NCBI RefSeq assembly: GCF_032362555.1
Contig: NC_083517.1
Coordinates: 9,196,001-9,260,000, forward strand
Length of the DNA stretch: 64,000 bases
Reading direction: 5' to 3'
Source of the DNA: Amyelois transitella
Lineage: Eukaryota; Arthropoda; Insecta; Lepidoptera; Pyralidae
The notes beneath the pieces are model-generated. The model saw only the letters and a list, made by a program, of their open reading frames with translations. It ran no database searches and had not been told where the DNA came from. A program made the position numbers and the translations under genes. Numbering within the stretch: the first letter of the stretch is position 1; each line of letters opens with the position of its first letter. This document shows, piece by piece, positions 1-64,000 of the stretch.

Positions 1-110
1 AGGCCTAGACGTCTTGGCGAATGGTCAGGTCAAGGGTACCCGGAACGAAGCGGAAGAAGAATGCAGGCATCGTGGCAAATTGGAAAATGTACTTAGTCTC
101 TTTTTAATTT
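1..110 (+). mobile_element. Diverged 3' fragment of the RTE-like LINE
   Basis: The bases match, with many changes, the segment of the LINE at 55367-57338 that encodes its C-terminal tail (the stretches around 'gtcaggtcaa' and 'catcgtggca'). An open frame starting at base 14 reads through it but is only the decayed LINE tail running into unrelated AT-rich DNA. Truncated by the window edge. Confidence 0.55.
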
Positions 111-470
111 TCTTTTCATTTTGGTATGAAGGTTGTTATAGATTTAGATTTCTGTTCTTGAGATATTATTTATGTACCAAACATTTTTTTTCTTCCTTTC
201 TGTATTTACCCCTCTAGAAAAAAGGCGTGAATTTATGTGTGTATGTATGTTAACCCTACCGGTAACCGGTTCATCAATTTTAAAACACCATTTAACGGTT
301 CAATGCGGGTTCCATGTTGATTACTTCCAAACAATTTTTTTTATATGTAATCAACGGTTCAATGGTACTTGTGACATATAAATAAAGCGTTTCCTGATTA
401 AAAAAGGGGTAAAGTAAAATTAAAATCTGTCCATTCAAACAGAAATTTGCATTTAAAGTACATACATACA

Positions 471-583
471 TGAGGAGAGTTATGAATGTGGATGAAGCGA
501 AGGAAGTATGTAGAGATCGTGGCAAGTGGAAAGAAAAATGTAGTCTCTGTCTACCTCTCCGGGAAAGAGGCGTGATTTTATGT
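471..583 (+). mobile_element. LINE 3' end fragment (5'-truncated)
   Basis: Matches the last ~110 bases of the LINE at 55367-57338, ending in the same 'gaggcgtgat' segment and a short TATG tail. It abuts the tail of a minus-strand SINE at 584, giving a tail-to-tail junction. Confidence 0.75.
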
Positions 584-833
584 ATAGTCACATTTATATC
601 CCTTGCGCAGTAGACAGAGCCAACAACCTTGAAAAGACTGATAGGCCACGTTCGGCTGTTTGGCTTAATGATAGTATTGAGATTCAAATAGTGACAGGTT
701 GCTAGCTCATCGCCTAAAAAAGAATCGTAAGTTTACAATTAGTCTATTTCTTAGTCGCCTTTTACAACATCCACGGGAATGAGACGGAGTGGTCTTATTC
801 TTTTATTTATTGATGCCGATAACCACACGGCAC
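584..833 (-). mobile_element. SINE family S1, near full length
   Basis: S1 is the commonest repeat in the window. Its consensus, read from the copies, is about 260 bp. It starts with a GTGCCG...CGGCAC head, has an internal 'ggcgatgggctagcaacc' block, and ends with 'ccccgcaagggatatagacg' and a (TATG)n tail. This copy lies on the minus strand and reaches the head at 833. Confidence 0.8.
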
Positions 834-839
834 ATTAAA

Positions 840-1123
840 AGTTTTTGTATTTAATACTTATTTTGTGAAATGAAAATACCTATTTGTTGTTAAAAGTTTA
901 TATTGAGTTAATATAATTTCTTAGAACACAAGAATTACTAAAAGCGTTATCTAACAGCCTAACTTTGAGCCATTCATATTGTTTATAGCTTTTTATTCAG
1001 ATTTAGTATTTAAACTTTTAATAGGTTTCTGGTTCGATCCCTGCTGGATCATAATAAAAACAATCTTTTTCTTATTGTCCTGGGTCTTGGGTGTTCATCT
1101 TTAAAAGTATTTATTATTATATT
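840..1123. other. AT-rich stretch, no gene seen
   Basis: No coding signal. A piece near 1030-1090 ('ggttcgatccctg', 'tcctgggtcttgggtgt') resembles a decayed tRNA-SINE body. Confidence 0.4.
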
Positions 1124-1386
1124 GCTGCGTGGTTACCGGCACCATTAGAAAAAAGAATAGGACCACTCCATCATTTCCCACGTATATCGTAAAAGGCGAC
1201 TAAGGGATAGGCTCATAAACTTGGAATTCTTCTTTTAGGCGTCGGGGTAGCAACCTGTCACTATTTGAATCTTAATTCTATCACTATGCCAAGCAGCTGA
1301 GCGTGGCCTATCAGTCTTTTCAAGACTGGTGGCTCTGTCTACCCCGCTAGGGATATAGACGTGATTATATGTATCTATGTATGTAT
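1124..1386 (+). mobile_element. SINE S1, near full length
   Basis: Runs from a mutated head through the 'cctgtcactatttgaatc' block to a short TATG tail. Confidence 0.8.
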
Positions 1387-1639
1387 TATTATATGAATGA
1401 ATTTTGCATACATCTTATCATTAAAATGTAGCTTTCCACTAATGAAGGAATTTATAAACTCTTACGCACACAATAACAATGTCTATTACGTACGGGGTAG
1501 ACATTTCATTTAACGATTCTAAAACTAATTGCCTTCAGACAATTAAATTTCACACAGTAACCGAATTCCTCAGTAGAACTACTACACTAAAGATTAGTCA
1601 GTCTCAAACCAGCCAATTTCCATGTAGTTGCGCGAGTGC

Positions 1640-2700
1640 GGGCGTGAATCGGTCAGTCGATTATTGAGCGGTAGAGCTGGCTGCCTGCCAAACATTATCT
1701 TTACCTTTGCATATAGACCTCTGAAATTTCCGACATGATGCTCTTTGGTTCTATTTTTGAAAACAAACTGTTCGAATTTTTTTAAATTCTTATTCGAATT
1801 TATTTTAAAGGAAATGTTTTATTTGGTAAGTCGATAAAAATATTCGAATAAAAACTCGGTAGATGCCAGTCGATTATTGAGTGAGTGTGCTGACTGCCTG
1901 CAAAAAATGGCCTGTGACAAACTCACGCCGATATCGCCGCCTTAGTGTAATGTAGACTTCTAAAATTTTCGACTTCTATAATGTTCTTTTTTTGAACAAG
2001 ATTCAAAATATAATGGATTAAAAATATTCAGACACGATAATTGACACACTACAGCAGCACTTTTGTTCTATCCAAAAGAGCCAATAGCCAAGTAAAGTCG
2101 AATTCGATTTTTGAAATTAAAAGTCCTCAACCAGTTTTTAATTTTGGATGTTTTCAGTTACTCCTTACCTTTGTTTCCAACTCCTTTACACTGTTTTCAC
2201 CACTTTTTATTGTCTTCATTTAACACGTCTTGTTATCTTCGTAACACAAAGTTCAAAGGTCGCGCATTGCGATCGTTCGTTCCATACAAATTTATAAGAA
2301 ACTAGCTGTCCCGGCAAACGTTGTTTTGCCATATAAATATATTTTAATTAATTTCTAGTTAAAAAAAATGTTAAGGGTGAACAACCCTTATCACTAAGGG
2401 GTATGAAAAATAGATGTATGGCCGATTCTCATTATGAGCATATTGAGTAGGTCTGAGAATCGGCCAACATACATATTACACGATACGATTTTATATACGA
2501 GTAAAAGATCTTCCTAGCCCTAGTAGCATGGCACGCACTACGTCTTTTCTATGGCGCGAAAAACGTATATTCGATATTTGAAAATATCTCAAACCGCTCA
2601 GTCAATAATTGACCGGGCGCACTGACTCGCTGCCAAACATAGCCTGTGCCCGCCAAAATCACCTTTGCATATAGACTCTAAAAAAATCAGACATGTTACA
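1640..2700. repeat. Three-copy dispersed repeat (about 1640-1740, 1862-1975, 2590-2700)
   Basis: Three segments share 'gtcgattattga', then 'ctgcctgc', a 'gcctgtg' or equivalent stretch, 'cctttgcatatagac' and a 'gacatg' end. They look like diverged copies of one unidentified element. Open frames at 2041-2305 between them show no recognisable protein. Confidence 0.5.
2302..2480 (-). mobile_element. Helitron-like 3' end
   Basis: Begins on the plus strand with CTAG then 'ctgtcccggcaaacg'. Reversed, this is the CTAG terminus of a lepidopteran non-autonomous Helitron. The far boundary is unclear. Confidence 0.45.
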
Positions 2701-2776
2701 AAATATATTTGAATGTTTAAAATAGAATAAACGAATGCTCGTAGCTATATAACTATTAAGTTTTTTAGACAAACTC

Positions 2777-2883
2777 AATTCTACCATTAAGCCAAACAGC
2801 TGAACGTGGCCAATCAATCTTTGCAAGACTGTTGACTCTGTCTACCCCGCAAGGGATATAGACGTGAAAATATATATGTATGT
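2777..2883 (+). mobile_element. SINE S1, 3' half
   Basis: Starts inside the element ('attaagccaaacagctgaac') and ends in the LINE-like tail with TATG. Confidence 0.75.
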
Positions 2884-3617
2884 TTTTAGACAAACGCAAC
2901 TTCATCGGAACATGCGAAATACTTTAAAGTTTCAAGCCAAGCAAATGGTCACATTTTCGTATGACATCCAAAAAGGACAAATCTTTTTATTTCTAAAACA
3001 AAATCACTTGATTGTAAAATGTTTCTTGGTTGTAAATTCATATGTTCATTTTTCATAGCAAGTGTCGATGAGCTCTTATATAAATTACTTTTATTAACAT
3101 ATACCGAAAAGTTACAAATGAACGTTAAAAGCGTAAGACAATCTATTTTCATTTGTTTGAAAACCATACGCGAGTATATCTTTTTAAATTTGCTTATAGG
3201 TACCTACTTGTAATAAAAATGTTTTTCACAAATGCTCACAAAATATGAACCGCGGTACTGACGAAAATATTTCATATCCAAATTGCATCATTCAAAATAA
3301 TCCAAAACGAAACATTTCTGCTTTTTCGATGGAACTTTTCAGACCAACTCCGAAACAAATTAATTTCAAAGACTGAAATAAAATTGTGCCTCTATAATTA
3401 TTTTCAACTTCAATCTTAATCGAAAAAAATATTGCGTAAAAATATATAAAAACAAATCCAATATTGCCAAGAGAGAGTCTGACCATACACGGTTAAGGTT
3501 TATTATATACTTTATGAAATAATGTTTTTCTTGTCCTTGTACAAAAATATAAACATTATGTATACTAATGTAGGTTATAAGCATGTTATAGATTTTTGTG
3601 AATAAGATAAAAATTGT

Positions 3618-3884
3618 ACATACATACATACATACATATGGTCTCGTCTATATCTCTTGCGGGGTAGACAGAGCCAACAGTCTTGAAAAGATTGAATGGC
3701 CACGTTCAGCTATTTGGCTTAATGATAGAATTGAGATTCAAATAGTGACAGGTTGCTAGCCCATCGCTTAAAAAATAATCCCAAGTTTTTAAGCCTATCC
3801 CTTAGTCGCCTTTTACGATATCCATGGGTAAGAGATGGAGTGGTCCTATTCTTTTTTGTATTAATGCCGGGAACCACACGGCAC
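3618..3884 (-). mobile_element. SINE S1, full length
   Basis: Has an extended (CATA)n tail at the left and the complete GTGCCG head at the right. Confidence 0.85.
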
Positions 3885-4120
3885 AATGTATTAAAAATCT
3901 AAGTAGTATTTCCACTTAGTGGTGAACATGCCAGGTCTATCAGTTTGAAAATCTATGCATCGGCACTAGTAACTAGGCACAATTGAATGCAGGGAGAAAT
4001 ATCGGGTCGAAAGTCGGGAGTCAACTGAAGCGTAAACGGAATGAGTGATTAATTTTATGAGTCAATTGATTAATGCATTGACAAATTTATTGACCGTGTT
4101 GATTAATGTGCCTGTACAAT

Positions 4121-4474
4121 GTGGTTCCCGGCACCAATACAAAAAAGAATAGGACCACTCCATCTCTTTCCCGTGGATGTCGTAAAAGGCGGCTAAGAAA
4201 TAGGCTTACAAACTTGGGATTGTTTTGTAGGCGATGGGTTAGCAACCTGTCACTATTTGAATCTCAATTCTATCATTAAGCCAAATAGTTGAACGTGGCC
4301 ATTCAGTCTTTAAAATATTGTTGAGATTCAAATAGTGACAGGTTGCTAGCCCATCGCCTAAAAGAAGAATCTCAAGTTTATAAGCCTGCCCCTTAGTCGC
4401 CTTTTACGACATTCATGGGAGAGAGATGGAATGGTCGTATTCTTTTTTCAATTGGTGCCGAGAATCACACGGTG
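4121..4474. mobile_element. Two SINE S1 copies in opposite orientation
   Basis: A plus-strand copy (4121-4318) loses its 3' end and is joined to the head portion of a minus-strand copy (4322-4474). The pair could fold into a long imperfect hairpin. Confidence 0.75.
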
Positions 4475-5098
4475 TTCATCATGCAATAATATTATTTACT
4501 GGTACATCACGTAGGTAACTTTGTTGCTCACACAATAGAAACCTAACCCATATTAAACCTGCATTATATTAATGTGCCTTTTCCCTTCATCCGAGGAAAA
4601 GAGACTGACAAAGCAATGAAACTGACACTATATATAAAAAAGAACATAACAATTATCTTCACTTTGACTTTAAAAAGCTCATCTCTTGAATGTAAAATAT
4701 CTGAAAGCTGCGTAGCTTTTTATGTTAATTCCATTCGCAAACCGACCAGCGTGGGGTATTGAAATATTTTTTTAAATATACAACACTATGTTAAGCATTC
4801 AACAGAAGAATTGGCGGGTAAATAAAAATAAAAACCACAGAAAAAACAAATGTACGAATACATAAATAAAAAAAACGGCGACTGATTAATTGACTGAGAT
4901 TTTTTTTTAAATATCTAGTCTTTAATTTTATTTGTTTGGATCTGAATCGTATTTTAATTCTACCACTAGTGTTGCCGATAGTAAGTCCACTGTCGATAGT
5001 ATCGATAGCTCAGTTATCGTCAATACTTTGACACCCAACAATACTGTTGTAACTCACGAACACAAGCTCGAGTAGTGGCTATTAATAATATAATATAC
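4475..5098. other. AT-rich spacer with a cluster of ATCGATAG-like motifs
   Basis: No gene seen. Around 4975-5030 there are several 'tcgatagtatcgatag' motifs, and similar ones lie at 5515-5545. They resemble the TATCGATA core of DREF-type elements, but they sit in repeat-rich DNA and no promoter can be argued. Confidence 0.3.
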
Positions 5099-5236
5099 AC
5101 ATACATACATACATACATATGGTCACGTCTATATCCCTTGCGGGGTAGACAGAGCCAACAGTGTTGAAAAGACTGAATGGCCACGTTCAGCTATTTGGCT
5201 TAATGATAGAATTGAGATTCAAATAGTGACAGGTTG
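5099..5236 (-). mobile_element. SINE S1, tail half
   Basis: Has a (CATA)n tail and a LINE-like 3' segment, truncated after 'gtgacaggtt'. A tRNA-derived SINE follows directly. Confidence 0.75.
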
Positions 5237-5252
5237 TACAATATAATATCTA

Positions 5253-5462
5253 ATAAATATATACGGGACAAATTACATTGATTGAGTTAGCCTCAAAGTC
5301 AGTTCGAGAACTTGTGTTACGAGATACTAACTCAACGATAAACATCCAAGACCCAGGCCAATCAGAAAAAGTTTTTTTCTCATCATGCCCTGGCTGGGAT
5401 TCGAACCCAGCACCTCCGATGTCACAGACAAGCAAACTGCCGCTGCACCACAGAGGCCGCTA
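5253..5462 (-). mobile_element. tRNA-derived SINE (family S2), full length
   Basis: S2 has a tRNA-like head with a pol III A box (near TGGTGCAGCGG) and a B box (GGTTCGAATCC type), then a body with 'ctgattggcctgggtc', and a body end with 'gaggctaactcaatc' and 'tttgtcccgtatat'. Here it is on the minus strand, head at 5462. It is a retroposon, not a functional tRNA gene. Confidence 0.8.
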
Positions 5463-5464
5463 TT

Positions 5465-6155
5465 CACTCTAGCTTTGAAAATCCCCAAGTTTTTTTTTAT
5501 ACTGTTGTACCAAACTGCGGTATCAATACCATCGATAGAATCGAATACATCACGATAAAGACTTTAGATCAAACTTTGTATGCAGACACAAAAATCACGT
5601 CTTTAACCCTAATGTTAATGTTAAAGATAGAGTTAATTATCGAAACTCGTAGGCTAAGGTCTATATATTTTTGACGTAAAAAAACAATAAACAATCCTTA
5701 TTGGATGGCCTTAAAAAGTAGTCCCCGCCCGACCGGATTCCCTAGCCCTGCTAATCAGCAAACTTTTCCCTATCCACGGGAATATATTTTATCACTTTTA
5801 CAGGTCGACTTTCAGAGGGCCGATGGAGCAACTTTAAATAACTTTCAGCTTTTAATGAGGCGACGGTATTTTGCATAAGTTTATGGATAGTTCAGAGGTC
5901 GTTAAGTACTTATTGTTTTCGCAAATTGGCTATGTGATTTTTGAAGGAGTATCAAATGAGACTAAGAGTATAAACATTTATCTTTTCTTCATTTATATTT
6001 TTCTTAGTGAAAATTTTATGGTGTTAATTAAGGTTAGGAAAATTTAGAATTCTTCTATAGTAACCTGTCACTCTCCGAATCTCAAGCCACCCACCTATAC
6101 ATGGCCTTTGGTCTATATACCTCAAGAAGAATCATTGGTACTTGCTGCAGCAGAA
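5465..6155. other. Non-coding spacer, no gene seen
   Basis: No recognisable protein or structured element beyond the DRE-like motif near 5530. Confidence 0.4.
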
Positions 6156-6158
6156 TTA

Positions 6159-6406
6159 GGCTGGTTTTAGAGTGACGGCGGCAAGTCGCGCCGTTGAGTA
6201 GCGCGTTCCAAACCGCGCGATTGACCGTCGCTCGTAGCGCTATGAAACGAGTTACGCGTTTCGTTGCAAAGTACGTGGCGCTTTGGCAGCGCTGGCGTCG
6301 GCGCGACTGACGACCGGCGCGTTTGAGCTGCGTTACTATGAAACAGGGCTTATATTTAGTGTAAATGTAGCCGGCGCTGATTAAGCGCATGGCTCTTAAA
6401 CCAGCC
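6159..6406. mobile_element. Harbinger-like MITE, GC-rich, with TTA target duplication
   Basis: A 248-bp block clearly richer in GC than its surroundings. It starts GGCTGGTTTTAGAG and ends CTCTTAAACCAGCC, so the ends are inverted repeats. TTA flanks both sides (6156-6158 and 6407-6409), the 3-bp target duplication expected for PIF/Harbinger elements. A 102-codon open frame on the minus strand crosses it but is only a by-product of the GC-rich sequence. Confidence 0.65.
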
Positions 6407-6409
6407 TTA

Positions 6410-8330
6410 AAACCTTAATCACTTGTGCGTCAACTTTTTATAATTCAATATACTTGTATTTTTTTAAAAGCATGTAAAATAACTAGACCTTAGAACGCAA
6501 GCCAAGATACGTTTACGATTCACGAATCGTAAACTTGCCATGACAAACATCTGTACAAAATTGTCACAAAAATTTACCCGCGTCGGGATTTGAAACTCAG
6601 ACTCATAATAAACTCACGGGCTAATTAATTACACCAAAAAGGCCATCGCAACATAAATCAGCCTTCAAACTCTTATAAAAACTTCAGAGTTACTCGACTC
6701 CCTTTAGTTATTTTCTGGGTCAGCCCCTCGGTAAATCGGTAGTAAGGCAATATTTTTTATGTTTTACAAAAAAATGGATAAGTTCACTTTCTTAGTTTTT
6801 ATTTTCTTCGAAAATAAAACTTATTGAAATATTTTTTATTTTTCACTTTAAAGCTTTCCGTTCGTAAATGAAAACAAAAAGTATATTTCCATTTTGTAAG
6901 CTCTTATTATATTTTCTAACAGAAAAAACATCTAAATAAGAGCAAGGCTAAACGTAATAATTCTTAAAACACAAAGAACCAAAATTAGCACGTCACCATA
7001 CAAAAATAATATTACTTTCACAAGAAAAATGTTACAACCATCACGTGACCGTTTACCTCCATTATATCTTCTTTTCTGAGATGTTGGACACTTAGGACAA
7101 AACAAGTGGTAAAAGGGCAAGTATTTTTGATGGAAACCTTAAAGGTTGACAAGGAAGAGATTGCATTAGCGATATGTCCGCCTTTGTACCAACTCTGATT
7201 CTTTTGTTCTGATATTGTTTGTTTAACTCTTATGGCATAATAAAGTGTCTATATGTCTTATTAGATTTTTCTTGGTTTCAACACTACAGGTATATTCCAT
7301 CTAAAAATTGAGAGCCTTTATGTAACTATCTCCATTATTCTCCATGTACTTTATTTTAGTTGTGACAACTGTGTTTATTTAAAAATTTAACACTACTTGT
7401 TTTCTATTATTTTGTATTAGATTAAGGCTCATTGTAACTGAATTTTATTCTTTGTGAGTCAAATAAAGATCTTTAAACCTAAGACAATTTATTCTTTATT
7501 TTTGTTCTCTCCTCGTCATTCTTTTTCATACACTTCGGATGAGGGTCGTATTGTTGAAAAAAAAAAAGTATATATAGGTTTGTATCGGTCGTCCTGGTTG
7601 CCTTGGGCCGCCAGTGTTTGTGTTGTCGTCATATCTAGACTTGTTACTTTCTCATCTCATCTCATCACATGACCAAACTACCTGAGACGGGCGTTGAGTA
7701 CATTTTTGTTCAATTGGGGTGACTATATAGAAACAAAATTTTAAAAAGTTAACTTAGGCAATTGGTGAGTTACGGTTGGCGCGCCCCGGGCCACGGGGCC
7801 AGGGGCGCCACGCTCTGCCTGACACGGGGAATCGATTATACAAACATCCCTCATTCAGGGTAATGTTTGACTTCCATATTCGGCCATATTTATTTAGATG
7901 AGCTTTGGTTTACAAATCTAAGCAGATCTTTCTATCCTCGAATGAACGAACGTTGAAAAACGTGAAGAATAAACTACAAATCTTGCGAACCAAAATCATT
8001 AATTTCTAAAGAACCAGACGTAGATTCCGCTTCTACGCTGATCAAGTAGATGAAAAAACAAAGGTTGCGGCAGTTTTGTTATATAAATGTCATTCAAGAA
8101 GTGGGCTGTATAAACTAGGAAATTTTCTTCGAGACGATTGGTTAACAACTAAAACCGATTTTCATTTCCATCATTAAGCCATTCAGAAAAACGAGACTTC
8201 TTGTCTTATGAATGGCTCGAACTCTGTAAAGCACTGTGTGTGAATTTGTGTATGTAGAAAGTTCAAATGCAGAGTAAAACTCTATCTACAATGGACAATG
8301 GACTATATCTCCCGAATAAAAAATTACAAA
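6410..8330. other. AT-rich intergenic DNA, no gene seen
   Basis: A very GC-rich patch at 7780-7830 (GGCGCGCC, CCCGGGCC) stands out. Short open frames (7454-7672, 6932-7120) show no domain or codon pattern that would support a gene. Confidence 0.4.
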
Positions 8331-8333
8331 ACA

Positions 8334-8598
8334 TCTAAACTAATATTGTAAAGCTGAAGAGTTTGTTTGCTTGAACGCGCTAATCTCAGGAACTACTGGT
8401 TCGAATTGAAAAAATATTTTTGTTTTGATTAGACTATTTATCGAGGAAGACTTTAGGCTATACAACATCACGCTGCAACTATAAGAAGCGAAGAAATAAT
8501 AGAAAATGTGAAAAAACGGGAAAAATTATTCATCCTTGAGGGCTTCAGTGATGCCCAAAATAACTATTCCACGCGGACGAAGTCGCGGACACAGCTAG
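8334..8598 (+). mobile_element. Non-autonomous Helitron (family H1), 265 bp, complete
   Basis: Starts TC and ends CTAG, inserted between A (8333) and T (8599) as Helitrons do. Just before the end, 'ccacgcggacgaagtcgcgg' can form the short hairpin that sits about 10 bases upstream of CTRR. It contains no replicase/helicase frame, so it is non-autonomous. Confidence 0.75.
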
Positions 8599-9167
8599 TA
8601 CATTATAATACAAACTTAGAACACATAATCTTAACACCCTCCTTTTCCCTTGGTGGTTAAAACGAGCCGGATAACCAGCAATTGTGTTATGATACAAGTG
8701 GAGTAGGTCGAGTTTCTCACAGCTATTAGACCAATTTAGCTCTTCGCGAGTCAGATTAGCCCAAACTTGGAATTAACCCTGTACGAACTACAGCCAACTT
8801 ACTCGTACAAGTAATTAGGGGTATATGAGCAATGAATTACTATTTGTGTGCATAGAACTGACGCCGCGAACGAAATATTTGCACAAAGAGTTGAAGCTTC
8901 ATTAATTTTAATGGACTGTTTCAATTATGAAAGTTTAATATGTAAATAAATATTAAATTAATAAAAGTATAGGTACTTAGTAAATATATTAGTGAATTTA
9001 AAATCACTGTGATGACGTAGGTCTCGCCAATTGATTTTGTCGAAAATTACTTTTGTTACACGAAAACTTTACGAAATGGTCAAAACTTTCCATCACACGT
9101 TAATCTCTTGTCCAAAGTCCGATGGTGTTGTTAATAAAATAAAGTTTATGCCAACTGTCCCAATCTA

Positions 9168-9345
9168 AGTGATTGGCTCATAAACTTGGGATTCTTCTTT
9201 TAGGCGATGGGCTAGCAACCTGTCACTATTTAAATCTCAATTCTATCATTAAGCCAAACAGCTGAACGTGGCCTTTCAGACTTTTCAAGACTGTTGGGTC
9301 TGTCTACCCCGCAAGGGATATAGACGTGATGATATGTATGTAAGT
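9168..9345 (+). mobile_element. SINE S1, 3' two thirds
   Basis: Begins within 'ggctcataaacttggg' and ends in the tail 'gatatgtatgt'. Confidence 0.75.
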
Positions 9346-11260
9346 CAAGGTAAGGTAATATGAAAAGCGTGCGTATTTATTACGGTGCTTCTGCAAACAC
9401 ATCTAAGTTACTTTCGTAAAATAAAACACGAATGGCCTCTCTTGTACGTAATATATAGTATCTCGATGTATGCGCACCGTTCTGTTGATAATTTTATTCC
9501 ACTGGTAGGCAGGTAATGAAAGTCTAACATACTATACTATAAATAGTACCTACTAGGTCTAGACTCACAGTGGTTCTTAGTTACACTTCATATTATTAGC
9601 ATGTGTGTTCCGTGTTCATACATTTCTTGGAGGACATATAAACAGAAACTAATAAAAAAGAATAATAGCCGTTGTCGCAACAAAAAATATATTTTCAAAT
9701 ACCTACGCCAAAGTAGGCAAATCCGCATAATATGTGTCAAACATGAAGTGATTTTTTTTTTCCTTTTGTCCATATTGTTCAAACATTCAGTTCTACTAGT
9801 AAGGCTAAACTGTTTTATTATTTATTAATCCGTTAATTTGCACTAGAACAAAAAAAAAAGATTTATTTTCAATATCAAGATACAAGGTATCACTTATTGA
9901 AATCAACATAACTTAAGTCTAATTACATCTACTACCGCTTTCAAAGCGCATGTTTAGAAGAAGCGTTGGAACAAAGTACGCTGGTACATTTTTACTGGAC
10001 GACAATTTACAAATATAGAACTCTTAAATCTTAATCATAGACGAATGAACATTGTCTACATTAAAATAAGTTTAAAACACTACTACCTATACAGGACCAA
10101 TCAGATTTTATATATGTTGAATAACAACGAATGAAAACCTGCTGGTCAAAAGTAAGTTATTATGAGTGCATTAAAACCTCTATTTATTTATGTACACAAA
10201 ATTATATACATGAGCATTTATTACAGTTATTCTAATACAAAGGTGGTACTTATTTCAAAAGAAATCTCTTCCAGTAGCCCCATGAGAGGAGAAATGAATT
10301 TACCTTTATTTTGAACTCTTCTACCAAATTCAATTATTTCATCAACTCGCCTTACTCAATAGTTTAATCAGCTGACTCCATTTCCGCATACAATTCCATT
10401 ATACATTCAGTTTCGAGTCTCATAACAAGCATTCGACTGGTATACCAGATAATGTCTAATTAGCACAGCGGTGGGGGGTCACACGTGACCTGTATATACA
10501 ACACAATTATGTTCATTCGTTTAAGCGAATACCTACGTTATACGATAAACATTTCCAGGGCTTAATTGAAAAACGAAATAATATAGGCTGTTGTTTTGGG
10601 TAGGTATTGGATTTGTTTTACTTCTGGCATTACTTCTTACTGGGGAGGTCCCTTGCATCGTGGCCACGCTGCGTCGTTTTTATAGCGCGATATATACGGT
10701 TTTTTTTTGTTTCGTTCTTTTTTTAAAAATACTGTCAATTTTTTTTCTGTGTCATCTATTTAAAATCGTGGCTTTGAATTAAGAAATTTCTTGTTTAGCG
10801 GTAACAAACTTCTAACTCTTAAAAAAAAGGCGGTTAATTTAATTGTTATTTTTTTTTAATTATAATTTTTTATTTATCGCAAAAGGGTGGTTCATTTGGC
10901 TTCTTTTTAAAAATATATTCGATTCTAATTCTTGATTCGATTTTCATTTTCTCTTTTTAATTTCTTGGCGCCAACATACAATAACAAGGTGACCAATCAA
11001 GCGTTCTCAGTTTGAAAAATAAATCCGTTTTTAATTTTTGAATTCGTAACATTCTGCCCAATGGCAGTTAGCACGTGCCTCGTTGGATGCTCCGGCCGTG
11101 TTCCGGCCATAATGAGAAATATTATCACCTCCGGCGACGTGACCTCGGCGGGACCTTCTTAATTAACGGATTTTTCCCCTAGTAACCCTAAATCGTGCGG
11201 TCCATCAGAATTTCGTATGAGGTTGAGTTATTAATGCCGACGGAATGTAAGATTTTGGTA
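9346..11260. other. Intergenic DNA, no gene seen
   Basis: Around 9930-9990 is a diverged copy of a repeat also seen near 14625-14700 and 46300-46360 ('gcttccaaggcg', 'agaagaagcg', 'aacaaact'). A more GC-rich patch at 11050-11160 has no recognisable content. Confidence 0.4.
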
Positions 11261-11299
11261 TTTTAGGGTTGTACACACATATAACTACATCTGTATTCA

Positions 11300-11467
11300 T
11301 TACGGGGAGACCGAGCCAACAGTCTTGAAAAGATTAAAAGGCGACTAAGGGATAGCTCTTATAAGCTTGGGATTCCTCTTGTAGGCGATGGGCTAGCAAC
11401 CTGTCACTATTTGTATCTCAATTCCATCATATGGCCATACAGCTGAACGTGGCCTTTCAGTCTTTTA
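11300..11467. mobile_element. Rearranged SINE S1 pieces
   Basis: A short minus-strand tail piece (about 11300-11335) is joined to a plus-strand body (11336-11467). Confidence 0.6.
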
Positions 11468-11534
11468 GGGTTATCAAACAAACTAATGTACGGATGACAT
11501 CGTTATCTTACTTGTGTTTGTCCAAATTGCGTGG

Positions 11535-11885
11535 CCCCTAGAGAGAGCATTGGTGATGGGATCAGTAGTGCACATTAAGGTACAGGTTCAAATCCCAGCG
11601 TGACCATTTTCCAATAACTATTTTCGAAGTATTTGTACATTAATTCAAATACCTACTAACCGAAGCTCTTACGGTGGGGAAAAACATCGTGAGGAAACCT
11701 GCACATTCAGGCAACTGGATATGTTACCATAAATGATCCAATACTGGTAAGGTTTACCAGCTAAAGTTGCGGAGGTCAGATGGGAGTCGCTTGTAAAAAC
11801 CTTAATCACCCAATACAGGATCCATGGTCAAAGGCATACCCCGGATTCCTCTCCAGAGTGATGAGGATGCGACTGGTACTAAAGC
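11535..11885 (+). mobile_element. Third SINE-like repeat family (S3)
   Basis: Has a B-box-like 'ggttcaaatcccagcg' near 11586, then 'gaggaaacctgcacattcag', 'gtcagatgggagtcgctt' and 'cctctccagag'. Related fragments lie at 15662-15830, 30055-30180, 41610-41735 and 44058-44130, and possibly 13110-13200 on the minus strand. Confidence 0.55.
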
Positions 11886-11969
11886 AAAGAGAAAGAAGAA
11901 AGTTACGTCAAATCCATACATATAATAAAACTGAAACTGAACTTTGTCTGTACATTGAAGATATTTAAG

Positions 11970-12449
11970 AAAAAAAATTATAGGGTGTCTTTATAGGGTC
12001 AATAGAAGCCAAAACAATTTTTTTTTAGAATTTTTGTCTGTCTGTCCGTCTGTCTGTCTGTCTGTCCGTCTATCTGCCTGTATGTTTGTACGCGCATCAC
12101 GCAAAATCTACCGAACGGATCTCAACGAAATTCGGCACAGATATAGTTAGTAACCTGGATTAGAATATAGGCTACTTTTTATCCTGAAATTCTATCCCAA
12201 GGGGATGAAATAGGGGGTGCAAGTTTGTATAGAACTTCGTCATTTTTTGTTCGAATTGAAAAATTATTTTTGCGTTGAATAGACCATTTATTGAGGACGG
12301 CTTTAGTCTATATAACATCACGCTGCAACTATAAGGAGCAAATAAATAATGGAAAATGTGAAAATAAAGGGGAAAATTATTCATCCTTGAGGGCTTCAAT
12401 GATACCCAAAATAACTGTTCCACGCGAAAAAAGTTGCGGGCACAGCTAG
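11970..12449 (+). mobile_element. Composite Helitron-like sequence with a (TCTG)n microsatellite
   Basis: A tetranucleotide (GTCT/TCTG) run at 12034-12080 is followed by 'acgcaaaatctaccgaacgg', and then the 3' half of an H1 Helitron ending 'gcgggcacagctag' at 12449. The terminal hairpin has mutated. Confidence 0.55.
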
Positions 12450-12669
12450 TACTAAATGAAAAAGCCATTTCAGCAAGAACAATAACGTGTGTGCCACTAA
12501 ATTATTCATCCAAATCTAACATAGGAAATTCAAATTTTCCTTTGTAGTTAGTTTGTCTTGTTGTGGTAATAGCTATGTAGTATAGTGACAGACCGCAGTG
12601 AGTGAGATAACAGATTCAGTGGTACGCTGTGAAAAGCAAACCGAAATCACTTCCCATTTGTAATAGTTA

Positions 12670-13072
12670 CATACATACATACATATGGTCACGTCTTTAT
12701 CCCTTGTGAGGTACACAGAGCCAACAGTCTTAAAAGACTGATAGGCCACGCTCAGTTACTTAGCTTAATGATAGAATTGAGATTCAAATAGTGACAGGTT
12801 AGCACCTGTCACTATTTGAAACTCAATGCTATCAATACAAATAAGAATAAGACCACTCCATCTCTTTTATATGGATCTTGTAAAAGGCGACTAAAGGATA
12901 CGCCTACAAATTTGGGATTCTTTTTTAGGCGATGGGCTAGCAACCTGTCACTATTTGAATCTCAATGCTATCATTAAGCCAAATAGCTGAACGCTGAATT
13001 AATTCAGTCTTTTCAAGACTGTTGACTCTGTCTACCCCGCAAGGGATATAGACGTGACCATATGTATGTAAA
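12670..13072. mobile_element. Back-to-back SINE S1 copies
   Basis: A minus-strand copy (tail at 12670, truncated near 12800) is followed by a plus-strand copy to 13072, forming an inverted pair. Confidence 0.75.
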
Positions 13073-13302
13073 TAATTATTTTTAATTAAAATTTATTTTA
13101 TAAAAAGCGACGCCTTTTCGACCTCCGTAACCTTTATAGGAGAAGCCTCAATGTGCAGATTTCCTCACGATGTTTACCTTCGACGTAAGATTCTCATACT
13201 ACGAGAAAAAATTGTAATTTGAACATAATCGCTTTTGTAAGATGTGAGCCTTTGCATTGCACGCTCACCTTCGAAACACAAGTATTACTGCCAATAGATA
13301 CT

Positions 13303-13545
13303 GACGGCCTCTGTGGCGCAGCGGTAGTGCAGTCTGTGACACCGGAGGTCCCGGGTTCAAATCCCGGTCAGGGCATGATGAGAAAAGAACTTTTTCTGAT
13401 TGGCCTGTCATGGATGTTTATCTATATAAGTATTTATTATAAAATATAGTATCGTTGAGTTAGTATCTCGTAACACAAGTCTCGAACTTACTTCGAGGCT
13501 AACTCAATCTGTGTAATTTGTCCCATATACATTAAAAAAAAAAAA
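13303..13545 (+). mobile_element. tRNA-derived SINE S2, full length, clear pol III boxes
   Basis: The best head in the window: A box TGGCGCAGCGG near 13314, B box GGTTCAAATCC near 13355, then the S2 body, ending near an A-run at 13530-13545. The 76-codon open frame overlapping it is not a gene. Confidence 0.85.
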
Positions 13546-13900
13546 AAATTCTTATACATACACACACACACATATCACGTTTCTAGCAGATGTGATAGAT
13601 AGAGCCATAAGTCATAAAGACTCAAATGTCACGTTTAGCTAAAAAGTCACCAAGCCAAAGTCTACTCGATATTCTTACGTTATAAAATATGTACTACTAA
13701 AACTTTCACCGTATTTTTCATCAGCGTAAACAAACTTCGTTGCGATAATTTGTTTTGCCAGCAAATGAACCGTTCCATTTTTAATTTATTTAATGTGTTT
13801 GCATTAAACCGGCCATTTGCTTTGTAATTGAATTCAGTCTCAGTCGCTCAGTGCCGTTGCAGCATCGTACATTCCTAAATGTGGACGTGTTTATAGACCA

Positions 13901-14107
13901 CTAGCGGCCCGCCCCGGCTTCGCACGGGTGGACATATTTTTCTACCTGAAAACTTATTTATTTCAAAACAAATTTATGCCTATGTCACTTTTGAAGGTCT
14001 ATTCTATATCTGTGCCAAATTTTATCAAAATCGGACCAGTAGTTTTTGAGTTTATTCCACACAAACATACAAAAATACAAATCTTTCCTCTTTATTATTA
14101 GTGTGGA
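13901..14107 (-). mobile_element. Helitron-like element (CTAG end at 13901)
   Basis: On the minus strand it ends CTAG with a 'cccgtgcgaagccgggg' segment. The internal phrase 'aaaatcggaccagtagtttt' is shared in type with the H2 Helitrons. No coding capacity. Confidence 0.55.
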
Positions 14108-15540
14108 TTTCCTTACCGTCCCGCCGTTGTCACGGGCACAATTGTTTTTTCTCACGATAACGCGGCGGATTCTGAGTGTAAGTTTTTTTTGTTTTAAGAT
14201 TTCACTATTGATTATTTTCACATTTTTCAAGCTAAAATAGGTAAAAATAAAAAAAAAATCGTTTATTTCTTTTACAACAAAGTTTACAAAGATACATTGT
14301 TAGGACTCTCTAGTAAACAAAAAATGCTTGAATCAGAGAACCCTACTCTTTCTTAACATACATTACCAGAGTAGCTGCCATAGCTGTATTGATACTTTTC
14401 TCTTTTCGACATATAATTTTCTTTATTTGAGTTTAACGTATTCTGCTTTTACTCTTTTTCAATCCTTCTGTTTCATCCTTACTTAAATGTTATTATTTGC
14501 AATTGGCCATTTTTTTTAAATTAAATAATTCCCAGTCACTAAGTCCCGCTGCAACACCGTACATTCAAATTCAAGTCAAAACGTATGGTTTAACAACATT
14601 GGTTGACGTCAAATAAATTACTAAAAACTAAGTTCACTGCCGCTTCCAAGGCGTCAGTGCAGAAGAAGCGGTAACAAACTGCACTGCAGCATTTTCTTCC
14701 TAAATGCGGTCGTGTTTATTGACCGTTTCCTCGCCGTCGGCCGTCGTCTGCTGTATGCATATTTTTATTTTGTTTTTCTCTATAATGAATTTGAAAATAC
14801 TAGGCAAAGTGCTATATATTATGAGGTTTCCATAAAGTCGGTGTAGTGGTAAACAGTGTAGGTACTGCAAGGCATCATTTCTGTTATAAAAAAAACTACT
14901 TCAGATTATTTGCACTCAAAGTAAAATTTGTACCAAATAAATATATATTATTTAATACATCTAAAAAAGTTCAAATCGAAGTCATAGTTTTCGCGTTTTG
15001 CGAGTACAAACATACAGAAAGAAATTATAAAAATCCTATTTTTGGCTTATGTTGGTCTTAAATAGATTCCTTGTATTGATTTTTTGCCAATATCTTTCAT
15101 GTACAGACATCGGTCACTTGCTATTTATTTATATGTACATATGTATTGCTTTTTAAGCCAAATGCGTGTTAAAATTTTTGATTACGAATTTTATTTACCA
15201 CGTAAACGAAAACGAGGAGAAAATATAAATTAAAGATTTTTTTCCAACCCTGTAGAATGTTTGTAAGGACCTTTACAAAACTCTCAATTCTGAACCGAAA
15301 TCTATTAAAAGTATTTTACACTAACAAAATTATAGACAAAAGGTAGTGCTTTTGAAAGGCCTTTACCGACCTGAAATCTAGTCACGACCCTTTGAAAGCC
15401 TCCATTTCTAGTACACAAACATAAAAAGCGGCCCGACCCTAATTTAATGAACTATCGAGTATTCATGTACTTGAACCGAACTGAAAGAATCCAAACTAAT
15501 ATAGGTAATAAATTCGATATACCGATCCCATTCACACTAC
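14108..15540. other. AT-rich spacer, repeat remnants only
   Basis: Contains a copy of the 'cttccaaggcg...agaagaagcgg' repeat at 14640-14700 and a short duplication of 13838-13890 near 14530-14575 and 14695-14730. No gene seen. Confidence 0.4.
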
Positions 15541-15650
15541 CTTTGTATATTTGCTTAGTCAACCTGCTTTCGTTCATCCTCTCGACATAACCAAACCATC
15601 TAATCATTCCCTTTTCTATTCTTTTTAAGCCAAAAAAAATAGTTAAATTG
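15541..15650 (-). mobile_element. LINE fragment, minus strand
   Basis: Reverse-translates to the LINE segment containing MIRWFGYVERMNESRLTKQ, nearly the same as residues encoded at about 57030-57090. Confidence 0.75.
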
Positions 15651-15661
15651 GTCAATTTAAC

Positions 15662-15830
15662 CATGGATCCAATACGGTTAAACCTATTACCTGCAAAGGT
15701 TGTGGAGGTCAGATGGGAGTCGCTTCATGTAAAAATCTGACTCACCAAATCCATGTTCAAAGACATACTCCGGGTTCCTCTCCCTCTTAGAGAGGCTAGG
15801 ATGCAACCGGGACTTAGACAGTAAGAAGAA
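15662..15830 (+). mobile_element. S3 repeat fragment
   Basis: Shares 'ggaggtcagatgggagtcgc' and 'ttcctctcc' with 11535-11885. Confidence 0.55.
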
Positions 15831-16149
15831 ATAATTCTTTTGGCGTTAAAAGATCGGAAATCATAATACGATAACAAAGTCGAACGCTTCAACTAGTATA
15901 GTTATACGCTAGAAGTAGTATAAAATCTCTCTGGACCACAAACATATAAAAACACTCGGACCCAAAGTATCCAAGGTCGTGTAGCGAACAGCGAACGGAA
16001 AGTTGGTGAAACTCCCAATGATACGTGCTTTGCGGGTGTTGTAGTATGAGACATAAGCGCGCTTTTGGTAACTATTTAGGAAGTTGATCGATTAGGGTAA
16101 AACAAGTTACCTATAAACCTAAATTATGAGACTAGCAGGGTTTATCTTG

Positions 16150-16760
16150 TTTGTGACACCGGAGGTCCCGGGTTTGAATCCTGGCCAGGGCATGATGAGA
16201 AAATAACTTTTTCTGATTGGCCTGGGTCTTGAATGATTATCTATATAAGTAGCTTTCTTGCGCAGCGTATTGCTATTGCAATACAGCGCGGGAATGCTGC
16301 CTGCGTGATGGGAACCCTTCCTAGGGGTCCAAATTTAAACAATAATGTATTTAGCTTGTAATTTAGAATAGTTTTTTTTTTATTATTATTATAAAATAAT
16401 TAATAGTATCTATACTAATATTATAAAGCTGAAGAGGTTGTTTGTTTGAACGCGCTAATGTCGGGAACTACTGGTTCGAATTGAAAAATTCTTTTTGTGT
16501 CGAATAGACCATTTATCGAGGAAGGCTTTAGGCTATATAACAAGTATATGGAGCGAAGTAATAATGGAAAATGTGAAAAAAAAACGGGGAAAATTATTCA
16601 TCCTTGAGGGCTTCAATGATGCCTAAAATAACTATTCCACGCGGACGAAGTCGTGGGCACAGCTAGTTTATTATAAAATTTAGTATCGAACAAGTCTCGA
16701 ACTAACTTCAAGGCTAACTCAATCAGTGTAATTTGTCCCGTATATATTAATTTATTTATT
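16150..16760 (+). mobile_element. tRNA-SINE S2 split by nested insertions
   Basis: S2 runs 16150-16251 and resumes at about 16671-16760. Between the halves lie a LINE 3' remnant (16252-16395) and a complete H1 Helitron (16409-16666). The remnant encodes AIQRGNAACVMGTLPRGPN in one frame, typical of the end of a LINE ORF2. The Helitron has TC...CTAG ends, A/T flanks and the terminal hairpin. This gives a relative order of insertion. Confidence 0.7.
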
Positions 16761-17023
16761 ATATCGTGAAAGCGTACCAGTTAGTCAGGGTTTTTAATAT
16801 CATATTTGTATAGTATAAATATATGCTATAGTATGGAAGTGTAGATTGACAAGTAGTACACGCCAACTTTTAAGATTATAGTTACATATTCTAATTAAAA
16901 TGTTGTTCTTATTAAACCTTGTCTTACCCTATACATTTAATAAATGGTACAGTAAAAATAAATTATATATAGTTTTTGTTCAATATCATAGAGAGCTTCA
17001 AACTTTCTAATATATGTATATAT

Positions 17024-17225
17024 GGCGTAAAAGGCGACTATGGGATAGGCTTATAAACATGATATTTTTCATTTAGGCGATGGGCTAGCAACCTGTCACT
17101 ATTTAAATCTCAATTCTATCATGAAGGGAAACAACTAAACGTGGCCTATCAGTCTTTTCAAAACTGTTGGCTCTGTCAACCACGCAAGAGACATAGACTT
17201 GACTTTATGTTATGTAGGTATGTAA
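17024..17225 (+). mobile_element. SINE S1, head missing
   Basis: Begins at 'ggcgtaaaaggcgacta' and ends in 'tatgttatgtaggtatgta'. Confidence 0.7.
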
Positions 17226-18065
17226 GAAATAAGTTTCCTTGCAAATAGTTACTAAATATGCAACAAGCTCTTACTCTAACACTGGACATTTGGCATTCAG
17301 TCCACGCCAACTCTCGGTGTCTTCTTTCACCTCGCGAAGATCGGTTGCGATCTTAGAAAATGTGAGACGTTTAATTAGATTAAGCAATTTCTATTCTACG
17401 AGAGAAAAAAAGGTTTTTTTTTAAAGCATATGGAATCCATAGGATAGATTAGATAGTAAAGTTACCTAAGTAGTGCCCTTGTACAAAGTTTTTCTTTAAG
17501 GCTGGCAATTTTTTTTCAAATTATATTTTATTACAAAATATTTTCTTTCTAACTAATATTATTATTTTTTCAGTTTGACACGGGCGGAACTGCAAGCTAA
17601 AGCACTAATGGAAAAGGCGTCTTTTCAAAAGTTATTCAGCGCAAGAGCATTTCCTATATTGACCTATGGAACAGCTAAAAGGCGGTAAAAGCATGACATA
17701 TGGCTACCCGCCATTTTAAAAGACAGATTAGTCCATATTTCTCAGACTCTTTCAGGCTAACTTTAATAGCTACTAGGAGAATGAGAGCCTTCTCTTATCA
17801 AAGCTAGATGATGTGATTTTAAAGATGCTTAATGAAGTCAGAAAATATATTATTAAATGGTTAGATACGTTTCCGACACTTTTCACATAATACGCGACTA
17901 TCGCCCTCCACTTAAGATGTGGAGCACTTGTATAAGAAGCCTTAAATTGGCATTTATATAATAGTGAAAGAATTTCCCAAAATTCCCATGAGAACAAGAA
18001 CCAACGAAATTTCTTGTTTTACTCTAACATTATACAGTACCTACTTACCTAACCTATACTATATA

Positions 18066-18890
18066 GGTTAAGTAAGTACCCGCTTCTGAAAGTTAAGCGA
18101 TGACCTCTCAAATAATACGTGCTCGACTATCGTTCTTTAAGAATGATAGTTAAAGAGAGCCCAAAGAGCGGATTTCCAGAAATTCCCATGTGAACTAGAC
18201 TTATCGTTTCACGCGGACGGAGCTGCAGGCATAAACATTACATAAGTATAGGTTAGATACGTTCCCGCCACTGCAAGTTAAGCGGCGACCTCTCAAATAA
18301 TACGTGCTCGACTATCGTTCTTTAAGAATGATAGTTAAATAGAGCCCTAAGAGCGGATTTCCAGTAATTCCCACGTGAACTAGACTTTTCGTTTCACGCG
18401 GACGGAGCTGCAGGCATAAACATTACATAAGTATAGGTTAGATATGTTCCCGCCACTGCAAATAAAGCGGCGACCTCTCAAATAATACGTGCTCGACTAT
18501 CGTTCTTTAAGAATGATAGTTAAATAGAGCCCTAAGAGCGGATTTCCAGAAATTCCCACGTAAACTAGATGTTTCGTTTCACGCGGACGGAGCTGCAGGC
18601 ATAAACATTACATAAGTAAAAGTTAGATACGTTCCCGCCACTGCAAGTTAAGCGACGACCTCTCAAATAATACGTGCTCGACAATCGTTCTTTAAGAATG
18701 ATAGCTAAAGAGAGCCCTAAGAGCGGATTTCCAGAAATTCCCACGTAAACTAGATTTTTCGTTTCACGCGGACGGAGCTGCAAGCATAAACATTTCATAA
18801 GTATAGGTTAGATACGTTCCCGCCACTGCAAGTTAAGCGGCGACCTCTCAAATAATACGTGCTCGACTATCACCATCCACTTAAGATGCG
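18066..18890 (+). repeat. 185-bp tandem repeat array, about 4.5 copies
   Basis: Unit starts recur at 18066, 18251, 18436, 18621 and 18806, exactly 185 bp apart. The last copy is partial, and a diverged copy precedes the array near 17860-18050. Each unit holds an imperfect palindrome (18312-18334 in the second unit) and the block 'cacgcggacggagctgcagg', close to the 3' hairpin of the H1 Helitrons. A 77-codon minus-strand frame (18565-18798) is repeat sequence. Confidence 0.85.
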
Positions 18891-19204
18891 ACCCGCGTAT
18901 CACTGCGTAGCCTCTAACTTGCAAAGTTCGAGGGGGATTTAGAAGCTAATAATATTTCTACAAGTCTATATATGTATATAGATAAAATAACTATCTGAAT
19001 ATGAAAGTGATAAATATAGTAGTAGTTACCACCATTATTAATTACCGTGTGGTTCCCGGTAATTAATATAAGGACCAGTCCATCTCTTTCCCAGAATAAA
19101 CACAATTTTTCTCAGTCTTTTAAATCCCATGCTGGTCTAGTAGCAAAGAAAGAACATAGATGTGTCAGTTCTAACATCATTACATTGTAGGAGTTAATTA
19201 ATGA

Positions 19205-19365
19205 AAAGGCTTAAGTGTGAACTTGAGATTCCTTAAGGCGATGGGCTAGCAACCTGTCACTATTTGAATCTCAATTCTATCATTAAGCCAAGCAGCTGAA
19301 TGTGACCTATCAGTCTTTTGAAGACTGTTGGCTCTGTCTACCCTACAAGGGATGACATACATATA
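19205..19365 (+). mobile_element. SINE S1, 3' part
   Basis: From 'aggcgatgggctagcaacc' to 'ctacaagggat'. The tail has been replaced by the palindrome at 19359-19397. A separate S1 head scrap lies at 19042-19095. Confidence 0.7.
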
Positions 19366-19397
19366 TACATATGAGACGTGCTCATATGTATATATGT
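19359..19397. repeat. Perfect 17-bp inverted repeat with a 5-base loop
   Basis: Arms 19359-19375 and 19381-19397 are exact reverse complements around ACGTG. The sequence is TATG/CATA-rich, as in SINE tails. Confidence 0.85.
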
Positions 19398-19501
19398 AAC
19401 ATAAAATGGATATAATATAAAACAGAACCTGACCACGAAGGGAAAAGCATTTTGTACGTGACTGTACTTTTCCTTGAAACTTTTCGATAAAATAATGATG
19501 T

Positions 19502-19643
19502 GTGCGAATCGCATACTACTAATTCTTGAAGGGGTCGATTCGCACGCAATTTAAATACTTCCGTGCGAATCGCCTACTAAAAAAATATTTTTATTGGAAG
19601 GGGACGATTCGCACGATCGTGTGAATAAGTTTCGTGCAAATCG
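19502..19643. repeat. Series of hairpins built on GTGCGAATCG
   Basis: GTGCGAATCG (19502-19511) pairs with CGATTCGCAC (19536-19545). CGTGCGAATCG (19562-19572) pairs with CGATTCGCACG (19605-19615). A third half-copy (CGTGCAAATCG) is at 19633-19643. Each forward copy is followed by a TACTA motif. Confidence 0.75.
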
Positions 19644-19960
19644 ACTACTAACCCGAAGCGACGAATACTAAGACGGCAGTAAGATCACTTGACAATTGTA
19701 GAAATATAATTTTGCTTTAGGAACAAAGGAACTTTTATGTAACAAAAAAAAATCTTCAAATAAATTCTCCACCAAAATTTTAAGGTACGTCTTCAGCTAT
19801 AATCTTGAGTAGACAAGGTAAATGACCGGCGTCTTCACAAAGCGTCACAATGGCCCGGCTGACAAAGATGTCGACAGCGCTGACGGGGGGTTATTTCAAA
19901 TTCCCTAATAATGTAATCGGTATTTCGTTGACAAAATATATTGTTAAATATATTGTTACA

Positions 19961-20123
19961 CTAGTTGCGCCCCGGGGCTTCAACCCTGTGGGATTTCAGG
20001 ATAATAAGTGTTAAAAATTTTTTATCATTCCAGGTTATGTTCTAAGCTTGTACCAATGTTATCAAAATCCCCTTAGAATTTTTTCCGTGAATAAATAAAT
20101 ATAATTTATACTAATATTATAAA
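19961..20123. mobile_element. Helitron fragments
   Basis: A minus-strand CTAG end at 19961 ('gttgcgccccggggcttc' follows on plus) is followed near 20103 by a plus-type Helitron start ('tactaatattataaatg') that is cut by a SINE insertion. Confidence 0.5.
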
Positions 20124-20532
20124 TGTGCCGTGTGGTTCCCGGCACCAATACAAAAAAGAATAGGACCACTCCATCTCTTTCCCATGGATGTCGTAAAAGG
20201 CGACTAAGGGATAGGCTAACAAACTTGGGATTCTTTTTAGGCGATGGCGCAACTAGTGTAACAATATATACATACATACATCCATATGGTCACGTCTATA
20301 TCCCTTGCGGGGTAGACAGAGCCAACAGTCTTGAAAAGACTGAATGGCCACGTTCAGCTATTTGGCTCAACGATAGAATTGAGATTCAAATAGTGACAAG
20401 TTGCTAGCCCATCGCCTAAAAGAAGAATCCCAAGTTTATAAGCCTACCCCTTTGACGCCTTTTACGACATCCATTGGAAAGAGATGGAGTCCTATTCTTT
20501 TTTGTATTGGTGCCGGGAACCACACGGCACAA
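20124..20532. mobile_element. SINE S1 pair in opposite orientation
   Basis: Plus-strand head part (20124-20250) and a full minus-strand copy (20268-20532). The overlapping open frames at 20062-20407 are by-products of these SINEs. Confidence 0.8.
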
Positions 20533-20558
20533 TAAAATAAATAAACTACATACAATTA

Positions 20559-20715
20559 AAGTAAAGATCAAAAGTACCCGAAACCGTCGAGCTTGCATAA
20601 AAAGAGTTATGAATGTGGATGAAGCGAAGGAAGTATGCAGAGATCGTAGCAAGTGGAAAGAGGTAGTCTGCCTACCCTTCCGGGAAAGAGGCGTGATTTT
20701 ATGTATGTATGTATG
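20559..20715 (+). mobile_element. 5'-truncated LINE copy with 12-bp target duplication
   Basis: Encodes the LINE C-terminal tail and ends in (TATG)n. TACATACAATTA is repeated at 20547-20558 and 20716-20727. Confidence 0.8.
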
Positions 20716-20739
20716 TACATACAATTATCTCTCCTCCCT

Positions 20740-22600
20740 CTATATTGTTATTAGCGTATCAACTCTGGCGTATAAAAGAGCCGTATGCGTATACTGAGAC
20801 ATTTTCATTATACTCGGGGCGTATCTATAAATTTTATTAAACTAGGGTGATGGTTATAATAGAGGTGCAATAAACTAATTACAAATATGAATCCACGCAT
20901 GAGCTACTAAAACGTAAATCTGTCTCTAAACTGCACTCGTCCTGTACACATCGTAGGAGATAACTAAAGCAAGATACCGTTGCTAAATAAAAAGCATATT
21001 TAATAACAAAAATTTGCTTAGATCTTTGTTGTCATTTAAGAAAATATTTTTGCCAAATCAACACACAGAGATATTCTTGAAACTCTCTAAGTAACTCTTC
21101 TCTTGAAAGACTAAAAGTGTGGCGACATCTCTACGCCACAAAAACAAAATCACGCGACCCTATCAGTCAAAAACAGCGAAAAGTATAAATCGCACAAGCA
21201 AAGTTTTCACGGATTGGAGCATATATCACACACATCATCGGAGCCGCGGTCCCCAGGCATAACACCTAGCCTGGCGGAAGATCTTCCCTTTGGTGGCGGT
21301 CGAGCCATATCATATCTCCCGCTAAAGAAGTTAAGAAATCAATTGTGTGATTCTAAGCAAATTTTAATTGCTGTTACTTTAGTGTGCAATAAATGGTTTA
21401 ATTAATTACCCCTGCTTCTTACAAGTATAGATACGCCAATGCAACATACAAATTATCCTAAATAATATATGTGCATATCTGTCGCAAAGTTCATAAAACA
21501 TCTGAATACAAATATTATGAGACATTTATAATTAACATAAGCATGTAGACGCCGAACTCCGTAATGGGATCCCATCACATACATTTTGTTGACGGTTTTC
21601 TTAATGTTTATTTTGTTGAGGATACGAAGTTACACCAAGGGCTCCAAGTTTGTTAAGGCGACGTTAAACTGGAAATCTTAAAGGAAAGCCCTTGCCGCCG
21701 TTCCCAGCGCGACAATACAGATTTTGTCGCCTAATTTAAAAATTACAAATATATTTCAAAAAATAACACAAATTATACCTAGTGTTATTTTCGATCAATA
21801 TATGTAGAAATTTGAGAACTTTAAATCCTTCTTCAATACCCTATCTTTAAAATTGGAATTCTTAATTTTTTTTTTCGTATTCATGATATATTTTTTTTTG
21901 TTATAAATCTTAACTAATCGTGTCATGCCATAAACAAAAGAAAGTCAAAGGCATGTCGAATCCCCGCAATGTATTTCAGTTACGTCGCGTTAGAAGTTTC
22001 TAAGATAAATAACTTTGTAAGTAAAATGTTCACGACGTCACCTTAACGTGTGTTAATACCACAGCGGTGTTCGTAAGTGATATAATGAGCCGGGAAGTTA
22101 CGGCTGGATATATTTTGGGCTTATAAAAAAGTAGAGGTCTTGTCTATGACTTGTTTGAGAAACGCGAGTGGTTTTCGGAGGGGAGCAAAAGTGGACTCAT
22201 AGACAATGTTCTACTATAAAATTCAACCATTTATCAACATTCTTAAGATTGTGGGCAATAAACTTAAATAAATAAATAGAAAAGTGGGCATGAAAATCAA
22301 TAGAGGAAACTAGAATATTTATCCATCCATATAGTCACGTAACCGGACTCATGGACTTTGAGTTCTGAAGCCAACCAAGTGTAATTGAAGAAAATGGCTT
22401 TAAGAAGCTTGAAGTTTCATTTCACATGTTTATGACAAGTTGTTATCTTGTAAGACTAGGGTTTTAGTGTCCGTGTGACGTCATATATAACAATGTCACT
22501 AAACGAAGGGTTTTATGACTGGAATCCGCTTGAGCGACCGTCCTAATAGTTTAACGAGTATGTACAATATTTTTAACCTTCATAAAAAATACATATTAAA
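20740..22600. other. Intergenic DNA, no gene seen
   Basis: A repeat at about 21176-21330 (starting 'aaatcgcacaagcaaag', with 'ggagccgcgg') has a diverged relative at 23140-23260. The open frame 21214-21405 lies in this repeat and has no recognisable product. Confidence 0.4.
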
Positions 22601-22604
22601 AAGT

Positions 22605-22765
22605 CTATATCCCTTGCGGGGTAGTTAGAGCCAACAGTCTTGAAAAGAATGATAGGCCATGTTCAGCTGTTTGGCTTTATGATAGAATTAATTTTTTTTT
22701 ATTCAAGACTGTTGGCTCTGTCTACCCCGCAAGGGATATAGACGTGATTATATGTATGTATATAA
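22605..22765. mobile_element. Two SINE S1 tail pieces facing each other
   Basis: Minus piece 22605-22690 and plus piece 22700-22765. Both carry the LINE-like tail, so they form inverted repeats. Confidence 0.7.
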
Positions 22766-23486
22766 TAGAATTATTTTCAGGGTGTTAGGATATACATTCT
22801 GTGTAAATAGTATTTCTAACTTGATGCTGGCCATAAAGAAAAAAAGTACTCAAAATAAGCCAATATTTCAATTTGAACATTCTCATAAAATATAAGATTC
22901 GCAATAACATTTTTTTTATTATTATGTTGTAACTGTTTTATAAGCAATAAATAATAAATTGATAGGTTTATAAAATAGAAAAAGAATAGGACCATTCCAT
23001 CTCTTCCCCATCTTCAAATTTATTAATTGGTGCCGGGAACCACACGACTTTGAACTTATCAATACCACTTGAATCATATTTTAATAAATAAACATTCGAA
23101 AATATAAATCATCTCTATTAAGTAAGCATATTAAATATATAGTCTAAATCGCGCAAGCAAAGATTTCAGGGATTGAAGCTTATATACAACCTCCGACACA
23201 ACCAGTGGCGTTCGAGCCGAATCATCGCTCCCAACACAAATATGTTAAAATAGGAAAAACTAGCTTCGTTTCACAAAACGTATTTACTGAAAAAACACTA
23301 GAAATTTTACGAGTATTATTGTGTAAACACGGTACGGTACTCTAAAAATAATTGAAGAAATGTTTTTGTTTAGTTATTTTTTTATACAGATGATGCATTG
23401 GCAATCAAACGCCTATATTTTATACAGTTCGTGTTTATTTTTTTCTATTTAAATTTAGAATAGTGAACGTTAATAACTCTTCAAAA

Positions 23487-26400
23487 ATGGAACACGTATC
23501 AGTGGCAAAATTAATATGGGAATTTAAATCTCCGGGTAAATATTATTTGTTTATTTGAAAACTCTTTATTGCACATAAAAATAAATATAACAAATTACAA
23601 AACAGTCATTGGATTTAGAATTTTAACCCAATTGAGATTTCTTCAACCAAATATATTTTCTCTTTTATAATGGAAACTAGAATGAGGGCTCGAACGGTTA
23701 AATACTTCATCTCGTTCCCATAGATATCGTAAAAGACGACTAAGGGATATGATTATAAACTTGGAATTCTTCTTTTAGGCGATGGGCTATTACTATTTGA
23801 ATATCCATTCTATCATTAAGTCAAACAGCTTAACGTGCTCTTTCAGTGTTTTTAAGACTAAATTCTGTCCACCCCGCAAGGGATGTAGACGTGATTATAT
23901 CTATCTACGTAGGTGTTAAAAAAAAATACACTTTTTGGTCGCCTTACGCCAACATACATAAGTCATACATTTAAAGTACTCATTATTTCATTATTTTTCA
24001 GTGGATTACATAGACGAATGGACTTTAATGAAATCCCCTATGCCTATGCTAATCATATGGGCTTCATACATAATATTTGTGTTTAAAGCTGGCCCAGAAT
24101 ACATGAAAAACAGACCAGCATTCCGTTTACATACACTTTTAGCATTGTATAACCTTTTCCAAGTTGGATTCTCTATGTATGTTCTATATAAAGTTAGTAT
24201 AAAGATTTTATATTATATTTATTAAGCCAAACAGCTGGACGTGGCCTATCAGTCTTTTCAAGACTGTTGGCTTTGTCTACCCCGCAAGGGAATTAGACGT
24301 GATTATATGTACGACAAAATTGTCTTGAGATTATTGATTCTGTCTACCCCGTAACAAAAAAACATGATTATCGTATCTGTAATTTGAGGCATATATACAT
24401 ATATTAAGTATATATATTAACTTAGTTTCTTCAGAATAACGACGAAAATGAACAGTTATAGCAAATGCAGCCGAGCTGTTTGCCTCACTAAATATAATGT
24501 GGACTTATTGATATAAAAATATTAAAATAGGATGGTACTGTGGGCTCAAGAGATACCATCAGGAGTAGCACGTCGCCTAAACTGTTGTATGGGAGATGGC
24601 CCAGGTATATTCTGAGCTGTGTGTACTTACATTATTACTATTTTTTTTACAGGGCTTAGAAGTACTCCGTCCTGTCGGTTACATCGGTGTGACGTGTAAC
24701 GTGGATTCGGATACAATGAAACAGGTTTATAAACATGCATATATGTTACGTCTATATGCCTTTAAGGGTAAACAGAGCCGACAGTCTTGGAAAGACTAAA
24801 AGGCAACGTTCAGTTGTATAGCTTAATGATGGTATTGAGATTCAATTTTTTTCTGATTGGCCTGAGTCTTGGATGTTTATCTATGTATATAAGTATTTAT
24901 TATAAAATATAGTATCGTTGAGTTAGTATCTCGTAACACAAGTTTCGAACTTACGTCGAGGCTAACTCAATCAGTGTAATTTGTCCCAAAAAAAAAAAAG
25001 CCTTAGTCGCCTTTTACGACAACCATGGAATGTTGAATGATGAGATGGAGTGGTCATACTATAATTGTGCCGGGAACCACACGGCAAGGGAAAAAGGTTC
25101 AATAAAACAATTTAAAAGCAGACACAGAGAAAAAGAGACTAACTTTTTCTCACGAGTCACGTCAAATCTTCATATGTTAATATTATAAAGCTGAAGAGTT
25201 TGTTTGTTTGTTTGAACGCGCTTATCTCAGGTACTACTGGTTCAAATTAAAAACTTCTACTTCAGAGAAGTTTTACCTATTTAGATGTAAGTACAGTGGG
25301 CTCAGATGACCTCTGTGCCTCCTCGCCTTGATTGGTGTATGGGAGGTGGCCCAGGTATATGTACAGCCGCGTGTACATAACACATAAAAGGCAAAGAAAA
25401 ACCTTTCAAAAGTGTATTATGTTTTCAGATATCAAGCGCTATATATCTTTACTTGTCAGCTAAGTTGATAGAACTCTTGGACACCATATTCTTCGTTCTG
25501 AGGAAGAAGCAGAATCAGGTACCAGAATTAGCCAGAAAGTTTACATAATTTTTAGTTACAGTGCAGTGCCGTGTGGTTCCCGGCACCAAAACAAAAAAGA
25601 ATAGGACGACTCCATTTCTTTCCCATGGATGTCTTAAAAGGCGACTAAGGGATAGGCTTATAATCTTGTGATTCTTTTTTTAGGCGATGGGTTAGCAACC
25701 TGTCACTATTTGGATCTCAATTCCATCATTAAACCGAGCAGCTGAATGTGGCCATTCAGTCTTTTCGGGACTATTGGCTCTGTCTACCCCGTAAGGGATA
25801 TAGACGTGACTTTATGTATGTATATGTATGTTTTTAGTTACATGCATATATTTTATACGTAGGTATATTTTACCAATTTTTTTAATATGCACTTTTGTGA
25901 AGTGACTGACGAGCAACCTTCCCCGCAAGTTAGTCGTCTGTATGTCGTCCTCCTAACGTCCGACCGCGTCTCTCGCGGGGTAGACAGAGCCAACAGTCAT
26001 CAAAAGGATGAAAAGCCACGTTCATCTGTTTAGCTTAATGATAGAATTGAGATTCAAATAGTGACAGGTTGCTAGCCCATTGCAAAAGGCGACTAAGGGA
26101 TAGTCTTACAAACATGAGATTCTTTTTTCAGGCGATGGGCTAGCAACCTGTCACTATTTAAATCTCAATTCTATCATCAAGCCAAAAAGCTGAACGTGGC
26201 CCATCAGTCTTTTCAAGACCGTTGGCTCTGTCTACCCCGCAAGGGTGATACGTGATTATATATATGTATGTATGTAACCTAATTGCACCCCTCTTTATAT
26301 ACATACATACATACATACATAAAATCACGCCTCTTTCCCTGAGGAGTAGGCAGAGACTACCTCTTTCCACTTGCCACGTTCTCTGCATACTTCCTTCGCT

Positions 26401-28224
26401 TCATCCACATTCATAACTCTCTTCATGCAAGCTCGGCGGTTTCGGGTACTTTCGACCTGACCCTTTACCAGGACGTCCTTAATTTGATCAAGATACCTTC
26501 GTCTAGGAATAGGATGCACCCCTCTTTTTCGTCAAGATCACCTCTATACCTTTGCTTGCAGGTGACATTCCTCCACGTATACCACCACAGCGTCATGCTG
26601 TTCAGCACTTGGCTCACTCTGAAGTTCGAGCCGTCATTCAGCCCTATATTTCTGGGCACGCTGAACTCTTTCGTCCACGCGATCATGTATACATATTATG
26701 GACTTTCAGCATTCCCGTCACTGACTAAGTGTTTGTGGTGGAAGAAGTATATTACTACTGTTCAATTGGTAAGATCTTCTTTATTATATACTAGAGGCCG
26801 TCCGCGACTTCGTCCGCATGGAAACCCTATCAATCCCGCGGGAACACCGGGATAAAAGTAGCCTATATGTTATTCTGGGTCTTCAGCTACGTACATACCA
26901 AATTTCATCGTAATCGGTTCAGTAGTTTTTGCGTGAAAGAGTAACAAACATCCGTACTGACATATAAACTTTCGCATTTATAATATTAGTAGGATATTTC
27001 TTCTTTATCTTATACCTCACTGGGTAGACAGAACCTTTAGTTACAAACTCGAAATATAATTTGAATTATAGCTGAAGAAAGTTACATCGAAATCGGTCAT
27101 GTAGTTCCAGAGATAATTGTAAACAAATAGAAAAACACATCAACCGATAGAAAGATAGTTCATATCGCTACCAACAATTTTTTCCCGAATTCAATGTAGA
27201 CTTTAGACATTGAAATTTTATTTAGCTACAGCCTTTTGTCCGCGGTTTTGATCGCGCGCATTGGCGTAAATCAGAAATAGTACGTGAACAGTCTTTGGAT
27301 TCGTATCCATCTAGTAACCCCTCACGGGTTTTTTTGTCTTTTTATTTTGACACATACAGATTTACTCTTCTACGGACTATTCCAACTAATATTATAAATG
27401 CGAAATTAAGTTTATTCGTTGGTTTTCTCTTCACGCGTTATTTACTAAAACAATCTTTTTGAACAAACAAAAGCTGAACGTGGCTTATCAGTCTTTTCAA
27501 GATTGTTGGCTCTATCAACCCTACAAGGGATATAAACGTGATTATATGTATGTATGTATGCAATTCTTTTTGAAATCTTCCGTATACTTATATAACTAAG
27601 AGTCTAACTTAACGAAACTTGACTGCCTGTAGAACTTTGTTTATTTAATTGTTTGATATGGGAGTGAGAAGACCTAGACTAACGTATCTTGATCAAATTA
27701 AGGACGTCCTGGTGAAGGGTCAGGTCAAGAGTACCCGAAACCGCCGAGCTTGCATGTAGAGAGTTATGAATGTGGATGAAGCGAAGGAAGTATGCAGAGA
27801 TCGTGGCAAGTGGAAAGATGTACTACTCTACCCTTCCGGGAAAGAGGCGTAATTTTATGTATGTATGTATTGTTTAATATAATCAGCAATTTTGTTTCAG
27901 TGGCAATTCGTAATGGTCTTCTTGCATACTTTATCAAACTACGCCATCGGAACCTGCCCCCCTTCATACATTCTCCTCACTACAATCACGTTCAATTCCT
28001 GGTTTTTCCTTTACCTTTTCGGTAGATTCTACATCAATTCATATCTGAAAAATGAAGGAAAGTCTTGTAAAACTGAAAATGGAAAAAAGAACAATGGTTT
28101 TACAAAAGGGAATGATGAAAATGAACGCAGTGACGGAGTTGCTGTTAAGAAAATGGTGACATTTCTTTCGTCTGGTATAGCAAGCGCGTATCAGTATGAA
28201 AAGAGTGAGCAATTTGTGAAGTAA
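23487..28224 (+). CDS. Very-long-chain fatty acid elongase (ELOVL/ELO family), six coding exons
   Basis: Condensing enzyme of the ER membrane that adds two carbons from malonyl-CoA to long acyl-CoAs. Exons: 23487-23535, 24002-24192, 24653-24724, 25429-25518, 26562-26768, 27901-28224. All junctions are GT-AG and the frame stays open for 294 aa, a normal length for the family. All hallmark motifs are present: KLIELLDTIFFVLRKK (residues about 100-115), the catalytic HVYHH box (123-127), NSFVHAIMYTYYG (153-165) and TTVQLWQF (183-190), with several hydrophobic membrane segments between. The ATG follows 'tcaaaa'. A pyrimidine-rich acceptor at 23457-23458 suggests an upstream non-coding exon. The lysine-rich C-terminus ends EQFVK, without a clear KKxx ER-retrieval signal. 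An AATAAA lies at 28529-28534. Which ELOVL subgroup it belongs to cannot be settled by eye. Confidence 0.95.
23690..23915 (+). mobile_element. SINE S1 in elongase intron 1
   Basis: Diverged plus-strand copy ending about 85 bp before the exon 2 acceptor. Confidence 0.65.
24222..24312 (+). mobile_element. SINE S1 3' end in elongase intron 2
   Basis: Begins about 30 bp after the exon 2 donor. Confidence 0.75.
24740..25086 (-). mobile_element. SINE S1 interrupted by a tRNA-SINE S2, elongase intron 3
   Basis: The minus-strand S1 (24740-24847 and 25001-25086) is split by a plus-strand S2 body at about 24848-24990. The outer SINE starts 15 bp after the exon 3 donor. Confidence 0.75.
25171..25262 (+). 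mobile_element. Helitron H1 5' fragment
   Basis: Matches the start of H1 ('ttaatattataaagctgaag', 'gaacgcgct') and stops within the element. Confidence 0.6.
25568..25835 (+). mobile_element. SINE S1, full length, elongase intron 4
   Basis: Complete from the GTGCCG head to the TATG tail, 50 bp after the exon 4 donor. Two further partial copies follow, minus at 25970-26083 and plus at 26083-26278. Confidence 0.85.
26297..26514 (-). mobile_element. 5'-truncated LINE copy with 13-bp target duplication, 47 bp before elongase exon 5
   Basis: Minus-strand copy of the LINE's C-terminal coding end plus a (CATA)n tail. The 13-mer TGCACCCCTCTTT is perfectly repeated at 26284-26296 and 26515-26527. The right-hand copy is pyrimidine-rich and contributes to the sequence leading to the exon 5 acceptor (exon starts 26562). 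Confidence 0.85.
26791..26994 (-). mobile_element. Non-autonomous Helitron (family H2), complete
   Basis: CTAG at 26791-26794 and, on the minus strand, a TC start at 26994-26993, flanked by A and T. It carries 'cgacttcgtccgcatgg' hairpin bases and lies 22 bp after the exon 5 donor. Confidence 0.75.
27468..27563 (+). mobile_element. SINE S1 3' end
   Basis: LINE-like tail with a (TATG)n run, in elongase intron 5. A Helitron start remnant precedes it near 27384. Confidence 0.7.
27660..27868 (+). mobile_element. 5'-truncated LINE copy just before elongase exon 6
   Basis: Flanked by ATTGTTTGATAT (27648-27659) and ATTGTTTAATAT (27869-27880), a 12-bp target duplication with one mismatch. The LINE tail ends only 32 bp before exon 6 starts at 27901. 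Confidence 0.8.
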
Positions 28225-28940
28225 TCATCCTAATTTATAATATACAAAGTTTGTTTGTTTGTTAACACTTCACGCATTATCTAATGAACCAACAATACAA
28301 TTAAGAATCTGGAGAAGGACATACGACTGAGGAAGGAATATTTCATCCCAGTAAAAACTATATTTCCCGTGGGATTTGCGAAAAAACTGTATTCCTTTGT
28401 AAGTGGCGCTAAATTCGCGTATGCTAAGCTGCGGTTAAATTTGGTAGCTTATAAAACATAGTAAATAATTATTAAATACATAAAAGTACTAATGCGATAA
28501 AAAATTGTTTTCGATTTGTAACTAGATAATAAATTCAAATACAACGGAAATTTTATACAATAAATATTTGACAAAATATTAATAAATGGTATTGAGATTC
28601 GAATAGTGACAGGTTGTCCATCGCCTACAAGAGGAATCCCTTATTTTATAGGTAGGTAGGTAGTGCCGGGAACCTGTATAAATAAATAAAAACTGTTGAA
28701 AACATTGTAACGCCGTGAAGCGTTTTACTAATTAATAGGTTAAGCCTTCATCATTATGATAATAGTTTATACAAATTAAACGTTACTTAATGTTGTTTAA
28801 ATTAACTCGAATAATAGGAACGTAATTTGCATAATTATCACGGAACATATCATTGCCCTTATTACAACTAATTTTGATGAAGAGGGTCTATTACTCAACC
28901 AGTCAAGAGGAAGAGGTTCTTAACAAACCTTTTTAAATAA
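28225..28940. other. Elongase 3' flank, AT-rich
   Basis: Probable 3' UTR to about 28550 (AATAAA at 28529-28534), then spacer with decayed S1 scraps at 28585-28675. Confidence 0.4.
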
Positions 28941-28942
28941 TA

Positions 28943-29163
28943 CATACCTACATACATATGATCACGTCTATATCCCTTGCGGGGCAGACAGAGCCAACAG
29001 TCCTGAAAAGACTGAATGGCCACGTTCAGCTATTTGGCTTAATGATAGAATTGAGATTCAAATAGTGACAGGTTGCTAACCCATCGCCTAAAAAAGAATT
29101 CCAAGTTTAAAGCCTATCACTTTTACGACATCCATGGGAAAGATATGAAGTGCTATTTTTTTC
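28943..29163 (-). mobile_element. SINE S1, slightly shortened head
   Basis: (CATA)n tail at left, body intact, head truncated. Confidence 0.75.
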
Positions 29164-29164
29164 T

Positions 29165-32100
29165 TTTGGTAGTTCTAGTGATACATAAATTGTTTAAACT
29201 AGAGCGTTGTTATTAATATAAAGAAATAATACAGAAAAATATTAATACAAGCCATGTTACATGTCCACTACGATACCAACCGACTGAACCATAAAATGTG
29301 CATAAAAGTCATCCGCAGACAAAACGCGAAAATTATGGACTCTATACTAGCGCCATCTAGTATGAAGTTGTGGCAGTTAGTGCGGCAACGCGAGTGACTA
29401 CAGTTACTGAGCTGTTTGCAAAAAGTTTTAGTTAATATGATCTCTTGTGTTTTCAAAAAAGCAATTTCAAAGGTCATTAGACTTGGATGAAAGTGCAAGC
29501 CCTAATTGTATGAACTTTAGCCTAAAACTGTACTAAATTATCTAACCACATCCGGCTGAACAGCGCCTTTAGTCATGGTCAATGCTCTTGACCATGTCTA
29601 CCCCGTTAAGGATAGGATATTAAGGAAAGAAGCGTATATTGTATTTATGGATGTAGAATTTGACTAACGCAAACATAAAAAAAACAAGCACCCAATATCC
29701 GTTTCAAATAAAAGAATTTCGAGACAAATTCGGGCCGCTAACAAACCCTAAATCGTTCTGCAAAATAAAAGCCAAATTAAGCCGAAATGTATGGCAAACA
29801 AGATACTTAATTAACAACATTAAGGTGAGCGTTTCGAATAAATTTAATTTTAACTGGCAGATAAATTGCGCTTGCTCACTCTCCAAGTAATATTTCTCGG
29901 TGACATACGGCTGGCTAGTCAATGGACAAAATATGTAGTGAACAGAAAAGGTCCTATCAAATCACTGGTTCAATTCCTACCGCGGCCTTGTATCGATAAC
30001 TTTTTCTGGGTTATGTACTTTAAATTAAGTTGTATGTAAGTACTTTAAATCGATGCTATCACGGCGTGAAAAAAGATCATGAAAAAACCTGCACATTCAG
30101 GCATCTAATCTTTATAATATGCGGAACCTGGGCTCCTCGACAGAGAAGCCAGGACGCAACCGAGACCAATGTAACACGAGAATGAGGAAATAACGCTTTT
30201 ATTTTGGAAACAATGTTAAAAATACAGGCTTTTTATGGGTAATTCACTCATGTAAGAATTTCCCAAAATCCTTCCTTATCAAACGCACGTTTACACCGAA
30301 TTTAAGACACCGTTCTTCCCAAATAGGCATTGATTACTCGGTATTTCATAACATACCAATCAAGACGTTAATGATCCATTTAACGTTAAGCAGTCAAGTT
30401 TAATTCTGTTCGCATTTTTATTTATGATCAAGTGCAGTCAGAATGTGAAATATGCATTATTTTATTAAGCAACCATTTTCTGCAGAAAAGAATTTCGGCT
30501 ACGTCTGAAAAACATCATTTTTCATGTTGACATAGGATAGGTGGGCATTGGTTCGTACTCCTTGTAGCCGGAATTCTGAGGTAAACACCTAGGTATCAGA
30601 ACAATTGTTCAACTGTTTTCCATCACTGTAAGAGCATATTCATTTAGTGAAAGTTCTATATTGGATGACTGAATGAAATGGAAGTCAGTAATTTTCGTCG
30701 CAACGTTGGTAAGCTTATATTTTACCTTCTTACTCTCTTTTCCGATAAAAAGGTAATGTGAGACATCCAAATGACTTGTCAATGTTAGAAGAGACATATA
30801 TAATACTAGCGACCCGTCCTGGATTAGGATTTATAGATGTAAACCGTGTTGCATTTATATCTATAAATGGTGTATCTACACCTTCCTCAGAAAACCCTCT
30901 TTCCAATATTTCAAACGGGAACAAAATCCGTCCACAACTTACCGAGATTAGTATATACAGACAGATATATTTATTTATTTTTATTTATTATTATGTTATA
31001 TAAACAACCATTTAAAATAAAAAAAAATTATGTTAAGCCTTGTCAACAGTGAAATAACACCCAGGAATCAATTCACAAAAGTCGATAAGACTATGACCGT
31101 GTTGACTTCTCTCTTTCTCTCACTCTACGGTTAACTTCAAAGGTGAGAGTGAGAGGGTAAACAAGATATGTCAACGTTCGGGAATAAGGCAGGTTATTGC
31201 CAAAGTTTTAAATTTTTAATATGATTCAGTAGCCCTCTAGTTAGTGGTTAACTCTACCTAGTTTTATAATTATACGCAGTATTTATCTAGAAAGCGTTGA
31301 TTTATGAAGGATTTAAGAGACCAAAACTCCAGTTTTATAAATGGCAGGTGTCGGTAATCTGACGTTATATTGATGACATCGTTTTAGGGCCCACGTTTAT
31401 GGGTCGACGACGCGACGGAAACGGTTACAAGAAGTATTAGTTACTAGCTGTCACCCGCGACTACGTTCGCAGTAAAAGTTAATTGACAATCTCAATACAA
31501 AAAAGCTGAACCCCTGAAGTGAAAGCTGAAACCCCCTTCCCCATTCCCTCAATTTTTTTGGCAATATCTTTAAGTACAGACATCGGCTAGTTACAATTTT
31601 ATTAAACGTACGTAAGTATAATTTAGATTAGAGTCTGTGCCTCTATGGTAAGTAAGTACTTAGTCTGAGTAAATTTGTTAGATATTTATCACTTAATCGT
31701 GACAAGACATCATGCTCCTGCTGGGCATGATTTCTTGAAAGAAGTAGTGTCTCCTATTCATCTAGTAAACCTAATTTTATGGAGTTCACTGCGCCAATTC
31801 GTAATACGTCTGTAAGTATGTAAGTCATTTCAAGAAGCTTGACCTTATCATCAAACGAATAACTAATAAAAATTGTTTCTTCAATTTAAGATGAAACATA
31901 CAGATACACGGCCTGATCCTTCACGCTTACAACACTCCTTCTTAATCACAGGTTAAAAACACATAATAATATGAATTCGTCATGGAATCACCCAAATACC
32001 GTGAATTGTAAACATATATGGTTAGTACGAGTTGAAACCATAAATGTGTTTTAAATTATTATACTAACAATGATTTGATGAAATGATTATTGTTTGTTGG

Positions 32101-32180
32101 TACAGTCAAGACCAGATCAAACCGTTGATAAGTCCAGGCTTTGGTCTATAAGGGTATATATATCTTTTCTCTAACAATCT
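29165..32180. other. Repeat-poor intergenic DNA, no gene seen
   Basis: Contains an S3 piece (30055-30180), Helitron remnants at 30808 and 31444-31640, and a MITE-like structure at about 31100-31176 (GTTGAC...GTCAAC ends with TCTCACTCT/AGAGTGAGA). Open frames at 29268-29922 and 30609-31052 have no recognisable product. Confidence 0.4.
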
Positions 32181-32184
32181 TAAC

Positions 32185-32270
32185 TGCCTGCATGATGGGA
32201 ACCCTACTAAGGGGTCCAAACTTTAAATTTTTTTTTCCTTTCTAGTTTACAATTTTACTTTATTTTAATA
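32185..32270 (+). mobile_element. LINE 3' remnant
   Basis: Shares 'gcctgcatgatgggaaccct' and 'aaggggtccaaa' with the remnant at 16252-16395, so it is the 3' end of a second LINE lineage. Confidence 0.55.
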
Positions 32271-32419
32271 AGGTAGATTTATTATTAGTAAAGTTTAGAA
32301 ATTGTAATAATCACATTTTATCAACTTTATTCATTAAAAAATGATTCTTAAACAATTAAACATTAACATGGCTATGGGAAACCGAAATATCTTTTTACTA
32401 AACCTGAAGGAAACCTGGT

Positions 32420-33060
32420 TCCCGGCCGTTTAGAATAGAACCACTCCATCTCTTTCCCATGGATATCGTAAAAGGCGACTAAGGGATAGGCTTATTAACT
32501 TGGGATTCTTTATTTAGGCGATATGCTAGCACAATTTGAATCTCAATTCTATCATTCTATCTACCCCGCAAGGGATATAGACGTGACTATATGTATGTAT
32601 GCACCATTTACATAAATAGCTGTTAACAAACAAAAATCCTAAATCATTTAATTTTCTCAAATTTCCTTGTTTTACACTTAAATTAGTTTCCCATATTCTT
32701 TTCTATTTGTTATACATATTTATGTTGTTGACTGTACAGTTTCGCCGAAACCTGTGACAACATTTCGCCCGCTAATTATCTGTTATATCACATCACTAGT
32801 TCAACATGGTACTGACCGCAGCCTGCAGCCATGCAATATTGAAAGTATGGAACAAACGTGCCGTGTGGTTAGAATCACTCACTTTAGAATAGAACCACTC
32901 TATATCTTTTACATGGATGTCGTATAAGGCGACAAAGGAAAAGGTTAACTTGGTATTCTTCATTGAGGCGATGTGCTAGCAACATACATACATATAATTA
33001 CGTCTATATCCCTTGCGGGGTAGACAGAGCCTACAGTCTTGTAAAGACAACCAGCTAAGC
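32420..33060. mobile_element. SINE S1 fragments
   Basis: Plus pieces at 32420-32605 and 32857-32985, and a minus tail piece at 32985-33060. Confidence 0.65.
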
Positions 33061-33094
33061 AATGTGCTAGCAACCTGTCCTTATTTGCCACTAT

Positions 33095-33230
33095 AATTAA
33101 TAATAAATACTTATATAGATAAACATATAATACAATCAAACAGAAAATTCGTTTCCCATCATGCCCTGGCCGGGATTCGAACCCGGGGCCTACTGTAACA
33201 CAGACAAACGCACTACCGTTGGACCACAAA
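33095..33230 (-). mobile_element. tRNA-SINE S2 head
   Basis: Minus-strand head with 'gggattcgaacccggg' and 'catcatgccctggcc'. The 3' body is missing. Confidence 0.7.
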
Positions 33231-33370
33231 AAAAACGGACCGTCAAATAAAATTTTACATACCTACCTTATCATAAAATGAAACGTTCTTCTGCACATTT
33301 GAACCAGCTCAGTCGTCAAACATCTATACACTCATTATTCTCATAACGCATGTATAAAATAGTCGGATTT

Positions 33371-33644
33371 AGTGCCGTGTGGTTCCTGGCACCAATACAA
33401 AAAAAAAGAATAGGACCACTCCATCTCTTTCCCATGGATGTCGTAAAAGGCGACTAAGGGATAGGCTTACCAACTTGGGATTCTTTTTTAGGCGATGGGC
33501 TAGCAACCGGTCACTATTTGAATCTCAATTCTAATCATTAGGCCAAATAGCTGAACGTGGCCATTCAGTCTTTTCAAGACTGTTGGCTCTGTCTACCCCG
33601 CAAGGGATATAGACGTGACCATATGTATGTATGTATGTATGTAT
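33371..33644 (+). mobile_element. SINE S1, full length
   Basis: One of the most intact copies, from the GTGCCG head to six TATG repeats. Confidence 0.9.
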
Positions 33645-33677
33645 GGATTTAGGGCGTGTCGTACAAGTTTATGTGGA

Positions 33678-34475
33678 TTAGTTCCGTTAACCGCAGCATT
33701 GCTTCAGCCGCAGTCCGGCGGCGGCAGTAAATTGCGATTTGTCGATGTTCCTGCCACGTGCATGCGGAACACTATGTGGAGTTTGGAGTTACGCTTTAAC
33801 TATTTGACAAAATATTAGGTACTAGATGTACTTAGGGAGTTACGTTAATTTGTGTGATTTTCGACACTTTATAATAGAACCACTTTATATGTTTCCCATG
33901 GATGTCGTTAAAGGCGACTAAAGGATAGGCTTGTAAATTTGAGATTCTTGTAGGCGATGGGCTTGCAACCTGTCACTATTTGAATATCCTCTGCAACTTC
34001 TATTAGCGTTGATGGCTCATGGATGCTGTAATAGGCATCTAAGGTATAAAGCATTGATAATACTTAGTTAGTACATACATACATACAATCACGTCTATAT
34101 CCCTTGCGGGGTAGACAGAGCCTACAGTCTTGTAAAGACTGATAGGCCACGTTCAGCTATTTGACTTTAAGATAGGATTGAGATTCAAATAGTGACAGGT
34201 TGCTAGCCCATCGCCTAAAAGAAGAATCCTAAGTTTATAAGCCTACCCCTTAGTCGGCTTTTACGACATCCATGGGAAAGAGATGGAGTGGTCCTATTCT
34301 TTTTTGTATTGGTGCCGGGAACCACACGGCATTAGTTAGTAGTTAGTATCTATAATTTTCAAGGTTAGTTCCGATAACCACAGCTTAGAGTCAGCCGCAG
34401 CCTGGCGGATCCAATTAATTGCGATATGTCGATGTCCGTGCCAAATGCGTTCGTGCATTTGGAGAGTTCAAAGTT
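33678..34475 (+). repeat. Duplicated segment, copies at 33678-33790 and 34365-34475
   Basis: Both carry 'ttagttccg', 'cagccgcag', 'aattgcgat' and 'tgtcgatgt' in the same order. S1 copies at 33865-33990 and 34072-34333 lie between them. Confidence 0.55.
34072..34333 (-). mobile_element. SINE S1, full length
   Basis: Complete minus-strand copy from the (CATA)n tail to the GTGCCG head. Confidence 0.85.
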
Positions 34476-34546
34476 ACACTGCTAATACGTGTAAAACTTG
34501 CTCTTAGTTCGATTCCTGGGTAGGCACGATGCTATTTAGTTTTCAA

Positions 34547-34760
34547 TAGAGGTAGTCTCTGCCTACCCCTCCGGGAAAGAGGCGTGATTTTATGTATGTA
34601 TGTATGTATGAATTTCGTCGAGATAGGTACGTATATACACATAAATCACGCCGCTTTCCCGGAGGGGTAGGCAGAAACTGCAATTTTCCACTTGTCACGA
34701 TCCCTGCAAACTTCTTTCGGTTCAATGCATAACTCTCTTCATGCAAGCTCGTCTAAGTAC
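34547..34760. mobile_element. Two LINE 3' ends in opposite orientation
   Basis: Plus tail 34547-34610 and minus tail plus C-terminal coding end 34635-34760. Together they form an inverted repeat of the 'cccctccgggaaagaggcg' segment. Confidence 0.7.
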
Positions 34761-34921
34761 CTACCTACCTATAATTTACAATTATGTATATTCCTTTAAT
34801 AGACTATTTTGGCGGGTAACCATAGTGTATGCTTTTCTTCCGTGCTGGCTTGGTAGCGAAATAACATAATGTGGCCCAGTTTTCTTCCCATGCAGATTGT
34901 AAAAGTCAATTAAAGGAATAA

Positions 34922-35190
34922 ATAAATATATACGGGACAAATTACACAGATTGAGTTAGCCTCGAAGTAAGTTCAACACTTGTGTTACGAGACACTAACT
35001 CAACGATACTATATTTTATAATAAATACTTATATATATAAACATCCACTATCTATATAAGTATTTATTATAAAATGTAGTATCGTTGAGTTAGTATCTCG
35101 TAACACAAGTCTCGAACTTACTTCGAGGCTAACTCAATCAGTATTATTTATCCCGTATATATTCATTATTTGTCCCGTATATATTTATTT
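34922..35190. repeat. Long inverted repeat made of two tRNA-SINE S2 bodies
   Basis: A minus-strand S2 3' body (34922-35041) is followed within a few bases by a plus-strand body (about 35049-35190). The arms of roughly 120 bp are nearly identical, so the segment could snap back on itself. Confidence 0.75.
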
Positions 35191-35309
35191 ATTTAACCTT
35201 AGGAATTTTGTTAGTGTTTTTTGTATTCTGTTTCATGAGCCATTTCACGAAAATCGTCCACTCTCGTTTAGGTAAAACAGCGCGTTATTGTTAATGTTAT
35301 TTAGTGTTA

Positions 35310-35560
35310 TACATACATACATATAGTTACGTCTATATCCCTGGCGGGGTAGACAGAGCCAACAATCTTGAAAAGACTGATAGGCCACGTTCAGCTTTTT
35401 GGCTTTAAGAAAGAAATAGTGATAGGTTGCTAGCCCATCGCCTAAAAGAAGAAACCCAAGTTTATAAGCCTATCCCTTAGTCGCCTTTCACGACATTCAC
35501 GAGAAAGAGATGGAGTGGTCCTATTCTTCTTTCTATTAGTGCCGGGAACCACACGGCACA
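35310..35560 (-). mobile_element. SINE S1
   Basis: Near-complete minus-strand copy. Confidence 0.8.
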
Positions 35561-35737
35561 AGTGTTATAATTGTCAGAATGTGTTTACCACAATCCCTAT
35601 TTACTACGATCAATCTAACTTCATGCAAATGAATGTGGTTTGTGGTGACAAACAATTCATCGCTATTGTTATAATTAATAATGTCCGTGGCTTCACCCGC
35701 GTAACATTACAAGATTAAATACACTTATCATCGCGTG

Positions 35738-36125
35738 AGAGAGCTGAACGTGGCATGTCACTCTTTTCAAGACTGTTAGCTCTATCTACCCTGTAAAGGA
35801 CACAGACGTGATTATATGTACGTAGGTATCTTTCTTGCCCAAGTGTATGTACCTATGTATGTATCGTGCCGTGTGATTCCCGGCACCAATACCAAAAAGA
35901 ATAGGACCACTCCATCTCTTTCCCATGGATGTCGTAAAAGGCGACTAATGGATAGGCTTACAAACTTGGGATTCTTTTTTTAGGCGATGGGCTAGCAACC
36001 TGTCACTATTTTAGTCTCAATTCTATCATTAAGCCAAATAGCTGAACGTGGCCATTCAGTCTTTTCAAGACTGTTGGCTCTATCTACCCTGCAAGGGACA
36101 TGATTATATTTATGTATGTATCTTG
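35738..36125 (+). mobile_element. SINE S1 partial plus full copy in tandem
   Basis: A 3' end at 35738-35826 is followed by a full copy at 35866-36125, same orientation. Confidence 0.75.
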
Positions 36126-36760
36126 CCAGTAGGTTCTTTTTTCTCATTCAGCTGAACGGTTTAAGGATGGAATTAAGAATGAGATAGTCATTGGTTCCTA
36201 GAGCCCTTATCGCCTAAAAAACAAATCCAATTTTCTACCTTGCACTTGACGAATAGCTGCTGATACACATTGTTTTATTCTTCGCTTCCTAACAAGCATG
36301 GAAGTTAGCACTAGATTTGCTTATTGCCCTGAGTCGCCTTTTACGATATCCATGGGTAAGAGATGGAATGATCCTATTCTTAGAGGAATTTCACAGCAAA
36401 AGATAAAAGTCATCTTTTATATGAATTTGCTAAATACCCTTAGTCGCCTTTTAAAACGTCCACAAAAAAGAGACAATTATGGTCCTACTCTAAATCGCTT
36501 AAAGCATAAAACATATTCCGCAAATAGTTCTGCGTCAGCATAAATTAAGACGAAAACATCTCGCAACTGCGATATCGCAACGATTTATCAACAAAACACG
36601 TTAATGTCACATAAAATTAAATTATAGCCGAAGTTTTAGTATCTTATTAGTTAAAATGCTAACCTGGGACCGAGGGGTTATGCTAAAGTAGCATTCGGAT
36701 TATTAGGGACGGCGATTAATGGCTCTGAATAATCGCAGCGAATCGCAGCGAGTGGTCGCG

Positions 36761-36824
36761 ATTTGGAACGTAAAACTTGCGACATATATATGTATGTACA
36801 TATCGCAAGTTTTACGTTCCAAAT
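36761..36824. repeat. Perfect 22-bp inverted repeat with a 20-base loop
   Basis: Arms 36761-36782 and 36803-36824 are exact reverse complements. The loop is made of TATG/CATA-type sequence. It sits directly beside the tail of the minus-strand S1 at 36838. Confidence 0.85.
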
Positions 36825-36837
36825 GAAAAAAAAATAT

Positions 36838-37410
36838 GATCACGTCTATATCCCTTGCGGGGTAGACAGAGCCAACAGTCTTGAAAAGACTGAATGGCCA
36901 CGTTCAGCTATTTGGCTTAATGATAGAATTGAGATTAAAATAGTGACAGGTTGCTAGCCCATCGTCTAGAAAATAATCCCAAGTTTGTACTAAGCCTATC
37001 CCTTAGTCGCCTTTTACGACATCCATGGGAAAGAGATGGAGCGGTCCTATGCTTTTTTGTAATGGTGCCGGGACCCACACGGCACCAGTACAAGATCAAT
37101 ATAATTATTATAAGAGGTAATTTAAAACTCTATAGAATAACTACAACTTTTACTCGTATTAGGAATAGTAGTGCAGTGTGGTTCCCGGAAATCCCAATAG
37201 AAATAGGAATAGGACCGCTTTCCCATGGAAGTCGCAAGAGGCGACTACAGGCTTATAAACTTTAGATTCTTTTTATAGGCCATGGGCTAGCAACCTGTCA
37301 CTATTTGGATCTCAACTCTTATCATTCAGCCAAACTATCAGTCTGCAAGACTTTTAGCTCTGTCTAGCCCGCAAGGGATATAGACGTGATCATTTGTATG
37401 TATGTACGTA
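36838..37410. mobile_element. SINE S1 copies (minus 36838-37084, plus 37171-37410)
   Basis: Two near-complete copies head to head, with an 86-bp spacer. Confidence 0.75.
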
Positions 37411-37470
37411 TAGATTAAATAAAACAATGTTTCTTTTTTTTTTCAATTCAGTTTATTCATTCAAGATACC

Positions 37471-40400
37471 TCATTCATTCAAAATAGATGCCGATGACTT
37501 ATTTTTCTTTTTAATATCGCCGCATTCTGCCGCCTCTGATATCATTGAAAATATTGCATTGTTACGCACTTTTTTGGCAATTTGCTTGTCGTGGAATGGA
37601 TGTATATGCACTGAAGTCCTGAAATAATAATCGACTATTAAGGTACAGTCAAAAACGTTATTCAAATATACAGTGGCTGTGGTGAATACAAATATATATT
37701 ATTCCCGAACAAAATATAATATACTAGAGGCCCGCGACTTCGTCCGCATGGAAACCCTATCAATTCCGCGGGAACTCCAGGATAAAAAGTAGCCTATATG
37801 TTATTCTGGGTCTTCAGCTACCTACATACCAAATATCATCGTAATCGGTTCAGTAGTTTTTGCGTGAAACAGTACCAAACATCCATACTGACATACTCAC
37901 AAACTTTCGCATTTATAATATTAATAGCATTAATTTGCAGAGTTTACAAAAAATCGTTTAACAATGATTCTAATAGTGACAGGTTGCTAGCCCATCGCCT
38001 AAAAGAAGAATCTCAAGTTTATAAGCATATCCCTTAGTCGTCTTTTACTACATCCATGATTGATCTGGGTCTTGGATGTTTATCTATATAAGTATTTATT
38101 ATAAAATAAAGTATCGTTGAGTTAGTATCCCGTTACACAAGTCTCGAACTTACTTCGAGGCTAACTCAATCTGTGTAATTTGTCCCGTATATATTTATTT
38201 ATGTACTTACCTTTTCAAAACTACATCATCTTTGGTACACACGACCGCCCTGCATTTCTTAGTGCCATTACAGTCTATACAACGCCATTGTCTATAGCCA
38301 TCTTTGCCTTTGTATCTCAAACAGTAAATATATCTATTCAGTATAATTTGCAGGTTCCCTTGGTTAGAGACGCTGTACTGAATCTGTATGGACTTCGGTA
38401 TATCCAAAGGTTTTGTTAGATCTGGAAAAAAATATATACTATTTCAGGGTCAGTGTTTTATATATGTATATATACATACATACATATAATCAATTTAAAT
38501 CCCTTGCGGGGTAGGCAGAGCCAACAGTCTTAAAAATACTGAAAGGCCACATTCAGCTCTAGGGCTAAATAATGGAATTGAGATTCAAATAATGACAGGT
38601 TGCTAGCCCATCGTCTATAATGAGAATTCCAATTTCCTTTAGCCTTTTTCTTAATCGCCTTTTACGACGTCAATGAGAAAGATATGGAGTGGTCCAATTC
38701 TTAAAAACATTTCCAGAATTTCTTTACTGAACATACTTGTCGTGGAAGGGGTGTATGTACACTGAAGTTCCGAAATAGAAATCGACTATTAAGGTACAGT
38801 CAAAAACGTTATTTTATTTTATGCAAGTTACATTACTTTTTTTAACTGCCAATTTCTGCTTTTGTTCTCCCCTTCTGTTACTGTCCATAGTGTCGCTGTT
38901 TATTACTTTATCTGTCGTTTCTGGGCTGCCTGCGTCACAGAATTCTATTGAATTGTGAAATGTTCTGAAAAAAAAGTGAGTTTTATATGTATACGTTGTT
39001 TATGGACTAAGAAAAAAAAGTATTTTTTTTTTATAAATTTAAGAGGCCTGATTTTATGTACGTATATAAATATACCAAGCTGAGACTGATGGCTCTGTCT
39101 ACCCTGCAAGGGATACAGATGTGATTATATGTCTATCTATATGTTTGAAACCGAATGAAAAACTCAACAAAATAACGACCTTATTACAAGTAATTTAAAC
39201 TTAAAATCGGAAAACAAAATGCTCGTAATACGGGACAAATACGGGACAAATATATACGGGACAAATTACACAGATTGAGTTAGCCTCGAAGTAAGTTAGA
39301 GACTTGTGTTACGAGATACTAACTCAACGATACTATATTTTATAATAAATACTTATATAGATGAACATCCAAGACCCAGGCCAATCAGAAAAAGTTCTTT
39401 TCTCATCATGCCCTGACCGGGATTCGAACCCGGGACCTCCGGTGTCACAGACAAGCGTACTGCCGCTGCGCCACAGAGGCCGTCAATAACGTACAAGTTC
39501 AGTTCGCGAGTTCAAATAACGCGCTCTGATTGGCTCAAACGCTCAAATATTTTTGCGCCATACAGACTTATGCGCAAGTACAACGGCGTAATTTATAAAC
39601 ATACATACAGTCACGTCTATATCCTTTGCGGGGTAGACAGAGTCAACAGGCTTGAAAAGACTGAATGGCCACGTTCAGCTATTTGGCTTAATGAAAGAAT
39701 TGAAATTCAAATAGTGACAGGTTGCTAGCCCATCGCCTAACTAAGAATCCCAAGTTTGTAAGCCTATCCCTTAGTCGCCTTTTACGACATCCATGGGAAA
39801 GAGATGGAGGAGTGGTCCTATTATTTTTTGTATTGGTGCCGGGAACCACACGGCACCAATACAAGTAATTTATAAATGTTGTAAATACAGCTACTTACTC
39901 GTGATCCGAATTCAATGGCTCCTCTTTTTCATATGTTTCACTCATGTTCTGTGTAGTGCTTACGTAGCCAGATGGATTATTAGCGTCAGTGAGAAATGTT
40001 TTATAATTCTGAAATTAATATAAAAACATGATATTAAAGTATTAAATTTCATCATCTATTTATCTATATAAATGCATACATATGGTCGCGTCTATATTGC
40101 GGGGCACAGAGCCAACAGTCTTGAAAAGACTGAATAGCCACGTTCAGCTATTTGGCTTAATGATAGAATTGAGATTCAAATAGTGACAGGTTGCTAGCCC
40201 ATCGCATAAAAAATAATTCCAAGTTTATCCCTTAGTCGCCTTTTACGTCATCCATGGGAAAGAGATTAATTGCTCCTATTATTTTTTGTATTGGTGCCGG
40301 GCACCACACGGCACATATATGAAATAAAAATAAAACACGCCTTAGGGCTTCGATGCTTTGGGAATTTCGGGATAAAAACAACATATTGTTATACCAGGTT

Positions 40401-42640
40401 ATATTGGTGTATCGCATTCATAATATTAGGATAGGACATAATGGAGGACAGTGCTTGATCAACAGGGTCTAGATATTTGGAATTTGAAATGTCAGTTCCT
40501 TTATAATGCTGGGGTTCTACTAAAAGGCGATTTTCCAAAATTTCCACGACTCAACAATTCCTAATATAATATGACTGAGTTAGTATCTTGAACTAACTCG
40601 AAGCCAACTCAATCTATGTAAATTGTCCTGTTTACCTAAGAATATTAATTTTTCTCATGATTTATTGTCCGATCCATGCATGAAGCGAAACAGTAACGCA
40701 CCACAATATGTTTTTCACTTCACTACAGATATAATGAAAGCGTAAAGGGTAAGCTCAAAAGTACCCGAAACCTTGCATGAAGAGAGTTATGAATGTGGAT
40801 GAAGCGAAGTACTTACTTCATGCAGAGATCGAAGGAAGTATGCAGAGATCGTGGCAAGTGGAAAGAGGTAGTCTCTGCCTACCCCTCCGGGAAAAAGGCG
40901 TGATTTTATGTATGTATACCTATATTATTATTTTTTCATGATTTATTGTCCGATCCGTGCATGAAGCGAAACAGTAACGCACCATAATATGTTTTTCACT
41001 TCACTACAGATATAGTGAAAGCTTCAAAGAGACATAGATTAAAAACACACAAACCATGTCTTTTAAGCCATTAATATGTAGAGCTTGGGCCGCTTCAATG
41101 AGTTCATCTATATGTTCCCTGGACACGACTGCTTGGCCGGTATAAATATACTCCAATATTGAACATAGCGTGTGCGCTGAGATTTTCTGAAATAGAAAAA
41201 GCCATGAATCTTCAAGTGATAAGTCGACAATGTTATTTTCATTATAATCTTTATTAATTTTAACTTATTCCGAAAATTCCATTGTTTGTATTTTTTTTTT
41301 TGACAAATTGCACATATTGAGTTAGCCTCAAAGTAAGTTCGAGACTTGTGTTACGAGATACTATCTCGACGATAAAATATTTTATAACAAATTCTTATAT
41401 AGATAAACATCCAAGACCCAGGCCAATCAGGAAAAGTTCTTTTCTCATCATGCCCCATCTGCACCACAGAGGCCATGAAAAGTTGAATTTATTGTATTAT
41501 TTAAAATTAATTCTTATTTTAAATAATACAATAATATAAAAATACAATAATTAATTTTAAATTAATTCTAATTTTAAATAATACAATAAATAATTGTGGT
41601 ATATTGTCCTGAGAGTGTTGGTGGTTGAATCTGTAAGATGCCTGATTTAAATGTGTGTGGCGCAAAAAGGTACAGGTTCCAATCCCACCTCGGCCATGAT
41701 GGATGAAAATGCAACTGGGAAGAAAAGCCAGGAGAAGAATTGTTGTATATTGTTACGTATTGTATGTGGTATATGCTATCCTTTATCCATCCATATTAAT
41801 ATGATAAAGATAAAAGATAAGTACTCTTAAAAATAATCAATTTTAATTAATCTGTGGCTCTCTGTGTTGCAGTAATTGATCCCAGGTTCTAATCTCAGCC
41901 AGGACATGATGAGAAACGAACTTCTCTGATTGGCCTGGGTCTCAGTTTTTTTTATAAAATGTACTATACATTTGAGTTAGTATCTCATAACACAAGTCTC
42001 AAACTGACTCTGACATTTGTCCCTTATATATTTATATTAATCATCATAGTTACCTAATTTAACACAGTCTACTAGACTTACGTACATTTAAAAATATCAC
42101 TGGGTTTTGACCATGTACTGACTTTATCAGATCCTTAATGTACGGGCTCGCCAGGGACATGACTATCTGATGACATTTTACAAAATGCCCATCCGCAGCT
42201 AAAGTCATATCCACAAACTCTTCATTCTGAAAAAAGAAAAGATTTAACTAAAATATCACATTTAATCATACCCAAAAGCTGATAATAAACTTTGAAAAGA
42301 TGTTGTTGTGTTGTAAAACTTGTATTTGACAGTTTTTTAAGGCTGCTTTGGGTAAGTCAGATATGGACTTGAAGTAGACTAATAAAAACCGTCTAAATTC
42401 TGCAATATTTGAAGGGAAACATTGAACCCACATTAATAAATTATTTTTTAATCATTAGGTACATTGCGCAGGTTTCTTCGTGATGTTATCCCTCAACGTT
42501 AAGTTGTAAAAGAGCAAGAAATGAATTTATTGATTTCTAATAAAGAAGTGATTGAAATTTACCTGCTGCAAAGCTCCTAAGCCATTACAAATGTTATTCT
42601 GGAAAGCGTCCCACGACAAGGTGAATCGTGGGTTGGCCAT
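37471..42640 (-). CDS. BTB-FLYWCH protein, paralogue A (mod(mdg4)-like), seven coding exons
   Basis: Probable nuclear DNA/chromatin-binding protein: the BTB domain mediates dimerisation and the FLYWCH finger is the likely DNA-binding end (known for the families, inferred here). Exons in coding order: 42640-42563, 42226-42086, 41186-41055, 40008-39899, 38964-38837, 38421-38211, 37618-37471. All have consensus splice sites and give 315 aa. Residues 1-117 form the BTB domain (FTLSWDAFQNNICNGLG, then FVDMTLAADGHFVKCHQ and LCSILEYIYTGQ). A linker with NSIEFCD follows. The FLYWCH finger has W-R-C244, C253, H271 and H273. A polyadenylation signal (minus AATAAA) lies at 37452-37457, very close to the stop. 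Introns carry SINEs, a LINE fragment flanked by a ~100-bp repeat, and a dead copy of exon 7. Nearest sister is paralogue B. Confidence 0.9.
37724..37927 (-). mobile_element. Helitron H2 in paralogue A last intron
   Basis: CTAG at 37724-37727. The start end has degenerated ('aatagca' where 'agtagga' is expected). An S1 piece (37970-38058) follows. Confidence 0.65.
38060..38202 (+). mobile_element. tRNA-SINE S2 body against the exon 6 donor of paralogue A
   Basis: Runs from 'tgatctgggtcttggatg' to the 'tttgtcccgtatat' tail. It ends about 7 bases from the GT of the exon 6 donor (minus strand, 38210-38209). Confidence 0.75.
38472..38705 (-). mobile_element. SINE S1, diverged
   Basis: Minus-strand copy between exon 6 of paralogue A and the dead exon 7 duplicate. 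Confidence 0.7.
38710..38815 (-). pseudogene. Dead duplicate of exon 7 of paralogue A
   Basis: Matches the start of exon 7 and its upstream intron (37595-37670), including the identical intron phrase 'actattaaggtacagtcaaa'. The acceptor AG has become GG, the first zinc-binding His is now Tyr (SVYIHPFHDK), and the frame meets a stop three codons after DKY. It lies between exons 5 and 6, so splicing to it would break the protein. It shows that a partial, local exon duplication happened here. Confidence 0.8.
39236..39482 (-). mobile_element. tRNA-SINE S2, full length
   Basis: Has both pol III boxes in the head near 39410-39480, in intron 4 of paralogue A. Not a functional tRNA. Confidence 0.8.
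39598..39856 (-). mobile_element. SINE S1, full length
   Basis: Head ends about 42 bp from the exon 4 donor of paralogue A. Confidence 0.8.
40073..40314 (-). mobile_element. SINE S1
   Basis: Near-complete copy in intron 3 of paralogue A. A Helitron scrap ('gcttcgatgctttgggaatt') follows to about 40435. Confidence 0.75.
40646..41028 (+). mobile_element. LINE fragment flanked by ~100-bp direct repeats
   Basis: The LINE 3' end at 40748-40920 contains an internal duplication around 'gcagagatcg'. It lies between two nearly identical ~100-bp segments (40646-40747 and 40927-41028) that share 'tttattgtccgatcc' and 'cacttcactacagatata'. The right repeat is intron sequence just downstream of exon 3 of paralogue A. 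Confidence 0.75.
41310..41476 (-). mobile_element. tRNA-SINE S2 with an internal deletion
   Basis: Body intact, most of the tRNA head deleted ('catcatgcccc' joins 'atctgcaccacagaggcc'). An AT-rich 17-bp perfect hairpin (about 41485-41526) and a further copy of its arm follow. Confidence 0.65.
41610..42035 (+). mobile_element. S3 fragment and diverged tRNA-SINE S2
   Basis: S3 piece at 41610-41735 ('tacaggttccaatcccac') and S2 at 41860-42035 with a mutated head, in intron 2 of paralogue A. Confidence 0.55.
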
Positions 42641-43428
42641 TACCGCCAGTTTTGCTGTATGGGTTCTCAAAAACGACAAGTTTTTCGCCCACACAACATA
42701 AATCTTATTCAATTTATACAAGTATTTATCGTAATATAATATATAGGTACGGCAGAAGTGATAAAAAAAAAACAACAAACACGAACTCGTAGGTAGTTAG
42801 AAATAGGACAATAGGAATGAATTACAGCAAATACACAAAACCACAATCAATGAATCAATCAAAAGATTATTGCAACTACTTCTGGTAAAAAAGCGCGAAT
42901 CTGAAGAAAGTGTGCTCATTTTAAAAAAAATCTGTACCTATGTTCTTGTAGTTACATATTATACACATCATACCTTTAATTTATTGCTCATTCCCGACAA
43001 TCGGGCATCTACATCTACCTTTTTGATGTAAAACTATATTACCCATGCAGTGTAATAAACTAGGTACTTAATTTACCGTTGACTATTTTTTATTACAAAA
43101 TTCTAGAGTTGTTCGTCTGTAGAAGCAATAGTGTTGCTTAATATTCGTTGCGTTTCCATAAGTGTGTTTTGCTAATGAAAATTAAGTAATTAAGCGCTTT
43201 ATTCAGCGAGCTTGTTAAAAACATTCGAAATCATAGGAATTATAGAGGTTCAAAGAAATCGAAAAGTTTATCTAGAAATTAATATATGATCTCGGGTTCT
43301 AAACTCCAAATTTTGAGCGCTGATATATCCAAAAAATGCTACATTTGGCGCTAAAACCACAAAGTTTGAAACATTGACCGCTTGTATCATTGCTGTTGTA
43401 TTTGGTTCGTTACATCATGCAAGTCAAT

Positions 43429-43444
43429 TTGACATTGACATGTG
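43429..43444 (-). promoter_or_regulatory. Shared upstream motif of paralogue A
   Basis: TTGACATTGACATGTG (plus strand) lies about 790 bp upstream of the ATG of A. Nearly the same 16-mer is 314 bp upstream of B, and a looser ACATTGACA is about 310 bp upstream of C. Function unknown. Confidence 0.4.
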
Positions 43445-43807
43445 CCATACTTTGTTTTTTTATTTTGATACGCATGAATAGTTAAGTTTCAAATCTTAAA
43501 ATAATGGCTTCTACCATCCAGTGTGCATCCAGTCATCTCAGTAGTATTAATTAAGAAAGAGAAAATTTTGAAGTTGTGTAGATATGTGAGTGGTTGTCTC
43601 TTTCAAACAAAAACAACAACAGTCATGAAATTCATTTATGATCAATTTTTATTAAATTTTAAATCTAATTTTCTCTAGCCATAGGAGTTGGAATAAAATA
43701 AGGATATATTATTTGTATGTCTCCTGATGATTTTTGAACCTTACGGCGTTCTACGATGGCAATCACTTTGATGAATAAAAATAAATAATTGCTTTTTTTC
43801 ACACATT

Positions 43808-46800
43808 TTAATATTTTTTTAAAGTACATTTAAACACTTTTTTTGGCTTTTTTATATCATTGCGTTCTGCTGCCTCCGAAATCATTGAAAATATTGCATT
43901 GTCTCGTACTTTTTTGGCAATTTGCTTGTCGTGGAATGGATGTATGTGCACTGAAGTTCTGAAATAAAATTAACTACCTACTTAACAAAAACGATAATTT
44001 CTTACAAATTTTTGAAGAATAAAAATACGAAACAACGCACGTTAGCTAAATTGCTAACCGATGCTCTTACGTCTAGGGTAAACATCGTGAGAAAACCTGT
44101 ACATTCAGGCAACTGGATGTGTTATTATGATTCAATTAGGGTTTCCCTTCGAATTTTGCAAAGGCCAAAAAAATTTTGTCTACAAGAATCTTGAATTTAT
44201 AAGCCTATCCATTAGTCGCCCTTAATGACAACCATGGGAAACATATGAAGTGGTCCTATTATAAAGTACCTGGAACCACACGGCACTTTAACAAGACAAT
44301 CACACAGATTTTGAGCTAAGCCCTAAAGTTCGAACGAAACACTCACACTATATATACTATGTTTGCTATTTTCTTAAGGTTAACTGGTAAAAAATGTCAT
44401 AAGCATTGACCTCAACTACATACATACATACATATGGTCACGTCTATATCCCTTGCGGGGTAGACAGAGCCAACAGTCTTGAAAAGACTGAATGGCTATT
44501 TGGCTATTTGGTTTAATAATAGAATTGAGATTCAAATAGAGACAGGTTGCTAGCCCATCGCTTAAAAAGAATACCAAGTTTGTAAGCCTATCCCTTAGTC
44601 GCCTTTTACGACATTCATGGGAAAGAGATAGGAGTGGTCCTCTTCTTTTTTGTATTGGTGCCGGGAACCACACGGAAAACTTCATCTATTGTATCTTAAA
44701 GGCTCAATAAATCCTACTACTATTATAAAGGCGAAAGTTTGTATGGATGTATGGATGTTTGTTACTCTTTCACGCAAAAACTACTGAACCGATTACCATG
44801 AAATTTGGTATGTAGGTAGCTGAAGACCCAGAATAACACATAGGCTACTTTTTATCCCAGAGTTCCCGCGGGATTGATAGGGTTTCCATGCGGACGAAGT
44901 CGCGGGCGGCCTCTAGTAAACATATATATTGTTCTCTTATATTCAACTTACTATGTACTTATATTCAAAAGTGTGTAAAGATGAACAGACCTTTTCAAAA
45001 TGGCGTCGTCCTTGGTACTGACTACTGCTCTACATTTGTTGGTGCCATAGTCTAAACACCGCCACATTCTGTATCCGTCTTTGCCGGTGTATCTCAAACA
45101 ATAAATAAATCTATTCAGTATTACTTGCAAGTTGCCCTGGTTTGATATGCTGTATTGAACCTGTGCGGTGTTGGGTAATCCAACAGGTTTCGTGGGATCT
45201 GTAAAAAAGAAATGTGCCATTTTAGTATTTTATTAATAACGATCACTGCTTTGAGTATTGATATGAAAACTTAAAACAAAATCCTGCTTAATGCATTTTA
45301 TCTGCGCCGCCTTTTTCGATTTGGGATAAGTATCTATTCCTATTTTAATTACCAATTGGGATAAGTCCGTCCGTAAAGAGTTTACAAACAAACAAACAAA
45401 TCACTCCTCTTTTATACATACTTTGGTTTTCATCTTAATCAAATTCACCAATATTTTTTTTATTTTATTGGAAATGTGGGTAAGTCTCTCTACCTGATAG
45501 TACCTATACAAGGTCTTAGATGTTTGCCATGGATTTTTCCAAACGCTCACGCAAATGTAGACCCTAAGCTCGAAAGCATTACAGGATACAATCGAGAACA
45601 CACTCAGAAAAAGTTGGAATACTTGTTTCTTCAACAATGGATACTTACAAGGTACAGTATGTACTACCACGTTTATAAGTTGCCTAGGCAATCAACAGCG
45701 CCGAATATCGCATCCTACCGCCTCAATAAAATAACGACCTTATTACAAGAGCATAAAACTTAAATTCTGAAAACATCCTCCTGCGGTTTTGCTCATAACA
45801 GTAGTGCAATAGGGGACAGTTTCGTTCGCGGGTTCAAAATAGTTCATATTTTCGCGACATACAAAAATTTTACTTCTATTAGGGTTGTGCATCACATCGA
45901 TATAAGTACCATATAAACGTGCTAAAATTGTAATACTTATTGACGTCAAACATAACCGTCTAACAATTTATTTATTTTTATTTTATACTAGAGGCCGCCC
46001 GCGACTTCATCCGCATGGAAACCCTATCAATCCCGCGGGAACTCTGGAATAAAAAGTAGCCTATGTGTTATTCTGGGTCTTCAGCTACCTACATACCAAA
46101 TTTCATGGTAATCGGTTCAGTAGTTTTTGCGTGAAAGAGTAACAAACATCCATACAAACTTTCGCCTTTATAATAGTAGTAGGATTAATTTCTAGCTCAA
46201 GCAAGCAGCAATAAAATAATTGATAACTAAACACATATGCCGTGTGGTTCCCGACATCAATAAAAAAATGTAAATTAAATAAAATTTATAATTAAAGTTG
46301 CTACAGTTTCCAAAGCGCTAGTGTAGAAGAAGCGACGGAACAAACTACTCTACACAAACACTGTATTATTATTATCATCAAATTCCTCAATTTACATATA
46401 TGTATTTATAGATGTTAAATCTAACAGTACTTTTATTTTCTACCGCTTTCTGCACTCTATTCTCCTTTCTCTTGCTGGTTTGAGATTCACTGTTAGTTAC
46501 GTCATTTGTACGTTCCGTTACTTCTGTGCTGCCTGTGTCACAGAATTCTATCGAGTTATCCATAGCTCTGAAAAAAAAGAAAATTATATCCAAAAAAGAC
46601 CGCTAGTATTCACGAGGGACATTTATTATTATTTGTTTGTTTGTAAACTCTTTATCGCACAAAAAAGGCACGATACTATATGGAAACGAGAATTTGAAAA
46701 AAAAATTACACTGGCGAATTTTTTAAAGAATTAGTCTGGTAGGTTGTAGCCTAACCCACCGGAAAAAAATATGGTAATATATGCAAATGTATATAAAAAT

Positions 46801-49800
46801 ATAAAAGATACATTAGTTAAATGATTTTTTTGTAAAAAAATCTACTTAAATACATATTTATCTTTCAAAACTTACTCATGGTCTGAATTTTCCGAATTCC
46901 GTTTCTTAAATGTTTCAGTTGCATTTTGGGAACCGCTTGCGCAGCCAGGTGTTTTCACATTTGATAAAATCTCTTTATAATTCTGAAAGGAATAATATTT
47001 TTTATTGTTGATGCTTTAGAAAGGGAATTCGAGCAATTTCTTTCTCTTCTTCTTCAGCATTAAAGTATTTGCGCACTGCTGGGCATATGCCTCTCCAATA
47101 TCTTTCCACCTAGCTCTATCAAAGGTTTTCCTGGCCCAGGTTATCCTAGCGTGGCTTTTTATGTCATCGGATCAGAAAGATCTGCCAGTATTCCTCTTTC
47201 TTTTGTTCTCTACGTCTGCACACATGGCCTACCCACGCCCACTTAACTTTAGCAATGGGGTCTACCAACGTCCAGTAGTTTGGTGCGCTGGCGCGTGTCA
47301 TGCTGAATGGCAGGACTCCTCTTTAAAATATGACAAACTATATATGCATATATCCATCCTGCCCTTCATATAATCACGTCTTTATCCCTTGCGGGGTAGA
47401 CAGAGTCGTCTTGTAGAGACTGATAGGTCACATTCAGCTATTTAACTTAATGATAGAAAATAATGAGAGGTTGCTACCGCGAGTCCTATTTTTTTATATT
47501 TGCCGGAACCACACGACACACTAACATATAAAATACATACATACAAAATATGATATATGGCAGATTGAAATTATAAACCAAAAGTAAATCAATGCCCAAA
47601 TTTAGCTTTTATATGTTGAAAGTTTATCCCTTAGTTAAATACTTATATCAAAAACACACACAAACCATCTCCTTAAGACCTTTGATGTGTAGAGCTTTTG
47701 CGGCTTCAATAACTTCATAAATATGTTCTCGGGCCACAACAGCCTGACCAGTGTAAATGTACTCTAATATTGAACATAGTGTGTGAAATGAGATTTTCTG
47801 AAAGAGAAGAATTTTTTTTCTAAATATACATTCATATAGTCACGTCTATATCCCTTGCGGGGTAGACAGATCCAACAGTTTTGAAAAGACTGAAAGGCAC
47901 ATTTAGCTCTATTGCTAAATGATGGTATTAAGATTCAAATAGTGACAGGTTGCTAGCCCATAGCGTACAAGAATAACACCAAGTTAAATATGGACTGGGT
48001 TACAATATGACCTATGTAAAGCGAAATAGGAAGAATATAATAATTAAGATTTCAGATATTGCACTCATATGCACACTTTTGACACTCAAAAGGTTCTGAA
48101 ATGAATTAAGATTTTTTATAATTCAGTCATTTTATCATCATGCTTCTTTAAGGGAGACTACATCGTTCCACTTGCCACAATCCCTGCATACTTCTCTCGC
48201 TTCATCCACATTCATAAAACTTGTCATGGAAGCTCGTTAACTTCTGAGCCGAACCCACTATCCGATTTACACGCGCATCTGCTGCGGGAAATCAATTTTT
48301 CGAGCATTAAAGGAGTATTTCCAAAGTTATTACTATAATGCATTTAATACTCAAAAAAAATAAATGTGGCCGGTAGAGCAAGCCCAGAGCTTAATCAGTT
48401 GAGGCCAGTGCACTGATCAGTGCATAGGCAGCTGAGAAGTTAAATATGAAATGTTCTTTTAACACGGAGGAAGTGAAGAGTAAGACAGTAATTTTATTTG
48501 ACCTGTTTTTTTTGGCATAATCTAATCTATAATCTAAAAACATTAAGCGCAAAGACTTACATTTAAGAATATCACTGGCTTCTGACACTGTGCTGACTTT
48601 ATCAGATCCTTGATGTATGGGCTCGCCAAGGACAGAACTATCTGATGAACTTTAACAAAATGCCCGTCTGCGGCTAATGTCATATCCACAAACTCTTCAT
48701 TCTAAAAATAGTTACAATATTTCTTGATAATTTTACTTGTCCCAATTCTATAAATATAGTGTCCCAAAGCTATAAAGATATCCTCCTTATAAAATAAACA
48801 TAAATATAAGATGATGATTGTATTACTCTTGACAAAAAGCTAGGCTCAACTCTTAAAACGGGCCACCGCCAGAGAGGTTGGGGAGGGGGTGGGGAGGGTG
48901 GGGGAGGGTTGTATGACCCCCCCCCAAGTATTTTTTTTTGCCGGAAGCCCCCCCTTTTTTTATATGAATTTTTGAAAATCTTAAAAATTGCACTTAACAA
49001 CGCAATATTTTCGGCTTGTCATTGTAAACTGTGTTAATTTAGTATTAAATAATTAGTTTGTCCATTAAACATGTACAATACATTAATTAATATATTTTAG
49101 CACTAAAAATATAGTCAAAAACTTAGCTTAAAAGTAAAAACAAAAAAGACACTAACTATGAACAGAACACAATCTGCTGTTTTGGTTATGTGCTACTGTC
49201 ATCTTATCTACTGACTTCGAAAGTAGCTGTCGGTAAAAGGACAGCGGGGGGTGCAGGGGGGCGCAGCCCCCCCGCACGGGGGGGTCGGGGGGCGGTAGCC
49301 CCCCGCAATGAAAAGAAACAAATTGGTCACAAATCAAACTCGGTTTGGTTAGGTTAGGTTAGGTTGGTGTAAACCACCAAAGCGGAGCGAGCGAAGCGAG
49401 CGGAGCGTTCAAACTGAGTAAAAAAGTCTAATAGTAAGTACGTATAGGTTAGGTTAGGTTTTACTCACCTTCACCCCTTTAATCCCTTCTTACTTTCCCC
49501 CCCCCTTGCCCATCTGGCGGTAAATTACCTTTAGCACACTTTTTATATGAAAACTTTAAAAATTCGTAAAAAAAAAACTATAGGCTTCCGGCAAGGGGGG
49601 GTCACGGGAGGGGGGGTGTTACCACCTCCCCATCCCCCTCCCCCCTCCCCACCCCTCTCCGGCGGTGGCCCGTTTCAAGAGTTTTACCAAAAGCTACTGG
49701 TCAAAAAGAAGTTTATGGACTTGCTCCCTCAATGCAAATCTATTATATTTCCATATAGTATGAAATACATAGAAAAGTTTACAGCCATAGAAATAGGCTC

Positions 49801-50091
49801 AATGTAGTCAACAAAAGTATTATATTAATCTTTATATGACTTCAAACTCTCTTTCAATAGGTAAATTTATCTATTGATGCAAGATGCAATACAAACAAAA
49901 CATCCAGCAAATGCCTTAATTAAGTACACACAATATTTGGCTAATTGTAATAGTGCTTGAAAATTAAAACGCGTATTCTTGTAGTAAATTAATTTATAAT
50001 GTTTGAAACTTACCTGTTGCAATGTTCCTAAACCATTACACATATTATTCTGGAAAGAGTCCCACGACAAAGTAAAATGTGGTTTAGCCAT
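43808..50091 (-). CDS. BTB-FLYWCH protein, paralogue B (mod(mdg4)-like), seven coding exons
   Basis: Same architecture and exon phases as A. Exons in coding order: 50091-50014, 48701-48561, 47797-47666, 46982-46876, 46567-46431, 45198-44991, 43958-43808, giving 317 aa. Exons 1, 2, 3 and 6 are 78, 141, 132 and 208 nt, identical in length to C. The BTB domain is residues 1-117 (FTLSWDSFQNNMCNGLG; FVDMTLAADGHFVKVHQ; LEYIYTGQAVVARE). The linker contains DNSIEFCD. The finger has C246, C254, H272, H274. The C-terminus is extended by a basic run ending LKKY. A minus AATAAA lies at 43648-43653. Intron 1 hosts an 846-bp TIR transposon. Function is inferred from domains only; all splice sites are consensus and no frame break is seen, so it looks active. 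Confidence 0.9.
44190..44677 (-). mobile_element. SINE S1 copies in paralogue B last intron
   Basis: Head piece at 44190-44287 and a full copy at 44416-44677, with an S3 scrap at 44058-44130 beside them. Confidence 0.75.
44712..44916 (+). mobile_element. Helitron H2, complete, 205 bp
   Basis: TC start at 44712, CTAG end at 44913-44916, inserted between A and T. The 3' hairpin comes from 'gcggacgaagtcgcgggc'. Confidence 0.8.
45988..46184 (-). mobile_element. Helitron H2, complete, 197 bp
   Basis: Same family as 44712-44916 in the opposite orientation, about 1 kb away in intron 5 of paralogue B. The pair forms a long-range inverted repeat around exon 6. Confidence 0.8.
47040..47300 (-). mobile_element. 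Remnant of a second RTE-type LINE
   Basis: One minus-strand frame reads SDDIKSHARITWARKTFDRA then RWKDIGEAYAQQ, the usual C-terminal pattern of RTE-clade LINE proteins. It differs from the LINE at 55367-57338. Heavily decayed. Confidence 0.6.
47368..47990 (-). mobile_element. SINE S1 pieces around exon 3 of paralogue B
   Basis: 47368-47521 and 47830-47990, both minus strand. The second begins about 33 bp from the exon 3 acceptor. Confidence 0.65.
48150..48245 (-). mobile_element. LINE fragment
   Basis: Minus-strand copy of the segment encoding the MNVDEAKEVCRDRGKW region, without the tail. Confidence 0.65.
48843..49688. mobile_element. 846-bp TIR transposon with 8-bp target duplication
   Basis: Long terminal inverted repeats of roughly 150 bp start GG, then AACTCTT and an AAACGGGCCACCGCC block, and contain G/C homopolymer runs. 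AAAAGCTA flanks both sides (48835-48842 and 49689-49696); an 8-bp duplication suits hAT-like or P-like elements. The centre has a GGGGGG/CCCCCC-rich hairpin (49243-49310) and short TTAGG runs, and no transposase. Inserted in intron 1 of paralogue B. Confidence 0.75.
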
Positions 50092-50404
50092 TATGGATAA
50101 ATATCAGTGTCCGCTATATGAAAAGATAAAGGTAAAGAAAAGAGTCTCAAACTTTTTTGAATAATAATCCGAATCAATAACAAAGGTCTTAAGAACGACA
50201 AGAGAACAATTTGTTTGTTAAATCGTATGATGTCCGGAAGGGTAGATTACGGTTCTAACTCAATAAAAAATCTAATGAGTGAATATGTAAGTGATAAATT
50301 TCGAATTTTAATTTTTCCTAAACGAAAATACACAAAACATTCGTTTTCGTATTTTTATTCGCATTTGACATTTGGATTACCTCTGTGGATTTGATAATGA
50401 CATA

Positions 50405-50420
50405 TTGACATTGACACGTG
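50405..50420 (-). promoter_or_regulatory. Shared upstream motif of paralogue B
   Basis: TTGACATTGACACGTG on the plus strand, 314 bp upstream of the ATG. It differs by one base from the motif upstream of A. Confidence 0.4.
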
Positions 50421-50454
50421 TGCAACATGTTTTAGGTCTACTTACATTTTTAGT

Positions 50455-50720
50455 AAGCCGAACTGTGTGGTTCCTTGTTCCCGGCATTTTAGATTATAGT
50501 ATCTTTTCCCCAAAGGATGTAAAAGGCAACTAAGGGCACATTCATCAAGTGCAAGCTTTTTCAGCTGTCTGATAGGGAAGAAAAAACCAGCCCTTCTCTT
50601 CCTGCGCAGATTGTAAAAGCTAATCAAAGGAAAGGCTTAATCAATTTCGCATTCTTTTATGCAATGGGTTGGCAACCTGTCTTATCTAAATCTCAGTTCC
50701 AACAGTAAGCCAACCAGGTA
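50455..50720 (+). mobile_element. Old, diverged SINE S1
   Basis: Recognisable by 'gtgtggttcc', 'ttcccggca', 'ggatgtaaaaggcaactaag' and 'ggcaacctgtc', but with many changes and an insertion. Confidence 0.55.
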
Positions 50721-50763
50721 AGTATGTATTTAGAAAGAGAGATTAGATCTGTAATAATAAAAT

Positions 50764-50852
50764 AAGAAGGAAGTATGCAGAGATCGTGGCAAGTGGAAAG
50801 AGGTAGTCTCTGCCTACCCTTTCGGGAAAAAGGCGTGATTTTATGTATGTAT
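50764..50852 (+). mobile_element. LINE 3' end fragment
   Basis: Last ~85 bases of the LINE with its TATG tail, between paralogues B and C. Confidence 0.75.
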
Positions 50853-51005
50853 AATAAAATAGGTAAAGTGTTTTATCTCGTACGGGAACTTGTGCTTCGC
50901 AAAGTAGTTACCTCAAGGCAGGATTAAAGAAATACGAACAACAAAAAAATTATAAGTTCTTAAATATTTACATATAAATTATTAAAATTTATTTTGTTTT
51001 TTTTT

Positions 51006-54000
51006 TCAAGATGTGTCATCATGGTTTTTCGTTTTCTTCAAATCGCCATGTAGTTCTGCCTCAGAAATAAGTGAAAATACTGTATTATCACGCACTTTTT
51101 TTGCAATTTTACCATCATGGAATGGATGGATGTGTGCTGAAGTCCTGAAAATGCAAAAGCGGTTAATGTAACTAATGAACAGATTTTCGTGTAATAAATT
51201 TTTCAGTTCAATCTTTTCAGGTGTTGGTTCTGTCTACCCCGCAAGCGATATAGACGTGATTATATGTATGTATGTAGGGTACTTAGTTCTATTATTTAAC
51301 ATATAATTTGTGTATTTATTTCACACTTAAGTTGACACCAGATTTTTCTAAAAGGTGACGGGTAGAAAATGCAATTAGCGTTAAATCCACCTATTGTAGT
51401 GTGATTCACGGCAAAAAAAAAGGAATAGGACCACTCCTTCTCTTTCCCATGGATGTCGTAAAACGCGACTAAGGGACAGGCTTATAAACTTGAGATTCTT
51501 CTTTTAGGCGACGACTTCTTTTTGTATATCAATTCTATCACAAAGCCAAACAGCTGAATAGCCAAACTGTTGGCTCTGTCTACCTGATTATTATTTATGA
51601 TAGCCAAAATCTTTCAAAACTCCCTGCTGTTAGTGAATTGGGAGTTATCTACCTTCTTGGTGTGTCATTATCATTCTGACAATCTTTAAATATTCCCTCA
51701 ATAATATGGTGCAATAATTATTATATCATAAAGATATTCAATTGTAACTATAATCAAGTCATACTGAGTGCAGGTGTATGAATTAAGGGCCAATGGACCT
51801 AAGAGTTTGGTAAAACAAAATATCTACCTCCTCAGAACAATGTCATCTTTTGTACTGACAGCTGCCGGACATTTCTTTTTTATATAGTCTGTGCAACGCC
51901 AATGTCTATGGCCAGTTTTTGAACTATATCTCAGATAGTAGAGGTATCTATTCAAAATCATTTGTAGGCTTCCCTGGTTTGACACGCAGTATTGAATCTG
52001 TAGAGAGTCAGGTGTTTCAGTGGGCTTTATAGGATCTGAAAAATATGATATAATATCAGTGTATAACAGTTTAGCACAAAAATAAACTTGAATTTCAAGA
52101 CAATTTTTTTTAGGATTATTAATATCAGCGAAACCCGGAGTCAGAGAGGGGTCATTATTATGAAAATCACTTTTAGGGCTATTTCTATTATTACGGCACT
52201 TTTAGGGTAAATAGGTTTAGTTTTGGTTTTGCAATTTTAGAATTAATACATATAAACCATCCTCTTGAATAACTCCAGCTATTAAAAAGACTGCATTTAA
52301 AATCTATCGTGTAGTTTTAAAGATGCAAACATACATACATACATACAGATGGACAGACACTGAAAGCCACTTTACTTTTTTTATTTAATATTGTATTAGG
52401 CATTTGTGTTCCATCTCACCTGATGTTAAGTGATGTTAAAGATTTAACATGCCTTTTTTAAGAGACCAGAGATTGGGGTACCGTTTTTCCAATTTGGCTA
52501 TAAAATTCTAAATATAATTAATTGCGTTTTTAACTGTAGGTACCTTTATTCACTGCTACCATCATCTGCTTCGTTTTCTTTCTCTCTCTAATTTGGCTTT
52601 GGGTCTCAATATTAGTTGTGTCGTCTGTTGTATCATCCATTCGTTCTGCGTCACAGAATTCTATTGCGTCGTCTATATATCTGCAAAAAATAAAAAAATA
52701 ACGACCGTACAGACTTATTTTTTTAAAAGAAGTCTGTACGGTCGGGTTTTTGTCGGTGGAGGTAATTGGAGCGTCCTCCATTCGTCTCTTTTTTCTCGAC
52801 GACAAGGAAGAATTTATAAATTAAAAATAAAATTTTTAATACCTCTGCAATGCAACTTTGACCATGTGTCTATTACTTATTATTCTATATATGTCTATTA
52901 CTTATTATATCTAGCCCCTTTATTTGATGCTTGATGTCAAGGGAGTCTACAAATTTGTGATGGTGGCCATCTTGAGCCATCAGCTGCTTCTCTTCCTGTG
53001 CAGATTGTAAAAGTTAATCAACGGAAACGATAAACTTGGGATTATTTTTAGGCTTATTCTTTTTATCTTGCTAGACCATGCTATCTGAGCTTTGTTGTTG
53101 TTTAATCCATGTTTGTTTTACTTGTATTTTTCAACAAATATTCCAAAAATGTTAGAATAGAACCACTATATATCTTTCCCATGGATGTCGTTAAAGGTGA
53201 CTAAGGGATAGGCTTCAAAACTTGGATTCCTTCCATTGAATACTTGGATTCTTTCCTTTTTGAAACTGTTGGCCCTGTTACAAGTCGCCTATGGCAAATA
53301 AATGGAAAAATAGTTCTATACTTACTCATGATCTGAATTTTTGATTTCTGTATATCTGTCCTTGACATATTTTGTACTTGTATTTATTTCACTCGAGGTA
53401 TTTCTTTCGTAGCTAGCTTGATTGTTTGCATTCTTAATTGATAAAGATACTAGATGATCCTGTAAGGCATAACAATCGTAACAATATTTTAATATGGTTC
53501 ACATAATTGAGACAGTCTCTCCAAAATAAAAGTATTTTATAACCAGTTGGCAGTTATCTATATCCCTTTCAGGGTAGACAGAGCTAACAGTCTTGAAAAG
53601 ACTTAAAGGCCATGTTTAGCTTGTAAGTCAGAGGTCAGATGAAGGGAATCATGATGAGAAACAAACTTTATCTGATTGGCCTGGGTCTTGGATGTTTATC
53701 AATAAAAAGTATAATAAATTATAGTATCATTGGGTTAGTATCTTGTAGCATACATACATACATACATATAATCACGTCTATATCCCTTGCGGGATAGACA
53801 GAGCCATCAGTCTTGCAAAGTCTGATAGGCCACATGCAGCTATTTGGCTTTAAGATAAAATTGAGATTCAAATAGTGACAGGTTGCTAGCCCATCGCCTT
53901 AAAAAGAATCCCAAGTTTGTAAGCCTATCCCTTAGTCGCCTTTTATGACATCCATGGAAAAGAAATGGAGTGGTTCTATTCTTTTTTGTATTGGTGCCGG

Positions 54001-54993
54001 GAACCACACGGCACTTGTATCACACGGATCTTGTAGCACAAGTCTTAAATTGTCTTCGAAGCTAACTCAATCTGTGTAATCTGTCCCATATATATTTATT
54101 TATATACATACAAACCATTTCTTGAAGTCCTCTTATGTGCAAAGCCTGGGCACCTTTGATAAGTTCATCTATATGTTCTTTGGCCACAACTGTTTGCCCT
54201 GTGTATATGTATTCTAATATTGAGCATAATGTATGATATGAGATTTTCTGTAAAAAAAATGTGCTATTTAGTTACATGCTAAATAGTAATCACGTCTATA
54301 TATCTTGTGGTGTTGAAAGAGCCAAGTCTTGAAAATACAGAAAAGTCACAGATTGATGTGAGTAATTGAAAAAATGATTCTAATAATATTATTTTTTATA
54401 ACTACCAATTGCGACTTGCTTTTCATTGCAATGAACAAATGATATTACGTACATTTAAGAATATCACTGGATTCCGACATTGTGCCGACTTTATGAGCTC
54501 TTTTATGTAAGGGCTGGCCAGTGAGAGGACTATCTGATGAACTCTCACAAAATGCCCATCCGCAGCTATTGTCATATCCACAAACTCTTCATTCTGAAAA
54601 TAGAAATGTTTAGATTACATACATACATAAAATCACGCCTCTTTCCTGGAGGGGTAGGCAGAGACTACCTCTTTCCACTTGCCACGATCTCTGCATACTT
54701 CCTTCGCTTCATCCACATTCATAACTCTCTTCATATGTTTAGATTACTTAATAATTTATATACTTAAATCTATTATGACAGCGTAGACTTGGCCATGGCT
54801 GTCCACCAGAGGGAACTTTCAATATAAAAGCTGGTCACGGCCATCAAATGTAGACTGCAGACTCTGTCTCCCCCGTAAGGGATATTTGTTAGATGTATAG
54901 TTAATGAAAACGCACCTGCTGGAGAGTTCCTAAGCCGTTACAAATGTTTTGCTGAAATGCATCCCAAGACAGCGTGAACTGTGGCTGTGACAT
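51006..54993 (-). CDS. BTB-FLYWCH protein, paralogue C (mod(mdg4)-like), seven coding exons
   Basis: Exons in coding order: 54993-54916, 54593-54453, 54247-54116, 53459-53326, 52680-52544, 52035-51828, 51144-51006, all with consensus splice sites, giving 322 aa. BTB domain at residues 1-117 (FTLSWDAFQQNICNGLG; FVDMTIAADGHFVRVHQ; LEYIYTGQTVVAKE). The linker has DAIEFCDAERMDDTTD, and the FLYWCH finger has W-R-C255, C263, H281, H283. It is the most diverged of the three (its end reads KNHDDTS rather than the A/B ending), which suggests it split first. A minus AATAAA at 50988-50993 almost overlaps the stop. A LINE is inserted 374 bp upstream of its ATG on the opposite strand. Role inferred from domains. 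Confidence 0.9.
51213..51590 (+). mobile_element. SINE S1 fragments
   Basis: A tail piece at 51213-51277 and a diverged body at 51393-51590, in the last intron of paralogue C. Confidence 0.65.
52702..52744. repeat. Perfect 15-bp inverted repeat beside exon 5 of paralogue C
   Basis: CGACCGTACAGACTT (52702-52716) pairs exactly with 52730-52744 across a 13-base AT loop, about 20 bases upstream of the exon 5 acceptor in the transcript. Confidence 0.8.
53640..54105. mobile_element. SINE S1 inserted into a tRNA-SINE S2, with 11-bp target duplication
   Basis: S2 (plus) runs 53640-53750 and resumes at 54028-54105. The inserted minus-strand S1 occupies 53751-54027. ATCTTGTAGCA is repeated at 53740-53750 and 54028-54038. 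Located in intron 3 of paralogue C. Confidence 0.85.
54618..54734 (-). mobile_element. Short LINE insertion with 12-bp target duplication
   Basis: 117-bp 5'-truncated copy. ATGTTTAGATTA is repeated at 54606-54617 and 54735-54746. In intron 1 of paralogue C, 25 bp from the exon 2 acceptor. Confidence 0.85.
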
Positions 54994-55366
54994 TGGTTTT
55001 GTTGCGGTATCTGTAGCACAAATTTGATAAATGGGTAATAAAAGGCAATTACAACAAAATACAGTTGCATCTATTCAACTATAAGTAATGTTATCTGAGT
55101 ACGGGTTGAGATGTCGTATTTAGATACCTTGAGTTCTGTTAAAGAAAAAAAAACAAGAATCGATAATTATTTTATTTAAAATTCGTAAACGGCAAAATAT
55201 TCTCCTTGAAAACAGCGTAAACAAAAAACAATACAAATTTCAATTGAGCATGAATGATCAAATCCAAATGTCAAGGAAATGTTATAATTGATTGACACTT
55301 ACATTTAACATTGACAATTTTTATACTTTTTAAAGTGGAAGGAAAGGAAGCAACTATAATACGTTA

Positions 55367-57338
55367 GCAGCAAAAGCTAACTTAAGAATGCAAGAGGTTA
55401 TAGATGAAGATGTGAATGAAGCACGTAAGGAATATAAGAAAATGAAAGATTTGGTTAAGAAAGCTGTGATTAGAAAGAAAGAAGAGTATAAAGAGGATTT
55501 TGATAAAAGGCTATCAGAAGACTTTCAGTCAAATCTGAAAGTATTCTGGAAATCCGTAAGGTCAGCCCGAGGAAATACTATAACCAGAGAGCTGACTAGG
55601 ATCAGATGCCAGGATGGTAGCGTTGTGAAAGGAGAAGAATGTGTACTAAAGATATGGAAGGACTATTTTGAAAGTTTATTTGAAAAAAAGGAAGGAAATA
55701 AGAAAGATTTCTGCTATAGCGAAGAAAAAGAGAATGAGATGGAAGGCGAAATTGAAATGTTCGAAATTGTGGAAGCACTTAAGAGTATGAAAGCGGGAAA
55801 GGCTGCTGGGTGTGATAGAGTGTCGGTCGAGATGCTTAAAGCAGGAAAAGGCGTAGTAGCTAGTCAGTTGTACTGCCTTTTCAATTTGTGTTGGAGAAGC
55901 GGCCGAGTACCAAAAGATTGGTGTAAGGCTGTTATCGTGCCACTTTACAAAGGAAAAGGGTCACAGCTGGACTGCAAAAATTATCGTGGTATAAGCCTGC
56001 TTAGCGTCGTCGGCAAATTGTATGCTAAGGTATTGATTAATAGAGTCAGGAATGAAACTGATGACAAAATATGGGATGCTCTAGCGGGATTTCGAAAGGG
56101 AATGGGATGTACTGATCAGGTCTTTTCCTTGCGGTGCATAGCCGAAAAGTTTTTGGCCAAGAGTCAAAAAGTCTATTGCACATTCGTAGATCTGGAAAAG
56201 GCCTATGACAGAGTTGAGAGGAATGAATTGTGGTCAGCACTTTCTATGCATGGGGTGAGCAGTCTCTTAATACGAGCACTGAAATCCTTATATGAGGATT
56301 CGAGTGCTTGTGTCAGGATAAACGGAGCGCACACTGAGTGGTTTAAGATTGAGAAAGGCGTTAGGCAAGGATGTGTTGCGTCACCGTGGCTGTTCAACCT
56401 ATTTATGGATAGCTGTTTGACAGATTTGAAAGAGTCTAAAAGTGGATTAAGGATGAATGAGTTACTCGTCAAATGTCTGCTCTATGCCGACGATCAGGTT
56501 ATACTGGCGTCATCAGCGGAGGAGTTACAGGAGATGGTAAACTATGCATGAAGCTTTAAAAGAGAAAGGAATGAAAGTGAACGTAAGTAAAACTAAAACA
56601 CTGGTTTTTGAAATGGAGAAAGAAATGACAGCATGTAATATTTTGATTGGAGGAGAAAAAGTGGAGCAAGTGAAAGAGTTTGTATATCTAGGATCAAAGT
56701 TTACATCAGATGGCAAGTATGATAGTGATATTGAAAGGAGAGTGAACGCGGGGAACATGGTGAATGGAGCTTTGCATGCCTTTATGAGCAGTCAGAAACT
56801 ATCCAAAAAGGCTCGACTGGCTGTGCACAGGGGCGTGTTGGTCCCGACATTAATGTATGGGAGTGAAAGTTGGGTATGGCAAAAGAAGCATGAAAGCAGA
56901 ATAAATGCAGTGGAAATGAGAGCGTTAAGGAGTATGATGGGTGTGAAATTGAGTGACAGGATAAGGAACAGCGTGATAAGGGAATGTTGTGATGTGAAAG
57001 AAGATGTAGTTACAGGAATAGAAAAGGGTATGTTAAGATGGTTCGGTCATGTGGAGAGGATGAATGAAAGCAGGTTGACTAAGCAGATATACAAGGAGAG
57101 TGTGGAGGGAAAGGTCGGAGTGGGAAGACCTAGACGAACATATCTTGATCAAATTAAGGACGTCCTGGTAAAGGGTCAGGTCAAAAGTACCCGAAACCGC
57201 CGAGCTTGTATGAAGAGAGTTATGAATGTGGACGAAGCGAAAGAAGTATGCAGAGATCGTGGCAAGTGGAAAGAGGTAGTCTCTGCCTACCCCTCCGGGA
57301 AAGAGGCGTGATTTTATGTATGTATGTATGTATGTATG
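55367..57338 (+). mobile_element. 5'-truncated RTE-like LINE with reverse transcriptase (one frameshift)
   Basis: Non-LTR retrotransposon; its enzyme copies RNA into DNA at a nicked target. The 12-mer TATAATACGTTA flanks it (55355-55366 and 57339-57350). The first frame (ATG at 55388, to 56551) carries the reverse transcriptase: AAGCDRVSVEML and YRGISLL blocks, CTFVDLEKAYDRV with the catalytic Asp, KGVRQGCVASP and the YADD active site (about 56485). A frameshift near 56540 moves the rest into the frame 56544-57311, which holds YGSESWVWQKK, LRWFGHVERMNESR and a basic tail. The 5' endonuclease domain is missing, so the copy cannot move on its own. Ends in (TATG)n. The clade (RTE-like) is judged from motif style only. 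Confidence 0.9.
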
Positions 57339-57419
57339 TATAATACGTTAAATACACTTTCTTTAAGAGACTGATTAGTTAAAGCGTTGCCAGAATGACA
57401 ATGTTTTAAAACCCGCGAA

Positions 57420-57550
57420 TCTTATGGGGGTTGACAGAGCTAATAGTTTTGAAAAGACTGATAGACCACGTTCAGCTTTTCGGCTTAATATGATAATTCA
57501 GATTCAAATCGCTTAAAAAAATAATCCTAAGTTTATAAGCCTATCACCTT
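57420..57550 (-). mobile_element. Decayed SINE S1
   Basis: Minus-strand remnant with 'acagagctaatagttttgaa' and 'gttcagcttttcggctta'. Confidence 0.55.
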
Positions 57551-57675
57551 TTACGACAATTCCAATAAGTTCAAAGCTATTATATTTTTAAATATCGAGT
57601 TTTCGTAGCTCTCAAAAGGATTTTGATAGAATAGTAAGAAGCGTATTATGGTTTTGCTTTTTTTTTCGAATGTGT

Positions 57676-57715
57676 TAGAAAAGGGAGATGTTTCAACGAA
57701 CATCTCCCTTTTCTA
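57676..57715. repeat. Perfect 17-bp hairpin
   Basis: Arms 57676-57692 and 57699-57715 pair exactly across TCAACG, about 580 bp upstream of the cactus-like start codon. Confidence 0.85.
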
Positions 57716-58163
57716 TGCATGAAAAAAGTAATGAGCGTAGTAAATGGAAATCCACAGTCTCTGTCTACCCCAATAGGAGACAAGCATAATAGTATGTATG
57801 TATGGATTTTATTGACAACACCTTGAATCTAAAGGGTCTGATTAAGTATTCGGATATCTGATGTGAAAATAACTTTATGGGTACTCTTTTCGATTTGGCT
57901 ACGGAACTCTAAAAAATTTCGCTTGTAGTAAAGTGATTAATTTTCACTTCACCACACCCCTACTTTGGGAAATTTGCTTGCTCGCTCTCATAAGGTTCAC
58001 TCACTCACTCAATGAACTTTATTTAGTTAAACAAATCAACCAATCCAATTCCAAGTGTGCAGGCGTACAGAATTTTCTATTTAGTCTGTGGTGTACATCG
58101 TATACGAGTGCATGTTTTTCGTAGACCACTTGATATTGTTATTCGCTTTTGTTATTTCTATTG

Positions 58164-58171
58164 TATATAAA
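58164..58171 (+). promoter_or_regulatory. Candidate TATA box of the cactus-like gene
   Basis: TATATAAA about 120 bp upstream of the ATG at 58293, leaving room for a 5' UTR of roughly 95 bases. No clear kappaB site was found close by. Confidence 0.4.
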
Positions 58172-58292
58172 CGTGTCTTTCGTGCAAAGATTCTTGAATT
58201 CTGAAAATATTTATTTTAAACAATGAAACCGTTCTTCTGTTGTTAATTTAAACTCTTGTTTTCGCGCGTTAGTGTAGTGAAGTACATACAAA

Positions 58293-60087
58293 ATGAGTGC
58301 CAAGAAAGGAAACGAAACCAAACTCCATGAGGATGAAAACACAGACTCTGGCTTTTTATCTGGAGAACAGCTGTTCTCTAGCGAATTAGAAAGTGGAGCA
58401 AATTTAGATAGTGATAGTAAAAATTTGCATAGCGCAAGTGTAGATCCTGCTGATGTGAATCCTGATAGTGGTGTTGTGTGTTTATCAGAAAATTTGTCTT
58501 TATTGGACTTGGATACGCCTACTGAACCGCCACGGGTGGTGGAACCCAGAAATGCAGATATTGCGATCTTAAATGTTCTGTTTCAACAAGATGAGGATGG
58601 GGATTCGTAAGTGTCTAAGATAAATTACCAATGCCTTACGCTCGATCGTCAAGGTCACCAGAGCCCTGTGCTATTTGATTATTTTCAAACATGGTACTCT
58701 GCGCTCTAAGCTTAGGCTGTAAGCTAACATAACGTCTTAATGTTATGTTATGCTCTAAGCTTAGGCTGTAAGCTAACATAACATCATAATGTTATGTTAG
58801 CTTACAACCTAAGCTTAGAGTGCAGAATACCATGTTTGTAAGATATATTATATTATAAGAGTTCATATTTTAAAAGGGTTTGTTGAAGGTTTCTTTAACT
58901 ATTTGGGGCATCATTTATTAAAGACGGTATTTACTGAAATTACTATTGATTACTTTAAAGTTTGAAGATGTAATATGAAACATATTACATCTTCATCATT
59001 TTATAGAAAAAAAACAGTTAACTGATTTAATTAATGTTTTTCATTGAGTAGTGATTTTGAATTATTTGTAGAATGATGATGAACCTTGATGGGAAGTAAT
59101 TTAGAAGAAAATGCTATGTTTATTATTAATAATAATTTTTTGTGACTATTTATTTTTAACTATTCAATAATGAGGGTATGGGTAATATTATTTTTTGTGG
59201 AGAATGTTTTATGTATTATTATTTTTAGTTATTGTCTACTTATCAAATTTCAATACATTAAATATTGTTTTTGAAATAAATGAATATGAAACTTTAAGGC
59301 ACAATGCTTTTAAATTTTGCCATGCTTAAACACCCTCAGCAAGTAACTTACTATAATTTTAATAAGTAGGTAGTTATCAATTGTAGGAGGGAAATAAAAG
59401 CTGAGGCTTCTAGGACTTAAATATGTGCTTTAAATGAAACTAAATCTGAACGCCAGATGTAGTCAGTTTGACTGGCTTATTATCTTTTGTTATGCAGTTA
59501 TAGCTATTATTTGTGCAACCAAACCTAGCTTTTAACTTGTTAGGTTGAATGATTTCTTTAGTGATAGGCCTATATCCTACAGCAGACTTAAGGCTGAGAC
59601 GTTAAATATGTCAAACTAGTGCCTCTAATTATATTTGAGTTTTGCTTAATTGTGACATGACATCCAACTCGACAGCTTTCTTTATCATGTTTTTTCTTGC
59701 AGTATTCTACTAGGCTTTCCCTTCAACTGCCTTAAAAATAACCTCACATTCTCTTCTCCAGACAATTACACATAGCCGCAGTCCATGGTTGCCAGAAATC
59801 AGTCAGCACGCTCATCAACTTGTGCCCCGACAAATCATGGCTCGATATGCCCAACGAATACGGCCATACACCTCTTCATCTGGCCGCTATGAGTGGCCAC
59901 GAAGTCATAACGAGGATGCTAGTTGTCGCCGGAGCTTCAATAGCAGCCAGGGACCGAAGAGGTCAAACTCCGATACACATTGCTGCAGAAATGAGCCATG
60001 TGGAATGTCTGAAGGCGCTTCTGGCACCGGTCAAAGAACACCCTATGAGAAAAATGGCTGCGATATTAAACCAGAAGAATTATAATG
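58293..60087 (+). CDS. cact: Cactus/IkB-like NF-kB inhibitor, first two coding exons (partial)
   Basis: Cytoplasmic inhibitor of Dorsal/Relish-type NF-kB factors in the Toll pathway; phosphorylation of its degron triggers destruction and frees the factor (known for the family). Exon 1: 58293-58606; exon 2: 59762-60087; the join is in frame (GT-AG). The acidic N-terminus holds the degron DSGFLSG (residues 18-24) and a second DSGxxxxS-like stretch, NPDSGVVCLS. Exon 2 begins an ankyrin domain: SQLHIAAVHG, then NEYGHTPLHLAAMSGH, then DRRGQTPIHIAAEMSH, about three repeats. It ends at a GTGAGT donor, one base into a codon. Cactus proteins need further ankyrin repeats and a PEST tail, so more exons must follow; none could be recognised to 64000. 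The intron holds a large hairpin repeat. Confidence 0.88.
58685..58836. repeat. Long inverted repeat with internal duplication, in the cactus-like intron
   Basis: Outer arms of about 48 bp (58685-58733 and 58790-58836) pair almost perfectly. Between them the arm motif 'gctctaagcttaggctg' is present again in direct orientation. It looks like a foldback element with a partial tandem copy of one arm. Confidence 0.8.
58964..58994. repeat. Perfect 14-bp hairpin with a 3-base loop
   Basis: GAAGATGTAATATG, AAA, then the exact reverse complement, in the cactus-like intron. Confidence 0.85.
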
Positions 60088-62750
60088 GTGAGTAATTTAA
60101 AAAAATATAAGTATATTTATAAAAAAACTCTTCCATTACAGAGTTACTGACTGACAGACTACGTTTATTCAAAAATACTGGAAGTAGGAAGCTGAAATTT
60201 GGCGCGTAGATTCTCTAGGGTTATGGTGAGCATAGACAGAGGATTTAGGTACCGACATTCCGACGGGAACGGAAATTACCGGGATTTTAACATAAACACG
60301 GTGGAGCCGCGGACATCCTTTAGTTTAATCGATAATTTCATCATCCTATTTCAATCTTTCCTATCCAGTCGATGGTCCACCTAGCAATATATCGAGTAGT
60401 GGCTAGGTAAGTTTGTACGTCCACTTTCAAGCAGTGTTAAAAAATCTCTGTTATTGCTATTAATTTCGTATTACCTAATGACACTTGATTAATTTATGAC
60501 TTTCTTATGCAATCGATTTCACAATTATTGTTATTGTTGGAAAAACTGTGTCACTCCTAAACCCCCGGATAACGAGATCTAACTTGTAAGTAATGTTATC
60601 AAACAAACAAAAGCAAAGCGATATATTTCTTGAAATACTTTTTTTTGCATACCTTACCTTCAAAGCCTAATGCAATGAAGGTTTTCTGCAAAAACACCAC
60701 CACACCCTTACCTCACCTTTTAACCCTATTTGGAGTTCTAACTGTACTTATGTTTCTACATCGAATGAGCCATCATTTGGTTTTAAATGGTAAAAACCCG
60801 CGTCTGCCTACCTGTACAGGTTTTTCCAAAGATTCCAACAGCGGGCACCTTAACTTCTTATCATGATACCCTTGATAGAATGTTTTTTAACGGTTTAAAC
60901 TATCTTTAAAGTCGTCAAATTGATGATTATTTATTTTAAGAATTAATTAAACTAAAGATCTTAGCCATTCAGGCTAAGATTGGGCCACACTTCACAAAAA
61001 AGTACTAACTACTATGTTGTTTCTGGAGAAGCTAGTTAATTTTTCCCAACAACTCCCAGCACAAGCATGAAGAAGATTTGGAACAGGACATTAACCTTAC
61101 GCGATGAGATGATATTTTTTCGTTATATCTTGCTATCCGGACGCAGACCGGTCTTTTAACTTCACGTGACCTAAGTAGGTAACTTCATCAAACAATAGTT
61201 ATGTAGCACCTAATCCTTCGGCGCCGACGCAACATAAAACTATCGAATTAATTCTTATGTCAACGGTTTAAGATTCAAAATCGTAGAGATGTGTTTATAT
61301 TTTTTTTCTTAGACTGTACTATGTCATTCATTCAATTGAATTGGATTAATTAGAACTTGTTTCTTTTGCATCGCTAAGACGCGGATCTGCATTGTTTACG
61401 TGTGAATGCACCGCGCTTGGCGCATCCCAATGGTTGTGACGTAATAGATTGACATAGATTAAAAAAATTATAGATGAGCACTCATTGTGACACCGTGAAA
61501 TTAAGTCTAGCGGTGGAAATAACTTTAAAATTTAAGTTGGAATAGGAAATTTTTGACGTTCAAATTTTAAACTACTAGCAGTTGCATTACGCATTAAAAG
61601 AAAGAATGTCTATCGCTACGGTTTGACTTCGCGTGAAAACAATATACGTAACTTGATATAATCAGTCTCATTCTTTGCTATGACTGCATATTTTGTGCAG
61701 TATGAAATTAAGTTTATTATGAGCTATTAAGTTAAATACATATTAATGATCTAATGTGGGTTTATGGACTACATTTATAAATTGACGTTTTATTTGTTTA
61801 CTGCAACGGGAAAATCCAGTCCTAGATTTTCCATTGAAAGGAATGAATAAAACATTGTAACTTCGCCACGTGTGATAGCTCGGATAATGTAAACAAAACA
61901 ATACAATAAATATTGAATCATTTAAAATTTAGTTTTTATTTATAATATATGGTTAAAACAGGTTTGCCTTTACTGGACCAAAATTAATAATTTAATGGAC
62001 CACATAATATCTAAATAAGTATGTTGTTAAAGATATTTTTAAATAAGCAAGTGAATTGAAGGTAATTCTGCTAATGGAAATTCTTGAGGAGAGAGGAAAA
62101 GCCTTGTTACAATAATGTAAAACCAGAAATAGGGAAAGACGAACGACGAATATGAATGAATGAAATTCCCTTTATTGTACAAGGATAAAATGCTATTCAT
62201 AGAATTATTGAATTGCAATTAGATTATAAATAAGAGAGTATTATTAGGTACGTCAAACATAAACTTCAAAAATTACTTCTTATATTTAAATGGAATTCTA
62301 CAGAAGGATCTATAAAATAACTCTGAAAATGCTATAAGTGTCGACGAACATACTGGACCTTTCAGAGCCGAAACAATGAAACGATGACTTTAATAATACT
62401 ATGCCGAAAAAGTAAGAAAGTCTACTCGATAATTTTAACCATGTATCCTTGGCAACTAATTATGCACAATAACCACCTTCTGACGCAGATATAAAGATAT
62501 GCTTTGGCATTATCTAGAAAGGCTTAGCAACGGCGGCAAAGACGATCAAAGTTTCACCCACTGTCGTCATTAGAAATCCTTCACACATATCAATGAACCC
62601 AATGGAAATACCCATGCTTGTGTTGTGTAGATATACGTATCGGTAAATATCATCGCATCTGATTTGGGTTTTTCTATATTTTCTTTAGTTACGTGAAGTG
62701 TTACTGATTTTGATGTGCAGACAATAGAATTAGAATGTAGCGAGTTTCTA
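60088..62750. other. Probable intron or intergenic DNA, no exon recognised
   Basis: Low repeat content compared with the rest of the window. The open frames at 60199-60384 and 60630-60866 have no ankyrin or other recognisable motif. Confidence 0.4.
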
Positions 62751-62752
62751 AG

Positions 62753-62983
62753 TTGTTTAAATTTAGCCCAACTTTGTGTTTTGTTTCAATTACAACATCT
62801 GGAAAAGTACGTGTTTGTGTTGGTTTGTGTGTCTGGCACACAAATATTGCATCCATTCCCGAATATAAGATTAAATTTAACGGCGGTAGTAAATGTTTTG
62901 GACATCGTCCAAATACAAATAAATGTGAATTCTTTCACTACGCTTGCATTGTTAATGGGTACCTTGAAATCTCTTTATTGTAA
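62753..62983 (+). CDS. Cysteine-rich open frame, possibly an exon of a small secreted protein
   Basis: The frame has no ATG at its left end, so if real it is a 3' exon. It reads VRVCVGLCVWHTN, then FNGGSKCFGHRPNTNKCEF and FHYACIVNG before a stop at 62983. The spacing C-x9-C-x6-C loosely resembles Kazal-type inhibitor domains. A candidate acceptor (aaatttag) is at about 62759-62766. No signal peptide exon was identified. It may be chance. Confidence 0.25.
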   Translation: MFKFSPTLCFVSITTSGKVRVCVGLCVWHTNIASIPEYKIKFNGGSKCFGHRPNTNKCEFFHYACIVNGYLEISLL

Positions 62984-62993
62984 CCATGGATAG

Positions 62994-63950
62994 AAGATAG
63001 AAAAGAACTCTTTTCGGAAAAAATCCGCCATTAGCCCACTTAATCTGTTTCCTAGTTTATAAATTTTTGGAAATGTGTTAAAATGTTCTAACAGGAATCA
63101 ACACTTCAACGTTTTCAACTCAGTGCATTTGTTTTCTACCATGCATTGTCTGTCAGTCACGCAGCATCACACGTCACACTACTGTTAAGTAGTTGAAGAC
63201 GATTTTTTTTTTATAAATTTAAATACAACAGATTGTATAACTGGTTATAATTTGAGGCCGATCACCTACCTACACGAATTTGTTGGGTATTTCCAACGCT
63301 TAGGCCTCCGTCTCATGCGGTGAGTGAAAGCGTCGCGCTCGTTTGGCTAACGTTTGGGATACCCCAGTCTGATGATAATTATCATTGGAATTGCAATCAT
63401 TATGTATGCATACTAATGATACGGGTTTTACCTTGATCGATGATGGTTTTCTCTCTCTTTAAATCAGCCTTATAATATTTTTGTTTTATTTTAAAACTTT
63501 AATTTATTATTAGTTTGATGTACGCATCTCTATTTGAAATCATTGCTGTTATATCATTAACCAATATTGGTTTTTTACCTGCGTATAACAGCTACGATTT
63601 CCCTTGACTTCCATCCACGGTGACACGCTTATACATATCATTAACATTAATTCCACTTTATCAGCCATCGCTGTGTTATCAACAAAGCTTGTCCTTACAC
63701 AAACATTGGCGCACCTCAGGAAAACCGCTGGGTATTTTAGAAGGTCGACTGTACTCGTAAAAGTGGAAACAGTTGATGTTTCACGGCGGGGTTATCCCCA
63801 CGTGAAAGTGATTCGTGATGCTGCACGAGGCACAATGGTATTTCCAGTTGGGGCTTCACGTGGCTGTGCTGTGCTGTTGCAACACTCGCTGATTGTACTT
63901 TCTAACGGTTTGCTTTTTGGCCGGTTATCATTGCACAATATCTTTCATGT
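62994..63950. other. Non-coding, no gene seen
   Basis: The 123-codon frame at 63604-63975 runs into SINE sequence and has no convincing domain. Confidence 0.35.
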
Positions 63951-64000
63951 ATCATACATACAGTCATGTCTATAGCCCTTGTGGGGTAGACAGAGCTAAC
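63951..64000 (-). mobile_element. SINE S1 tail cut by the window end
   Basis: CATA tail and LINE-like 3' segment of a minus-strand copy. Confidence 0.7.

Follow-up and report, generated by a model that had tools for sequence, protein, structure and literature searches.

A tandem trio of BTB-FLYWCH genes in Amyelois transitella and its relation to the mod(mdg4)-type locus of the same genome

Known BTB-FLYWCH genes

A BTB domain is combined with FLYWCH ends in mod(mdg4), reported from fly, mosquitoes, monarch, diamondback moth and silkworm, with 40 and 41 end combinations (seen as RNA) in monarch and diamondback moth; the monarch locus spans 550 kb, and its donor and 33 of its 40 ends are on opposite strands (PMC4667647). 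The BTB-FLYWCH architecture has also been published in silkworm, where ZBTB14, ZBTB15 and ZBTB16 (299, 338 and 389 amino acids) are listed, all on chromosome 12; two of them are numbered consecutively (Gene007418 and Gene007419), the authors infer duplication, and a table gives five BTB-FLYWCH genes for monarch (PMC4033408). The words "cluster" and "tandem" are absent from the main text of that paper, the only one in the literature searched to use the phrase BTB-FLYWCH. Among the arthropods examined in another study, FLYWCH occurs only with TTK-type BTB domains, Arachnida excepted (PMC11426971).

Here we report five further genes of this architecture in Amyelois transitella, three of which (A, B and C) stand in tandem and have the same two domains as silkworm ZBTB14-16, a comparison drawn from the published table and text (PMC4033408). 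By description, the silkworm and monarch pattern resembles genes A-D plus gene E, and these are candidate orthologues.

Three intact genes in tandem

We analysed a window of 64,000 nucleotides (C13:9196001-9260000) and rebuilt the gene models from the DNA. Genes A (37471-42640), B (43808-50091) and C (51006-54993) are neighbours on the minus strand, with coding-to-coding gaps of 1167 and 914 bases. The first-pass annotation had described three adjacent same-strand genes over 37471-54993, and that span proved exact; its description of separate, complete genes, each with seven coding exons of identical phases and near-identical lengths that join a BTB domain to a single FLYWCH finger with intact C-C-H-H ligands, holds in all three. 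The features are as follows.

54916..54993, minus strand: gene C exon 1 (start codon and FTLSWD, the N-terminal strand of the BTB domain), from the gene model
54453..54593, minus strand: gene C exon 2 (BTB), gene model and Pfam
54116..54247, minus strand: gene C exon 3 (BTB), gene model and Pfam
53326..53459, minus strand: gene C exon 4 (linker), gene model
52544..52680, minus strand: gene C exon 5 (linker, with IEFCD of the conserved island), gene model and alignment
51828..52035, minus strand: gene C exon 6 (FLYWCH finger, C-C ligands), gene model and Pfam
51006..51144, minus strand: gene C exon 7 (H-x-H ligands of the finger, then tail and stop codon), gene model and Pfam
50014..50091, minus strand: gene B exon 1, gene model
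48561..48701, minus strand: gene B exon 2 (BTB), gene model and Pfam
47666..47797, minus strand: gene B exon 3 (BTB), gene model and Pfam
46876..46982, minus strand: gene B exon 4 (linker), gene model
46431..46567, minus strand: gene B exon 5 (linker), gene model
44991..45198, minus strand: gene B exon 6 (FLYWCH finger), gene model and Pfam
43808..43958, minus strand: gene B exon 7 (end of the finger, then tail and stop codon), gene model and Pfam
42563..42640, minus strand: gene A exon 1, gene model
42086..42226, minus strand: gene A exon 2 (BTB), gene model and Pfam
41055..41186, minus strand: gene A exon 3 (BTB), gene model and Pfam
39899..40008, minus strand: gene A exon 4 (linker), gene model
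38837..38964, minus strand: gene A exon 5 (linker), gene model
38736..38813, minus strand: relic in gene A intron 5, a truncated exon 7 with its upstream intron (70 of 78 bases as in 37585-37662), without AG acceptor
38211..38421, minus strand: gene A exon 6 (FLYWCH finger), gene model and Pfam
37471..37618, minus strand: gene A exon 7 (end of the finger, then tail and stop codon), gene model and Pfam

Each gene has a start codon of its own and all seven exons, with one BTB domain and one finger. All 18 introns carry a GT donor and an AG acceptor, the phases run 0,0,0,2,1,2 in A, B and C alike, and the 21 coding exons contain no disrupting stop, frameshift or broken splice site. Exon lengths (C/B/A) are 78/78/78, 141/141/141 and 132/132/132 nt for exons 1-3, 134/107/110 and 137/137/128 nt for exons 4-5, and 208/208/211 and 139/151/148 nt for exons 6-7 (exon 7 including the stop), giving proteins of 322, 317 and 315 amino acids. 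In the window outside 37471-54993, tblastn returned no further BTB-FLYWCH exons (none below E 1).

Exons 1-3 encode the BTB domain, exons 4-5 a linker, and exons 6-7 one FLYWCH finger followed by a tail. All three proteins pass the Pfam cut-offs for BTB (PF00651; 67.6-71.5 bits, E 8e-20 to 1.3e-18, cut-off 20.5) and for FLYWCH (PF04500; 33.3, 29.3 and 25.0 bits, the last in gene A, cut-off 23.6). With FLYWCH scores near the cut-off, the finger is real yet divergent; its zinc ligands, read from the sequence as C-x7 or x8-C-x17-H-I-H, are intact in A-C. Compared with solved BTB structures, the BTB domain of gene B matched vertebrate ZBTB17 best, with fly TTK-type CG6765 among the matches (E 6.7e-8). 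No viral or phage relatives were confirmed in IMG/VR (two peptide patterns) or in phage records (protein B, E 0.01).

Whole-protein identity is 71% for A-B, 63% for A-C and 61% for B-C. By exon, across the three pairs, it is 77-89% in the BTB exons, 57-72% in exon 6, 60-76% in exon 7 and 29-47% in linker exons 4-5. The linker, which the earlier annotation had called the most variable part, is indeed the fastest diverging, but not uniformly so: all three genes carry one and the same island where exons 4 and 5 meet (NSDHE followed by IEFCD). Pairwise dN/dS (NG86; A-B, A-C and B-C, in this order), approximate because dS is 0.7-2.7, was 0.09, 0.09 and 0.05 in the BTB domain, 0.11, 0.13 and 0.11 in the finger, 0.31, 0.43 and 0.78 in the linker, and 0.28, 0.30 and 0.26 in the tail. 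Rough as these ratios are, purifying selection is strong on the BTB domain and the finger, and weak on the linker. With values well below 1 in BTB domain and finger, A, B and C look functional.

Positive selection on the linker was rejected, as none of the three pairs has a dN/dS above 1; the linker shows weak constraint, and the diversification suggested by the first-pass annotation is not supported as a product of selection. Gene conversion in BTB exon 2 was also rejected. It had been prompted by a seemingly lower dS in exon 2 (0.52-0.81) than in exon 3 (2.0, saturated and 2.3); the identical-codon p values are 0.13, 0.03 and 0.14, uncorrected, and fourfold sites show no clear difference.

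A five-gene family and the mod(mdg4)-type locus

A search of the 327-Mb assembly (33 contigs) with BTB exon 2 of gene B, in which all 23 candidates were scored, yielded 16 matches. Close copies (76-100% identity) number five, all on contig C13, and correspond to A, B, C and two further genes, D and E; the next best reaches 42%, and the other ten 36-53%, mostly over shorter stretches. The trio is in tandem, as first annotated, but the family goes on beyond it: gene D lies ~65 kb upstream (C13 9320316, minus strand like the trio) and gene E 1.57 Mb away (C13 7667637, plus strand). In D, the first exons (78/141/132), the finger exon and exon 7 are all as in A-C, while E has the first three exon lengths and the finger exon of A-C, and the splice phases of the finger exons of D and E are those of A-C. 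In A-D the finger is split by a phase 2 intron before H-x-H, and the finger exon of E stops at the same site. E also contains a partial relic of a duplicated finger piece, which runs into a stop.

A finger query over the whole genome, with all 72 candidates scored, gave 13 matches: the finger exon of each of the genes A-E (48-96% identity), exon 7 of A-D (55-97%) and four others (29-35%). Close BTB exons and finger exons are thus matched one to one, five of each, in this possibly incomplete assembly. In a BTB tree of six sequences (A-E rooted with the C9 donor described below; LG+G4), E branches first, then D, then C, then A+B, with ultrafast bootstrap supports of 62, 94 and 82 on the three internal branches, the 62 being that of A+B. 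The finger tree gives 0.843 for A-B and only 0.308 for A-D, and does not recover A-B-C. Judging from the BTB tree, with the finger tree giving no resolution, the order of origin was probably E, D, C, and then A and B.

The same genome has, on contig C9, a donor gene (start codon 2764485, minus strand) that we take to be of mod(mdg4) type from its resemblance to the fly protein and from an adjoining finger array, rather than from a database match. Its BTB domain is identical to those of A, B, C, D and E at 38, 41, 40, 37 and 46 of 117 positions; it has no intron after codon 26, where A-E have one. The intron within its BTB domain is a phase 1 intron, whereas that of A-E is in phase 0 and lies 11 nt further downstream. 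Each of the 188 array fingers lies uninterrupted in a single open frame, whereas the fingers of A-D are intron-split. A FastTree phylogeny was built from the fingers of A-E (exon 6 only for E), one stand-alone finger and these 188 array fingers, leaving out 14 shorter array matches, the part of the array below 2.51 Mb and FLYWCH copies elsewhere. In it, A-E group together with a support of 0.991, with no array finger intermingled. Under midpoint rooting this clade joins array fingers 2733808 and 2751754 near the donor (support 0.743); measured along the tree, 2751754, which adjoins the donor, is the array finger closest to A-E. On these sequences the A-E fingers are one clade, which may lie inside or outside the whole array.

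Genes A-E share with mod(mdg4) a BTB domain, a FLYWCH finger, the conserved BTB aspartate and histidine, and an acceptor phase found in this genome's array. They differ from it in having neither one donor with many alternative FLYWCH ends (five BTB and five finger exons, one to one) nor a BTB intron at the position and phase of the donor, nor intronless fingers; the mod(mdg4)-type donor here lies on C9. Another C9 locus, C9:6784486-6788647, resembles A-E in that a BTB exon is followed ~3.7 kb downstream by a FLYWCH exon of like orientation, as would fit a single gene. Unlike in A-E, its BTB exon ends at the donor intron position and phase, and its finger falls outside the A-E clade.

The array was examined in its own right. 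A genome search with the Pfam FLYWCH model gave 416 candidates; of the best 150, 137 fall within C9:2.24-2.76 Mb, and C13 contributes none. A hidden Markov model made from 37 C9 fingers and run on 250 kb (C9:2510001-2760000) gave 202 matches, of which 188 are nearly complete. They all share the minus strand with the donor and, once fragments are merged, make 199 places on one strand of those 250 kb. Below 2.51 Mb, at least 41 matches among the best Pfam candidates and 8 further ones (three weak, E 4e-4 to 9.5e-3) bring the locus to at least 248 FLYWCH matches, a lower bound. Splice acceptors were called for 139 of the 188 in a looser scan (28 of 188 in the first), and 120 of the 139 are in one phase, which is also that of the A-E finger acceptors; at 188 shifted control places, 89 were called and 25 were in that phase. 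Spacing has a median of 1011 bases. Nearest-neighbour identity has a median of 52% and a maximum of 98%; with such a median, most array copies are not assembly copies. In PMC4667647 the monarch ends are mostly on the opposite strand, in contrast to these 199 same-strand places. In number of FLYWCH ends the C9 array exceeds several-fold the 40 and 41 RNA combinations given there, DNA matches not being the same measure as expressed combinations. A count near 200 was not found in the literature searched, mainly its open-access parts, and the words FLYWCH, BTB and mdg4 are absent from the main text of PMC11837612.

The first-pass annotation had raised a mod(mdg4)-like shared system. On one such reading, A, B and C would be one small shared locus whose BTB exons are cis- or trans-spliced to the finger exons of neighbours. 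The identical splice phases, the short gaps and the duplicated finger-piece relics in A and E speak for this, and the relics indicate that exon-level duplication does occur. That joins between the three genes would be in frame is a consequence of duplication alone; the relic of A is truncated without an acceptor and that of E is partial and hits a stop; each gene has its own start codon and complete exon set; and the one-to-one ratio of close exons across the genome leaves no pool of extra ends for the trio. Such sharing seems to us very improbable. So, at a slightly lesser degree, does a lineage-specific origin of A-E in which duplicates of the mod(mdg4) donor were joined to duplicated array fingers. 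The domain order, the finger-acceptor phase (120 of 139 called array exons), the BTB residues D32 and H45 in common, and the position of A-E beside fingers near the donor in a tree that does not place them outside the whole array would all fit that origin. Against it stand a BTB identity of only 37-46 of 117, the missing codon-26 intron and shifted phase 1 intron of the donor, and the intron-split fingers of A-D, with the finger exon of E ending where theirs do. Descent from a common ancestor in the distant past is still likely.

We give next to no credence to the idea that at least one of A-C is a decaying, functionless duplicate: the BTB tree makes A and B the youngest pair (with a support of only 62) and gene A has the lowest FLYWCH score, but none of the 21 exons is damaged and dN/dS is far under 1 in BTB and finger for all three pairs. 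The one-to-one exons, the donor on another contig with other introns, and the A-E finger clade argue that A-C are cis-spliced paralogues. The seven-exon models are intact, and the family is separate from the mod(mdg4)-type gene of this genome. Very probably, then, A, B and C are intact, conventionally cis-spliced paralogues within a five-gene BTB-FLYWCH family on C13 (A-E) that arose by successive whole-gene duplication. The FLYWCH scores near the cut-off, the rough rates and the low finger-tree support for A-D (0.308) count against this reading.

Proposed role and significance

By homology, each protein is likely to be a small chromatin-associated adaptor. Its BTB domain would self-assemble and also pair with paralogues, perhaps with other TTK-group BTB proteins; the single FLYWCH finger and the conserved tail would steer the complex towards DNA, or towards a partner bound to it, by analogy with the C-terminal half of fly Mod(mdg4)-67.2 with Su(Hw) and CP190; and the fast linker with its conserved island might set partner choice or spacing. 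According to PMC5666082, fly Mod(mdg4)-67.2 has two partners, CP190, whose M domain is bound by the BTB domain, and Su(Hw), bound by the C-terminal end, and FLYWCH aids recruitment; an aspartate and a histidine are named there as most conserved in the Mod(mdg4) BTB domain, and A-C keep D32 and H45 in common with the C9 donor. The same study reports that removal of FLYWCH in fly lessens recruitment, while the mutant phenotype is still restored and insulator function is not abolished. Since that function survives, the role of the finger is uncertain, which counts against the adaptor reading, as does a software prediction that places silkworm BTB-FLYWCH proteins in the cytosol (PMC4033408).

TTK-type BTBs form hexamers and broad heteromers, and A-E share with this group an N-terminal BTB domain and an F-x-L-x-W core (PMC11426971). 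They differ from it at the signature FxLRWN, where A-C read FTLSWD, D VSLSWD, E FSLTWN and the C9 donor FSLCWN, so that R is replaced by S or T (C in the donor) and N by D in A-D. With the motif degenerate, assembly may or may not follow the TTK mode, which counts against our preferred reading.

That the fixed A-E proteins partner through their BTB domains with the variable C9 pool, which would yield hundreds of distinct chromatin adaptors, is a rather unlikely prospect. The comparison clears up a tempting confusion, as BTB-FLYWCH genes clustered in tandem are not necessarily mod(mdg4), and it offers, in one genome and for the same domain pair, a clean contrast between gene duplication and exon-pool expansion. 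On the unlikely reading just named, the same two domains would have expanded by two opposite routes, with the fixed BTB-finger pairs of A-E on one side and a single donor facing at least 248 FLYWCH exon matches on the other.

Surroundings and repeat content of the A-B-C cluster

The cluster of three BTB-FLYWCH genes lies between an elongase and an ankyrin-repeat gene, and repeats are found both in its introns and around it. The features are as follows, in window coordinates:

23962-26852, fatty-acid elongase (ELO) in two pieces, flanking A-B-C on one side (Pfam)
36900-54020, SINE-like blocks of ~250 bases that recur in several of the introns and flanking stretches of genes A-C
38736-38813, truncated copy of exon 7 together with the intron before it, located in gene A intron 5
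~48859-49662, block of ~800 bases in intron 1 of gene B (found by eye)
55334-57308, reverse transcriptase sequence, with RVT_1 in 55334-56545 (Pfam)
59742-60092, ankyrin-repeat gene, flanking A-B-C on the other side (Pfam)

The Pfam scan gave no match in 58281-58607, a segment that contains a DSGFLS motif, which we take to be reminiscent of the IkB/Cactus family. The reverse transcriptase sequence, which starts ~340 bases upstream of the start codon of gene C, appears to run on past its RVT_1 part in a second, overlapping frame. The SINE-like blocks are 80-91% identical to one another and, as judged by eye, explain much of the difference in intron length among the three genes. In the block in gene B, one end is rich in G and the opposite end in C. 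By eye, these ends resemble inverted repeats, and the block is possibly a non-autonomous DNA element.

Partial finger copies within the family

The truncated copy in gene A is identical at 70 of 78 bases. The fifth family member, E, also has a partial second finger-exon copy just downstream of its finger (~3792-3872 of L042, the piece holding that finger), which shows 88% identity across 81 bases and then runs into a stop codon.

FLYWCH fingers on other contigs

Further regions of the genome that contain FLYWCH fingers include:

C9:2243448-2764485 (pieces L009-L033 and L039), BTB donor on the minus strand plus FLYWCH profile matches
C9:6784401-6788700 (pieces L040 and L041), BTB exon separate from the above locus, and a FLYWCH exon ~3.7 kb downstream of it
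C10:8284854-8288048 (piece L008), 478-residue frame with a FLYWCH finger at its start

The rest of the C10 frame, after the finger, presumably resembles a MULE transposase, and among the matches listed, equal-scoring copies occur in four places, on C24, C32, C2 and C6.

The first C9 region is a giant mod(mdg4)-type locus. Its single BTB donor lies on the minus strand, as do the 199 FLYWCH places that come after it within 250 kb, and 120 of the 139 finger acceptors called in this array share one phase. Below 2.51 Mb, the array has at least 49 further FLYWCH matches, some on the plus strand, bringing the locus to at least 248, a lower bound. In the second C9 region, the BTB exon has the same intron position and phase as the mod(mdg4)-type BTB, and the pair is possibly a single-end form of a mod(mdg4)-type gene.
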